From positions 1 through 40,507 of the IMG/VR virus record IMGVR_UViG_3300044972_001324: 40,507 bases of DNA; one strand, written 5' to 3'. The position numbers and the translations under genes are program-made. The notes under the pieces were generated by a model, which was not told where the DNA came from, searched no databases, and saw only the letters and a program-made list of their open reading frames with translations. Source of the DNA: a virus. Position 1 is the first letter of the stretch; the number at the start of each line of letters is the position of its first letter. Shown here in pieces: positions 1 to 40,507 of this stretch.

Positions 1-210
1 TAAGACTTTATGTACTGCTGTACCCATCATCATCCAGATGCGATCCATTACATCTTCTTCAATAACGAATTTACGTTTAAGGATACGTATTTGTGGGGCA
101 TCAATTAGCTGTGTAACTGATATATCTCCATTTACCCTATGTCGGTCAACTTCTGTTGCTCGTACAAAGTTAGCGGGTAGGTTGTGTTTGTTAGTTATTA
201 TCGTTGGCAT
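1..210 (-). CDS. PD-(D/E)XK-family nuclease, N-terminal part (runs off the window)
   Basis: An open frame begins with ATG at 210 and leaves the window after 70 codons. The visible segment contains NLPANFVRATEVDRHRV, then DISVTQLIDAPQIRILKRK, then VMDRIWMMMGTAVHKVL. This order (NLP..VRA, DISVT.LI.PP..R.L, D.IW...G.AVH..L) is remembered as the start of phage PD-(D/E)XK (RecB/Cas4-like) exonucleases, which act in recombination or DNA processing. The catalytic D-ExK residues would lie outside the window, so activity cannot be judged. The gene lies downstream of the HNH gene in the same minus-strand early run, 9 bases after its stop. Confidence 0.65.
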   Translation of the reverse strand, partial: MPTIITNKHNLPANFVRATEVDRHRVNGDISVTQLIDAPQIRILKRKFVIEEDVMDRIWMMMGTAVHKVL

Positions 211-219
211 CTGGTCTTT

Positions 220-603
220 TTAAATTAAATAATTATGTTCCCTTGCCCATTTAGGGTTTTCGTGAATCCTTCTTGGGTGACAAGTTGAACAACAAGCCAT
301 AAAGTAATCTACATTGTAAAGTAATTCTCCTATTCTCCCCGCTTTATGATGCAGGTTAGTGGTAGGCTTATTACAATCGTGTACTTCACAAATAGGATGT
401 TCTGATAGGTATTTATCTCTTACGATACGATACTTCTTTAAATCCTCTAATTTCTTGTCGCTAAAGGCGGGGATACGTTTAGTTTTCTTCTTTTCAAGTT
501 TACCTTTAAAGTAACACACTTTACATTCAGCAGGATTCCTACGATATAGAAGTGTGTCACTAAGGTTACATTTAGTACAATCTCCGTACTTAGCTTTTAT
601 CAT
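220..603 (-). CDS. HNH-type zinc protein, phage recombination/nuclease family
   Basis: A 127-residue protein. Two zinc-knuckle-like pairs sit at the N-terminus (C9-C12 and C27-C30). An HNH-like module follows: CEVHDC at 72-77, HH at 85-86, CCSTCH at 104-109 and H114 in a HENP motif. Phage proteins with this arrangement are usually annotated HNH endonuclease or NinG-like recombination nuclease; they cut or process DNA during replication or recombination. The start at 603 overlaps the end of the upstream gene by 14 bases, so the two are probably translationally linked. The neighbouring nuclease fragment supports a DNA-processing role. The exact reaction is inferred. Confidence 0.7.
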   Translation of the reverse strand: MIKAKYGDCTKCNLSDTLLYRRNPAECKVCYFKGKLEKKKTKRIPAFSDKKLEDLKKYRIVRDKYLSEHPICEVHDCNKPTTNLHHKAGRIGELLYNVDYFMACCSTCHPRRIHENPKWAREHNYLI

Positions 604-970
604 TTGAATAAAGTATGATTTTATTCATCATCTTTTTAGACTTTGAAAAGATGGTCCAACGATTTACATCAGCAAAGATTATTTTAATAATCTCCATTAC
701 TAATGTTTGCTTTGTAGCGTTAATACTTCCTTTAGGGGTTTTGCCATCTCCAGCGTAAAAGTGAATGTACTTTTCACAGTTTTCCATAAAATTTTCGTAA
801 CCGTTCTTTTTAACGATTAAACGTAGTTTTTTAGCAAGTGTAGATGATTCGTTAACTGACAGTACGCATTTGTGACTGTAAAGTAATTCATCAGTGCTTA
901 ATCTTTGAATGAATCTTGATAATTCAAGAGTGTCGTTGATCCTTTTCAGACCTTTACTAACATTGATCAT
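590..970 (-). CDS. hypothetical early protein, 126 aa
   Basis: A lysine-rich, soluble-looking protein without a signal peptide or membrane segment. I do not recognise a family. It overlaps the HNH gene by 14 bases and follows a small zinc-ribbon gene, so it belongs to the early minus-strand run. A GDGKTPKGS stretch near residues 74-82 could resemble a phosphate-binding loop but lacks the full GxxxxGK[ST] spacing. ATG at 970 is the first good start, preceded by an A/T-rich leader. Confidence 0.6.
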   Translation of the reverse strand: MINVSKGLKRINDTLELSRFIQRLSTDELLYSHKCVLSVNESSTLAKKLRLIVKKNGYENFMENCEKYIHFYAGDGKTPKGSINATKQTLVMEIIKIIFADVNRWTIFSKSKKMMNKIILYSNDKS

Positions 971-988
971 ATTTATTGGTTTTTGGGT

Positions 989-1129
989 TTACAAGTCACT
1001 AACGATTTCCTTGCCACAATCATTACACTTAAATATGTAACGTTGGTCTTGGTAATCCATATTTATAAGAGTTGTGTTTTTGTGTCTACAAAACAACTGG
1101 TTTATAAACTTTAAAAATCTCTCTCGCAT
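989..1129 (-). CDS. mini zinc-ribbon protein, 46 aa
   Basis: A 46-codon frame from ATG 1129 to TAA at 989. It carries a CRH motif near residues 14-16 and CNDCGK near 35-40, a C-H/C-C zinc-ribbon layout seen in very small phage proteins. An internal ATG would give only 23 residues with the CxxC half, so the longer form that keeps both halves is preferred. It is 4 bases downstream of the preceding gene and fits the tight packing of this run. A nucleic-acid-binding role is inferred from the ribbon only. Confidence 0.6.
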   Translation of the reverse strand: MRERFLKFINQLFCRHKNTTLINMDYQDQRYIFKCNDCGKEIVSDL

Positions 1130-1133
1130 ACTG

Positions 1134-1340
1134 CTATGATTTTTTCATTTTAGTAATAAATTCGAATTGGTCATCCGGGATAGCATCGACTAATTGGTTA
1201 AAAAGAACACAAACAGCTTTTAAACGTTGTTCGTTGTTTTTTAAATCCTTTGGGTCGCATCCGTTGGCTAAGTTAATGTTAACAGCCTTATTAATCGCAA
1301 AGGTCATTTCCTTGTCGATTTCAATAATGTTTTTTGACAT
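1134..1340 (-). CDS. hypothetical early protein, 68 aa
   Basis: A small acidic-to-neutral protein beginning MSKNIIEID, with probable helices and no membrane segment. Family not recognised. It lies 3 bases after the stop of the promoter-proximal gene that starts at 1568 and is probably the second cistron of that transcript. Confidence 0.55.
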   Translation of the reverse strand: MSKNIIEIDKEMTFAINKAVNINLANGCDPKDLKNNEQRLKAVCVLFNQLVDAIPDDQFEFITKMKKS

Positions 1341-1343
1341 ATT

Positions 1344-1568
1344 TTAAAGAGGTTTAAAGGTCATAATAACCTTATGTTTGTAATTTGGGTTATCTCGCTT
1401 GAATGAGCTTTTAGCGGTTGATAAAGCAACTCTTTCTCTTAAGGTCATCTTCTCACGTACAATTAGTTTTGAAGTTCCTGAAAGAGATTGTAAGTGTTCA
1501 GCAGTAGCTCCATCGCATTTGTTTGATTGGTTGATAATGTAACAACCTTGGTTTAAATTGATTTTCAT
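1344..1568 (-). CDS. hypothetical early protein, 74 aa, first gene after a promoter
   Basis: A basic protein (MKINLNQGC start) with no recognised domain. It is the first cistron downstream of a near-perfect Bacteroidota promoter at 1590-1622, with a leader of about 15 bases. The leader AAGAACAATATG is A-rich, as expected for Bacteroidota translation starts. Confidence 0.6.
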   Translation of the reverse strand: MKINLNQGCYIINQSNKCDGATAEHLQSLSGTSKLIVREKMTLRERVALSTAKSSFKRDNPNYKHKVIMTFKPL

Positions 1569-1589
1569 ATTGTTCTTTTTTCTTGGTTA

Positions 1590-1622
1590 CAAAGATAATA
1601 ATTAATAATTAATAATAACAAA
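1590..1622 (-). promoter_or_regulatory. Bacteroidota-type promoter for the 1568 gene
   Basis: On the minus strand TTTG (1619-1622), a 21-base AT-only spacer and TATCTTTG (1590-1597) match the TTTG-N19-21-TAnnTTTG consensus exactly. Transcription would start near 1583, just upstream of the ATG at 1568. This is one of the clearest promoters in the left arm and divides the early run after the DnaA-like gene. Confidence 0.75.
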
Positions 1623-1625
1623 TTA

Positions 1626-2102
1626 TTATAAATAATTTTTTAAAGTTGATTTTAAATTAGATGAATTAAATTTCACTTCCCATTTATCTGAAACTTCTTC
1701 TATACAAGCATTAGCGAAATCAAAGTATTGATAATCTTTTACTTCAATTAGGTTTTCTACTTGTCTAACTGAATGTATAACTGTAGCGTGATTTCTTCCC
1801 CCGATTGATTTAGCGATAACATCTAAGGTTATGTAAGGAGCGTGTTTACGAATGATAAACATTGCTACTTGTCGCATTACTACTACTTCACGTTTTCTTG
1901 ATCGTTCTTGAAAAAGCGGGGGAAACTCTAATCCTAAAAAGTCATTAGCTTTTTCTTTTACAGTATCAATAACATCGTTAATAAATCTAACGTGTGATTG
2001 GAGGTGTGTTTCCCATACAATATTCCTACGTGATTCCCTGGTTAATTTCTGTTGAATCTTACTAATCATTTCTCTGTTTATTGGGTCTGCTAATTGGTAC
2101 AT
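1626..2102 (-). CDS. stand-alone DnaA domain IV-like DNA-binding protein
   Basis: A 158-residue protein. Residues about 68-122 match the DnaA C-terminal helix-turn-helix domain: RKREVVVMRQVAMFIIR, then the signature IAKSIGGRNHATVIHSVRQV at 96-115 (DnaA proteins have GGRDHSTVIHA). The AAA+ ATPase of full DnaA is absent; the first 65 residues are a helical region with no Walker motif. In cells this domain binds 9-base DnaA boxes at the origin. Here it probably binds the phage origin or DnaA-box-like operators, either to recruit host replication proteins or to compete with host DnaA. Start at 2102 follows a TTAAAAATT leader. Confidence 0.8.
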   Translation of the reverse strand: MYQLADPINREMISKIQQKLTRESRRNIVWETHLQSHVRFINDVIDTVKEKANDFLGLEFPPLFQERSRKREVVVMRQVAMFIIRKHAPYITLDVIAKSIGGRNHATVIHSVRQVENLIEVKDYQYFDFANACIEEVSDKWEVKFNSSNLKSTLKNYL

Positions 2103-2107
2103 AATTT

Positions 2108-2602
2108 TTAAATTTTTTTAAATCCTGTTAATCCTGTTAATTGTTCTACTTTGTATTCTACGCTATCGGGTACTTCGTAACCGTGTGATTCGATAAAGTG
2201 AATACAGTCTGTTAAATATTTTCTAAATCTATCCTTAGTCATTCTTGATTTTGGTTCGAGGAAAGGAACTTGCTCACCTGTTTTGGAGTTTATAAGGAAG
2301 TCTTTAGCGCATTGAGTTTTAAGTATTTCATCGGCTTTATACTTATCAACACTTTCCCAGCCTAAGTCTGTAAAAAGGGTCATAGCAACTGAACAAACTA
2401 CTTTGTGGTAATATGCGTACATCTGTTCTTTTTCGGCTTTTAAAACTGTTGGCTCGATTACTATGCTTAGTTCTGTTCCTTGCATTAAAGTAAGGTACTT
2501 TAAGAAGGTTTCGTTACCGTAAAGGTCTATTAGTATATCCCGCAGGTTTATAGCTTGGCGTGGGGTAAACTTAGTTGTGTAAGAGATTATTTTACTGCTC
2601 AT
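2108..2602 (-). CDS. hypothetical protein, possible NinB-like recombination factor, 164 aa
   Basis: The ATG at 2602 is preferred; the longer frame begins with TTG at 2614. It overlaps the end of the upstream gene. The protein is soluble. Its C-terminal third (KSRMTKDRFRKYLTDCIHF, then a GYEVPDS element) resembles the tail of some phage recombination-associated proteins such as the NinB group, where a SKSxMxKxxFxxY motif precedes a helix and a hydrophobic-Pro element. The resemblance is weak. Position between the DnaA-like gene and methyltransferase genes suits DNA metabolism. Confidence 0.5.
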   Translation of the reverse strand: MSSKIISYTTKFTPRQAINLRDILIDLYGNETFLKYLTLMQGTELSIVIEPTVLKAEKEQMYAYYHKVVCSVAMTLFTDLGWESVDKYKADEILKTQCAKDFLINSKTGEQVPFLEPKSRMTKDRFRKYLTDCIHFIESHGYEVPDSVEYKVEQLTGLTGFKKI

Positions 2603-2999
2603 CAGGTTCTTCAATTATTTGAAACATTTTTTTATAAATCATTGCTAAATCGGTACGTTTATTTTCTGCTGTTTTAATTAGTGTACCTAATTCAGGCTTT
2701 CGTTTAACGAATAGATTTTTAAGTTCTGGTAGTGTAAGACCTTTAACTTGCTCACACGCTTCCATAAGGCGGGAAAAACATTGTTGATCGAGATTGTTCT
2801 GTATCTTTTCATTATCTTTAAAACATTGTATAAAAGATTCTAATCCTACAAGTAGTGAAGTAATCTTAATATCAATAAGATAGTTTTTAAGAGAGTACTT
2901 ACTTTCAAATGATTTAGTAAAGTTCTCGAATTTCCCGGTTGAATACTGAAAGTAAATATATCCTATTTTAGTTTCAGTTAGTAGGTAGATGTCTATCAT
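2592..2999 (-). CDS. hypothetical protein, 135 aa
   Basis: Start ATG 2999, and the stop lies inside the start region of the next gene (11-base overlap), suggesting coupled translation. Mixed alpha/beta composition, no signal peptide, no recognised motif. It is part of the replication/recombination cluster. Confidence 0.55.
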   Translation of the reverse strand: MIDIYLLTETKIGYIYFQYSTGKFENFTKSFESKYSLKNYLIDIKITSLLVGLESFIQCFKDNEKIQNNLDQQCFSRLMEACEQVKGLTLPELKNLFVKRKPELGTLIKTAENKRTDLAMIYKKMFQIIEEPDEQ

Positions 3000-3224
3000 T
3001 TAAAAAGGTATTTCTGATTTTTTAATTTTAACTAAATGCTTTCTTAATTTATGTAGTGAGTGAAACTTTCCGTTAATCGAGTAACCTATACACCCGTTAT
3101 TATACACTTGTTTAATCTGTCTATTGGTTTTTAAATTAAAACACTTTTTGCATTGAGTGAATCCGTAATTATCCGCAAAATCAATTACAAATTTAATAGT
3201 ATATCTTATTGATATTGATTTCAT
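3000..3224 (-). CDS. small CxxC protein of a widespread phage mini-family, 74 aa
   Basis: The open frame extends to a TTG at 3266, but ATG at 3224 (MKSISIRYT) is the likely start. It contains CKKCFNLKTNRQIKQ followed by NNGCIGYSINGKFHSLHKLR, an arrangement remembered from many small phage proteins. These read like the zinc/NUMOD-type DNA-contacting segment found next to homing endonuclease domains. No nuclease domain is present, so a DNA-binding or adaptor role is the most that can be inferred. It ends directly before the next gene's ATG at 2999. Confidence 0.55.
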   Translation of the reverse strand: MKSISIRYTIKFVIDFADNYGFTQCKKCFNLKTNRQIKQVYNNGCIGYSINGKFHSLHKLRKHLVKIKKSEIPF

Positions 3225-3268
3225 TCTTACTATGTTTAGTTGCGTGTAGCGAGGAGTTATGTGCAAGG

Positions 3269-4009
3269 CTACGAAACTGCATCTAAACGAGCATTTGTTA
3301 TTTCAATAGCCTTTGGATTAATGTCGCAACCTATAAAATTTCTGTTTAGTTCTTTACAAACTACTGCTGTTGTTCCACTCCCTAAATAATAATCAGCAAC
3401 AGTATCTCCTTCGTTTGAACTTGCTTTTATAATTCGTTCAATTAATGCCTTTGGTTTTTGGGTTTGATACATTTGTATTTCATCATCATTTTGAAAAAAT
3501 CCACTTTTATCTTGCAGTCCTTTTATATTCCACCAATCCTGCAAACTACTTCCGTATTGGTTTAGTTGCTTGTTAAATGTGTATTGATTTGATTTTGTAT
3601 AAAAGTGAATATCATCGTGCGTTCTACGAAAGTATTTTTTACCGTGTCCACCACCTGCTCCGTAACACCAAACAATAGTATTCTTAAAATTATCATACAA
3701 AAAAACATCATCCATTAAACACCTTAACCAATGTGATATTCTCCAATCCATTTGTAAATAAATACTTCCATTTGATTTCAGTACTCGGTGCATTTCTTTT
3801 ATTCTCGGTAAATAAAAATCTTCAATCACCTTTTTATCTGCCTTCAAGTCCTGATAGTCGCCAAAGTTTCTGCCAGTTCCATAAAGTATATCGCAGTAAA
3901 TCAAATCTATACTTTCATCAAGTTGCGACAAAAGGAGTTCAAGGTTATCAACCGCCCTGCACATAACACGGGTTTGGCAAAATGGCTGTTCAGTAATTCT
4001 ATCAATCAT
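3269..4009 (-). CDS. beta-class amino DNA methyltransferase with divergent motif IV
   Basis: A 246-residue SAM-dependent methyltransferase of the circularly permuted beta class (N6-adenine or N4-cytosine). Catalytic motif IV lies near residues 38-46 as YCDILYGTG, where most relatives have DPPY. The SAM-binding motif I is at about 202-214 (DTVADYYLGSGTT, usually DPFxGSGTT), followed by FIGCDINPKAIEI, which contacts the SAM ribose. The TRD is short. The QTQKP pair before the C-terminal lobe is a family hallmark. It would methylate phage DNA against host restriction or act in regulation. The DILY substitution might change activity or substrate. Confidence 0.8.
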   Translation of the reverse strand: MIDRITEQPFCQTRVMCRAVDNLELLLSQLDESIDLIYCDILYGTGRNFGDYQDLKADKKVIEDFYLPRIKEMHRVLKSNGSIYLQMDWRISHWLRCLMDDVFLYDNFKNTIVWCYGAGGGHGKKYFRRTHDDIHFYTKSNQYTFNKQLNQYGSSLQDWWNIKGLQDKSGFFQNDDEIQMYQTQKPKALIERIIKASSNEGDTVADYYLGSGTTAVVCKELNRNFIGCDINPKAIEITNARLDAVS

Positions 4010-4079
4010 TTGTATTTAATTTTAAGTTTAGTAATTCTATTTAGCTTCGGGTTCAGCCACTTCGCCAAGCCGAGAACCG

Positions 4080-4364
4080 TTAGCAGCCATTAAAAGACCG
4101 CCACAACTCGACAAACTTTTCCCGTTTCATTTGCCTTAGTTCTCTATTGTCAGCATACTTTCTTTCGTGGTAAATTTCAATTTCACTCCCACCTGTGAAG
4201 TAAACTGAATACCTAAGCCAAGAACTATCACCGCCAACTTTTCCAACTCGTTCAATTTTGCGTAAATCAATAGTATCACCGCCAATATCAACCAAAGGAT
4301 TAACGGCTGCTAACACATTATTTGCGTCAGTGGGGGTTTCGTGTTTCAAATTATCTTTCTGCAT
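4080..4364 (-). CDS. hypothetical protein, 94 aa
   Basis: Start ATG 4364 (MQKDNLKHE). The middle has a beta-rich LRYSVYFTGGSEIEIYH segment and the C-terminus a basic helix (LRQMKREKFVELW). I do not recognise it. About 70 bases separate it from genes on each side. The downstream gap 4010-4079 has short complementary stretches, including GGTTC/GAACC, but no convincing terminator. Confidence 0.5.
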   Translation of the reverse strand: MQKDNLKHETPTDANNVLAAVNPLVDIGGDTIDLRKIERVGKVGGDSSWLRYSVYFTGGSEIEIYHERKYADNRELRQMKREKFVELWRSFNGC

Positions 4365-4440
4365 ATTATTAAAGTTTTGTTTTTCAAATGAAGTTCAGTA
4401 GTTCAAATCCCCACCAAACGCAAATAATCGTAACGTTATA

Positions 4441-4875
4441 CTACTTCCCTAAATCATAAGCAATGAAATCTTCTTTCATTTTAGTAATTGCAGCTAATGT
4501 AGAGAAAAAATAATCGCTTTTTTCATTGTAAACAATTACAGATTTTCCCATACTTTTGGTAACACTATATATAGCGGTGATGTATTTCTTTTCGTTAATA
4601 AAGGCACTGTCGCAGATGTCAAAAAACTGTAACAAATCTTCTTTAGTTGCAAATTTAATGTACTCAACGCTTATAATTGTTTTATACATTGCGTTTTTAA
4701 AATATATTGCGTAAGTACTTCCATCCTCTCCATAATCAAAGTGTTTCAATGTTACTGCTGTCATTGAGTTTCTACTGATAATAATAGGGTCTTTCATTTG
4801 AATAACCTGTTGTTGCCCTACGCTTGATGCTATCATCCCGATAACAAAAAGTCCTGTGATAATTGTTTTTTTCAT
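4441..4875 (-). CDS. secreted or envelope protein with signal peptide, 144 aa
   Basis: The N-terminus MKKTIITGLFVIGMIASSVGQ is a typical Sec signal peptide: basic start, hydrophobic core, small residues before a likely cut near residue 20. No cysteine follows, so it is not an obvious lipoprotein. The rest is a soluble alpha/beta segment of unknown family. A phage-encoded exported early protein could modify the periplasm, for example by excluding competing phages; that is inference. Start 4875 is supported by the signal peptide. Confidence 0.6.
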   Translation of the reverse strand: MKKTIITGLFVIGMIASSVGQQQVIQMKDPIIISRNSMTAVTLKHFDYGEDGSTYAIYFKNAMYKTIISVEYIKFATKEDLLQFFDICDSAFINEKKYITAIYSVTKSMGKSVIVYNEKSDYFFSTLAAITKMKEDFIAYDLGK

Positions 4876-4893
4876 TTTGTGTTTTTTGTTTAT

Positions 4894-5535
4894 TTATTTT
4901 TTAATTTCGTTTATATCGTAGTAAAAGGAATCTCCATTTGCGCTTACCCACCTGTCGCTTTCAGCTTCTACGCATTGCAAAGTTGTATCTACCTTAAATT
5001 CTTTTGGATCTACTGGAAATTCATTTGTTATAAAATTAGAATCTTTCCAAAATATTCTATTGTTGGGTTGGCAAAGTAAATAACCATCATCTGCTAAAAG
5101 TATATGTCCGCACTTATAGTCGCTTGGCTCATCACTATATGGGTTATTAAACCAATCAACAGTAAATAAGTAAGTAGCCCAAATAAGTGACTTATCTTTT
5201 AAAATAACTTTACATCTTTTTTCAGATAGATAAAAATACTCGACAACAGATACATTTTCTGAAAAACAATCCCAAAGTTGTTTAAAATCCGCAGGAATAT
5301 CTTTTTCAGTTTCTTCATAAAATAGTTCTGATATAGGCACTCTACTACGCAGCATACCGTAGTCTGTCATTATATGGAATGTTAGTATTTTTCCTGCAAC
5401 ACTTTGTATTGCGAAGGCATAACAGTTGTCAAAAATAAGTTTATCACTTTCTTTTTTTGTTAACCAACTTCTTCTTACCTTTAGCTTTAGGTTTGGTATA
5501 TTGGTGTTTAATACATTAGATTCTATTGTTGTCAT
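4894..5535 (-). CDS. hypothetical protein, 213 aa
   Basis: ATG 5535 (MTTIESNVL) is chosen over 5580, which overlaps the upstream gene and encodes a lysine/isoleucine tract that looks like leader DNA. The product is soluble, rich in aromatic residues (FYYDINEIKK at the end) and beta-rich. I recognise no domain. The gap to the next gene is 18 bases, consistent with co-transcription. Confidence 0.55.
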   Translation of the reverse strand: MTTIESNVLNTNIPNLKLKVRRSWLTKKESDKLIFDNCYAFAIQSVAGKILTFHIMTDYGMLRSRVPISELFYEETEKDIPADFKQLWDCFSENVSVVEYFYLSEKRCKVILKDKSLIWATYLFTVDWFNNPYSDEPSDYKCGHILLADDGYLLCQPNNRIFWKDSNFITNEFPVDPKEFKVDTTLQCVEAESDRWVSANGDSFYYDINEIKK

Positions 5536-5564
5536 TTTTTTAAGTTTAATTATTTTTTTTTTAA

Positions 5565-5906
5565 TTACTCCCCCATACAAGCCAATGTGAATTGCATTGA
5601 TCTTACTCGTTCCCTAAAAGATTCACGGTACTTTACCCAATCTTCTTCAGATTCGGCTATGTAATAACCGTTTTTTGAAGCGCAAAGTTTAGGTGCCATA
5701 TTGTGTACACGAATGTATTGTATGTACTTTCTGATTTTAGCATCAGAAGTGTCCATATTTCTTTCAGAAAGTTTCTTTCTAATTTCTCTATTTGTTATTG
5801 CATTTCCCGCCCCTATGCGCAGGGAAATACTTTTAGCAATAAGATTAACTACCCTAATTTCTTCGGGAGTAACATCAACTGTGTATTCTTCAAATCCTTG
5901 TATCAT
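5565..5906 (-). CDS. winged-helix DNA-binding protein, 113 aa
   Basis: Residues about 35-75 (AITNREIRKKLSERNM, then AKIRKYIQYIRV) form a probable helix-turn-helix, followed by a beta wing ending in GYYIAESEEDWVKY. This is a familiar layout in Bacteroidota phage proteins that select whether a branch point is allowed before a tyrosine-rich wing. It probably binds DNA as an early regulator or replication accessory protein. Start ATG 5906 has the leader AGTAAAGTT. Confidence 0.6.
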   Translation of the reverse strand: MIQGFEEYTVDVTPEEIRVVNLIAKSISLRIGAGNAITNREIRKKLSERNMDTSDAKIRKYIQYIRVHNMAPKLCASKNGYYIAESEEDWVKYRESFRERVRSMQFTLACMGE

Positions 5907-5944
5907 AACTTTACTTTCCTTTAATTAGTTCGTCTGTTCTTTCT

Positions 5945-6244
5945 TTAAGCATCAGTATGAAGCTCTTGATTTTGTATTGTATTGTTTTCATTGTACCAAT
6001 CCTTTTCTGTTTCCGATAGATTCTCCCACGTATAGGCGGGGAAATTTAATAGTTCTTCTTCTGTTGCATCCATTTCTTTTCTATTCCATATATCTAAAAA
6101 TAATCTACTATTGGAAACAACTCTTTTTAATTCTCTTTGAGGAATACCAGTTGCTCTACATAACGTTTTAAAGATAGTAATTTCTGCTTTCCCACTTTGT
6201 GCCATAACTCCGTAGGCTTTTAATATAAACTCGTCTTGTGTCAT
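5945..6244 (-). CDS. hypothetical acidic protein, 99 aa
   Basis: Start ATG 6244 immediately abuts the stop of the methyltransferase gene at 6245, suggesting coupling. The N-terminal 50 residues are helical with a possible helix-turn-helix (FKTLCRATGIPQRELKRVV); the C-terminal half is acidic. One ACAATACAAT motif (5976-5985 on the plus numbering) lies inside the coding sequence near its end. Family not recognised. Confidence 0.5.
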   Translation of the reverse strand: MTQDEFILKAYGVMAQSGKAEITIFKTLCRATGIPQRELKRVVSNSRLFLDIWNRKEMDATEEELLNFPAYTWENLSETEKDWYNENNTIQNQELHTDA

Positions 6245-6865
6245 TTATATAACCGTTAATAGTGTTTCTTTTGGATAACTTCCTTTCTTCCATACAAAGT
6301 GAGCATACTCGATTGAATCTGCTGTCAAAGGTTTTAATCCTTCCGCTTTTCTTTTAGCATTTTGCTTATCTGTAATGAATGATATTCTTTTGTGATGAAC
6401 ATAACATCTAATTGGCATTTGTTTTTCAAACAAAGCTTTTCTTGATGCACTTCCAAAGAAATTTAATCTCAATAACATTATCACATATCCGCCTTCGGGA
6501 GCTATCTCTAATGATTTTTTGATAATATCTTCTGCAATATCGAATGGAGGGTTTGTAATGATTATTTTGTGGTCAAGAAAATTTTGTTTATCTGCTTCCA
6601 AAAAGTCCATTATAATGTCTGCTTTTGAATCTTCACGAATATCTAACGAACAAACATCTGCATTAAATTCCGACTGAATAACTGCGGGGTAAGACATTTC
6701 ATCTTCTTCACTACCTCCAGCACAAGGGTCCAACCAATTAATTTTATCAGGTCTATCAATATTTTCATCTACTAAAAATACCGACAAGAACTCTCTAATA
6801 CATTTTTGTGGTGTTACGTAGTAATCTGCTTTATGTCTATCGTAACCTCTGTTTGTTGAACTCAT
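6245..6865 (-). CDS. NPPF-type DNA N6-adenine methyltransferase-like protein
   Basis: A 206-residue gamma-order Rossmann methyltransferase. YYVTP lies at 15-19, SAM motif I LDPCAGG at 45-51, an acidic CSLDIRED motif near 72-79, and catalytic motif IV TNPPF at 104-108. The N-terminal YYVTP and motif IV are characteristic of phage and eukaryotic-virus type adenine methyltransferases. Expected action is methylation of adenine N6 in phage DNA. It is the second methyltransferase of the left arm. Its leader contains ACAATACAAT 24 bases upstream of the ATG, directly after the tRNA-like gene. Confidence 0.75.
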   Translation of the reverse strand: MSSTNRGYDRHKADYYVTPQKCIREFLSVFLVDENIDRPDKINWLDPCAGGSEEDEMSYPAVIQSEFNADVCSLDIREDSKADIIMDFLEADKQNFLDHKIIITNPPFDIAEDIIKKSLEIAPEGGYVIMLLRLNFFGSASRKALFEKQMPIRCYVHHKRISFITDKQNAKRKAEGLKPLTADSIEYAHFVWKKGSYPKETLLTVI

Positions 6866-6896
6866 AGTGTTTAATATTAATTGTTTTTATTGTATT

Positions 6897-6980
6897 GTAT
6901 CAGTACCGGGAATCGAACCCAGTTTTTCAGCTAACATCATGACAAATCGCTGCGTTTTAACCTGTATAAACTACCTGATA
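6897..6980 (-). tRNA. tRNA-like gene with a 15-base anticodon loop centred on CAU
   Basis: Reading the minus strand: acceptor TATCAG pairs with CTGATA (6 bp), U8-A9 follow, D arm GTTT/AAAC has GG in its loop, and T arm CTGGG-TTCGATT-CCCGG is followed by the acceptor strand. The variable loop is AAAAA. The anticodon stem is CAGC/GCTG with a G-A at its end. Instead of 7 bases the anticodon loop has 15 (plus coordinates 6933-6947): six bases, CAU, six bases. Its last nine bases CAUGAUGUU are the exact antisense of AACAUCAUG found at ten gene starts. The acceptor has one irregular position and no encoded CCA. It could be a decayed tRNA, a tRNA-shaped regulator, or an unusual initiator-like tRNA. 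Confidence 0.6.
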
Positions 6981-7002
6981 TATGTTTGGGAGTTACCCCA
7001 AA

Positions 7003-7368
7003 CTATTCTTTTTTCTTTTTTAACTTACCTTTTAACTTTTGGCTCCAGCTTAATTTCGCTTCGGCTTGTTCTTTTAGTTCCCTTTTAACTGAATCGTGTG
7101 CTGCATCCAATACGTGACCTTTTGCGAGGGTTTTTTCAATCTTTAATCTCTCAACCTTACTTAGTAGGTTTTTCGCTCCCTTAGTGCGTGTAACTTCCTT
7201 TTTGTATTGTTTTACCTTTTCATCGTATTGTTCTTGGGTAAGCTCAATATGTCCTGGTAGTCGTACATATTTATTGTAGTAGTAAAGTGGATCATTAGCG
7301 CATCTTTCTATTTCTTCTATATCTGTGACATTTGGGCCGGGAATATCCCTAAATTTATCTTGTTCCAT
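7003..7368 (-). CDS. hypothetical charged protein, 121 aa
   Basis: Acidic N-terminus with a YYYNKYVRLPG segment, then a long lysine/glutamate-rich region likely to be helical or coiled coil, ending in KKKKE. No recognised enzyme motif. Similar charged small proteins follow DNA metabolism genes in other phages, but no function can be given. The start overlaps the stop of the 58-residue gene upstream by 14 bases. Confidence 0.5.
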   Translation of the reverse strand: MEQDKFRDIPGPNVTDIEEIERCANDPLYYYNKYVRLPGHIELTQEQYDEKVKQYKKEVTRTKGAKNLLSKVERLKIEKTLAKGHVLDAAHDSVKRELKEQAEAKLSWSQKLKGKLKKKKE

Positions 7369-7531
7369 TTAAAATTGTATTTACTTGATTAATAAAGTTG
7401 TTCATTTCGTTTGCTAATAGCCTTGCAAAGTATAAATTACGCACTCTTTTAGCATTAATGTGAGTATATTTACTTATTAGGTTTAAATCCTCCTGTATGT
7501 GGCTTATTTTAATGTTGGGTGGTTTTTTCAT
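7355..7531 (-). CDS. hypothetical small protein, 58 aa
   Basis: A complete frame from ATG 7531 to TAA at 7355. It encodes MKKPPNIKI, a helical middle and an LYFARLLANEMNNFI segment near the end. The leader carries ACAATACAAT at 7546-7555, 14 bases upstream. The end overlaps the next start. Spacing, motif and overlap support a real gene despite its size. Function unknown. Confidence 0.6.
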   Translation of the reverse strand: MKKPPNIKISHIQEDLNLISKYTHINAKRVRNLYFARLLANEMNNFINQVNTILNGTR

Positions 7532-7543
7532 TTTTCTTTTTAC

Positions 7544-7747
7544 TTATTGTATTGTTTTAATTTCTATTTTAAATTTTATTTGATATAATACCTTGTACTT
7601 TTCTCGCTTACTTGAACATTCATTCGGAGTGTTGTATTTAATGCGTTTAAATCGTCTTATATGTTCAGGTATACTTGCTTCGTTTAAATCCCTTTCGTCT
7701 TCGATAAGGAAATCTTTTGATTGTATTGTTATCTTTACGTTTTTCAT
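7544..7747 (-). CDS. hypothetical small protein, 67 aa
   Basis: Start ATG 7747 is fused to the regulatory-looking repeat: TACAATACA-ATG. The product is basic with alternating hydrophobic beta strands at both ends (VKITIQS; YQIKFKIEIKTIQ). No family recognised. Its 3' end contains the ACAATACAAT copy that serves as the leader of the next gene. Confidence 0.5.
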   Translation of the reverse strand: MKNVKITIQSKDFLIEDERDLNEASIPEHIRRFKRIKYNTPNECSSKREKYKVLYQIKFKIEIKTIQ

Positions 7748-7756
7748 TGTATTGTA

Positions 7757-8041
7757 TTAATTAAGTTCGTTTATATTGCCTTGAATATCCTTTCTTAATC
7801 CAATTGGATAGTTATACCAGCTAACGTATTGACTCGCCATGTCGTGTAAGCATTGCAGGTCGTTTGAATATCTTATAAAGTATATTGATTCACTACCATC
7901 TTTGTGGCACCCTTTTACGATCATTGCGTACTTTTTCTTTGAGCTGTATTTGTTTGCATCCTTACCAGGAGATAACACTGTTTCTCTTTCAAGTTCTGGA
8001 TATGATTCTTTTATTATTGCGTAGTTGTATGGAGTTTTCAT
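7757..8041 (-). CDS. hypothetical protein, 94 aa
   Basis: Starts MKTPYNYAII, contains lysine-rich and aromatic segments and CHKDGSESIYFIRYS near the middle. Soluble, unknown. Its ATG overlaps the preceding stop by 4 bases (8038-8041), implying coupled translation with the gene upstream, the first member of the AACATCATG set. Confidence 0.5.
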   Translation of the reverse strand: MKTPYNYAIIKESYPELERETVLSPGKDANKYSSKKKYAMIVKGCHKDGSESIYFIRYSNDLQCLHDMASQYVSWYNYPIGLRKDIQGNINELN

Positions 8042-8256
8042 AGTATAATGTTTTTAACGTTTCCAGAAGGCATTGTAGTTATTCTCATTCGGTATGCGCC
8101 ATCTTTTTTACATACCTTATATTGATCTTTTAATTCTTTTAAAGTAGGTTTGCAGTCAAATGTAGTGCTTCTTTGAAGCAACCATGTATTGTCTTTAGTA
8201 AATAGAGTTACTGTAACGTCTAATTTACCTTGTGATGTTGTAGTGAAAAATGCCAT
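8038..8256 (-). CDS. hypothetical protein, 72 aa, AACATCATG start
   Basis: A beta-rich small protein (LDVTVTLFTKD, TWLLQRS) of unknown family. Its start context is AACATC-ATG followed by GCA, giving 12 consecutive pairs (one G-U) with the expanded loop of the tRNA-like RNA. It is the most downstream of ten genes with this start. Confidence 0.55.
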   Translation of the reverse strand: MAFFTTTSQGKLDVTVTLFTKDNTWLLQRSTTFDCKPTLKELKDQYKVCKKDGAYRMRITTMPSGNVKNIIL

Positions 8257-8271
8257 GATGTTTTGTTTTTT

Positions 8272-8445
8272 TTATTTATTACTATTTTGTTTTTCGTACA
8301 AAGAAATTAATTTCTTTAAGATGAAAAAATTGATTATAAGCGTGGGGAATACATAGATTCCGTATTCAAGTCCTGTAAATATTCCTTGTGTTATTGTTAA
8401 GATGATAAGCATCCCAAATAATAAGCTTGTTGTTGATATGTACAT
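8272..8445 (-). CDS. small two-helix membrane protein, 57 aa
   Basis: A 57-codon frame from ATG 8445 to TAA at 8272. Residues about 7-25 (SLLFGMLIILTITQGIFT) and 29-45 (GIYVFPTLIINFFILKK) are hydrophobic enough for two membrane helices, with a short charged tail. ACAATACAAT ends 9 bases upstream of its ATG. It could be a holin or envelope modifier, but no lysis cluster surrounds it and membrane location is the only safe inference. Confidence 0.6.
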   Translation of the reverse strand: MYISTTSLLFGMLIILTITQGIFTGLEYGIYVFPTLIINFFILKKLISLYEKQNSNK

Positions 8446-8465
8446 AAGTTTTCTATTGTATTGTA

Positions 8466-8921
8466 TTAAATATTTCCCTCGTCTGCAAATGAATAATAAC
8501 TTTCCTCTGTAATTATAAGGTGGTCCATTAGTGTAACATCAAATAATAACGCTGCTTGTTTAATTTTCTGTGTAATTTCCTTATCAGCGTTACTGGGCGT
8601 TGTATTTCCAGAAGGGTGGTTATGGCAAAGTATTATTGAACTTGCATTTAGATCAATAGCTGGTTTAATAACGTGCTTTACTTCGACTACTGTACCTGTT
8701 ATACCTCCTTCAGATATTTTCATTACTGCAAGTACTTGATTGAATCTATTTAGATACATTGTATAAAAAACTTCTTTGAGTTCCATATTTTTTTCGTATG
8801 CTTCAATACTTTTAAAAATGATTGAGCAACTTTTTGAATCGTGTATTTTCTTTCTTTCTGAAGCCTTAACTTTTGTTTTGTAAGTTAATTCGATTTCGGC
8901 TACTTTGTTTAAATTTTCCAT
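8466..8921 (-). CDS. radC: RadC-like JAB/MPN domain protein
   Basis: A 151-residue protein covering the RadC catalytic domain without the N-terminal helix-hairpin-helix. The JAMM zinc motif is intact: E50 in the first strand, then H100-N-H102-PSG and D113 in HNHPSGNTTPSNAD. JAMM proteins are zinc metallopeptidases; RadC's real substrate is not settled despite its DNA repair name. Such short RadC proteins are common on phages and mobile elements. The leader has ACAATACAAT at 8941-8950 and the start context AACATC-ATG. Confidence 0.85.
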   Translation of the reverse strand: MENLNKVAEIELTYKTKVKASERKKIHDSKSCSIIFKSIEAYEKNMELKEVFYTMYLNRFNQVLAVMKISEGGITGTVVEVKHVIKPAIDLNASSIILCHNHPSGNTTPSNADKEITQKIKQAALLFDVTLMDHLIITEESYYSFADEGNI

Positions 8922-8951
8922 GATGTTTTTTTATTATTTTATTGTATTGTT

Positions 8952-9176
8952 TTAAAATTTGTTTTGAGCTTTAAACATGTAGCCCCTTAAAAATTGATTC
9001 ATTTCCCGCGTTAACATATATTCGGTTTTAACTATGTGGTTTTTCATTAGAGCAACCTTTTCGCCTTGAATTTTCGGGGCAAATGATAGTTGAAAATCTT
9101 TAAGTTCTGGACAAAGTTCCTTTGCTGCGGTTAACATATTGTTTACTGCTTCGATTGGTAGGCGTTTGTGTGGCAT
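8952..9176 (-). CDS. hypothetical protein, 74 aa
   Basis: Starts MPHKRLPIEAVNNML; helical, neutral to basic, with a conserved-looking FLRGYMFKAQ ending. Its leader is CTACA-ATG, a shortened relative of the TACAATACAATG start. No function recognised. The gene lies between two AACATCATG genes. Confidence 0.5.
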   Translation of the reverse strand: MPHKRLPIEAVNNMLTAAKELCPELKDFQLSFAPKIQGEKVALMKNHIVKTEYMLTREMNQFLRGYMFKAQNKF

Positions 9177-9188
9177 TGTAGATAGTTT

Positions 9189-9752
9189 TTAAATTTCTTC
9201 TCCTTCTGTGTCTATTGTTGTTGCTGCACCAAAGATGAAGCAAATTTCATCAACTATACAATCTCCTACTTCTGGGCTTTTGTACTTCATTAAAACTTGT
9301 CTTAATCTTTCGTGGTTTTCACGGGCTTCTTGTACATCTAAAGTGTTTTTGTTTACAAAACCTACTTCGATTGCTATTGTGCATCCTTTTTCAAGTGCTT
9401 CGTATAAACTTTTAGTTGTTTCGATTAAACTTTCCGTTTCTTCTTTTTCGTAAATTGCATACAATGGGAATAAGCCACTGCTATAGATTTCTTCTGCATT
9501 ATTGGTAACATCTTTCCAGGTGAAGCCATCTTTAAATTGTATTGTTTTGTTATCATTATAACTATAGTATTCTATAATGTTTCTTAACCTATGATTCAAT
9601 TCATTTGCTTCTTCTGAAGCTATTTGTACCCAATCATTACGATCTTCCAATTCATCCCCTGAATGTTCGAAAATTGCCTGTACCTTTTCTTTTCTGCTTT
9701 CAGAATTAATAGCTTTGTTTAAGTCTGAAATAATTTCTTTGTTATTTGCCAT
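9189..9752 (-). CDS. hypothetical acidic protein, 187 aa; best predicted target of the tRNA-like loop
   Basis: ATG 9752 (MANNKE) is chosen. The upstream 44-residue extension would read through ACAATACAAT (9771-9780) and the AACATC leader. The protein is acidic and probably helical, with EEANELNHRLRNII and many Glu residues, and has no known domain. Around its start the mRNA reads UAACAUCAUGGCAAAU. This can pair over 16 continuous bases, with one G-U, to AUUUGUCAUGAUGUUA in the loop of the tRNA-like gene at 6.9 kb. That is the longest match among the ten genes. Confidence 0.6.
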   Translation of the reverse strand: MANNKEIISDLNKAINSESRKEKVQAIFEHSGDELEDRNDWVQIASEEANELNHRLRNIIEYYSYNDNKTIQFKDGFTWKDVTNNAEEIYSSGLFPLYAIYEKEETESLIETTKSLYEALEKGCTIAIEVGFVNKNTLDVQEARENHERLRQVLMKYKSPEVGDCIVDEICFIFGAATTIDTEGEEI

Positions 9753-9780
9753 GATGTTATGTTTTTTTTTATTGTATTGT

Positions 9781-10023
9781 TTATATTTCTTCAAAAAGTA
9801 CATTTGCCTGGACCTCTTGAATAAGGTAGTTTTCTTCTTCTCGATCCATTGTTGTGAAGTTCTTTGACAAATTATCTTTGTCATCTTCGTTTAACGGTTC
9901 TTTGTCCGTTAATTTAGTGTATTCCAATGCTCCATTAATAGCATTGTTAACGGTTGTGTAAATTCCTATGGGTTCGGTTGAACTTGTTTTGTCAACGGTG
10001 TTGAGTATGTATAAAAATTTCAT
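9781..10023 (-). CDS. hypothetical acidic protein, 80 aa
   Basis: Begins MKFLYILNTVDK, a beta strand, then an acidic helical tail. The start is TACAATACA-ATG, the repeat fused to the start codon as in the gene at 7747. Unknown family. It ends 28 bases before the next start, in which the ACAATACAAT element of that gene lies. Confidence 0.5.
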   Translation of the reverse strand: MKFLYILNTVDKTSSTEPIGIYTTVNNAINGALEYTKLTDKEPLNEDDKDNLSKNFTTMDREEENYLIQEVQANVLFEEI

Positions 10024-10032
10024 TGTATTGTA

Positions 10033-10092
10033 TTATTTAAGTGAATTGATAAAATTGATTAGGTCCTTTATTTGTTGGTTTTCTTTTCGCAT
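10033..10092 (-). CDS. 19-residue mini-ORF with AACATCATG start
   Basis: A tiny frame, MRKENQQIKDLINFINSLK, begins at ATG 10092 preceded by AAACATC. It is the shortest member of the ten-gene start family and sits 10 bases before the fused start of the gene at 10023. The shared start context argues that it is translated. It may be a regulatory leader peptide for its neighbour or an independent micro-peptide. Not verifiable from sequence alone. Confidence 0.45.
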   Translation of the reverse strand: MRKENQQIKDLINFINSLK

Positions 10093-10103
10093 GATGTTTA
10101 ATT

Positions 10104-10349
10104 TTAATCTTCTAAAGTCGTTCCGTTAAAATCTAAATAGTCGACTTTTGGATACTTTTTTTCAATGTATTTTAATAGTTGATTTTTACTTCTAAATTTT
10201 TTCATTATTTCTCTATCGCTCCAGGCGTTTTGAAAACAATATTCTTTTATTATTGCAATATAATTTCCTTTAAATATTTTGCCTTTTGTTGGTAATAATA
10301 ATACATTATCCGTTAATGTATTTTCTTGTAATATAAATTCTAATGCCAT
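10104..10349 (-). CDS. hypothetical protein, 81 aa, AACATCATG start
   Basis: Beta-rich N-terminus (MALEFILQE) followed by a helical segment with WSDREIMKKFRSKNQLLKY and an acidic end. It resembles small phage proteins of unknown role. The start reads AAAAACATC-ATG-GCA. A GC-rich hairpin (10371-10394) lies 22 bases upstream. Confidence 0.55.
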   Translation of the reverse strand: MALEFILQENTLTDNVLLLPTKGKIFKGNYIAIIKEYCFQNAWSDREIMKKFRSKNQLLKYIEKKYPKVDYLDFNGTTLED

Positions 10350-10370
10350 GATGTTTTTGTTTTTTTATGT

Positions 10371-10394
10371 CCCCGCTCCGATAATGAAGCGGGG
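10371..10394. promoter_or_regulatory. CCCCGCT/AGCGGGG intergenic hairpin
   Basis: A 7-bp perfect stem with a 10-base loop in an otherwise AT-rich gap, just upstream of the 10349 start. No U-run follows on the minus strand (it reads ACATAAAAAAAC), so it is not a typical terminator. It could be an RNA processing or stability element. Two similar hairpins lie at 12271 and 12954. Confidence 0.5.
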
Positions 10395-10406
10395 GTAAAT
10401 TATTAT

Positions 10407-10565
10407 TTAATTAATGCACACTATTGAACTAATTTGTGCCGGTTTTCTTTTACCTTTTTCAATATCCAATAACTCGAATGCGTTTATTAGTTGTATTGAA
10501 GCAAATAGACGCATTTGCGAAGCGTTTAAGCGTTTAAATTTGAGTTGTTGGTATTCTGTATTCAT
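10407..10565 (-). CDS. hypothetical basic protein, 52 aa
   Basis: A 52-codon frame from ATG 10565 to TAA at 10407. Its start overlaps the stop of the 379-residue gene as TAATG, a common coupling arrangement. The product is basic and helical (FKRLNASQMRLFASIQLINAF). A plus-strand open frame over the same bases has no such context and is taken as the shadow. Confidence 0.6.
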   Translation of the reverse strand: MNTEYQQLKFKRLNASQMRLFASIQLINAFELLDIEKGKRKPAQISSIVCIN

Positions 10566-11704
10566 TAGATTAGTTTTAATTCGTTTAACCTTGTTTCTGT
10601 GCTTTCTACATTAAAAACGTGGCACCCTATTTTAACAAAAGTTTTGCTTTGTTCTATTAATACCTTGTTTATTGTATAGGGACCTATTTTTTGCCCTATT
10701 ACATTCACTTTGTTTTTGATAGCGTTAATAAATTTAATAGCATCTTTAATTAATACTTTTGCGCCAAAATTAGTTACAATTTTATCGTTTTCAACTTCTT
10801 TAATGAAATTAAGCGCGTTTGTGTTACCATTCAAAAAGTTTCTAATTTGAATATCAATATTAAATTCTTGATCTATAAAATTATCTATTTCGTATTCTAA
10901 CTGATGCAATAAATTTTCTTTAAAACCTTTTAATTCATCTTCAATATGTTTTAACATCCAGTTAACTGCTTCAATTTTTTCATCAAAACATTTTATTGCG
11001 TCTTCAATCCTTTTAATAAGTTCCTTTTTTGTTTCGTTTCGATATATATTATCGTTTAATATTTCATTAAATTCCTTGTTGTTATCTTCGTTGTATGCGC
11101 TTTGTAAATAATAGTACATGTTCGCTTCATCTTCGCAAAAATTTTCTACTTCGCTACATTCTGCAAATGATAACCATCCTCCAGACCTTCCAAACTGCCA
11201 AACATTTTTTTCATCAAATTGTGAAAGGATACAATATTCTTGAAAGTCTTTTTCATTTTTTGAAATAAAGTATTTTTGAAATTCTTTTAATGTTTTGTCT
11301 TCGTGTCCTTCAATGTAGTTGTAATAGTATTTTAATTCGATACTGCAAAAGTTTTCTTTTATTGTGTTAAAAGCTCTCCAAAGTTTGTTAAAATTAGTTG
11401 TTGCGCATAAGTCTACAAAATCTTTAAAATAACTTACTTGATTTTCGCATGTATGATAGTAAATTGAATTTAGCCTATCTTCATTAAATTCTATTAATAA
11501 ACTTTCTTTTTCTTCTTCGGTTAAGTTTAATGTTTTTATATGTTCTTCAACGTCTGAAGCGCTTAACCATTCGTAAACTTTAATATTGCCTACTATGTAC
11601 CCCTCTCGAGTATCAAAGTCGTTACGCGCTTCAAAACTATTTATTTCATTTGCTCTCTCTAATAAGCTGAAAATTTGTTCGTTTATTTTACTAATTTTTT
11701 TCAT
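10565..11704 (-). CDS. hypothetical protein, 379 aa, largest gene of the small-gene run
   Basis: A Glu/Asn/Lys-rich, largely helical protein. Two recognisable patches are VWQFGRSGGWLSF near residues 168-180, with a Gly-rich turn, and a C-terminal 80-residue module that ends KIGCHVFNVEST. This pair of patches is recalled from other phage proteins of unknown function (DUF-type). Start AACATC-ATG with ACAATACAAT 22 bases upstream (11726-11735), the only gene with both elements besides RadC and the 9752 gene. Function unknown. Confidence 0.6.
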   Translation of the reverse strand: MKKISKINEQIFSLLERANEINSFEARNDFDTREGYIVGNIKVYEWLSASDVEEHIKTLNLTEEEKESLLIEFNEDRLNSIYYHTCENQVSYFKDFVDLCATTNFNKLWRAFNTIKENFCSIELKYYYNYIEGHEDKTLKEFQKYFISKNEKDFQEYCILSQFDEKNVWQFGRSGGWLSFAECSEVENFCEDEANMYYYLQSAYNEDNNKEFNEILNDNIYRNETKKELIKRIEDAIKCFDEKIEAVNWMLKHIEDELKGFKENLLHQLEYEIDNFIDQEFNIDIQIRNFLNGNTNALNFIKEVENDKIVTNFGAKVLIKDAIKFINAIKNKVNVIGQKIGPYTINKVLIEQSKTFVKIGCHVFNVESTETRLNELKLI

Positions 11705-11737
11705 GATGTTTTTTTTTAATTTGTTATTGTATTGTTT

Positions 11738-12232
11738 TTATAAATATTCTGGAAAGTCCATTCCATGTTTATGTGCAAAACTATCTTTGTTTTGTGTTTC
11801 TATTGTAATTGATATTTTATAATTCAACATTGCATCTAATTGCTGAAGATCAAAAATTTTATAATGTTCTTCTTGCGTTGGTTCTGCGTTAAATTCTGCG
11901 AAGCCTTTTAAGTAGAATTTTATCGCTTCTTGAATTAGTTTTGTTTGTCCTGTTGGTATTGTAATAGTTTCTTTAGGGTATAAATATTTATCATAATATT
12001 TATTCATTGACTTGTTTATTAACTTCTTTTCGCTTAAATTTAAGTGTGCATTTTTAATGCAAATTTTATTAAAGATAGTAGTTAATTTTTCGCACGGTTC
12101 TAAAAAACTTTCAAAATCTGGATGATCAATACCATGATGAAAATTTAATCCTATTATCTTTCCATTTTCGTATGTTAAAAATACGTATCTATCGTACAAC
12201 TCTTGTACTAATATTTTTTTAATTGTTTTCAT
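11738..12232 (-). CDS. hypothetical protein, 164 aa
   Basis: A lysine-rich soluble protein starting MKTIKKILVQELYDRYVFL, with a YDKYLYPKETITIPTG segment in the centre. No domain recognised. Start context GAACATC-ATG. A GC-rich hairpin (12271-12294) lies upstream. Confidence 0.55.
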   Translation of the reverse strand: MKTIKKILVQELYDRYVFLTYENGKIIGLNFHHGIDHPDFESFLEPCEKLTTIFNKICIKNAHLNLSEKKLINKSMNKYYDKYLYPKETITIPTGQTKLIQEAIKFYLKGFAEFNAEPTQEEHYKIFDLQQLDAMLNYKISITIETQNKDSFAHKHGMDFPEYL

Positions 12233-12270
12233 GATGTTCTTTTTTTTAATTTGTTATTTTTTTTAAATTA

Positions 12271-12294
12271 CCCCGCGCCAATGTGAACGCGGGG
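12271..12294. promoter_or_regulatory. CCCCGCG/CGCGGGG intergenic hairpin
   Basis: A 7-bp perfect stem with a 10-base loop between the genes ending at 12304 and starting at 12232. It is similar in stem and loop length to the hairpin at 10371. No U-run follows in the direction of transcription, so a processing or stability role is more likely than termination. Confidence 0.5.
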
Positions 12295-12303
12295 TTAAAA
12301 TTG

Positions 12304-12645
12304 TTATTTACTTGTTTCTTTACATTTATTAATAAACTCAATTAGTAGTTTATCAACTCTTTTTATTTGCACTTTGTATCCTAAATTATAGTTATTTACT
12401 ATTTTTTGTGCCTTCGCTTCATACTTCTTTATAAGCTCCCAATTTACATTTTTACCTATTGGACTATAGCCAGTACTTAAACAAGTATTATCTATTTCGT
12501 AATAGTCACAATTCCAACCGTTGATCCCGCTTGAATATGCAAAGGGTTTTTTATAGTATGTTAGATATTGAATATCACAATATCCAATTGAAAAAATATT
12601 TACAAAGTTTTGTTTTATTTGGCTTTTTGTTACTTTAGCTTTCAT
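12304..12645 (-). CDS. hypothetical basic protein, 113 aa
   Basis: A lysine- and tyrosine-rich protein (SIGYCDIQYLTYYKK), soluble, not recognised. Start context CAACATC-ATG. It follows its upstream neighbour by about 50 bases containing one GCGGGG motif. Confidence 0.55.
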   Translation of the reverse strand: MKAKVTKSQIKQNFVNIFSIGYCDIQYLTYYKKPFAYSSGINGWNCDYYEIDNTCLSTGYSPIGKNVNWELIKKYEAKAQKIVNNYNLGYKVQIKRVDKLLIEFINKCKETSK

Positions 12646-12696
12646 GATGTTGTATTTTATTAATTATTAATTTTTGTAATGTGTTCGCGGGGTGAA

Positions 12697-12930
12697 TTAT
12701 TTATTTACTTTTTTATAATCTGAAATACCAGTATGCAAACGTAGGAATTCGTTTAAATACTTTGCAGTAGTTTTGCTTTGTGGTTGCCCTTCAACAATCT
12801 TAATTATTGGCTCGTTGCCTTGTTCGTAGTTTTCAATAGTACATACTATAGTAGAATAAGATTGAAATACTATTTTGCCATCTGCAAAAAAGTACATTTG
12901 ATTTGGTGCTAATTGTTTAACTGTGTTCAT
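12697..12930 (-). CDS. hypothetical protein, 77 aa
   Basis: A small protein starting MNTVKQLAPNQMYFF, with beta strands and a helical C-terminus (KYLNEFLRLHTG). Start context UAACAUC-AUG-A, giving 11 consecutive pairs with the tRNA-like loop. Unknown function. Confidence 0.5.
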   Translation of the reverse strand: MNTVKQLAPNQMYFFADGKIVFQSYSTIVCTIENYEQGNEPIIKIVEGQPQSKTTAKYLNEFLRLHTGISDYKKVNK

Positions 12931-12953
12931 GATGTTATATGTTTTTAATTTTA

Positions 12954-12976
12954 CCCGCCTTAAATATAGGCGCGGG
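12954..12976. promoter_or_regulatory. CCCGC/GCGGG intergenic hairpin
   Basis: A 5-bp GC stem with a 13-base loop in the gap between genes 12997 and 12930. It is the third and weakest of the GC-rich hairpins between members of the AACATCATG run. Confidence 0.4.
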
Positions 12977-12996
12977 ACAAACCTAATTATTACTAT

Positions 12997-13194
12997 TTAA
13001 TTAATTACTACATTCATATTGATTTTATAATTATGAAATTCAAAATACCAGTTTTCATCATTGTAAAGATTTTTAGCTATCTTTATTTTTTCTTCAGTAT
13101 TTTCTATATTACCCAATACAATACTAAACACTTTATTTTCTAACGCTTTTACGGAGTGAATAGAAAAGTACTTCATTTCGTTATTTGATTTCAT
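12997..13194 (-). CDS. hypothetical protein, 65 aa, first gene of the small-gene run
   Basis: Starts MKSNNEMKYFSIHSV. An IEN..EKIKIAKNLYNDENWYF segment follows, a pattern typical of tiny phage proteins, function unknown. It is the promoter-proximal member of the 13.2-8.2 kb run; the long inverted repeat at 13237-13291 lies 43 bases upstream. Start context UAACAUC-AUG-A. A weak AAACTTTG element at 13223-13230 could be its -7 box, but no matching -33 box is seen. Confidence 0.5.
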   Translation of the reverse strand: MKSNNEMKYFSIHSVKALENKVFSIVLGNIENTEEKIKIAKNLYNDENWYFEFHNYKINMNVVIN

Positions 13195-13236
13195 GATGTT
13201 ATATATTTATATTATTAATTTACAAAGTTTAAAAAT

Positions 13237-13291
13237 AAAGATAGGTTTTTAATTAGGTCCGTTTTCGGTTACTTAATTATAACCTATCTTT
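13237..13291. terminator. long inverted repeat, probable bidirectional terminator
   Basis: Left arm 13237-13255 (AAAGATAGGTT then TTTAATTA) pairs with right arm 13274-13291: 11 bp, a small internal loop, then 6 bp, around an 18-base loop. T-rich runs follow on both strands (TTTTAAAAATT on plus, ATTTTTAAAC on minus), so it can end transcripts from either side. It separates the coding run from the non-coding region. Confidence 0.6.
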
Positions 13292-14570
13292 TAAAAATTA
13301 GTTCGTGCATCTATTTACCCGCTATTGATATACTAATGCTTCAACCTTTCAACACCACGAAGATAGAAACAATATTTTACATGACAATACAAAAAAGTAA
13401 TAAAAAATAATAAATTATTATAAATAATTATTAAAACCTTGAATATCAAATAAATAAAAATGTATATTAAATGAAATTATCCGTTTTTAATCGGATAAAT
13501 ACGGCTAAAATAGCCCAAAATCGCTATGTAAGGCAAAGTACTTTGAATTTCAAAGTGTCAATATACTGTCAATTTGAGATCAATATCAAGACTATTTTAA
13601 TCGAATTTAAGGAACTAAAATTTAATAGATATGCGATATATCAAAAAACAAGTAAAAAACGCTCAAAAGCCCCGTTTTAAGGTAGGCGCGGGAAAAACAT
13701 AATACTATTAATTAAACTACTATTATAGACAAATACATAAGAGATAAACAAACAACCAACACAACAAACAAACAACATACAATACCAGGTATCAAGTAAC
13801 CCAATATTCAAAGAAACAATTAAACAAGAAAACCAACACAATAAAAACCGATTGAGAGAGAGGCACAAAGGCGAAGCCACGAAGCACAAGACACGAAGCC
13901 CACAAAACTAATAAAGGTTATTATTGTTTATATGCAGATAAAAACAATAATTTTCTATAAAAATTCAATACTCTACCAATCCAATAGACTAATGTTCTTT
14001 TTTGTCTGATAATTTACATTATGTTAAATAGACTTTTCAAGCCCTTTATTTATGGGCAATGCGTAGCTCCTCCCCTACTCTATTGATATATAAAAACTAT
14101 GTAATAAGTTACACGTGTTAGCGTATATGTAGCGGATCAACGTATGCACGTAGGCGCGTATCTACACGCATTGAAGCGTATATGTATATACATTGTTGCG
14201 TTGGTGCGTTGGCTCCTTTGTTACCTTTGTTTCCGATTCAGTGATGGGGAGGGGGGTGTTTGTTAGACATAATACCCCACCCATAGAATTATTTTCGATT
14301 TTAGATTCCTTAATACTTTTGTGTTCAGCGACTTAGGATATTGGTTATAGGATTATGTGAGGATACATTTTCTTTTAGAAAGTGGGTAGGGGGATTAAAA
14401 GTACCTTAATAAGAAAATAGGATTCCAAGAGTGTTTTTTATCCCATCGGTGTATATGTTATACTCAATCCCAGTAAAACCGTTGGTGAGGCGAGGTGTGG
14501 TTTAATGTTAGGATTCCAATAATAAACCTTGTTTATGAGGTGTTTCGGAAGTGAAAAGGGGTAGGGGGAT
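13292..14570. other. 1.3-kb non-coding region, candidate replication origin
   Basis: No convincing gene is present. Parts: an AT-only stretch (13370-13440); a segment almost free of G and T on the plus strand (about 13730-13920, CAAACAACCAACACAACAAA-like), giving strong strand asymmetry; an iteron-like cluster rich in GCGTA/ACGTA (14110-14215); and G-rich repeats such as GTAGGGGGAT and AGGATTCCAA further right. AT-rich DNA next to iterons and asymmetric composition is typical of replication origins. The lone DnaA-domain protein encoded at 1.6 kb is a possible ligand. A single-strand or packaging function is also possible. Confidence 0.5.
14120..14186. repeat. iteron-like direct repeats AGCGTATATGTA
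   Basis: The 12-base sequence AGCGTATATGTA is repeated exactly at 14120-14131 and 14175-14186, 55 bp apart (about five helical turns). Between and after them are related elements: ACGTATGCACGTA, GCGCGTATCTACACGC and GTTGCGTTGGTGCGTTGG. The array lies in the non-coding region and is the best origin or partition-site candidate in the window. Confidence 0.55.
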
Positions 14571-14602
14571 AAAAAAGAACCCATATTTTTTAGGTATGGG
14601 TT
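14571..14602 (-). terminator. terminator of the methyltransferase operon
   Basis: On the minus strand AACCCATA pairs with TATGGGTT (8 bp, 9-base loop) and is followed by CTTTTTTATC. It lies 37 bases after the stop of the 66-residue gene and ends the 16650-14639 transcript before the non-coding region. Confidence 0.7.
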
Positions 14603-14638
14603 ATTCTGTGTATTCTTTTGTTAGGGATTTGTTGGTTA

Positions 14639-14839
14639 TCATTCTTTCGTAGTCTTTCCAGAAGTATTTTGTTGCGTGAACAGTTCTTCAGTACTTTCCA
14701 CTGGTTTATATCTGTATAGTAGGTTTTCGTAACGGTGGTTAAGTGTTTCAAGTTCTTCGAATAGTGAGTGTATTTCTTTTTTTAATCTTTTTGAGGTTGT
14801 TGGGTCCTTTAGGATTTTGTTTATTTTTTTAAGTTTCAT
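14639..14839 (-). CDS. hypothetical coiled-coil protein, 66 aa
   Basis: ATG 14839 overlaps the stop of the cytosine methyltransferase gene as ATGA, so translation is probably coupled. The longer frame from 14893 would lie inside the methyltransferase. The product starts MKLKKINKILKD and is lysine/glutamate-rich with heptad-like hydrophobics (LFEELETLNHRYENLLYRY), a likely short coiled coil. It might be an accessory partner of the enzyme. Unknown. Confidence 0.6.
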   Translation of the reverse strand: MKLKKINKILKDPTTSKRLKKEIHSLFEELETLNHRYENLLYRYKPVESTEELFTQQNTSGKTTKE

Positions 14840-16650
14840 TTTTTGTTTAGATTTGAGTATGAGAGAATATGTTTTATTACTTCTATGGCCCATCCATTAC
14901 CGAGCATCCTGTAGATTTGAGTATCAGATGTATTTCCCCACGAGTACCATTCGGGAACGGTTTGTAATCGAGAACATTCGAGGGGTGTAAGTCTGCGGAT
15001 TCGGAAGTCTTTTGTTAGTTGCATAAACTTTGTTTCGGAAGCCATAAGGGTGTTGGATTTGTCTATCATTTTTCTTCCTCTACTCGTAGAGGAATCGGGA
15101 TGTTCGAAGTCGAAACATTCACCTGGTTGTATTTCAACGTAGCCTTTTTTTGTTGCTTCGGGGATTTGGATAATTAATTTTTGCCCATTCCTTTGAGATT
15201 TACTACCTATATTCGTTGTTAACGAACCGCTTTTTTGGTCTGTTCTAAATCTACTATTGTAATCATCGTAAATATTAATTTCAGTATTTTCTTTAGTAGC
15301 GTCATTAATTTTAGGGATTGTTATGCCTACTCCTCTTAGTTTTCCCCCGGCATCTGCACGTAAAGTTGGGTGCTTTGGGTTGTCTATGTGGGTTGGGTTG
15401 TCTTGGCGGTAGTTTGATATTTTGTCTGATCCATCAATCATAACGAGTTGACCGCAACTTTCATCGTTTCTTGCTCTTGCTGCTAATGTTCCGCTTTTAC
15501 CATTTTTTCTTATTCTTATACCTTCGTCAGTTCTGAAGTCGCATCCTAAAACTATCTCTGTTTCTTTTACTGTTACTAATAAATCAGATTTATGCGCACA
15601 AAGAGCTGGGGAAATACCTTCGCTATCGTAGATTCTGTTTTGTTGGAAGGGTTGTTTACCGTTAGATTCTTTTGAAGGATTTATCTGCATTACAAGGTTA
15701 TCTTTTTGCACTGTTGTAAGGCAGTTTGTTTTACCATCGTTACGAGGTTCAAGCATTTGTTCTGTTGGGCTACCTACTGTTCTATCTTTTGGATTGTCGG
15801 GGTTTCTACCTCGTTGGGCTACGATGAAGTCTTTAACATAAGTTTCCCCGCCATTGTGTACACCTTTATGATAATTAGCTGTTAATGTAGATGTTTTCTC
15901 CGAGCCATCATTATAAACTACGTTTTCAGTTCTTTCTTCTTTAGCTCTTAATAAGTAAGCTAAGGCTTTATCACTCAAAAAATACTTTTCATCCACTACT
16001 GGTTCAAGGATGTCTTTTAGTAGTATTCCTCTATCTTTTGGTTGTGGTATTTCACATACGGGATCACCTAAAAAGCCTTGTGGGAAGTTGTGTATGTTGG
16101 TCCAATAAAGTCTTTTACGGTTTTGTGCTGAAACTAATGCAGCGTTTATCATTATTGGGGCTATTCCTATTGCTCGTGAAAGTACAAGTTCCCATTCTTT
16201 TGTCATTACTACGTTTTCAAGTAGAAATTCTACATCGGGATTGTATTTTTGTATGTCACGAAGTATTCTCATATATTCCCAAAATAGGTATGATTGCCCT
16301 TCAAATTCAAAGTTTTTTGATTTAAGCTCAAGGTAGTGGTCAAGTTCTAATATTTTTATACTTTCTTTTGTTGACATACCTTTCATCTTCCCCGCGAATG
16401 AAAAGGACTGGCAGGGAGAACCTCCACCGAGTATCGAAATATAAGGAAGTTTAGTTACGTCTATATCTCTAACATCACCTAAGTGAATGGTATTTGGGAA
16501 AGCGTGTTTCGTTTGAGCGATAGCGTGTTTATCCACTTCTGAAGCGTAGTAGTTGTCGATTTTGATGTTAAGTTCTTTTAGTGCTATTTGAAAGCAAGAC
16601 ATTCCATCAAAAAGGGAAAGTGCGTTTGTTTCGTTGTTGTTGTTTTTCAT
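14836..16650 (-). CDS. dcm: C5-cytosine DNA methyltransferase with seven repeated recognition-like modules
   Basis: 604 residues. Motif I LSLFDG (11-16), catalytic PC79-80 in GGGSPCQSFSFAG, ENV at 145-147, QNRKR at 176-180 and the C-terminal motifs ECSRLQTVPEWY (559-569) and MLGNGWAIEVI (582-592) are all present, so the enzyme looks active. The region between motifs VIII and IX is unusually long (about 190-545). It carries seven repeats of a xSxTLxA-type element: TSTLTA 253, TNCLTT 308, SPALCA 347, SGTLAA 386, HPTLRA 427, SGSLTT 474 and SNTLMA 532. Multi-specific phage enzymes also use repeated target-recognition segments. It would transfer methyl from SAM to cytosine C5, protecting phage DNA. 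Confidence 0.9.
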   Translation of the reverse strand: MKNNNNETNALSLFDGMSCFQIALKELNIKIDNYYASEVDKHAIAQTKHAFPNTIHLGDVRDIDVTKLPYISILGGGSPCQSFSFAGKMKGMSTKESIKILELDHYLELKSKNFEFEGQSYLFWEYMRILRDIQKYNPDVEFLLENVVMTKEWELVLSRAIGIAPIMINAALVSAQNRKRLYWTNIHNFPQGFLGDPVCEIPQPKDRGILLKDILEPVVDEKYFLSDKALAYLLRAKEERTENVVYNDGSEKTSTLTANYHKGVHNGGETYVKDFIVAQRGRNPDNPKDRTVGSPTEQMLEPRNDGKTNCLTTVQKDNLVMQINPSKESNGKQPFQQNRIYDSEGISPALCAHKSDLLVTVKETEIVLGCDFRTDEGIRIRKNGKSGTLAARARNDESCGQLVMIDGSDKISNYRQDNPTHIDNPKHPTLRADAGGKLRGVGITIPKINDATKENTEINIYDDYNSRFRTDQKSGSLTTNIGSKSQRNGQKLIIQIPEATKKGYVEIQPGECFDFEHPDSSTSRGRKMIDKSNTLMASETKFMQLTKDFRIRRLTPLECSRLQTVPEWYSWGNTSDTQIYRMLGNGWAIEVIKHILSYSNLNKK

Positions 16651-16720
16651 AATTCTAATTTAACAAGACCAGATTTTAAATAGTATCTGTTCTAATTTTA
16701 CGATGTAGGTATCCATATTT

Positions 16721-17269
16721 TCAAAATAACGATTGTTGCGTGTTAATTGTTTTCAAATAGTTTTCTAACGCTAACTCACGAGCTTTTACTGCGTCTAATT
16801 CATTTACAAAATAACCCAAGTGGATTCTTTTTTTATTTATACCAATATAAGCGTTCCATTTTTTAACGCCTTTTCTTTTACAAACGCCTCTATGTTTTGA
16901 CGTGCATTCCTTGCTTTTTTGAACTCTACAAACGTTTTCTATATGTGTTATTACCTGTAAATTTTCAAGCCTATTGTCTGTTTTTATTCCATTAATATGG
17001 TCAACTACTTTATCGTGACCACAAGGGACGTGGTTTAAAAAAGACATCGCAACAAGTTGGTGAACTTTAAAGTGTTTTGATTTGTTATTTTTTAATAATA
17101 CAAAACACAGATAATCTCCCTTTCCTTTGTGTCCGTTAGATATTCTTTCTTTACGCTTCACTAATCTGTCGGTATATGTATTCCATTCTTTAATTAAACT
17201 TTTTACTCTACCCATATTTGACACTTGATATAAACCTTCATAATTAGGTATGTCTTTCCAAATTTCCAT
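16721..17269 (-). CDS. free-standing homing endonuclease, NUMOD4-HNH-AP2 type
   Basis: ATG 17269 (MEIWKDIPNYEGLYQVSN) is chosen over 17329 because the NUMOD4 motif starts there and the longer frame crosses a terminator. Domains in order: NUMOD4 (1-25); HNH core around VVDHINGIKTDNRLENLQV (88-106) with H91; and an AP2-like DNA-binding segment (HRGVCKRKG..KWNAYIGINKKRIHLGYF, about 126-172). Such enzymes cut intron-less or marker alleles and spread by repair. It sits next to the methyltransferase gene, with its own leader structure upstream, and looks like an insertion in the operon. Confidence 0.85.
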   Translation of the reverse strand: MEIWKDIPNYEGLYQVSNMGRVKSLIKEWNTYTDRLVKRKERISNGHKGKGDYLCFVLLKNNKSKHFKVHQLVAMSFLNHVPCGHDKVVDHINGIKTDNRLENLQVITHIENVCRVQKSKECTSKHRGVCKRKGVKKWNAYIGINKKRIHLGYFVNELDAVKARELALENYLKTINTQQSLF

Positions 17270-17285
17270 ATTATTTTTGTTAAAT

Positions 17286-17312
17286 AAAAAACCCCGGTAA
17301 ATCCTTTGGGGT
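17286..17312 (-). terminator. terminator just upstream of the HNH gene
   Basis: On the minus strand ACCCC pairs with GGGGT (inner GG/CC possible) and is followed directly by TTTTTTATTT. It would end transcripts from the lysozyme gene, 16 bases before the endonuclease ATG. It may also act as the expression platform of the structured leader at 17310-17370. Confidence 0.65.
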
Positions 17313-17370
17313 CTCACTTCCAAATTCATTATCGAGGTTCAATAATTTTTTATGTTCTTAGCGTGAGACC
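17310..17370 (-). promoter_or_regulatory. structured leader: GGTCTCAC/GTGAGACC stem before the terminator
   Basis: Minus-strand RNA would form an 8-bp stem closing a 45-base loop. The loop holds a TTAT/ATAA hairpin, and GTTC/GAAC pairing is possible near the base. The 3' strand of the stem runs directly into the terminator hairpin at 17286. This aptamer-then-terminator order resembles a riboswitch or attenuator controlling the HNH gene. No known class was recognised. Confidence 0.45.
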
Positions 17371-17407
17371 GAACAGTAATACAAAGATAGTAATTATTTT
17401 AAATAAA

Positions 17408-17791
17408 TCAGCATCCTTCAATATTTTTATAAACTTCTTTTATTCTTTGTATGTAGTTATCTTCTGGACAATATGCTTTGCAACCACTTTCTGTTTTGTA
17501 CATACATTTTAAAAATTCAAAATAATCCCCGGTTCTGTAACGAATGTTTATGTTAAATTTATAAAATAGAACACACTGCTTCCAACTTTCAAATGTGATA
17601 TGTGGGCCAAGTCCTAAAATGTTATTACGGTGTGTTGCGTTGTAGGATTTAAGGTGTTGGCTTTCGTATATTACTTGGGCCATTACAATATCAGGGTGTT
17701 TCATCCCTACTTGATAGAGGTATGAATGTACTTCCTTTAATGTTTGCCCTTGAAAGGATAATGGGAGTAGGAGGAATAGGAGTTTTTTCAT
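17408..17791 (-). CDS. exported lysozyme-like protein (GH73/glucosaminidase-like), probable endolysin
   Basis: 127 residues. MKKLLFLLLPLSFQGQ is a signal peptide, so the enzyme could reach the periplasm through Sec without a holin. Residues 31-62 (KHPDIVMAQVIYES, then a gap and NNILGLG) match the peptidoglycan hydrolase pattern PSVxxAQxxxES...NNxxGxK of FlgJ/GH73 enzymes, with E43 the probable catalytic acid. Cysteines near residues 107-113 suggest periplasmic disulfides. It would cut the glycan strands for host lysis. Position in a minus-strand operon far from the tail genes is not unusual for this phage layout. Confidence 0.65.
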   Translation of the reverse strand: MKKLLFLLLPLSFQGQTLKEVHSYLYQVGMKHPDIVMAQVIYESQHLKSYNATHRNNILGLGPHITFESWKQCVLFYKFNINIRYRTGDYFEFLKCMYKTESGCKAYCPEDNYIQRIKEVYKNIEGC

Positions 17792-17818
17792 TAATGCTTA
17801 TTTGATTTCAAATTTAAT

Positions 17819-17885
17819 CTTTCCCGCCCCTTAGTGTACAGAAAATGTTTTAAAGGCGTATTCCGTAGGATAGAGGGTGGGAAAG
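17819..17885 (-). promoter_or_regulatory. long-range hairpin in the leader of the lysozyme gene
   Basis: CTTTCCCGCCC (17819-17829) and GGGTGGGAAAG (17875-17885) can pair over 11 bp with one G-U, closing a 45-base loop. It occupies most of the gap between the 17897 stop and the 17791 start. A role in setting lysis timing is possible but not shown. Confidence 0.45.
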
Positions 17886-17896
17886 TTATTTGATGG

Positions 17897-18301
17897 TTAT
17901 TTGATAAGTTGAAAATAAAAAGTAAATCTTTCTCTTACTCCTACTTCTTCTACTTCAAAGGAACCGTAGTTTGTGCTTTCATCAAAGCCTAAGATTTTCT
18001 TAAATAGGAATTGATTGCTTCCTGAAAAGTGGTAGCGTTCTGATAGTATTTCCCCGGCTTGGGTTACAGTCTTGGCTAAAACCTTTTCAGGTGGTTTTTT
18101 CAGTAAGATGTATCCTTTTTCTTTAAACCATCCTACAAGTGTGTGAGCATCTTCATACTCCATTGGTTCATCGTTTCCAATACCTGAATCCATTATGGAT
18201 ATTAGTTGGTCTTTGTTTACACCAAGTAGTTTACATAGGTCGTTTTGATCGTTACGGAAAACGAATCCATCTTCTCCGTATATGAATTTTATTTGTTCCA
18301 T
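17897..18301 (-). CDS. hypothetical protein, 134 aa
   Basis: ATG 18301 (MEQIKFIYGEDGFVF) is preferred. The longer frame to 18451 overlaps the next gene and is arginine/tyrosine-rich out-of-frame sequence. The protein has a RNDQNDLCKLLGVNKDQL segment that may be a helix-turn-helix, and a beta-rich C-terminus. It starts 3 bases after the stop of the upstream gene. Unknown. Confidence 0.55.
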   Translation of the reverse strand: MEQIKFIYGEDGFVFRNDQNDLCKLLGVNKDQLISIMDSGIGNDEPMEYEDAHTLVGWFKEKGYILLKKPPEKVLAKTVTQAGEILSERYHFSGSNQFLFKKILGFDESTNYGSFEVEEVGVRERFTFYFQLIK

Positions 18302-18303
18302 AG

Positions 18304-18690
18304 TTATCCTTTTAATTCTTGAATATCTGTTGAGTTGAAGATGGTATCGAGTGATACGGGTGCGCCTATTGATTGTAGGAATAGTACAGCGTGATACATT
18401 GTAGGTATCTTTGCTATGATAGGTGTTTTTTCTGGGGTTATTATAAACCATTTGTGTACCCCGCCTGTTGTTGTGTCGGGGGATATTTGATAACCATCCC
18501 TTTCGTATATTTCTACACGTATATCGTTTGGATCTTTGTGTAATTTGAATTTTAGGTATTCTGGAAAGAAAGGTTCATTCATTAAGTGAATACCCATTTC
18601 TTTGTTTTGAGTAATAAAGTCGTTAAGACGTTTTGTTACTTCTTGGATTTCCCTATGTCGTTTTGGGAATAATAGCTTGTGTAGGTTCAT
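18304..18690 (-). CDS. hypothetical protein, 128 aa
   Basis: A basic N-terminus (MNLHKLLFPKRHREIQ) leads to a soluble alpha/beta protein with GGVHKWFIITPEKTPII in the centre. It is adjacent to and probably co-translated with the 18301 gene. No known family recognised. Confidence 0.55.
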   Translation of the reverse strand: MNLHKLLFPKRHREIQEVTKRLNDFITQNKEMGIHLMNEPFFPEYLKFKLHKDPNDIRVEIYERDGYQISPDTTTGGVHKWFIITPEKTPIIAKIPTMYHAVLFLQSIGAPVSLDTIFNSTDIQELKG

Positions 18691-18751
18691 ATTAATTTAT
18701 TTATAGTGTACAATATTTGATTGAAGTTCTTTTGTTAAAATAGAGTTTATT

Positions 18752-19060
18752 TTATACTTCTTCTAATGTTAGGTTAACGAGTTCTGAAACATCAATGCTA
18801 TCTAATTCCCCACAGGCTTTTATCATAATTTTAAGCATTTTTAAATCTTTTTCTAAAAATACAAATCTGGTAATTAGGTAGCAGTTGTAGGGAGCGCATC
18901 CTTTAAGGTTTACTTCTTTTAGTAGTACTCCAAATTGATTGTTTTGTAGGAGTTGATTGTAAACGTGGGTAACGTGGTACTTTTCTCCTTTTTTAATCCA
19001 TTGTGATGTTGGTATTTCCTCCGGCTTGTCTGAATCGTTTATGCAATAGCAAGGTATCAT
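18752..19060 (-). CDS. conserved small phage protein of unknown function, 102 aa
   Basis: The N-terminus CYCINDSDKPEEIPTSQWIKKGE followed by KYHVTHV, and the later KGCAPYNCYLITRF, form a pattern seen in many Bacteroidota phage proteins. That family appears to have an SH3-like beta fold with conserved Cys near the start. Role unknown. Start ATG 19060 lies 24 bases after the U-run of the terminator-like hairpin at 19085-19109. Confidence 0.6.
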   Translation of the reverse strand: MIPCYCINDSDKPEEIPTSQWIKKGEKYHVTHVYNQLLQNNQFGVLLKEVNLKGCAPYNCYLITRFVFLEKDLKMLKIMIKACGELDSIDVSELVNLTLEEV

Positions 19061-19084
19061 ATTATCTGTTCTTAATTTACTTTT

Positions 19085-19109
19085 AAAAAATATGCGGGTC
19101 TTTCCCCGC
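19085..19109 (-). terminator. GCGGGG hairpin plus U-run closing the RNA-gene region
   Basis: On the minus strand GCGGG(G) pairs with CCCGC around AAAGA and is followed by ATATTTTTT. It would end transcripts carrying the tRNA-like and structured segments, before the 19060 gene, or act as an attenuator for that gene. Confidence 0.6.
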
Positions 19110-19237
19110 CTGTCACTCGTTAGATTATGCTCTCTGGACTTTATGAGTTAAGCCCCGATAACCGTAAGCATTTCGGTCAGTCTGCAACTGGGCGTAAACC
19201 TGTGACTGATTTTCCTTATCATTTACGCCTTGCTATG
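19110..19237 (-). ncRNA. structured RNA segment downstream of the second tRNA, weakly group I intron-like
   Basis: No reading frame is evident, but the minus-strand RNA folds densely. There is an 8-bp stem GGCGTAAA/TTTACGCC with an inner TGAT/ATCA hairpin, CAGT/ACTG, ACCG/CGGT, and a long-range GTCAC/GTGAC pairing across the segment. GCAGACTGACCG followed 30-odd bases later by CATAAAGTCCAGAGAG resembles the R and S (P7) elements of compact group I introns such as the Azoarcus tRNA intron, at similar spacing (about 47 bases). Splice sites and P3-P6 were not convincingly found, so the identity remains open. Confidence 0.35.
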
Positions 19238-19335
19238 TGGTTGGGGCAGGAATCGAACCTACTCACGTGACTTAAGTTATGATGAATTGCACGATTTTCA
19301 TCTTTTTAGCATCTACCCAATTATGCTACCCAACC
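19238..19335 (-). tRNA. tRNA-like gene with an enlarged anticodon/variable region, 98 bases
   Basis: The minus strand shows a perfect 7-bp acceptor (GGTTGGG/CCCAACC), U8-A9, D arm GCAT-AATTGGGTAG-ATGC and T arm GTAGG-TTCGATT-CCTGC. Between the D and T arms are 46 bases, where a class I tRNA has about 23 and a class II about 35. The only strong hairpin there is GATGAA-AATCGTGCAA-TTCATC (6 bp, 10-base loop), offset by six bases from the D stem and followed by palindromes CTTAAG and CACGTG. An anticodon cannot be assigned. CCA is not encoded. Confidence 0.6.
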
Positions 19336-19340
19336 GTTTT

Positions 19341-19380
19341 AAAAAATTCCCCGCTTGAATAGCGGTACAAGCAGGGAATT
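19341..19380 (-). terminator. strong terminator ending the candidate ncRNA
   Basis: On the minus strand AATTCCCTGCTTG pairs with CAAGCGGGGAATT (12 of 13 pairs, 10-base loop) and continues into TTTTTT. It lies only 5 bases before the second tRNA-like gene, so that tRNA is either produced by read-through or by processing. Confidence 0.75.
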
Positions 19381-19507
19381 ACAACTAACAAACACTACAA
19401 GTTTCTTCCAACAACTAATTAAAAAGAAACCTGTACGAAAATAATCTAATTTGTATTGGGGAATACGATTTGTTGAAAGGTTCTTCCCAATAGGTTTCGA
19501 TTAATTT
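19341..19507 (-). ncRNA. pseudoknotted candidate small RNA with its own promoter and terminator
   Basis: Minus-strand RNA of about 165 bases with no ORF. P1 GAAACCT/AGGTTTC (19492-19498 with 19426-19432) is followed without a linker by P2 ATTGGGAA/TTCCCCAAT (one bulged C). The 20-base P2 loop contains CTTTCAACAA, which pairs over 10 bp with TTGTTGGAAG at 19405-19414, making a pseudoknot. A mutually exclusive hairpin GTTTCTT/AAGAAAC uses the P1 3' strand and the pseudoknot strand, so the RNA could switch. A strong terminator closes it. No known Rfam class was recognised. A TAACTTTG box lies upstream at 19515. Confidence 0.6.
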
Positions 19508-19514
19508 CTGATTT

Positions 19515-19522
19515 CAAAGTTA
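19515..19522 (-). promoter_or_regulatory. -7 box TAACTTTG upstream of the candidate ncRNA
   Basis: Matches TAnnTTTG on the minus strand, about 8-15 bases before the first structured bases of the ncRNA. No TTG was found at the -33 position, so the promoter is incomplete by consensus. Confidence 0.45.
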
Positions 19523-19646
19523 GTTTCTTTATCTTTACTATTATCCTTTTCTACACTAATGGAAAGTATTAAGTGAGGAAAGGTTTTGTTTGAGGATAAG
19601 CATTATTCGTTTATCTTTTCTCTTTATTTTAATTCTATTTTTATTT

Positions 19647-20480
19647 TCACTTTTTCTTTACACTACTTATACCTCTACTACAAAAACCCGAATCAAGACC
19701 CAAGGGATTAGATAACTGTAATAGGAAAATCGGAGTATGCTCTTCGTAAATGTTTCCATCACTATAAGTCATAAAACGGAAACTATGCTCCTTAGCGTAT
19801 GCAATAGCTCTTAATGCAAATTCCTTCGTTACCCCTTCTTTTACAAGTTTAAAGTTACGTTGGTATCTTGCAATACCTACATCGTTTAAATATTTGCGTA
19901 TTTTTACAGCAGTAGGCTTTGAACAATCTAATACTTTCCCCGCCTTATGTAACGATAGTCGTATTGGTCTGATGTCGTGTATGTCGTTGTCCTTTTGGAA
20001 TTTTTTTAATGCCCTAAAAGCTTTCATTCCGACTTTCGCCTTCGGATTGCTTTCAAGGTAGGTATAAGTTCTACGGAAATTCTCTTTGACTTCGATCATC
20101 TTCTTCTGACGATACAAATTCGATATAATGGGAACGGATTTTAAAAATTGTTTAATACCTTTTAAGGTAGTTTCTTTGGTAAATAACCTAAAACCACTGT
20201 TAAAGTGGTATTTTCGGATGATTTTCTTATTGGAAATAATGGTTACAACACCATTTTTGTACGTTAATAGTCCTTTTTCCCGCAAAATGCTCAAATGTTT
20301 ATACAAAACTTTGGTGTTTAAGCCCGTTTCTTCAACTTTAAATCGCTTGTGAGGGAAGTTTACAGATAAATAAACAAAATATGCAAGTGATGGCATCCAA
20401 CCGTGCTTAAAAGCATCGTAATACATCTTTCCGTGTATTCTCGTGGTTTGATTCGTATTTTGCTGTTTAAATTTTGTCAT
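19647..20480 (-). CDS. winged-helix/helix-turn-helix DNA-binding regulator, 277 aa
   Basis: ATG 20480 (MTKFKQQN) is used because the longer frame to 20510 runs into the promoter. Two probable DNA-binding units are visible: residues about 46-82 (FKVEETGLNTKVLYKHLSIL, then REKGLLTY and a wing) and about 180-215 (LDCSKPTAVKIRKYLNDVGI). The double helix-turn-helix layout resembles phage or plasmid replication/regulatory proteins. It is transcribed alone from a strong promoter in the RNA-rich region, close to the early/late divergence, so it may control that switch. The C-terminus SSVKKK is basic. Confidence 0.6.
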   Translation of the reverse strand: MTKFKQQNTNQTTRIHGKMYYDAFKHGWMPSLAYFVYLSVNFPHKRFKVEETGLNTKVLYKHLSILREKGLLTYKNGVVTIISNKKIIRKYHFNSGFRLFTKETTLKGIKQFLKSVPIISNLYRQKKMIEVKENFRRTYTYLESNPKAKVGMKAFRALKKFQKDNDIHDIRPIRLSLHKAGKVLDCSKPTAVKIRKYLNDVGIARYQRNFKLVKEGVTKEFALRAIAYAKEHSFRFMTYSDGNIYEEHTPIFLLQLSNPLGLDSGFCSRGISSVKKK

Positions 20481-20507
20481 TTTAGTGATATAATTAATTC
20501 TGCACTG

Positions 20508-20540
20508 CAAACATAAACATTATATCAATACAAAAGCAAA
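20508..20540 (-). promoter_or_regulatory. promoter of the winged-helix regulator
   Basis: Minus strand: TTTG (20537-20540), 21 bases, TATGTTTG (20508-20515), a full consensus match. The transcript would start near 20501, about 20 bases before ATG 20480. Confidence 0.7.
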
Positions 20541-20545
20541 TTTTT

Positions 20546-20656
20546 GGCAAAAAAAAAACACTGGGAACTAAAAACCAGTGTTTTTGATAAAAACGCTACA
20601 TCACTAAAACGTTTTTAAGCCTGTAAAGAAATTTGCAGAATCTTAGGCTTGAAATT
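20546..20656 (-). ncRNA. candidate small RNA of three hairpins
   Basis: No ORF. The minus-strand RNA has three successive stems: AAGCCT/AGGCTT (20617-20650), AAAAACG/CGTTTTT (20589-20616) and AAAAACACTGG/CCAGTGTTTTT (20554-20585, followed by a long U-run). A promoter-like TTTG-N16-GATATTTG (20663-20690) lies just upstream. Size about 110 bases. The last hairpin also works as a terminator on the plus strand, so it may merely insulate the regulator's promoter. Confidence 0.45.
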
Positions 20657-20766
20657 ACAGCACAAATATCGTTATATTTCTAATACCAAACAACATTTAC
20701 ACTAATTATTTTAAAAATTTCTTTATTTAATGGTTTTTTACGGGGATAAACGGTAAAATTAGGCAT

Positions 20767-20793
20767 AAAAAATCCCAACCTAAGTCGGGATTT
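20767..20793 (-). terminator. terminator of the 42-residue gene
   Basis: Minus-strand stem AAATCCCGAC/GTTGGGATTT (10 bp with one G-U that would be an A-C mismatch on the plus strand), then TTTTTTATG. The strand-specific pairing supports minus-direction use. Nearly the same hairpin recurs at 20998-21021. Confidence 0.75.
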
Positions 20794-20805
20794 AAAGATT
20801 TTAAC

Positions 20806-20934
20806 TTACTTTTTAGTTGTTTTCTGTGTCAACTGTTGAGTTGGAGCTTTGTAAGTAGTTTTTTGTGTCAACTGTTGAGTTGGTTTTGCTGTGGTCTTTT
20901 GCGTTAATTGCTGTGACCTTCCTTTGTCTGGCAT
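20806..20934 (-). CDS. 42-residue protein with three QQLTQKTT repeats
   Basis: ATG 20934 (MPDKGRSQQLTQKTT) is chosen because the promoter at 20964-20995 lies inside the longer frame. The sequence is essentially three copies of (P)TQQLTQKTT separated by AK, YKA and KK. It is Gln/Thr/Lys-rich, without Cys or aromatic core except one Tyr, and probably disordered. Two copies are encoded by an exact 20-base direct repeat (20825-20844 and 20864-20883, 39-base period). It is transcribed alone between a consensus promoter and a strong terminator, implying high expression. Function unknown. Confidence 0.6.
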   Translation of the reverse strand: MPDKGRSQQLTQKTTAKPTQQLTQKTTYKAPTQQLTQKTTKK

Positions 20935-20963
20935 AATATAAGTTTTATTTATTAATAGTGAAA

Positions 20964-20995
20964 CAAAGGTATGTAAAATAAAACTATAAAACAAA
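20964..20995 (-). promoter_or_regulatory. promoter of the 42-residue gene
   Basis: Minus strand: TTTG (20992-20995), 20 bases, TACCTTTG (20964-20971). Leader of about 20-25 bases to ATG 20934. The -33 box touches the U-run of the upstream terminator. Confidence 0.75.
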
Positions 20996-21021
20996 AAAAA
21001 TCCCGCACTAAGTCGGGATTT
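20993..21021 (-). terminator. terminator of the 83-residue gene
   Basis: Minus strand AAATCCCG/CGGGATTT (8 bp, 8-base loop) followed by TTTTTTTT. It lies 26 bases after the stop at 21047 and is almost a copy of the terminator at 20767. Confidence 0.8.
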
Positions 21022-21046
21022 AATGGTTGTACATCCTTTTTTACGA

Positions 21047-21298
21047 TTAAGCAATCGAATTTACTGCTAATGTTCTGATGTTTCCAAGAGATGTGTTTCT
21101 TGAAGCAGAAGTTTTGTAAGTCCAAGTAACCGATGGAATCCCTGTGTTAAAGTTAAAAACAATAAGGAATCTGTCAGCCTTTGTTCCTACATCTTCTAAA
21201 TCAACAGTTGCGATATTCGTTACTAATTCGATGTTTACATCTTCTCCCGAACTACCGGCAGCAGTTGGTCTGATTAATGGTTTTGCTAAAGCACTCAT
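21047..21298 (-). CDS. small beta-rich protein, own transcription unit, 83 aa
   Basis: Starts MSALAKPLIRPTAAGSSGED and continues with beta strands (VNIELVTNIATVDLEDV; FLIVFNFNTGIPSVTWTYKT). No signal peptide or membrane segment. It has a -7 box TATATTTG upstream and a strong terminator downstream, and diverges from the late genes at 21389. Such an isolated, strongly punctuated gene next to the packaging genes could be an abundant decoration or structural protein. I recall similar small proteins in Bacteroidota phages, but no function can be named. Confidence 0.6.
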   Translation of the reverse strand: MSALAKPLIRPTAAGSSGEDVNIELVTNIATVDLEDVGTKADRFLIVFNFNTGIPSVTWTYKTSASRNTSLGNIRTLAVNSIA

Positions 21299-21332
21299 AA
21301 ATTTATGGTTTTAAATTATTAATAATAGGGTA

Positions 21333-21369
21333 CAAATATAATAACATTTCAAAAATAATTATATCTTTG
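21333..21369. promoter_or_regulatory. divergent promoter region between left and right arms
   Basis: TATATTTG on the minus strand (21333-21340) faces the 83-residue gene; TATCTTTG on the plus strand (21362-21369) faces the late genes, 19 bases before ATG 21389. Both match the -7 consensus; good -33 boxes are not seen, which would fit promoters needing an activator. Confidence 0.6.
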
Positions 21370-21388
21370 CCTTTTAAATTTATTGAAA

Positions 21389-21661
21389 ATGACACAAGTA
21401 AGTAAAACTTTTATTATTTCAGAGATTGCCAGAACGCCAATCGACCCAGTAAATATCAGCAATATGTTTACTTTTAAAAAGCAAGATGACATATTGAACG
21501 TGGGATTAACAAAAACAACTTCGTATGTAATTGCCTTTTATAAAGCAGACCCGTACTTAGATCACAATCCTATCCTATGGAAGTATGAAGGTGAATCTGA
21601 AAGAGATTGCGATTATAACAAGTTAATTAATTTATACACCGATAAAATAAGTTCACTATGA
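21389..21661 (+). CDS. hypothetical late protein, 90 aa
   Basis: First gene of the late region. ATG 21389 is preferred over an upstream TTG at 21383. A mixed alpha/beta sequence (MTQVSKTFIISEIARTP; LWKYEGESERDCDYN). It overlaps the next gene as ATGA. Unknown family; position suggests packaging or a transcriptional role. Confidence 0.55.
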   Translation: MTQVSKTFIISEIARTPIDPVNISNMFTFKKQDDILNVGLTKTTSYVIAFYKADPYLDHNPILWKYEGESERDCDYNKLINLYTDKISSL

Positions 21662-22038
21662 GCAAACGTGGAATGAGAAACATTGATTTCTTAGTAAACA
21701 TTGAAAACTTGCAAGTAAACCTTGCAAAAGAAAGCTATCTTGCTAAAACTGCTGCTAAAAAGAAAAAAGTATTGAAAGCATTTGTTTCCTGCGAGAATAT
21801 TAAAAAAATGATTTTCGAACACGATGGAGCAGCTTACGATATTGTAGAAACATTAGTTCCAATTATGGTTCCCAACAAGTACGATGAAGCGGGGGAAGAA
21901 GTAGAGCAATCTATGAAGCCTTTAATCGACTACACTTGTGATGGTTTATTAAGATGGACTTATATCTTAGGCAAAAACGGAAGATACGACCTTGACGAAG
22001 TAAAAGTAGAATTAGAGAAGATTAAAAAAGCTATTTAA
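21658..22038 (+). CDS. hypothetical protein, candidate small terminase, 126 aa
   Basis: Basic helical N-terminus (MSKRGMRNIDFLVNIENLQ, then AAKKKKVLKAF), acidic C-terminal half. It lies directly before the large terminase (3-base gap), the usual place of a small terminase subunit, and its size and charge would fit. No recognisable helix-turn-helix was found, so the assignment rests on position only. Confidence 0.4.
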   Translation: MSKRGMRNIDFLVNIENLQVNLAKESYLAKTAAKKKKVLKAFVSCENIKKMIFEHDGAAYDIVETLVPIMVPNKYDEAGEEVEQSMKPLIDYTCDGLLRWTYILGKNGRYDLDEVKVELEKIKKAI

Positions 22039-22041
22039 CCT

Positions 22042-24450
22042 ATGGGTTTCAAAGGACATTCCATAAAGCATGAATTAATAACTGAAGGGCATTTAGACTT
22101 CTTACAGGAGATGCACGAATTAGGTGTAGACCTAACTCCCGAAGAGCTAAAAATGCTTGAACGTGCAAAGAGAGTTGCCTTTGGAGATACCGATATGGAA
22201 ATACTTGCTCAAAAGCAAGAAGATAGAAAAGATTTTCACGATAACTTAACGGAAGGCAGGAAATATCCCGAAGAAAAGTTAGCTGACGAACATATAATGG
22301 TTATTGATAACTCCGAGTATGCAAAGGTAGTCGGGGAAGATAAAGCTAACTTTGCTTTCGTTCAAAGAGGAACACTTAACGATTCAAAAACTTACGAGGA
22401 ACTTCAAGACAAAGCACTATTTTCCTTCAAAGGAGATGGGAGCGAAATAACAAAGAAAGATTGGTATCCCGAAAGTAATATTGAACATAAACCTGAATTT
22501 GTAGCTTGGATAAACAGTATCAATTCAGGATTCCAAAATATGATACAATACCAACCTTTTAGAAGGTATTGCCAACAAGCTAAAACGTGGTTAGACCAAG
22601 GCGGGGATTCCTCACAATTCACACGTAGAGATGAAAGAGATGCTTACCGCATAAACGAGTTTATACGTTGTAGAGAAAACACATTATACTTCTTAGATAA
22701 GTATCTTACCTTAAAAGATGGAGATTTAACCTCTGGAAACAACAAGTATAAATCAAAACCCGCTCACAAGGTAATTTGTTTCCTTATGGATTGTGGATAT
22801 TCACTTATGGTGGGTAAAGGTAGACAGATGGCTGCAACCTCCACATTCGCGGGAACAGCATTAGCAAAGATTATTTTTCGTTCAGGATTTACAATGAAAC
22901 TGATAGCCCAAGATGATATGAAGGCTAAAGAAATTGTAAATGATAAAGTAAAATTCCCTTTTAACAACCTACCTGAATGGATGAAGCCTACTGTTGGAAA
23001 CGATAGAGAGGAAGTTCTAAGATTTGTAAAGAAAGGAGTTAAGAAAGGGTCTAAAGAAGGAGCTGATTCCATACTTCGAGTTGTTCCCCCAAGCGTAGGT
23101 GCAATCAATGGTGGTTCGCCTGATTGTGTTTACATAGATGAAGCAGGATATATCGGAATGTTAGGAAAAATGATTAAGGAAGCTCGACCAACAATGTTTG
23201 GACAAGACCCTAATACCGGTAAACTCAAAATGAAACGTCAAATAGTAATTTGGGGTACAGGAGGTACAGAAGAGGGGGAAGTTAAGAGAAAAACCAAATC
23301 ATACGAAGTAGAATACTACAACTGTGTAAAACATTGGGAGGAAAAAGACTTCCATTATGGAATTATACCTTTGTTCTTTGATTGGACAGCAAGGCCGGGG
23401 ATGACAAAAGAAATGTATCTTAAAGAGAAACGTGCTTATGCTAAAGAAGATGGTCCAGAAAAAGATGCTTCACTAATTCAATTCAAACAACACTACCCTT
23501 CCACTATACAAGATATGTTCCTTTCAACAGGAAAACTACTTGTATCTGCTGATTGGATAAATCAACAAATGGATAGGATTAGAAATGCTCCCCATAAGTT
23601 AAAATCACAAAAAGGATACTTTGAACCTATATTTGATTATACCCAACCTAAAGGAGAGTATTCAGATGTTCCCTATAAGATTATAGGAGCAACTTTTGTT
23701 CCATTGAATCCTTCTATGGATGAAATGAGTAGAGCAACAGTAGAGGTTTTCTTACCGCCAAGTAAAGCGTGGAGAAATAGATACTATCAAGGAACCGACC
23801 CTATTATGAATGATACAGGTTATTCAGATATGGCTTCGGTAATATACGATTCTCACTTCAATACGTTATCTGCTGTAATGAGCTATAGAGATAGCGATCA
23901 CAAGTACAACTTCCTGCAAACACTTTTGTTAGGGCTGTACTTTGATACAAACAATAAGGGATTAGGAGTACCTGAATTAGTCGAAGCAAACATTGGAACA
24001 GCATATATAGATTACAAGGAAGAGAAAGGATACTTTAATTCACTTGTACATAATAAAGAGCTGCCTGATTACCTTACAGGCGGGGGAAGTATGATAGGGA
24101 TAGATAATAGAGGAAATAGGTCAAGATTTATCATAAATAAGATGGCCGAGCTTATAACCACATCCGGGAATAAGTTTTACATATTGGACTTTTTTAGACA
24201 ATTGGAAACCTTCCATTGTACGGTAACACAAAAAGGAGCCGAAGTCTGGGGTGTATCAGATAAAAGACAATTTAAAGATGATATACTTTATGCAACAGTT
24301 TTTGCTTACATTTGCAGAATGACATTTGATAGAAACCAACCTTACGAGGTAACTTCTGAAGCAATGACATATAAAGTAGTTCAAAAATTAGTAAGAAACA
24401 AGGATTTAACACTATCAAAAGTAGGAGTTAGAGTGCCTGTAAGACATTAA
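22042..24450 (+). CDS. terL: terminase large subunit
   Basis: 802 residues. ATPase domain: Walker A-like MVGKGRQMAAT near 256-266 (arginine-containing as in many phage TerLs), Walker B CVYIDEAGYIG near 360-370, and coupling motif IVIWGTGG near 398-405. The nuclease domain begins with YYQGTDPIMNDTGYSDMASV near 580-600 (first acidic residue), a VEANIGTAYIDYKE segment near 650-665, and ends with RQFKDDILYATVFAY near 742-756 (third acidic site). It cuts concatemeric DNA and pumps it through the portal. Length is near the upper end for phages, as in crAss-like relatives. Confidence 0.9.
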   Translation: MGFKGHSIKHELITEGHLDFLQEMHELGVDLTPEELKMLERAKRVAFGDTDMEILAQKQEDRKDFHDNLTEGRKYPEEKLADEHIMVIDNSEYAKVVGEDKANFAFVQRGTLNDSKTYEELQDKALFSFKGDGSEITKKDWYPESNIEHKPEFVAWINSINSGFQNMIQYQPFRRYCQQAKTWLDQGGDSSQFTRRDERDAYRINEFIRCRENTLYFLDKYLTLKDGDLTSGNNKYKSKPAHKVICFLMDCGYSLMVGKGRQMAATSTFAGTALAKIIFRSGFTMKLIAQDDMKAKEIVNDKVKFPFNNLPEWMKPTVGNDREEVLRFVKKGVKKGSKEGADSILRVVPPSVGAINGGSPDCVYIDEAGYIGMLGKMIKEARPTMFGQDPNTGKLKMKRQIVIWGTGGTEEGEVKRKTKSYEVEYYNCVKHWEEKDFHYGIIPLFFDWTARPGMTKEMYLKEKRAYAKEDGPEKDASLIQFKQHYPSTIQDMFLSTGKLLVSADWINQQMDRIRNAPHKLKSQKGYFEPIFDYTQPKGEYSDVPYKIIGATFVPLNPSMDEMSRATVEVFLPPSKAWRNRYYQGTDPIMNDTGYSDMASVIYDSHFNTLSAVMSYRDSDHKYNFLQTLLLGLYFDTNNKGLGVPELVEANIGTAYIDYKEEKGYFNSLVHNKELPDYLTGGGSMIGIDNRGNRSRFIINKMAELITTSGNKFYILDFFRQLETFHCTVTQKGAEVWGVSDKRQFKDDILYATVFAYICRMTFDRNQPYEVTSEAMTYKVVQKLVRNKDLTLSKVGVRVPVRH

Positions 24451-24454
24451 TGAT

Positions 24455-25126
24455 ATGGGAAGAAAGATAGAAACCGAAAGAGATATAAGACCTGACAGTC
24501 AGGAAGCTTATGAAAGAAAAAATACTTACCTAAGTGACTACAGTTTATTTAGGCCTATATCTGTTCGTGGATTATTGAATGACTACCCTGAATTAAATGA
24601 CGTTGTTGAATTTAAGAAGTTAAGCAAGGTAGAACTATTGTTTACTTGGTATTTCGCAAATGAAGCAAGTCCTTTCTTTGATATTGACGATGAATTTGAG
24701 AGAGCAAAAAGCTCTTTAAAGTATGCTTTATATGTAGCGCAAGATAATTCGGCTACAAGGTCAATAAGACAACAATATGCAACGCTTGAATTTCCAGAGA
24801 AAGTAGCTTCAGCAATATTGAAGATGAAAACTTACAAACTTGGGCCAAGAGTTCGAGCAAAAAAGATGGTCGATAATATTTTGAATAACTTTGAAAAGAT
24901 TATCAAAATGGATATTGATTCAGATGAATTTAAAAAGGAAGGAGAAAAGGATTTTGACAAAATAAAGAAGTATGTAGATTCAGCTACTAACATCGCTAAA
25001 AATATACCTGATTTAATCAGTATGTCGGAAAGTGGATTTGCAGTAGCGAAGCGCGGGGAAGAAATGTCAGATTCAGAAGTAGATGGAGGAGGGTCATTGA
25101 TTGACCAATGGCACGAAGAAAATTAA
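24455..25126 (+). CDS. hypothetical head-gene-cluster protein, 223 aa
   Basis: Starts MGRKIETERDIRPDSQEAY; a helical protein with a FTWYFANEASPFFDIDDEFERA segment and a lysine-rich C-terminal half. It lies between terminase and portal, separated from both by only a few bases. Unknown function; packaging accessory or portal partner by position. Confidence 0.55.
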   Translation: MGRKIETERDIRPDSQEAYERKNTYLSDYSLFRPISVRGLLNDYPELNDVVEFKKLSKVELLFTWYFANEASPFFDIDDEFERAKSSLKYALYVAQDNSATRSIRQQYATLEFPEKVASAILKMKTYKLGPRVRAKKMVDNILNNFEKIIKMDIDSDEFKKEGEKDFDKIKKYVDSATNIAKNIPDLISMSESGFAVAKRGEEMSDSEVDGGGSLIDQWHEEN

Positions 25127-25145
25127 CAAAAACAACTTTAAATAT

Positions 25146-27374
25146 ATGGCACTAATAGTAGCACCAGAAACAAGACCAAATAGGGTTATAGACGTAAAAG
25201 ATGCGTTATACCACTTAAAGATGGCAAAGTACTGTCTTTATGTGGGCAATGATGGTCGTCATACAAGTTGGTTAACAAAAAATAAAGTAAATAAAGACTT
25301 TTACAAAGGTGATCAATGGTCATTACAAGAAGATAAACAAACATTCTTGCAAGATACAACCGGGAATACCACAACTCGTTTAGCGTTGGTTCAGAACTTA
25401 ATCAGACCAATGGTAGAACAGTATCGTGGCAACTCCATAATCTTAAATATCAATGCTGCTGCAAAAAGCATATCAAGTCACTCTTTAAACAGAAGAGATA
25501 AAAGACTTACAGAACAGTTATTTAAAACAAGAGTAGCCCAAGAGTTTCCAAACGTAGGAAACATAATGAGAGATAACGACCCTTCAATTGGAAAAGAAGA
25601 AGGTCAAACAGAAATCATATTTGAGAACTTGTACGTTGACAACTTAACGCGGGAAATTAATGATTTATTAGATTACTCTAAGAAATTAAACAGATTCCAA
25701 AAGAAACAAGTAAAAGCATCTCAAAACTTAGCTTTAACTGGATTAGCAGTAGAACAAGCAATATTGCAAGGAGGAGATTTAAGATTTGAATCAATAGAGC
25801 CTGATGACTTCTTTTTTGATAGAGATGCAAGGGAGTTTGATTTGACCGATGCTGAATTTATGGGTACAGTAAAACCTATCGACATACCGTTAGTGTTAGA
25901 ACGTTGGAATGTAAAGCCCGAAGATGCAGAAGCATTAGAAGAATACACTCGAAACGCAGGAAATGCCACAACTTACATATCAAGTACAAACACAAGAAAC
26001 TACGGAGCTAATAAAGTTCCTGTTGTAACTGTATATTGGAAAGATACTGAAAGATACAAGTATGGTTGGGTAATGGATGAAGATAACTACCCTGTATTAG
26101 TAAGAATAGGAAAGAAAACAACTCAAAATTCATTAGATGCTGAAAAGATATATGAAGAAGCAGATTTGATTACCCCGCCTGACACACCTAAAAACCGTAA
26201 ACTATTTCCTAATGGAAAAAAGACTACAATGCTTTACTGTGATGTATTAAGATATTGTACTTATATTCCAAGCGAAGTAGTTTCATCAATGAACTCAAGT
26301 GAAGCGCAAAAATATTCGGACATTATACTTGACTGGGGTATGGACCCTTACCAAGATACAAAATACCAAGACATTTCAAACGTTAATTTCCCTTTTAAAG
26401 TGGCTATTTGGGGTTATGTAGATGGAGAGATATTTTCACCGGTTGACGATGCAATAAGTCCACAAAGATTTATTAACCGTATGCTTTCATTATCAGAAAG
26501 CCGAATGAACAGTTCGGGAGGTTCCAACGTCATCATAGATGAAGATTCAGTTGAAGATGCAGAACAAACTTACTTAGACATTAAAGAAGGGAAGCCTATC
26601 ACTGTAAGAACACGTGGGAAAGGAATACCAAATACTGTAGGTTATTACGATGCAACTCCAAAAGCGGGAACATACCAAATGTTTCAAATGATTAACAACA
26701 TGCAAAACCTGATACAAACAGTAACAGGTGTGAATGAATCATTAAAAGGAGAATCAACAGGAAGCGATCAGTTAGTAGGGGTAACACAATTAATGATACA
26801 AAGAGGTTCGTTAATGCAGGAGCCATTTTACAATGCGTTATCAGATATGTTTATGCAGATGTATGAAACAGTTGCTACTGTAGGAAAAAAATACTACATT
26901 GATAATGAAAAAGAACTTTCTATTATTGCTGGTGACGAAGCGTTAAAAATCTTTAAGCTATCAGATGAATTAAGAAACGAAGATTTCGCAATTTTCGTGG
27001 AAAAAGAAAATTCTGACCAAGCGTTAAAGAATAATGCAAATCAAATGCTTCAAGTATTCCTTGAGATGGGAATGATAGATCAAGAGATTTTTGCAAACTT
27101 ATACGAGAGAGCAACACCAAGTAAAGTGATGGCAGAAGTGAGGAGATTTGTTAAAATCCAAAGAGAAAGCGCACGTAGAGCAGAAGAGCAACAAAACGCT
27201 ATGATGCAGCAAGAACAAGCAGCATTAGCAGAAGCGGTAACTATGGAACAAGCGCAATCACAAGCACAAAAAGACCAAGAATTTGGAAGAAAGATGGAGG
27301 AAAAAATGGTTGACCAAGATAATAAAATGGAGGAGATTTACGCTAAAGAATTATTAGCAAACCAACAAAAATAG
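25146..27374 (+). CDS. portal protein
   Basis: ATG 25146 (MALIVAPETRPN) is used. The longer frame starts inside the previous gene. 742 residues with a portal-like wing and stem: KNKVNKDFYKGDQWSL, RLALVQNLIRPMVEQYRGN, then a conserved FESIEPDDFFFDRDAREFD block and the core helical region SPQRFINRMLSLSESRMNSSGG. NNMQNLIQTVTGVNESLKG, the stem helix, follows. The C-terminal 80 residues are Gln/Glu/Met-rich coiled coil. As a 12-fold ring it forms the DNA channel and nucleates capsid assembly. Position after terminase and before capsid supports the call. Confidence 0.85.
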   Translation: MALIVAPETRPNRVIDVKDALYHLKMAKYCLYVGNDGRHTSWLTKNKVNKDFYKGDQWSLQEDKQTFLQDTTGNTTTRLALVQNLIRPMVEQYRGNSIILNINAAAKSISSHSLNRRDKRLTEQLFKTRVAQEFPNVGNIMRDNDPSIGKEEGQTEIIFENLYVDNLTREINDLLDYSKKLNRFQKKQVKASQNLALTGLAVEQAILQGGDLRFESIEPDDFFFDRDAREFDLTDAEFMGTVKPIDIPLVLERWNVKPEDAEALEEYTRNAGNATTYISSTNTRNYGANKVPVVTVYWKDTERYKYGWVMDEDNYPVLVRIGKKTTQNSLDAEKIYEEADLITPPDTPKNRKLFPNGKKTTMLYCDVLRYCTYIPSEVVSSMNSSEAQKYSDIILDWGMDPYQDTKYQDISNVNFPFKVAIWGYVDGEIFSPVDDAISPQRFINRMLSLSESRMNSSGGSNVIIDEDSVEDAEQTYLDIKEGKPITVRTRGKGIPNTVGYYDATPKAGTYQMFQMINNMQNLIQTVTGVNESLKGESTGSDQLVGVTQLMIQRGSLMQEPFYNALSDMFMQMYETVATVGKKYYIDNEKELSIIAGDEALKIFKLSDELRNEDFAIFVEKENSDQALKNNANQMLQVFLEMGMIDQEIFANLYERATPSKVMAEVRRFVKIQRESARRAEEQQNAMMQQEQAALAEAVTMEQAQSQAQKDQEFGRKMEEKMVDQDNKMEEIYAKELLANQQK

Positions 27375-27406
27375 AATTAAACCGATTAAATTTCTTTATA
27401 AACCGC

Positions 27407-27435
27407 TTGTGTATTAAAAAATAATTATAAATTTG
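27407..27435 (+). promoter_or_regulatory. late promoter upstream of the scaffold-like gene
   Basis: TTG (27407-27409), 18 bases, TAAATTTG (27428-27435), 21 bases before ATG 27456. It would give extra transcription of the scaffold-like and capsid genes, needed in higher amounts than terminase and portal. Confidence 0.65.
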
Positions 27436-27455
27436 CAAAAGAAAATTAAGTAAAG

Positions 27456-28607
27456 ATGTCAGAAGAAATAGAACAAGTAGTACCAGATACTAATAAAAAC
27501 ACAGTAGAATCATTGATGAACGCAATGGGTTCGTTAGGCGGGGATAACCCATATTTAAACGAATTAAAGCAAATAAGAACTGAATCTGCTGAAGAAAATA
27601 AAGAGGTAATTGCTCCTACTAATGAAGAACAAAGTTTACCGCCTAACCCAATCGAGGGTGGGGAAAATATTGAAACTAAGGAAAATCTTGAAATAAATCC
27701 TATTTTTGGAGATAAAAACTTAGCTGTAAAAACTGAAACATATTATCCAATTGAAACGCCAAAGGAATTAAGTGAGGTAATCACAAAGTTTGGAGTTAAA
27801 GATTATGGGGAATTTGAGCAAAAGATAGAGGGATGGAAACAGACTGAAGAAAAGTACGTAGAGCAAACAAAGCAAGTAGAAAACTTTGAATCTATACTTT
27901 CAAGTCTTGACCCGGCTTTATACCTTGCTTTACAGAAAGCAGCGAGAGGGGAGGATTGGAGAGCTGAAATTAATCAAGCTCCTGCAATTGACTTCGCTAA
28001 ATCAGTAGACCAAATTGATACGCAAAAACTCGTGGAAACATTTATGCCAAACGAATTTACAGCAGAAGATTGGGAAGAGTATAATGATCCACATGGAGAT
28101 GCTTCAATTAAGAAAGCAATCAACATAGCATATTCATCTTCAAAAGAGAAGTTTGAAGCAAAGAAAGGAGATTTTAACACTAAAATCGAAACTGAAAAGA
28201 ATCGAGGAGTTAAAGCTCAAGAAAATTTCAACGAATCGCTGGGAAAATCAGTTGACTTTGTTAAGAAACAAATGTCTGATATAGACCAAGGTTATTTGAA
28301 TGGTGTTGTAGGTAAGATAACAAAAGAAGGTATAGTAAATGCCTTTTATAATACCGATGGCACTTTAAAAGAAACAGCAATAGCTTCTTTTATTCGTTCA
28401 ACAGACGAATACGAGAACTTCGTTAAGATTAGAATTAACAATGCTGTAAAAGAAGCTGTCAACAAGGAAAGACAGAATCTATTGGAAAGAGGACAAGAAA
28501 ACCCAAATATAAGAAGAAGCACGAACAGTGGAACAAATGATTTAAGACCAGAAGTACAAAGTAAGTTAGCAGAAATCGAAAGATTAGGAACAGGAAGCAC
28601 TTATTAA
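27456..28607 (+). CDS. acidic helical protein, probable scaffold
   Basis: 383 residues, strongly Glu/Lys-rich and largely helical, with long charged helices (EKFEAKKGDFNTKIETEKNRG; VKEAVNKERQNLLERG) and a disordered N-terminal 110 residues. No catalytic motif is visible. Its place between portal and capsid, length and composition are typical of scaffolding proteins that shape the procapsid and are removed later. A protease function cannot be excluded but no serine-protease signature was noticed. Confidence 0.65.
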   Translation: MSEEIEQVVPDTNKNTVESLMNAMGSLGGDNPYLNELKQIRTESAEENKEVIAPTNEEQSLPPNPIEGGENIETKENLEINPIFGDKNLAVKTETYYPIETPKELSEVITKFGVKDYGEFEQKIEGWKQTEEKYVEQTKQVENFESILSSLDPALYLALQKAARGEDWRAEINQAPAIDFAKSVDQIDTQKLVETFMPNEFTAEDWEEYNDPHGDASIKKAINIAYSSSKEKFEAKKGDFNTKIETEKNRGVKAQENFNESLGKSVDFVKKQMSDIDQGYLNGVVGKITKEGIVNAFYNTDGTLKETAIASFIRSTDEYENFVKIRINNAVKEAVNKERQNLLERGQENPNIRRSTNSGTNDLRPEVQSKLAEIERLGTGSTY

Positions 28608-28631
28608 TAAACTTTAAAAAATCATTTTAAA

Positions 28632-29921
28632 ATGGCAAATGAAACATATACACCGGGGACACAAAACTTACCCTTCGGTTTAAGAAACACAAACCCTCAA
28701 GGAGCGAATTACGCTAACGATTCTGCGTATTCTCCAGAGGAAAGTAACTTAATTGCAAAAGCAATTAGATACAAATTATTTGATGCTGCGCCAGAGCAGT
28801 ATAACTCAATGAAAATTCTTTTCCAAAAAGAGGTTAAGGATGTAATGTCTGACGAGTTTGAATTTTTGGAATACACTTATGGTCGTTCACCAATGGAGTG
28901 TGTTGCTGGTGTACAAACAACTGCTGCTGCTGCTGCTGTTGTCGCTGTACCGGGTAACTTTGTGTCACATACGTTTAACGTAAGTGCTGCATCATTGTTA
29001 AGAATGTCTATCTCTAACATTATTACTTATCCTAACGGACAAGAAGGTGTTATAGTTAGTATTGTAGGTAACGTTGTTACTGTAAACTCGTTAACAAACG
29101 TTGGTTTACCAGGAGTAACTGCTGGAGATGTGTTCGCACTTCGTTCAACAATTATGGCTGATGGTCAAGATCAATTTGACAATTACTCAAGATTGGAAAC
29201 AATCACTCGTTACAACTACGTACAATTATTCTTACGTGCTTCACGTTGGGATAGAGTAGAGCTAATCAAGTACAAAAATATGGGTACTACTGATTACTTA
29301 GATAGAGATAAAGAGGAGAAAATGCGTCAATTGCGTTTAGATATGTTTATTTCTTATTGGAATGGGCATAGAGGTGAGTACACTTTATCAGGAACAAGAG
29401 TTGCTAAATCAATGGGAGGTATCTACCCAACAATGATTGCTGCTGGTTCTGCGACATCTAACCCAACTGTCGGTGGTTTAGCTGCTGCTTTTGAAAACTT
29501 AGCGTTTAACACTAACTTCAAAGCTGAAGGAGCAACACGTTTCATTTATGGAACACACGAAGTATTACACGAGCTTTCTAAAATCTATCGTGTACCTGGT
29601 TTGAGATACAGACCAGAAGATAAAAACGTAAAACTTGACCTTGAGATGATTGAGGTAGGTGGAGCAAAATACGCGTTAGTTCCTTGTGAACTTTTCCGTG
29701 AACCTGCTAACTTCCCTGCTGATTGGGCAAGACGTTTATTTATCTTGGATCAAGAAACAATCAGACCGGTTAAATTGAAAGGTTTACCAATGTTTGAGAT
29801 GAACGAAACTGATGATATTTCTAAAGGGCAAAAATCTTTCTATAAAGAGTGGTCTATTGCAGGTCAACTTTCTATGGAGTTCAACAACCCATTAGCTTCA
29901 TTCATTATTGACGTTCAATAA
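28632..29921 (+). CDS. major capsid protein
   Basis: 429 residues. The N-terminal arm is followed by an alanine/valine-rich insertion (QTTAAAAAVVAVPGNF), then beta-rich domains (SNIITYPNGQEGVIVSIVG), helices and the conserved end GQLSMEFNNPLASFIIDVQ. The IYPTMIAAG to EGATRFIYGTHEVLHELSKIY block is like the P-domain of HK97-fold capsid proteins in crAss-like phages. It forms the icosahedral shell around the DNA. The strong promoter upstream and terminator downstream fit high expression. Confidence 0.85.
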   Translation: MANETYTPGTQNLPFGLRNTNPQGANYANDSAYSPEESNLIAKAIRYKLFDAAPEQYNSMKILFQKEVKDVMSDEFEFLEYTYGRSPMECVAGVQTTAAAAAVVAVPGNFVSHTFNVSAASLLRMSISNIITYPNGQEGVIVSIVGNVVTVNSLTNVGLPGVTAGDVFALRSTIMADGQDQFDNYSRLETITRYNYVQLFLRASRWDRVELIKYKNMGTTDYLDRDKEEKMRQLRLDMFISYWNGHRGEYTLSGTRVAKSMGGIYPTMIAAGSATSNPTVGGLAAAFENLAFNTNFKAEGATRFIYGTHEVLHELSKIYRVPGLRYRPEDKNVKLDLEMIEVGGAKYALVPCELFREPANFPADWARRLFILDQETIRPVKLKGLPMFEMNETDDISKGQKSFYKEWSIAGQLSMEFNNPLASFIIDVQ

Positions 29922-29932
29922 TAAAGAAAATC

Positions 29933-29970
29933 AATTCCCCTCTCTATAAGTTTAGGGAGGGGAATTTTTT
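29933..29970 (+). terminator. strong terminator after the capsid gene
   Basis: A 14-bp stem (AATTCCCCTCTCTA pairing TAGGGAGGGGAATT, one G-U), 6-base loop, then TTTTTT. It lies 11 bases after the capsid stop, so distal tail genes are probably made by partial read-through at lower amounts. Confidence 0.9.
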
Positions 29971-29990
29971 AATAATCAAAAAATAATTTT

Positions 29991-30770
29991 ATGCCAGAAG
30001 TACAAGAACAGGAAGAATTTGATAAAAGTAAAGTTGATAATAGCATAAACGAAGCTATGATTCAACAAATGAATCAAATGATGACCGAGATGGAGAACTT
30101 GAAAAGACAAGTTACTCAACCGGTTACAGCAGAACAGGATAACTACAAAAATCTTATACGAGATTTAGGTAAAGTAATCAATAAAGATTCGGACAGTAAG
30201 CCCGTATCGAATTTTCAAGGGTTTTCTGAAATTTCAGATACCGATCCAGACGATATTCTTTCACCAGAAGAAATCTGTACATTTATAAGCCATAAGGTTT
30301 TATATGTGATAGTAGATGGGTTCGTCAACAATAAGCCTGTAAAGGTTCCTTATAAACCGATTGTGTTTAAATTTCAAGGAGCTAAAAAAACGGGTTCAGG
30401 TAGAGATACTAATATCTTTAATTTTTCTACCTATGTGTGTAAATCGAGAAAAGAATTAAATTTCTTGAAAACACACCACTTATTTGGAGTTATGTTCTTT
30501 GATAATATAAACAAAAGTAAGTCTATTGATACTGAATACGCAATTAAACTTGCTTCAGCAATGAAAGCATTACAAACTGTTGAAGCAGGAAGATTAATAC
30601 CAATGTGTAAAGAGCTTGGTATAGACATTACTTCTGATGCTGACGTTCACCAAATGAGAGCGCAGATTGCCATCAAAACCGCAGCCCAATACGAAAACTC
30701 GGCTAAATTAAAAGCTGAAGAAATGTTGAGGGAAACGGAAGCAAATAAATTATTTGCACCAAACCTTTAA
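29991..30770 (+). CDS. virion-associated protein of unknown role, 259 aa
   Basis: Acidic N-terminal 75 residues with a short Met-rich heptad region (EAMIQQMNQMMTEMENLKRQ), then a folded beta-rich domain (KVPYKPIVFKFQG; NIFNFSTYVCKSRKELNFLK) and a C-terminal helical tail. It follows the capsid gene and terminator, where crAss-like phages encode head auxiliary proteins. The N-terminal coil may anchor it to the shell. No enzymatic motif was found. Confidence 0.55.
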   Translation: MPEVQEQEEFDKSKVDNSINEAMIQQMNQMMTEMENLKRQVTQPVTAEQDNYKNLIRDLGKVINKDSDSKPVSNFQGFSEISDTDPDDILSPEEICTFISHKVLYVIVDGFVNNKPVKVPYKPIVFKFQGAKKTGSGRDTNIFNFSTYVCKSRKELNFLKTHHLFGVMFFDNINKSKSIDTEYAIKLASAMKALQTVEAGRLIPMCKELGIDITSDADVHQMRAQIAIKTAAQYENSAKLKAEEMLRETEANKLFAPNL

Positions 30771-30782
30771 AAACAATGAAAA

Positions 30783-31538
30783 ATGATACCTGTTACAGAG
30801 ATAGTTACGAGAGTTCAATCAATCCTTGATGCCGAGGGTTCAGACAGGTATTTATTTGATCAAGATTATAGACCCGCCATTAATTCAGCTAAAGACTGGA
30901 TTGTGGCGGTTTTTAGTTCTATATTTTCAGATAAAAAAGTATCCGAAGAAAACTTGCGTGACCTTGTGTTTACGAGAGTATTCCAGACCTCTAAATTTTC
31001 GAGAATACAATTAGATACCTTGGTATCTCCTCACAATATTTGGAGTATTTTATCTGTAAATCCAGAAGCGGTAACATACCCAAACTCTACGATAACAACA
31101 CCTCCTAACGATTGGACTTCTTATTTGAGAGGTGACTTGACTTACATTGAAAGTCAGCACTATGCAAAAAGAATGACTATTGAACAATGGGAGAATATGA
31201 AAACCAATATTTTTCAAGCGGGAAGCCCATCATTAACTAATAATTTAAAGACTTATGGTTACTTGAATGAGGGTAATTATAATTCCACCGCTTCCCCTAC
31301 TGTAACTGGGGAAATTGAAATTTCTCCTAAATTAGAAAATAAATTAGTAGGTATTCGATACTTGAAATATCCAAATAACGTATCTTTGTTATCTGATAGT
31401 ATAGAGTTTCCTTATTCAGTGTTGGACTTATTTGTGCAAAAGGTAGCAAACTTTATATCATTCAAGCAAGGTGATCAGACGAACCTATACACCGTAACGC
31501 AAAGAGATATAAGCACCTTAATACAATTAATGTCATGA
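30783..31538 (+). CDS. head-tail connector/ring-like protein, 251 aa
   Basis: First of three consecutive 248-253 residue proteins, with MIPVTEIVTRVQSILDAEG at its start, an ADxxxxRAINxA-like YRPAINSAKDWIVAVF helix, and GEIEISPKLENKLVGIRYLKYP beta strands. Three similar-sized proteins after the capsid correspond to ring/connector and tail tube proteins in crAss-like phages. It ends overlapping the next gene as ATGA. The role is inferred from position and length. Confidence 0.55.
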   Translation: MIPVTEIVTRVQSILDAEGSDRYLFDQDYRPAINSAKDWIVAVFSSIFSDKKVSEENLRDLVFTRVFQTSKFSRIQLDTLVSPHNIWSILSVNPEAVTYPNSTITTPPNDWTSYLRGDLTYIESQHYAKRMTIEQWENMKTNIFQAGSPSLTNNLKTYGYLNEGNYNSTASPTVTGEIEISPKLENKLVGIRYLKYPNNVSLLSDSIEFPYSVLDLFVQKVANFISFKQGDQTNLYTVTQRDISTLIQLMS

Positions 31539-32281
31539 TAGGAGGAACAACTTTAAGGACAATAGTAAACGATATATCCAAGGACTTAAAACAAGTTTCT
31601 GATGATAAAGAAGTTTTAGACGTTCAAATAGCCCACTGGGTTATTATGATTGCTAACCGTATTCGTAGCCAACATATTTCCAAAAGAGATTCGGGAGCGT
31701 TTTTAAGCATATTCTCGAATATACCTGTACAGCAATTTACGGTTAATACAAACCCAAACGAAGTAAAAGGCAGGAAATATATTGAAATTCCCGAAGTAAT
31801 TTACGATTACGATAAAGATGGAGGGATAGAATACATTTCTTATTATGTAGATGGCATTGAACCAGGTTGCCCCCCTCCATTTACGAATCAAACATTTACA
31901 AGAACAACACCTTCAGATGTACAAAGATTATACTTCACAAATTATGAGAAGCCTAATCCAAAAAACCCATACTTTTATAGAGTTGGCCCATACGTTTATT
32001 TATTGGGAGTTGAATGTGTGAATGTAAAAGCTATTGAGATAGGTATTTACGCAGCATTAAGACCGGTAACAGACCCTACATTAGATTTAGATAAACGATT
32101 TGATTTCCCGGAGGAAACGTTATACATTTTAAAACGTCAAGTCTTAGACTTAGGAAGATTTGTATTAATGATGCCAGAGGACAAGGTAAATGATGGGAAT
32201 CAACAAGCAAATCAAGCAGTACCAACAAACAAACTTACTTCGGTAAATGAATTAACAGAAGATACACCAATTAATAAATAA
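31535..32281 (+). CDS. connector/tail-tube-like protein, 248 aa
   Basis: Second of the triplet. Helical start (TLRTIVNDISKDLKQVSDDKE) with VLDVQIAHWVIMIANRIRS, then a beta-rich domain with FTRTTPSDVQRLYFTNYEKP and KAIEIGIYAALRPVTDPT, ending in a helical FPEETLYILKRQVLDLGRF. It shares helix-then-beta architecture and length with both neighbours. A structural neck role is likely; details unknown. Confidence 0.55.
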   Translation: MIGGTTLRTIVNDISKDLKQVSDDKEVLDVQIAHWVIMIANRIRSQHISKRDSGAFLSIFSNIPVQQFTVNTNPNEVKGRKYIEIPEVIYDYDKDGGIEYISYYVDGIEPGCPPPFTNQTFTRTTPSDVQRLYFTNYEKPNPKNPYFYRVGPYVYLLGVECVNVKAIEIGIYAALRPVTDPTLDLDKRFDFPEETLYILKRQVLDLGRFVLMMPEDKVNDGNQQANQAVPTNKLTSVNELTEDTPINK

Positions 32282-32283
32282 CA

Positions 32284-33045
32284 ATGAACGCATCTAAATT
32301 TAACTTTGTTACAGCAAATGAAATACTTGCTGACGTTTTAAAATTAGTACGAGATGCTGATTTTAAGTTATTATCAAGAGGTTATTACGTATCACAGATA
32401 CAACAAGCACTTGAGGAATTAGCATTTGATACTTACTTCGATGAAAAGCACGAAGCATTTGATATACCTGAAAATTTTAGGATAGAAATGCCGAGAGGAA
32501 TGTTTAACATCAAAAACATGTACCTATTTAATGGAGATATTTGCGATATTGCAAGTTCAACCCCTGTATGGTATAAAGCTAATTTCATTAACGGAAAAAG
32601 CGGTAGTGGATATGTTGCTAACAATAAAGGAAACAATACCGACCCATTTACAAGAAGATTAGGAGTTGATCCAATGTTAAATTCTGGACTTTACTATTAT
32701 GCTATCCAAAACGGGGAAATAATGTTAAGCTCAAATTGTGGTAACTATCAGAAACTATTTGTACATTACCACGGTACAGGAGGAGATGTAGGAGAAGTTC
32801 CATTCATACCTTTATTCCTAAGACAAGCAGTAAAAGATTACGTTACTGTAAATGCGTTGGAAGTAAGAGTAGCCGAAGCGGAATTATCTGAAATGGGTAG
32901 ATGGGCCAATCTATTATCTTACCATAAAAACAACTTGGAAGAGCAATACGATGGTTCGTGGGCAAAAGCTGAAAAACGAGTTAGAAAACTCGATATGAAA
33001 GAGCGTAAAGATATTAAAGAATACATGCAAAAAATGTACTACTAA
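32284..33045 (+). CDS. connector/ring-like protein, 253 aa
   Basis: Third of the triplet. It has the strongest similarity to the group: an N-terminal EILADVLKLVRDADFKLLSRG helix and YVSQIQQALEELAFDTYFDE, then FDIPENFRIEMPRGMFNIKNMYLF beta strands and RQAVKDYVTVNALEVRVAEA near the end. This layout resembles phage neck proteins remembered from crAss-like genomes. The next gene starts at its stop (TAATG), coupling its translation to the giant tail protein. Confidence 0.6.
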   Translation: MNASKFNFVTANEILADVLKLVRDADFKLLSRGYYVSQIQQALEELAFDTYFDEKHEAFDIPENFRIEMPRGMFNIKNMYLFNGDICDIASSTPVWYKANFINGKSGSGYVANNKGNNTDPFTRRLGVDPMLNSGLYYYAIQNGEIMLSSNCGNYQKLFVHYHGTGGDVGEVPFIPLFLRQAVKDYVTVNALEVRVAEAELSEMGRWANLLSYHKNNLEEQYDGSWAKAEKRVRKLDMKERKDIKEYMQKMYY

Positions 33046-36000
33046 TGCAACAAGAACACCACAATAAGGAAGTTAGAAACAATAATGCAGGTATTAACCA
33101 AGACATTAACGGAGAGATTTCTTCTGCACAAGATTCAGGGAAATACTACGATGCTCAAAATATGCGTTTATCTGACAGTAATGGAGATAAAGGTGTATTA
33201 AAGAAAATCAAAGGAGAGGATTTAATATACCCAAAAAATCAACCTACTGGTGATTATGTATGTATTGGAACGGTTGACGTTAATGGTCACTTAGTAGAAT
33301 TTTTTGTAGAGGAAACTGCTGCTGACGACCCTATTATTAGAATAGATGGAGATTTGGCAGGGAAATCAGATAGGATGCCTTGGTTGTTAGCTTATCCATT
33401 ACAAATAGACAAGAACGAGAACTGTTTAGGCGGGGAAATCTTCTTAACAGATTTCAACACACCTCCAATAATATTTAATGTTCAAGACATTATAGACAAC
33501 CTATTAACTCAAAAATATTTCAGTGAGTTTAATCCCGCCTTATATGAGATTAATTTAACTGCTCCTTTAGATATACCTGTTTTTGTAGAATTAGTTAACG
33601 TAGGAGGGGGAGGCGGATTACCTGTTGGCACTTATCAATATTCTTTGAGATATTCAAACGATGCCGGGGATAAAACAAATTGGGGTCCATTAACACCAAA
33701 CATACCTGTTGTCCAAAGTTTAAATTCAAACTCAAACCAATATCCAAGTGTAAAAACATACGGGGCTGACACTAACGTTACTTTAGCAACAAGTTATGGT
33801 CCAAAAATAAGATTTAGGGTGACTAACTTAGCTGGATACGAATACATTGAAATAAGAAGATTATCTTACAATATAGCTGCGGGAACAGACTTTGTTCCAA
33901 GCGGTGAAATTGTGGCAAAAATTCCTATTGCAGTTGATGAAATATCCATAAGAGAGTTTATTGACCCATTAGATTCCAATGTAGAAATAGTTTTAGCAGA
34001 TTCAGAAGAAACTAACATTATGGGGTATATTGAGAAAGCAAAAGCAATTCGATACCACGATAAAAGATTGGTTTTAATGAATATTCAAACTTCTGATAGA
34101 GAAGATGATGGAACATTTTTAGATATTAACGGTAAAAAGATATTTCCAATAGTTCAAAAGATAGGCAAAGCAGGTCATAATGACCCTTATAACTTTACTT
34201 ACTATAAGAATTATACAAGTGGGGAAAAGAATACATTTGCTATCAATTTTTACGATGGAACCGGGGGAAAAGGATTTGCATTTACCGATACAGATTTAGA
34301 AAACGTAGAAGCTCCAAACAGAAGAAATCCTGCCGATGCTGATAGCCAACTGTATTCATATAGAGGAACAGTAAAGGCAGCAGACACAACTTGTACAGTA
34401 GTAAGTCAAACCTTTGAGGTTTTTGATTTAGAAGATGCTATTAAAAAAGAGGATATTTGCCCTTTTAAAAACATATTAGATGTAATAGAAGGTAAAGATT
34501 CACTTTTTAACGGAATAAACGATTATTGTGACCCATCTCCTTTACAAATAGGAACAGTTGTACATTCAAATGATATAGGATTGGAAATATTCACTCCTAT
34601 AAATCAAAATGATATAGATGTAACTGGACACGACTACGTTGTGAATACTGGCGTTGCTATTAACGATACAACTATGTACACTGGTCCAGATGTTGTGCCA
34701 CAAGGATTTGCTCCAACGTATTATACGAGAGGATATGCTTTGGCGGGGATAGACAATATACCTTCTTGGGTTAAATCATTTTCTGTTGTAAAATCAGAAA
34801 TAGCAAGTAGAGTAGTATGCCAAGGGATAGGATTCTATTCTTTAATATCAGGAGATTTAGGAACAGGAAGTTTGGGGACAAAAGATTTGAATAAATTTTG
34901 GTTTCATTCTCCCGATATTGAGCAAGGTTTAATAGCTGCTGATATTTTAAGTGATATTACTACAAATCCAAGCAATTACGCTATACAATTAATTTCTCCT
35001 TTGGGATTCTTTTCTGAAATTTATGGCTTCGAGGAAGCTACATTATCGAGAGATAGAATTATAGATATGATTAGTTATGCGAGAGTATTGCATGATGAAG
35101 GTCAAATAAACTATGATGAAGATTCTAACATTGGCATTGACGATGGTTCGGGGGAAAGATATATAACTTACAATAGATATAGAAACATAGCTGATACAGC
35201 AGGAGCAGGAGCATTTGGAAACGATGGTGACACTATCTTTACAATAGATGGATTCACTCCAATAATAGGAGATAGAGGTGGGGTGCATTACGAATTAGAA
35301 ACAGCCGGAAACTTCTATAACACAGGAAACACAGGTGGAGTTGGAAATAATGATTTTGCCAATGCAGGATTAAAAGCATTTACAGAACCTATGTACATTG
35401 TGAACATTATCCAAACCGGGAAAGTAGTTAGAGATTTGAATATTAATTCATATCGCTCAACAGGATGTTACCAAAAAATGGAAAGTATTATTGGAGTAGG
35501 AGATAACACTGTAGATCAAGAGTTTTTATTAGTTGATGAAAGATGGGAAGATTGTATTCCTGCGCTTGATAGTACTTTTTCCTTTGCTTCTGATGAATCA
35601 TTTGTTTACTTACAAGATGTTTTAGGGATAGAAAGGATATTCATGAATGTAACGTACTTGTCTGCTCCTGCAATAGCTTTAATCATAGCTGATATTACAG
35701 TAAATGGATTTTGGCTAAGTTTGAGCGGAAAACAAGTAAGAGGGCTTTATACACACACTAATGTTAATGACAAAGAATTTACATTAATATTTAACGTAAA
35801 CGCTTACAATCCAGAAATAGGAGAAAGGGTGATTGTTAGATACGATACTCGATTACCAATAAGATTTTTTGGCGGGGATTCTACTATTTCAGAAAACATA
35901 TTCTCTCCAATAGATAGAGAAGCCGATGGTAGTGATGGAGATACAAATCTATTTGGATTAGGAATAGGATTTCCTTATAGAAGATATGAAGTTAATCCGA

Positions 36001-37472
36001 GATACTACATTGTATCCGATACAAACGGAATAAATAAGATACAGGGAGCAAGTACGGTTGGATTAGGATGGATTCGTCAGATGACAGTAATGTACGCAAG
36101 TGAAAACCGAGTGGGAAACCAGTATGCTTACGGATTAACATATCCATTTCAACATTTCCCTCAAACTAACTACGTCATAAGACCCAACAGATTCAATAAT
36201 AATTTTAGTTCAAACGACCCTGCAATAATAGCTTCAAACTGTAATTTATTTCCTGAATATTTTGACGATTACCCAGAAGAATGGAATAATTGGAGATTTG
36301 GAGGTTTCAGATTTAGAGAAAAGATAAATATTGATTACGCTGTAAAAGGTCCAATAGAGTTTTTCAGTAGACCCGAAGTGGGATATACCGATAACAATAA
36401 ATTCTGCACAAGAGTATGGTGGAGTTTACCAAGACAAATTAATGTTCAAGATTCCCCATCTTTGAAATCATTTCCTGTAAATAACATTTACGATATTGAC
36501 GACAAAAATGGAAGGATAGTATTTGCTTGGGATACGCAGACAGGTCAAACCGGGGAAAACTTATATGCTATAACACATAGTGGTATATGTTTGCTTTTAA
36601 CTAACAAATCAATACTTTCCAATTTATCGGCAGATGACTTAACCGTAATGGCCGCTGATAGATTTATAAACAGTCAATATTGGATAAGCAATAACATTGG
36701 TTCCCCTGCTGAACTATGGAGAGGAATTGCGCAAGGAAGCGTAGATATTCAACAAGAAGGTGGGAACGCTGTAAGAAAGAGTGCTTTATACTTCTTTAAC
36801 AAGGAAAGTGCTTACCGACTAATGGATAACGTAGTTTTAGATATAGCCGCTAATTCATACAGAAAAACATTAACTCCTATTTTACAATCTTTGGCAAATG
36901 ATTATTCCAACAAAATATCTTCTGTATTTAACCGATTAAACAATGAATATTGGTTTCAGATAGCAGATAAAGAATTTGTATTTGACCAAAATTTCAATGC
37001 TTTCGTGGGGAGATTCACATACGATTTTGATAAATACACTTTTCATAAAAATAGAGTTTACGGATCAAGAGAATTAGAAACTTACAAATTAGAGGAAGGA
37101 TTCCAAATAAACGGATTACCTATTGAAGCGTTTTTATTAAATAGAACTTCTGCTCCAACGCAACCTATTGAAAAGGAATTTATTTCTATAAATGTAAATA
37201 CGGGTAAAAGAGGAACAATGAAGCCATCAAAAATAGAATTTTTAGATGAAGATTCACTTGGTGTAGTTTGCGCATTAGACCCTTTAATTCAAGGTAGTTT
37301 ATACTTAAAACAATACGATGGATGGTTTCAATTTATTCCAAGAAAAGATGCTTCTGTATCAGTTTTAAGACATAGATTACAATCAAGGATATTATATTTC
37401 AAAATTATTCATACCTTTGAAGAGGAATTTAAAATAACTAATTCTATTATTCAATCGAAAAACATTAAATAA
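33045..37472 (+). CDS. giant tail-hub/muzzle-like protein, 1475 aa
   Basis: The largest gene. The N-terminus NNNAGINQDINGEISSAQDS then KYYDAQNMRL is recalled from the large tail hub/muzzle proteins of crAss-like phages, which close the tail tube. The body is beta-rich with many Gly/Asn loops (VNVGGGGGLPVGTYQYSLRYS), SANDLT-like turns and no catalytic motif, consistent with a multi-domain ring. Near residues 1120-1160 WWSLPRQINVQDSPS precedes a propeller-like FAWDTQTGQTGENLYAITH segment. It probably attaches to the neck proteins encoded upstream and contacts the cell envelope or receptor-binding parts. Confidence 0.65.
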   Translation: MQQEHHNKEVRNNNAGINQDINGEISSAQDSGKYYDAQNMRLSDSNGDKGVLKKIKGEDLIYPKNQPTGDYVCIGTVDVNGHLVEFFVEETAADDPIIRIDGDLAGKSDRMPWLLAYPLQIDKNENCLGGEIFLTDFNTPPIIFNVQDIIDNLLTQKYFSEFNPALYEINLTAPLDIPVFVELVNVGGGGGLPVGTYQYSLRYSNDAGDKTNWGPLTPNIPVVQSLNSNSNQYPSVKTYGADTNVTLATSYGPKIRFRVTNLAGYEYIEIRRLSYNIAAGTDFVPSGEIVAKIPIAVDEISIREFIDPLDSNVEIVLADSEETNIMGYIEKAKAIRYHDKRLVLMNIQTSDREDDGTFLDINGKKIFPIVQKIGKAGHNDPYNFTYYKNYTSGEKNTFAINFYDGTGGKGFAFTDTDLENVEAPNRRNPADADSQLYSYRGTVKAADTTCTVVSQTFEVFDLEDAIKKEDICPFKNILDVIEGKDSLFNGINDYCDPSPLQIGTVVHSNDIGLEIFTPINQNDIDVTGHDYVVNTGVAINDTTMYTGPDVVPQGFAPTYYTRGYALAGIDNIPSWVKSFSVVKSEIASRVVCQGIGFYSLISGDLGTGSLGTKDLNKFWFHSPDIEQGLIAADILSDITTNPSNYAIQLISPLGFFSEIYGFEEATLSRDRIIDMISYARVLHDEGQINYDEDSNIGIDDGSGERYITYNRYRNIADTAGAGAFGNDGDTIFTIDGFTPIIGDRGGVHYELETAGNFYNTGNTGGVGNNDFANAGLKAFTEPMYIVNIIQTGKVVRDLNINSYRSTGCYQKMESIIGVGDNTVDQEFLLVDERWEDCIPALDSTFSFASDESFVYLQDVLGIERIFMNVTYLSAPAIALIIADITVNGFWLSLSGKQVRGLYTHTNVNDKEFTLIFNVNAYNPEIGERVIVRYDTRLPIRFFGGDSTISENIFSPIDREADGSDGDTNLFGLGIGFPYRRYEVNPRYYIVSDTNGINKIQGASTVGLGWIRQMTVMYASENRVGNQYAYGLTYPFQHFPQTNYVIRPNRFNNNFSSNDPAIIASNCNLFPEYFDDYPEEWNNWRFGGFRFREKINIDYAVKGPIEFFSRPEVGYTDNNKFCTRVWWSLPRQINVQDSPSLKSFPVNNIYDIDDKNGRIVFAWDTQTGQTGENLYAITHSGICLLLTNKSILSNLSADDLTVMAADRFINSQYWISNNIGSPAELWRGIAQGSVDIQQEGGNAVRKSALYFFNKESAYRLMDNVVLDIAANSYRKTLTPILQSLANDYSNKISSVFNRLNNEYWFQIADKEFVFDQNFNAFVGRFTYDFDKYTFHKNRVYGSRELETYKLEEGFQINGLPIEAFLLNRTSAPTQPIEKEFISINVNTGKRGTMKPSKIEFLDEDSLGVVCALDPLIQGSLYLKQYDGWFQFIPRKDASVSVLRHRLQSRILYFKIIHTFEEEFKITNSIIQSKNIK

Positions 37473-37474
37473 TT

Positions 37475-38269
37475 ATGGCAAACGGACAAGGAATGGCAGG
37501 TTTATCAGGCACAGCAGGAGGAGCTGCCCAAGGAGCTAAATTAGGCTCAATGTTAGGACCTAAAGGAATGATTGCTGGGGCTGCAATAGGGGGTTTAGTA
37601 GGTGGTATTTCAGGCGCAAATAAGAAAAAGAAAGCTAACGAAGCAAGTGATATTGCTCGTGTTGACCCTATGGAGCAATCTCGTATGGCAGAACTTAATC
37701 AGATAACTAAAAATTTATCTATTGGAGCCGATTCTTTAACACAAAATAGATTATCTGAATTACAGAAAGTTGGAGCGCAAACGCAGGGGGCAATTTCAAA
37801 AATTTCGGGTGGTGATGTAGGTTCAACAATGCAAGGTATGTTACAAGCTCAAAGAAACACTCAAACAGGAGTTAATACTGCTTTGGCTGATAGAGGACAA
37901 TTACCATACTTTCAAAATTTAGCTCAACAGTTACAAACTCGAATGAGCCAAAGAAAATTGGAGTTGGACTTACTAAAAAGAAGTCAAGCTATGGCTGAAA
38001 CAGCACAAGGACAAACAGATTCTAATCTTAATGCAAATGCTTACGCTTCTACTTTAATGGGAGGAGATGTAAACGCTATAAAGCAAGGATTAGCTGATGC
38101 AGGGATAAATCGTGATGCTATGGTTGCAGGAGGTCAAGGAGTGAAAAACTTTATAGGAGGTATATTTAACCCTAAAGGAAATGCTGAATATACAGGTATG
38201 CCTGAAAATTTAGGTAGATTTGGGGTAGACACACCACAGATAGATGTAGAATCAATAACAATAGCTTAA
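37475..38269 (+). CDS. internal/ejection protein with glycine-zipper start, 264 aa
   Basis: Residues 5-52 are Gly/Ala-rich (LSGTAGGAAQGAKLGSMLGP, then GMIAGAAIGGLVGGISG), a glycine zipper that can insert into membranes, followed by KKKK. The rest is Gln-rich and helical. This combination is typical of phage internal virion/ejection proteins that form a channel across the cell envelope during genome delivery (P22 gp7/gp16-like). It starts 2 bases after the giant tail gene. Confidence 0.65.
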   Translation: MANGQGMAGLSGTAGGAAQGAKLGSMLGPKGMIAGAAIGGLVGGISGANKKKKANEASDIARVDPMEQSRMAELNQITKNLSIGADSLTQNRLSELQKVGAQTQGAISKISGGDVGSTMQGMLQAQRNTQTGVNTALADRGQLPYFQNLAQQLQTRMSQRKLELDLLKRSQAMAETAQGQTDSNLNANAYASTLMGGDVNAIKQGLADAGINRDAMVAGGQGVKNFIGGIFNPKGNAEYTGMPENLGRFGVDTPQIDVESITIA

Positions 38270-38279
38270 ATTAAAAATA

Positions 38280-40256
38280 ATGGCTAAGAAGAATAAGAAA
38301 AAACCGAGCGAAAGTTACTCTGGACCACTTCCTGAAGATAATACAAGAACAGGTGAAACGGATTATAGTCCACCTGCTAATAATTTTTTAGAAGCATTAA
38401 AAATCGCTTCAAGTTTAGATTTTTTAAATCTAAATAAATACAACAGGAATAAACTCCCTCCTTCCACGATAGACACAATGGCTGACAACACAAGAACGGG
38501 AGAGTTTAATGATATTTTAGGAACTTCTACACCCATTCCTAATGAAGTTGCTCCGGTAAACAACGCTTTACAAGTCCCAAGTAATGTAACGCAAAGTAGC
38601 GGGGGAGTTATACCAACAGCCCCAGTAATACCCCCTGTTCCAACTTCTCCTAACGGAATGACTGATTTGATAAATGCAGGTCAGACAGCCCAAGCACAGC
38701 AATTAGGAGTTGACCCTGCCGGAATGGCCTTCATTAACCAACAGAAAGCAGCTAATTTACCACAAACGGAAATTGGAGAGCAAGGGTTAGCATCTTTATT
38801 TCCCGGTATGAAACATAACATTAATGTTGGAACATACGGAGGAAGCATTGTAGGAAGTAATCCTATCTTTGTACCCGGTGGAAACATAATGGCTATTGAC
38901 CCTATTTTAGAGAAAAGAAAATTAGAGGAAGCGGCAAAGATAAAAGCAGCGCAAGATGCAGCTAAAAACGCTGATTTCACTTTAAGAAAACCAAAGCAAT
39001 TACAAGATAAATTCTATCAAGAATCCGTAAATAAAGAAGCTAATGCTTTAAATGAACAATTTATTAAGTTGGCAAGAGATATTTACGGTGAGGATGCTCA
39101 ACAAGTTATCAATAATCCTCAAATGTTTGATATAGGTAGGGAGTACTTAGAGAATTTTGATGCTTTAGATTTGTTAGTAGAACAAGGCGACCAAATAACT
39201 ACATTACTTGCCGATATGGAATCTCAAAGTGATGCAGGAACGCAAGTTTATGATGCTGAAACGTGGGAAATGAATAATTATATTCAATCACAAATGCGAG
39301 GTGAAGTTAAAGATTTAGTTAAATTTAGAGAGCAGACCCAAAAGTTTCAAGGCGGGAAAAACTTTGATGAATACTTGAATAAAAAAGGAATTTTAGATGG
39401 AATACAAGGAGAGATATTAGGGGGTACATCTATTCAGCCAAGTGAGTTTGAAGGTTACGCTACATTAAGCACTTCTGACAAGACTAAGTTTGATAAAAAC
39501 ATAGAGAACCTACTTGACTTCTATATGTCAAATAACAGTCCATTTGCAGAAGAAATATCAAAAGGATTGCTTACTCGCGATATGATGGAGAAAAGATTAA
39601 GAGGAAGTTTACAAAATAAATCTCAATCTAAATCTACAATTGCAAACGTATCTCCAAAAGATTCAGATGCTGGAGGAGGAACAAAAGTAACTGACTTGGA
39701 TAATATTGATGGTGCGCCAAATACTAAAACCATAGGTGGTCAAACATACAATATGAATGGAGAGTTGATATTGAAAACTAAAAAAGGTGGAACGTTTAAA
39801 TCTTCTGGTGTAACAGCTATTAATTCCGATGGAACAGAAGAAGTTTTAGAAGGTATAGTTGAAATTGTACCTGTATCAATGAACGCATTAGACATAAAAG
39901 AAGGTTCAGCTTCGGCAGAAGGTGGTGCTGTAACTGCGGGAAAAACCGTAAAAGCTTCAACTACACCAACAATGGTAGCGAGAGTTATTACATACACAGA
40001 TGAAATAGATCCTATTACTGATAAACCTACTGGAAAACAAGTGCCTGTTACTGTTGATAAAGTGCTTAAACTTGACGAAACATTAATTAAAGCAGCCGAA
40101 GCAAATGGAGGTAGCTTAGGCTACGAAAAAGGAGTTATTGAACAAGGTGCTAAAAAAATAGTTGGACAAACGAAAAAAAGTGGTAACTTAGCACCCTCTG
40201 AACAAGAGGTAATAGATAAAACAGCCGAATACATTAAAAAGTACGGAGGAAACTAA
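38280..40256 (+). CDS. internal virion protein, 658 aa
   Basis: A Gln/Asn/Ala-rich, low-complexity protein. The N-terminal 130 residues are disordered (PPVPTSPNGMTDLINAGQT), with two copies of DNTRTGE near residues 20-27 and 68-74. A helical centre follows (ILEKRKLEEAAKIKAAQDAAKN, DFTLRKPKQLQDKFYQESV), and the C-terminal part is Thr/Gly-rich. No catalytic motif was seen. Location between the glycine-zipper protein and another disordered-start protein suggests packaged cargo ejected with DNA. Confidence 0.6.
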   Translation: MAKKNKKKPSESYSGPLPEDNTRTGETDYSPPANNFLEALKIASSLDFLNLNKYNRNKLPPSTIDTMADNTRTGEFNDILGTSTPIPNEVAPVNNALQVPSNVTQSSGGVIPTAPVIPPVPTSPNGMTDLINAGQTAQAQQLGVDPAGMAFINQQKAANLPQTEIGEQGLASLFPGMKHNINVGTYGGSIVGSNPIFVPGGNIMAIDPILEKRKLEEAAKIKAAQDAAKNADFTLRKPKQLQDKFYQESVNKEANALNEQFIKLARDIYGEDAQQVINNPQMFDIGREYLENFDALDLLVEQGDQITTLLADMESQSDAGTQVYDAETWEMNNYIQSQMRGEVKDLVKFREQTQKFQGGKNFDEYLNKKGILDGIQGEILGGTSIQPSEFEGYATLSTSDKTKFDKNIENLLDFYMSNNSPFAEEISKGLLTRDMMEKRLRGSLQNKSQSKSTIANVSPKDSDAGGGTKVTDLDNIDGAPNTKTIGGQTYNMNGELILKTKKGGTFKSSGVTAINSDGTEEVLEGIVEIVPVSMNALDIKEGSASAEGGAVTAGKTVKASTTPTMVARVITYTDEIDPITDKPTGKQVPVTVDKVLKLDETLIKAAEANGGSLGYEKGVIEQGAKKIVGQTKKSGNLAPSEQEVIDKTAEYIKKYGGN

Positions 40257-40268
40257 AAGGTATAACCA

Positions 40269-40507
40269 ATGGCAAAACAGAATGGAAATGAGTTAGAAAC
40301 AATCGTTTCTAATATGGTAAAAGCAGGTGAATCGGAAGATAATATAAAACTTGTTATTCAAAATTATAATAAAGTAAAACAAGCTACTCCCGCTCCAACC
40401 GTTGAAAAAAAAAATCCTGTTCAATCTGGCGCAACTTTACCAAACGCTGCTCCGATTGGCGGGGAAAATGTTACAGTTTCTTCAACAGAAACCGCTTTAC
40501 CGACTAC
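40269..40507 (+). CDS. N-terminal part of a large virion protein (runs off the window)
   Basis: ATG 40269 opens MAKQNGNELETIVSNMVKAG followed by ESEDNIKLVIQNYNKVK and a Pro/Thr-rich linker with KKNPVQSGATL; the frame is open to the window end. This start (ELE.IVS.M...GE.E.NIK.VI..Y) is recalled from very large cargo proteins of related phages, which can carry peptidoglycan-cutting or polymerase domains. None is visible here. Confidence 0.6.
   Translation, partial: MAKQNGNELETIVSNMVKAGESEDNIKLVIQNYNKVKQATPAPTVEKKNPVQSGATLPNAAPIGGENVTVSSTETALPT

Follow-up and report, generated by a model that had tools for sequence, protein, structure and literature searches.

The phage genome described here contains a real and unusual RNA of a recurring phage design, and its sequence makes an antisense function plausible. 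The RNA, called t1, has the body of a tRNA and an enlarged anticodon loop, nine bases of which are complementary to a start common to ten genes of the same phage. The window is the whole stretch of DNA analysed, the 40,507 nucleotides of IMG/VR record IMGVR_UViG_3300044972_001324. Within it, t1 occupies about 82 nt of the minus strand, flanked by the stop of gene 7003-7368 and by the start of gene 6245-6865. Its parts are:

6898..6979 (-), or to 6980, should the first U be paired with the terminal A: tRNA-like RNA t1, body plus enlarged anticodon loop (RF00005, ARAGORN)
6954..6971 (-): D arm GUUU-AUACAGGUUA-AAAC, with the D stem GUUU/AAAC (inspection, RF00005 alignment)
6928..6952 (-): anticodon arm, CAGC (6952-6949) facing GCUG (6931-6928), a G.A mismatch and the loop (inspection, RF00005 alignment, folding)
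6933..6947 (-): 15-nt anticodon loop AUUUGUCAUGAUGUU, CAU central; 6933-6941 is the exact antisense of AACAUCAUG
6906..6922 (-): T arm CUGGG-UUCGAUU-CCCGG (inspection, RF00005 alignment)
6888..6898 (-): leader motif ACAATACAATA, overlapping the 3' end of t1 (motif count)

A sequence-only reading had drawn attention to this RNA. The 15-base loop with CAU at its centre, which it placed here, is confirmed at 6947-6933. It also considered the D arm, T arm, variable loop and acceptor to be good. This holds for the D arm, the T arm and the elbow bases, which are intact (U8, A9, A14 and the GG of the D loop are retained), but not for the acceptor: AUCAG-G faces UACUGAU, the 5' side is one base short, and the 7-bp stem of a tRNA acceptor is therefore missing. 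The scoring of the scaffold, suggested at the same time, gave a match to Rfam family RF00005 over the full length (6979-6898; 24.6 bits, E 0.0024), yet the score is below the gathering score of 29, i.e., the cut-off for a tRNA is not reached. With 4 bp, a G.A mismatch and 15 nt, the anticodon arm departs from the 5-bp stem and 7-nt loop of a tRNA, and ARAGORN calls t1 a tRNA-Asp(gtc) only by way of a very poor stem. A73 is followed by CAA; CCA is not encoded. An Rfam scan of t1 yielded no match to a C4 family.

The predicted folding of t1 is not impressive. Its cloverleaf amounts to -16.3 kcal/mol as against -18.4 for the predicted minimum fold; it folds no better than shuffled sequence (z -1.0), and in the predicted fold of free t1 the loop is only about half unpaired. 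The loop contains the palindrome UCAUGA, through which loop-loop dimers of t1 are possible. By inspection, a strong hairpin, GUUUGGG-GUAAC-UCCCAAAC, precedes t1. The Bacteroidota promoter TANNTTTG is too frequent to place a promoter of t1. The leader motif at the 3' end, ACAATACAATA, is the second recurrent one in this genome: it lies ahead of many leftward genes at several places between 5975 and 11735 (-), with 19 copies (at most one mismatch) where 2.4 are expected.

The first recurrent motif is the start itself. AACATCATG occurs 11 times in the 40.5 kb, the expectation for the shuffled window being 0.42. Ten of these copies are minus-strand starts at 8254-13200 and the eleventh is the antisense of the t1 loop, which bears out the earlier claim that the last nine loop bases are antisense to ten starts. 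The ten copies of AACATCATG, and what each of them starts, are:

8254..8262 (-): gene 8038-8256
8919..8927 (-): gene 8466-8921 (RadC-like)
9750..9758 (-): gene 9189-9752; all 15 nt of the t1 loop can pair here, with one G-U
10090..10098 (-): a 19-codon ORF that begins at 10092 and lies just ahead of gene 9781-10023
10347..10355 (-): gene 10104-10349
11702..11710 (-): gene 10565-11704
12230..12238 (-): gene 11738-12232
12643..12651 (-): gene 12304-12645
12928..12936 (-): gene 12697-12930
13192..13200 (-): gene 12997-13194

All ten are placed at an ATG, even though the copy at 10092 opens a mere 19-codon ORF. The conserved block spans exactly -6 to +3, and the sequences further upstream differ. 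As ten starts share what should be found 0.42 times, something must keep the block conserved. The leaders are rich in A (upstream content 0.66), and the starts are predicted to be more open than the other starts of the window (0.79 unpaired versus 0.56). Between the motif genes, at approximately 10390, 12280 and 12970 (-), GC-rich hairpins without T runs are seen (e.g., CCCGCGCCTATATTTAAGGCGGG), which are perhaps processing or stability elements.

The t1 loop covers all nine nucleotides of the conserved block in the same orientation, and the window holds no other antisense copy. In being complementary to translation starts of its own genome, t1 resembles antisense RNAs of the C4 and CI kind. 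Among the 1222 CAT-centred 15-mers of the window, equal pairing to the ten starts is reached only by the starts' own antisense and the t1 loop. Duplexes of the loop with the ten starts average -14.0 kcal/mol, those of random 15-mers -3.0. The best target is gene 9752 (-18.8 kcal/mol), where, as had been noticed before, 15 loop bases and one flanking base can pair with one G-U; an unrelated start, however, reaches 14 if G-U is allowed, so that the length of pairing alone should not be over-read. From the shuffled frequency, the probability that a given 15-nt loop holds the 9-mer is about 4e-5, and about 2e-4 for both inserts of the window together, which is of the order of 1e-4 before any look-elsewhere correction. 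Allowing for other patterns that might have caught the eye, the effective chance is by our own estimate perhaps 0.2-1%.

The other insert belongs to a second RNA of this kind, t2:

19238..19335 (-): second tRNA-like RNA t2 (RF00005 34.1 bits, scanner, MFE fold)

A tRNA search of the window record brought it to light; neither ARAGORN nor the Rfam scan of the whole window had reported it. Its score exceeds the RF00005 gathering score. t2 has an intact acceptor (7 bp), D arm and T arm, and its body appears in the predicted minimum fold. D and T arms are 46 nt apart, and the place of a normal anticodon arm is taken by the hairpin GAUGAA-AAUCGUGCAA-UUCAUC (19302-19281; 6 bp, 10-nt loop) plus extra bases. 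The best match of the t2 insert to a gene start is 10 nt, which about 5% of random segments also achieve; an antisense role at the start of gene 5906 was considered and dropped as a weak match. The sequence directly 3' of t2, 19237-19085 (-), looks structured and non-coding (joint fold z -2.1). By eye, pseudoknots are possible between AUCAGUC and GACUGA and between AUGCU and AGCAU; no Rfam family matches it.

Two relatives of the phage, G011 (IMGVR_UViG_3300035187_002824; 68.7 kb) and G012 (31.8 kb), were found by a terminase search. The three genomes have the terminase-to-tail module in common, with the order kept and 23-65% identity. tRNA bodies were sought with a scanner that demands U8, a T arm, a D arm containing GG and pairing in the acceptor; on 655 kb of shuffled sequence it produced no match, and it did not detect t1 because of the damaged acceptor. 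G011 contains two normal tRNA-Met and four abnormal tRNA bodies:

56157-56358 and 60587-60917 of G011 (+): abnormal tRNA bodies in two tandem pairs, each between genes

The spacing from D to T arm is 34, 57, 93 and 128 nt in these four, the normal one being 22-24. One of them, G011-b, and t2 fold better than shuffled sequence (z -2.1 and -2.2, respectively). After each pair comes an ATG with AAAGCTT ahead of it (AAAGCTTATGTCA). G012, which is a fragment, has no abnormal tRNA bodies. In all six bodies (t1, t2 and the four of G011) the parts that tRNA-maturation enzymes read are kept, and the part that the ribosome reads is changed. A tRNA body with a replaced anticodon arm is therefore a recurrent design, found in the window phage and in its relative G011. 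Two functions fit the six bodies: they could be processing signals whose arm is free, or they could stably carry a useful insert. The inserts of G011 match starts of their own genome over 7, 6, 8 and 9 nt, no better than random (means 8-11). As neither these nor the t2 insert are antisense to starts, antisense pairing is not a property of the class; only t1 itself suggests antisense action.

The search was extended to other viral contigs. When CATGATGTT was sought as a pattern close to a T arm, 21 loci came up, the majority being coding sequence, tmRNAs or normal tRNA-Arg. The exceptions were two abnormal bodies, L027 (IMGVR_UViG_3300042902_000102, 2232-2312 (+); 50.3 bits, 17-nt anticodon loop), which lies inside an apparently long structured non-coding region, and L024 (9151-9255 (+)), with 56 nt between D and T arms, and further L022 (1816-1945 (-)), where 81 nt separate the arms, the anticodon arm with UAU looks normal and a long insert sits in the variable region. 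The search itself selected for the motif, and these loci are thus no evidence for antisense. In a 130-kb viral contig (L042), a skipping-rope RNA at 967-1070 (-) (RF02924, 48.9 bits) and a normal tRNA-Met are about 430 nt apart. Exact t1 patterns had no match in viral contigs, and no relative carrying t1 was found in the collections searched. The gene upstream of t1 yielded no relatives; the methylase adjoining t1 has homologues, none with a tRNA at that place. Cultured phages gave no DNA match, no match to the portal, the capsid or the 1475-aa protein, and distant terminase matches (24-28%). A host in the Bacteroidota was proposed by the sequence-only reading; the evidence found here is indirect and consists of weak matches to a crAss-like tail ring and an SU10-like capsid.

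How can these observations be combined? We tentatively prefer to see t1 as a natural tRNA-scaffold RNA that is probably matured by tRNA enzymes and that may act through its loop as a repressor of the ten shared starts; the chances of this being correct we put somewhat below even. The antisense RNA on a tRNA scaffold, which had been suggested before, is supported by the full-length model match, the unique and co-oriented nine-base complementarity and the sister bodies here and in G011, all directly observed, and by the predicted openness of the target starts. It is weakened by the absence of t1, and with it of any covariation between loop and starts, from the relatives found, by the random-like inserts of G011, the t2 match that about 5% of random segments equal, a cloverleaf that is not the minimum fold, the damaged acceptor and the occurrence of the start motif alone in an unrelated phage (see below). 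For expression, transcription unit, processing, pairing in the cell and repression we infer the following course. Leftward transcription would make the ten mRNAs first and t1 last. Maturation enzymes would read the acceptor, T arm and elbow of t1 and cut it out of the polycistronic transcript of the leftward block. The exposed 15-nt loop could then form nine base pairs (15 in the case of gene 9752) with AACAUCAUG, the start common to the ten upstream, presumably early genes, compete with the 30S subunit and thereby lower their translation. Since its place in the block is downstream of all ten targets, t1 would accumulate later and act as a delayed off-switch. A wider proposal, that a lineage of uncultured, podovirus-like phages uses tRNA bodies as scaffolds for small RNAs of differing function, with t1 as the master antisense repressor of ten early genes, goes further and has to be held with still more reserve.

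A rival that deserves almost as much credit takes t1, t2 and the G011 RNAs as mere punctuation: RNase P and RNase Z would cut a long phage mRNA at these places, the free anticodon arm would drift or take up sequence, and the match of t1 would be a coincidence. The acceptor, D and T arms kept in all six bodies are precisely what these enzymes read, and it is the anticodon arm that varies; t1 is intergenic, as are the G011 pairs; the G011 inserts lack complementarity to starts, and RNase P is known to cut non-tRNA and mRNA substrates (PMC11143913). The price is a full nine-base block arising in such a loop by chance, at about 1e-4. Moreover, inserts of 93 and 128 nt exceed what drift needs, and t2 and G011-b fold better than shuffled sequence. 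The coincidence would also have to be accepted if the shared start were the operator of a RegA-like protein, or an initiation context favoured by phage and host, with t1 unrelated to it. Such a motif following A-rich, open leaders (0.66 A, 0.79 unpaired) indeed resembles the T4 RegA sites (PMC3014915). Also, one gene of an unrelated 172-kb phage (L020, IMGVR_UViG_3300001533_002283, 3753-3787 (-)) has nearly the same leader, AACAATACAATA..ACATAACATCATGGCAAA, in a genome whose sole tRNA is an ordinary tRNA-Leu and which has no t1-like RNA. Among the scanned proteins, most of which have no family match, no RegA-like protein was recognised, and the antisense loop is left to chance; we consider this explanation rather improbable.

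Is t1 just a decaying phage tRNA that has lost one acceptor base and whose anticodon loop has grown by about eight? Its sub-threshold score, the acceptor deletion and a cloverleaf that is not the minimum-energy fold would agree with this. The intact T loop, D arm and elbow bases do not, and six abnormal bodies in two related genomes speak against isolated decay, which makes this unlikely, more so than the operator. Very little is to be said for the initiator-like tRNA that the sequence-only reading had offered as its other option, with a nine-base extended anticodon selecting phage starts. The central CAU is preceded by U, as this idea would like, but 15-17 nt of loop and a stem of 4 bp do not make a decoding anticodon arm. 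The acceptor is damaged, no CCA is encoded, and a normal anticodon arm is missing from the sister RNAs. Equally far-fetched is the view that AACATCATG on the plus strand (6933-6941) is an eleventh gene start and the tRNA-like match a by-product. A 49-aa rightward ORF (6939-7088) does follow in frame, yet its codon score of 0.079 ranks 7th among 30 antisense ORFs and is thus ordinary, its upstream A content is 0.25 versus 0.66 at the ten starts, this region of leftward genes yielded no other rightward gene, and the tRNA body would have no explanation.

The preferred reading of t1, an antisense RNA on a tRNA scaffold, has its nearest relatives in known phage regulators. Like the proposed t1, the C4 RNA of phages P1 and P7 is a small, phage-encoded antisense RNA that blocks phage gene expression; the CI RNA of P4 we take to be a system of the same kind. 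C4 RNA is not known to possess a complete tRNA body, D and T arms included, and it controls one operon, whereas t1 would address ten starts via its anticodon loop. The phage-derived C4 RNA is matured by RNase P (PMC11143913) and represses Ant synthesis in trans (PMC8546580). T4 RegA acts on about 30 mRNAs at sites that overlap the AUG and are A+U-rich and unstructured, with a 5' poly(A) tract (PMC3014915). In view of C4 RNA (PMC11143913) and RegA (PMC3014915), the earlier opinion that no equivalent had been described was too strong.

As to the body, an ordinary phage tRNA shares it, and the Rfam family, with t1; lacking the 5-bp stem and 7-nt loop, t1 has no decodable anticodon. tmRNA likewise combines a tRNA domain with a large insert in place of the anticodon arm, but t1, t2 and the four G011 RNAs obtained neither a match to the tmRNA model nor an ARAGORN tmRNA call. 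The closest architecture is man-made: the engineered tRNA scaffold, which works in E. coli, keeps the acceptor, T and D arms and exchanges the anticodon arm for foreign RNA (PMC3753655). The same arms are kept and replaced in t1, t2 and the G011 RNAs; the former was built for RNA production, the latter reside in phage genomes. Our literature search found nothing on natural phage tRNA scaffolds or antisense anticodon loops; it was limited, and absence is no proof. The repetition of the design in phage genomes suggests that phages may exploit tRNA maturation to make non-translating RNAs, which annotation of the ARAGORN type misses, as it did with t2 and all four in G011. Finally, RegA serves many early mRNAs as one regulator, at sites that overlap the AUG and lie in unstructured, A-rich leaders, and the proposed t1 would do the same, though as an RNA and not as a protein. 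If the loop works as its sequence suggests, t1 would be the RNA counterpart of T4 RegA, a single trans-acting regulator with a common start-codon operator.

Follow-up and report, generated by a model that had tools for sequence, protein, structure and literature searches.

A nine-base motif at ten gene starts of an unclassified phage and its complement in the loop of a tRNA-like RNA

Ten gene starts on one strand of an unclassified phage genome share the same nine bases, AACATC-ATG, and a tRNA-like RNA encoded downstream of them, hereafter T1, has a loop that contains their exact complement. The ten-start motif is a correct observation and is not due to chance. Judging from the sequence of this one genome, we consider with modest confidence that pairing between the T1 loop and the start sites is functional, the main rival being a chance match in T1. 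The more specific reading, in which T1 pairs with AACAUC-AUG of the ten cistrons and acts in trans as an antisense switch of their translation, is tentative, and we place it just short of even.

The start motif and its setting

The minus strand of the window (the whole 40,507-nt stretch of DNA that was analysed) carries ten exact copies of AACATCATG between 8254 and 13200. The ATG of each copy opens an ORF (10/10), with the caveat for a count of ten genes that the ORF at 10092 has only 19 codons and that the 187-codon start at 9752 is internal to a longer mechanical ORF. The sites, each given with its low coordinate first, are as follows:

13192-13200, minus strand: AACATC-ATG, start of the 65-codon ORF at 12997-13194
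12928-12936, minus strand: AACATC-ATG, start of the 77-codon ORF at 12697-12930
12643-12651, minus strand: AACATC-ATG, start of the 113-codon ORF at 12304-12645
12230-12238, minus strand: AACATC-ATG, start of the 164-codon ORF at 11738-12232
11702-11710, minus strand: AACATC-ATG, start of the 379-codon ORF at 10565-11704
10347-10355, minus strand: AACATC-ATG, start of the 81-codon ORF at 10104-10349
10090-10098, minus strand: AACATC-ATG, start of the 19-codon ORF at 10033-10092
9750-9758, minus strand: AACATC-ATG, start of the 187-codon ORF at 9189-9752
8919-8927, minus strand: AACATC-ATG, start of the RadC-like JAB gene at 8466-8921 (151 aa)
8254-8262, minus strand: AACATC-ATG, start of the 72-codon ORF at 8038-8256

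The original prediction, which had reported identical contexts at ten starts on one strand and at no other start, is confirmed by these counts, as AACATC precedes no other curated start in the window. Nor does the motif recur at random non-start positions: the window holds no sense copy of AACATC-ATG beyond the ten, and the lone eleventh copy of the 9-mer, at 6933-6941 on the plus strand, is antisense to the T1 gene. The expectation of less than one copy per window by chance also holds, dinucleotide-preserving shuffles giving a mean of 0.42 copies over both strands, with a maximum of 2. Across the ten aligned starts, columns -6 to +3 are invariant and the flanking columns vary (A, T, C or G at -7; A, G or C at +4), in agreement with the divergence outside the motif and the differing second codons noted before. 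The sites are predicted to be mostly open, with a mean unpaired fraction of 0.70-0.89.

The ten proteins, of 19 to 379 residues, are unrelated to one another (no credible hits in an all-against-all BLASTP comparison), which rules out recent duplication of the ten genes, as had been argued from the leaders. The 8466-8921 product is identified as a RadC-like JAB protein by Pfam (E 1.1e-38) and also by PHROGs. One of the ten proteins matched PHROG families of unknown function, another matched a Pfam domain of unknown function below the threshold, and Pfam and PHROGs yielded no match for the remainder, the 19-aa protein being too short to search. The description of the set as small unknown genes is thus mostly apt, the exceptions being the RadC-like JAB protein and the 379-aa product.

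The motif starts follow the previous stop codon by 11 to 71 nt, whereas the non-motif starts in the block are mostly close-packed or overlapping (-14 to +20 nt from the previous stop), the methyltransferase gene behind T1 being the exception; the cistrons marked by the motif thus tend to be those in need of their own initiation. Of the two kinds of regulon that the motif had been suggested to mark, the translational one is partly supported, by the fixed ATG register, by the end of conservation exactly at -6 and by the position of the marked cistrons behind such gaps, and the transcriptional one is not, given that no TAHHTTTG host-type -7 element occurs within 60 nt upstream of any of the ten starts. 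The same result speaks against a host-type promoter before each leader. A DNA element of a phage-specific transcription system, be it a promoter, an operator or a transcript start, would account for a motif that is strand-specific, regularly placed and followed in each case by a gene, and the GC-rich hairpins that precede some of the leaders could separate transcripts. Nevertheless, a promoter does not need an exact ATG register, here kept in 10/10 copies with the ATG itself inside the motif, and neither a host-type -7 element nor, among the window proteins searched, a recognisable RNA polymerase gene was found; we regard a DNA element as very unlikely.

The leaders are A-rich: all ten motif starts have A at -3, -6 and -13, and nine of them have it at -12. 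C stands at -1 in 10/10 motif starts versus 1/42 of the other starts. In Flavobacterium johnsoniae, whose phylum lacks Shine-Dalgarno sequences, initiation is favoured by adenine at -3, -6 and -12/-13 (PMC6847099), and the motif, with A-3, A-6, A-12 and A-13, fits strong initiation of the Bacteroidetes type. Composition, the A-rich leaders and the TAHHTTTG-like sites that precede some other genes (1597, 20971, 21340) suggest that the host is a member of the Bacteroidota. These features can be read as a phage-specific start signal, recognised by the ribosome or an RNA-binding protein of phage or host, in which strong, A-rich, Shine-Dalgarno-free starts surround AACAUC as a fixed core for protein binding or ribosome contact, the match in T1 being accidental. 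Such a translation signal would explain the fixed register with the ATG, and the adenines coincide with the positive determinants known from F. johnsoniae (PMC6847099). However, the host preference is statistical whereas the phage motif consists of nine bases identical in ten genes, and the invariant A-5, C-4, U-2 and C-1 have no explanation in that preference. Nor is the motif a general habit of Bacteroidota phages, nothing similar being present in five named phages, in each of which the most frequent 6-mer at starts is A/T-rich and reaches no more than 3-6 copies. A start signal with a fortuitous match in T1, for which p is about 1e-4 before allowing for the search, is a credible alternative that we nonetheless consider rather unlikely.

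A second repeated element, CAATACAAT, lies between 5976 and 11734, with eleven minus-strand copies and a single plus-strand copy. Its copies are mostly located just upstream of gene starts, and one is directly behind T1.

A tRNA-like RNA with a complementary loop

Two tRNA-like genes, T1 and T2, are present in the window. T1 is co-directional with the ten genes, the last motif start being 1.3 kb upstream of it:

6897-6979, minus strand: T1, tRNA-like RNA whose 4-bp anticodon stem carries a 17-nt loop (ARAGORN; Rfam RF00005)
6933-6941, minus strand: CATGATGTT, the part of the T1 loop made up of CAU and the next six nucleotides, the exact complement of AACAUCAUG

T1 matches Rfam RF00005 with 24.6 bits, under the gathering score of 29 (E 0.003 in a 201-base search), and has no other credible Rfam match. 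Its T-arm and D-arm are strong, and its acceptor stem is mismatched. ARAGORN reports T1 as tRNA-Asp(gtc), and the 7-nt GUC loop that this assignment requires rests on a poor anticodon stem with an A-A mismatch and G-U pairs. The Rfam tRNA model instead places a loop of 17 nt, not 7, between CAGC and GCUG, in agreement with a hand-fitted cloverleaf, so that T1 departs from the 7-nt anticodon loop on a 5-bp stem expected of a tRNA. In this loop, GAUUUGU-CAU-GAUGUUA, the CAU occupies the exact centre (7+3+7). The minimum-energy fold of T1 is not the cloverleaf: without constraint it reaches -18.4 kcal/mol, 1.5 better than the -16.9 kcal/mol of the cloverleaf, and in the free ensemble the loop is predicted to be only partly open.

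A short hairpin, GTTTGGG-GTAACT-CCCAAAC (6982-7003, minus strand), lies between the preceding gene and T1. A 121-aa protein encoded at 7003-7368 on the minus strand has a weak match, over residues 16-43, to a terminase large subunit family, separate from the real terminase at 22042-24450.

The CAU and the adjoining GAUGUU in the T1 loop are the exact reverse complement of the AUG and the six shared leader bases, and the invariance of the ten sites begins and ends exactly at the nine bases that can pair. In the window, the T1 loop holds the sole copy of CATGATGTT other than those on the strand opposite the motif starts. Plus-strand copies of the 9-mer are expected at 0.24 per window; given such a copy, the probability that it lands in the T1 loop is about 2e-4. 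Other ways of posing the question give similar values, namely about 6e-5 for a random 17-nt loop of the same composition to hold CATGATGTT, 2.5e-4 for its appearance in composition-preserving shuffles of the T1 loop and about 3.4e-4 for a match of the next six bases once a CAT anticodon is granted. All of these precede correction for a match that was noticed after the fact, and a generous factor of 30 brings them to about one per cent. With T2 as a control for complementarity to repeated start contexts, neither T1 nor T2 contains the complement of any other repeated start-context 9-mer, except for those that overlap the AACATCATG match. In predicted duplexes with the T1 loop, the ten motif starts fall within the best eleven of 53 starts (-12.8 to -19.9 kcal/mol), a ranking already implied by the complementarity rather than independent evidence; the only non-motif start among the best eleven is that at 31535 (-13.9 kcal/mol). 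The C at -1, so rare at other starts, would form a pair with the G immediately 3' of CAU in the T1 loop.

A positive role for the same contacts can also be conceived, with T1 as an initiator-like tRNA or adaptor whose extended anticodon selects ten phage starts over nine bases, CAU reading AUG and GAUGUU pairing with the leader as a trans-acting substitute for Shine-Dalgarno pairing. The central CAU, preceded by U and followed by a purine, and a geometry equivalent to codon-anticodon pairing extended upstream would suit such an adaptor, and an alternative drawing of the loop gives a 7-nt GU-CAU-GA on a loose stem extension. A 17-nt loop with a nine-pair helix would, however, hardly fit the P site. 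The T1 anticodon stem, CAGC/GCUG followed by a G-A mismatch, lacks the three consecutive G-C pairs typical of bacterial initiator tRNAs, the acceptor stem is imperfect, and an antisense RNA lying over a start codon is normally a repressor. An adaptor function of T1 thus appears improbable.

The second tRNA-like RNA, T2 (19238-19335, minus strand), scores 34.1 bits against the Rfam tRNA model and has an enlarged region at the position of the anticodon arm; with ARAGORN it passes solely as a tRNA-Phe(gaa) interrupted by an 18-nt intron. Behind it, a structured stretch extends to about 19085 and ends in a GC-rich hairpin. One T2 segment, ATCATAACTT, is complementary over ten bases to AAGTT-ATGAT at the 5906 gene start (minus strand), probably by chance.

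A candidate antisense switch and its known counterparts

In the reading that we favour, an antisense RNA built on a tRNA scaffold, AACAUC-AUG would be an RNA target common to ten cistrons of what we take to be one early-type operon. The 17-nt loop of T1 would display CAUGAUGUU and could form nine Watson-Crick pairs at each start site, covering the start codon and the six bases before it. T1 itself would be excised from the operon's own transcript by the tRNA-processing enzymes of the host, kept stable by its tRNA shape and accumulated along with operon expression. Within the cell, the duplex over the start codon would presumably hide the start from the 30S subunit and thus repress translation rather than activate it, and the ten targets, with their nine bases in common, would be down-regulated jointly. 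Because T1 is co-directional with the operon and located downstream, its amount would follow operon transcription, as would suit a feedback loop or an early shut-off.

The closest counterpart is the C4 RNA of phages P1 and P7, which is about 77 nt long, is cut by RNase P from a longer transcript and pairs through its loops with the target mRNA, partly hiding the ribosome-binding site (PMC5320573, PMC11143913, PMC8546580). Both would be tRNA-sized phage RNAs released from the transcript of their own operon by RNase P, with loops that pair with the start region of a phage mRNA, cutting and pairing being putative in the case of T1. The complementarity to phage translation starts that characterizes C4-type RNAs extends in T1 over nine bases at ten starts. 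By contrast, C4 has three stem-loops, with two pairing loops and one target region, whereas T1 resembles a tRNA cloverleaf in which a single loop would serve ten targets. No C4 match came up when the T1 region and the left half of the window were searched against Rfam, and neither in sequence nor in fold does T1 qualify as a C4 RNA. Phage tRNAs with altered anticodon loops are known as well, and the changes have been proposed to evade host defences that target tRNAs (PMC10264068). T1 resembles them as a tRNA-like phage gene with a changed anticodon loop and differs in having an enlarged, 17-nt loop that is complementary to start sites of the phage itself. The phage motif likewise shares with the Kozak-like context of Bacteroidota (PMC6847099) the A at -3 and -6, the A-rich -12/-13 region and the lack of a Shine-Dalgarno sequence.

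The original prediction was confined to the start motif; a complementary tRNA-like RNA as its possible trans-acting partner is an addition of the present analysis. Should the pairing prove real, a single phage RNA shaped like a tRNA would control a block of ten genes through a nine-base tag that includes the start codon, which would provide phages of hosts without Shine-Dalgarno pairing with a simple multi-gene switch and give an otherwise puzzling phage tRNA a concrete role. It would also suggest a search rule, whereby oversized anticodon loops of phage tRNAs are compared with the repeated start contexts of the same phage.

Relatives in sequence collections

Neither the T1 loop, sought in GTDB genomes, nor T1-like arms, sought in IMG/VR, were found, and no T1 relative was recognised among 19 tRNA-like matches with CATGATGTT before the T-arm. 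The methyltransferase relatives included none with an adjoining T1, the leader combined with CAATACAAT led to no relatives, and the portal, the capsid-like protein and the 379-aa protein had no match in a phage collection. The leader pattern AAAAAAACATCATGAAA occurs in 65 stretches of IMG/VR; among the 39 whole records counted, more than six copies are present only in a nearly identical contig, which has seven.

That contig, IMGVR_UViG_3300043470_001848, is one of only two recovered with the portal, the capsid-like protein, the 379-aa protein and other proteins as queries. It covers only 9834-26877, a range outside which T1 lies, and its seven motif sites, at 99.98% identity, are no test of conservation. 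The other contig, 88% identical, covers only 22606-26805, again with T1 outside. Relative to the window, IMGVR_UViG_3300043470_001848 is missing about 109 bases of the terminase gene (23792-23900), a gap that is not a multiple of three and is possibly an assembly difference.
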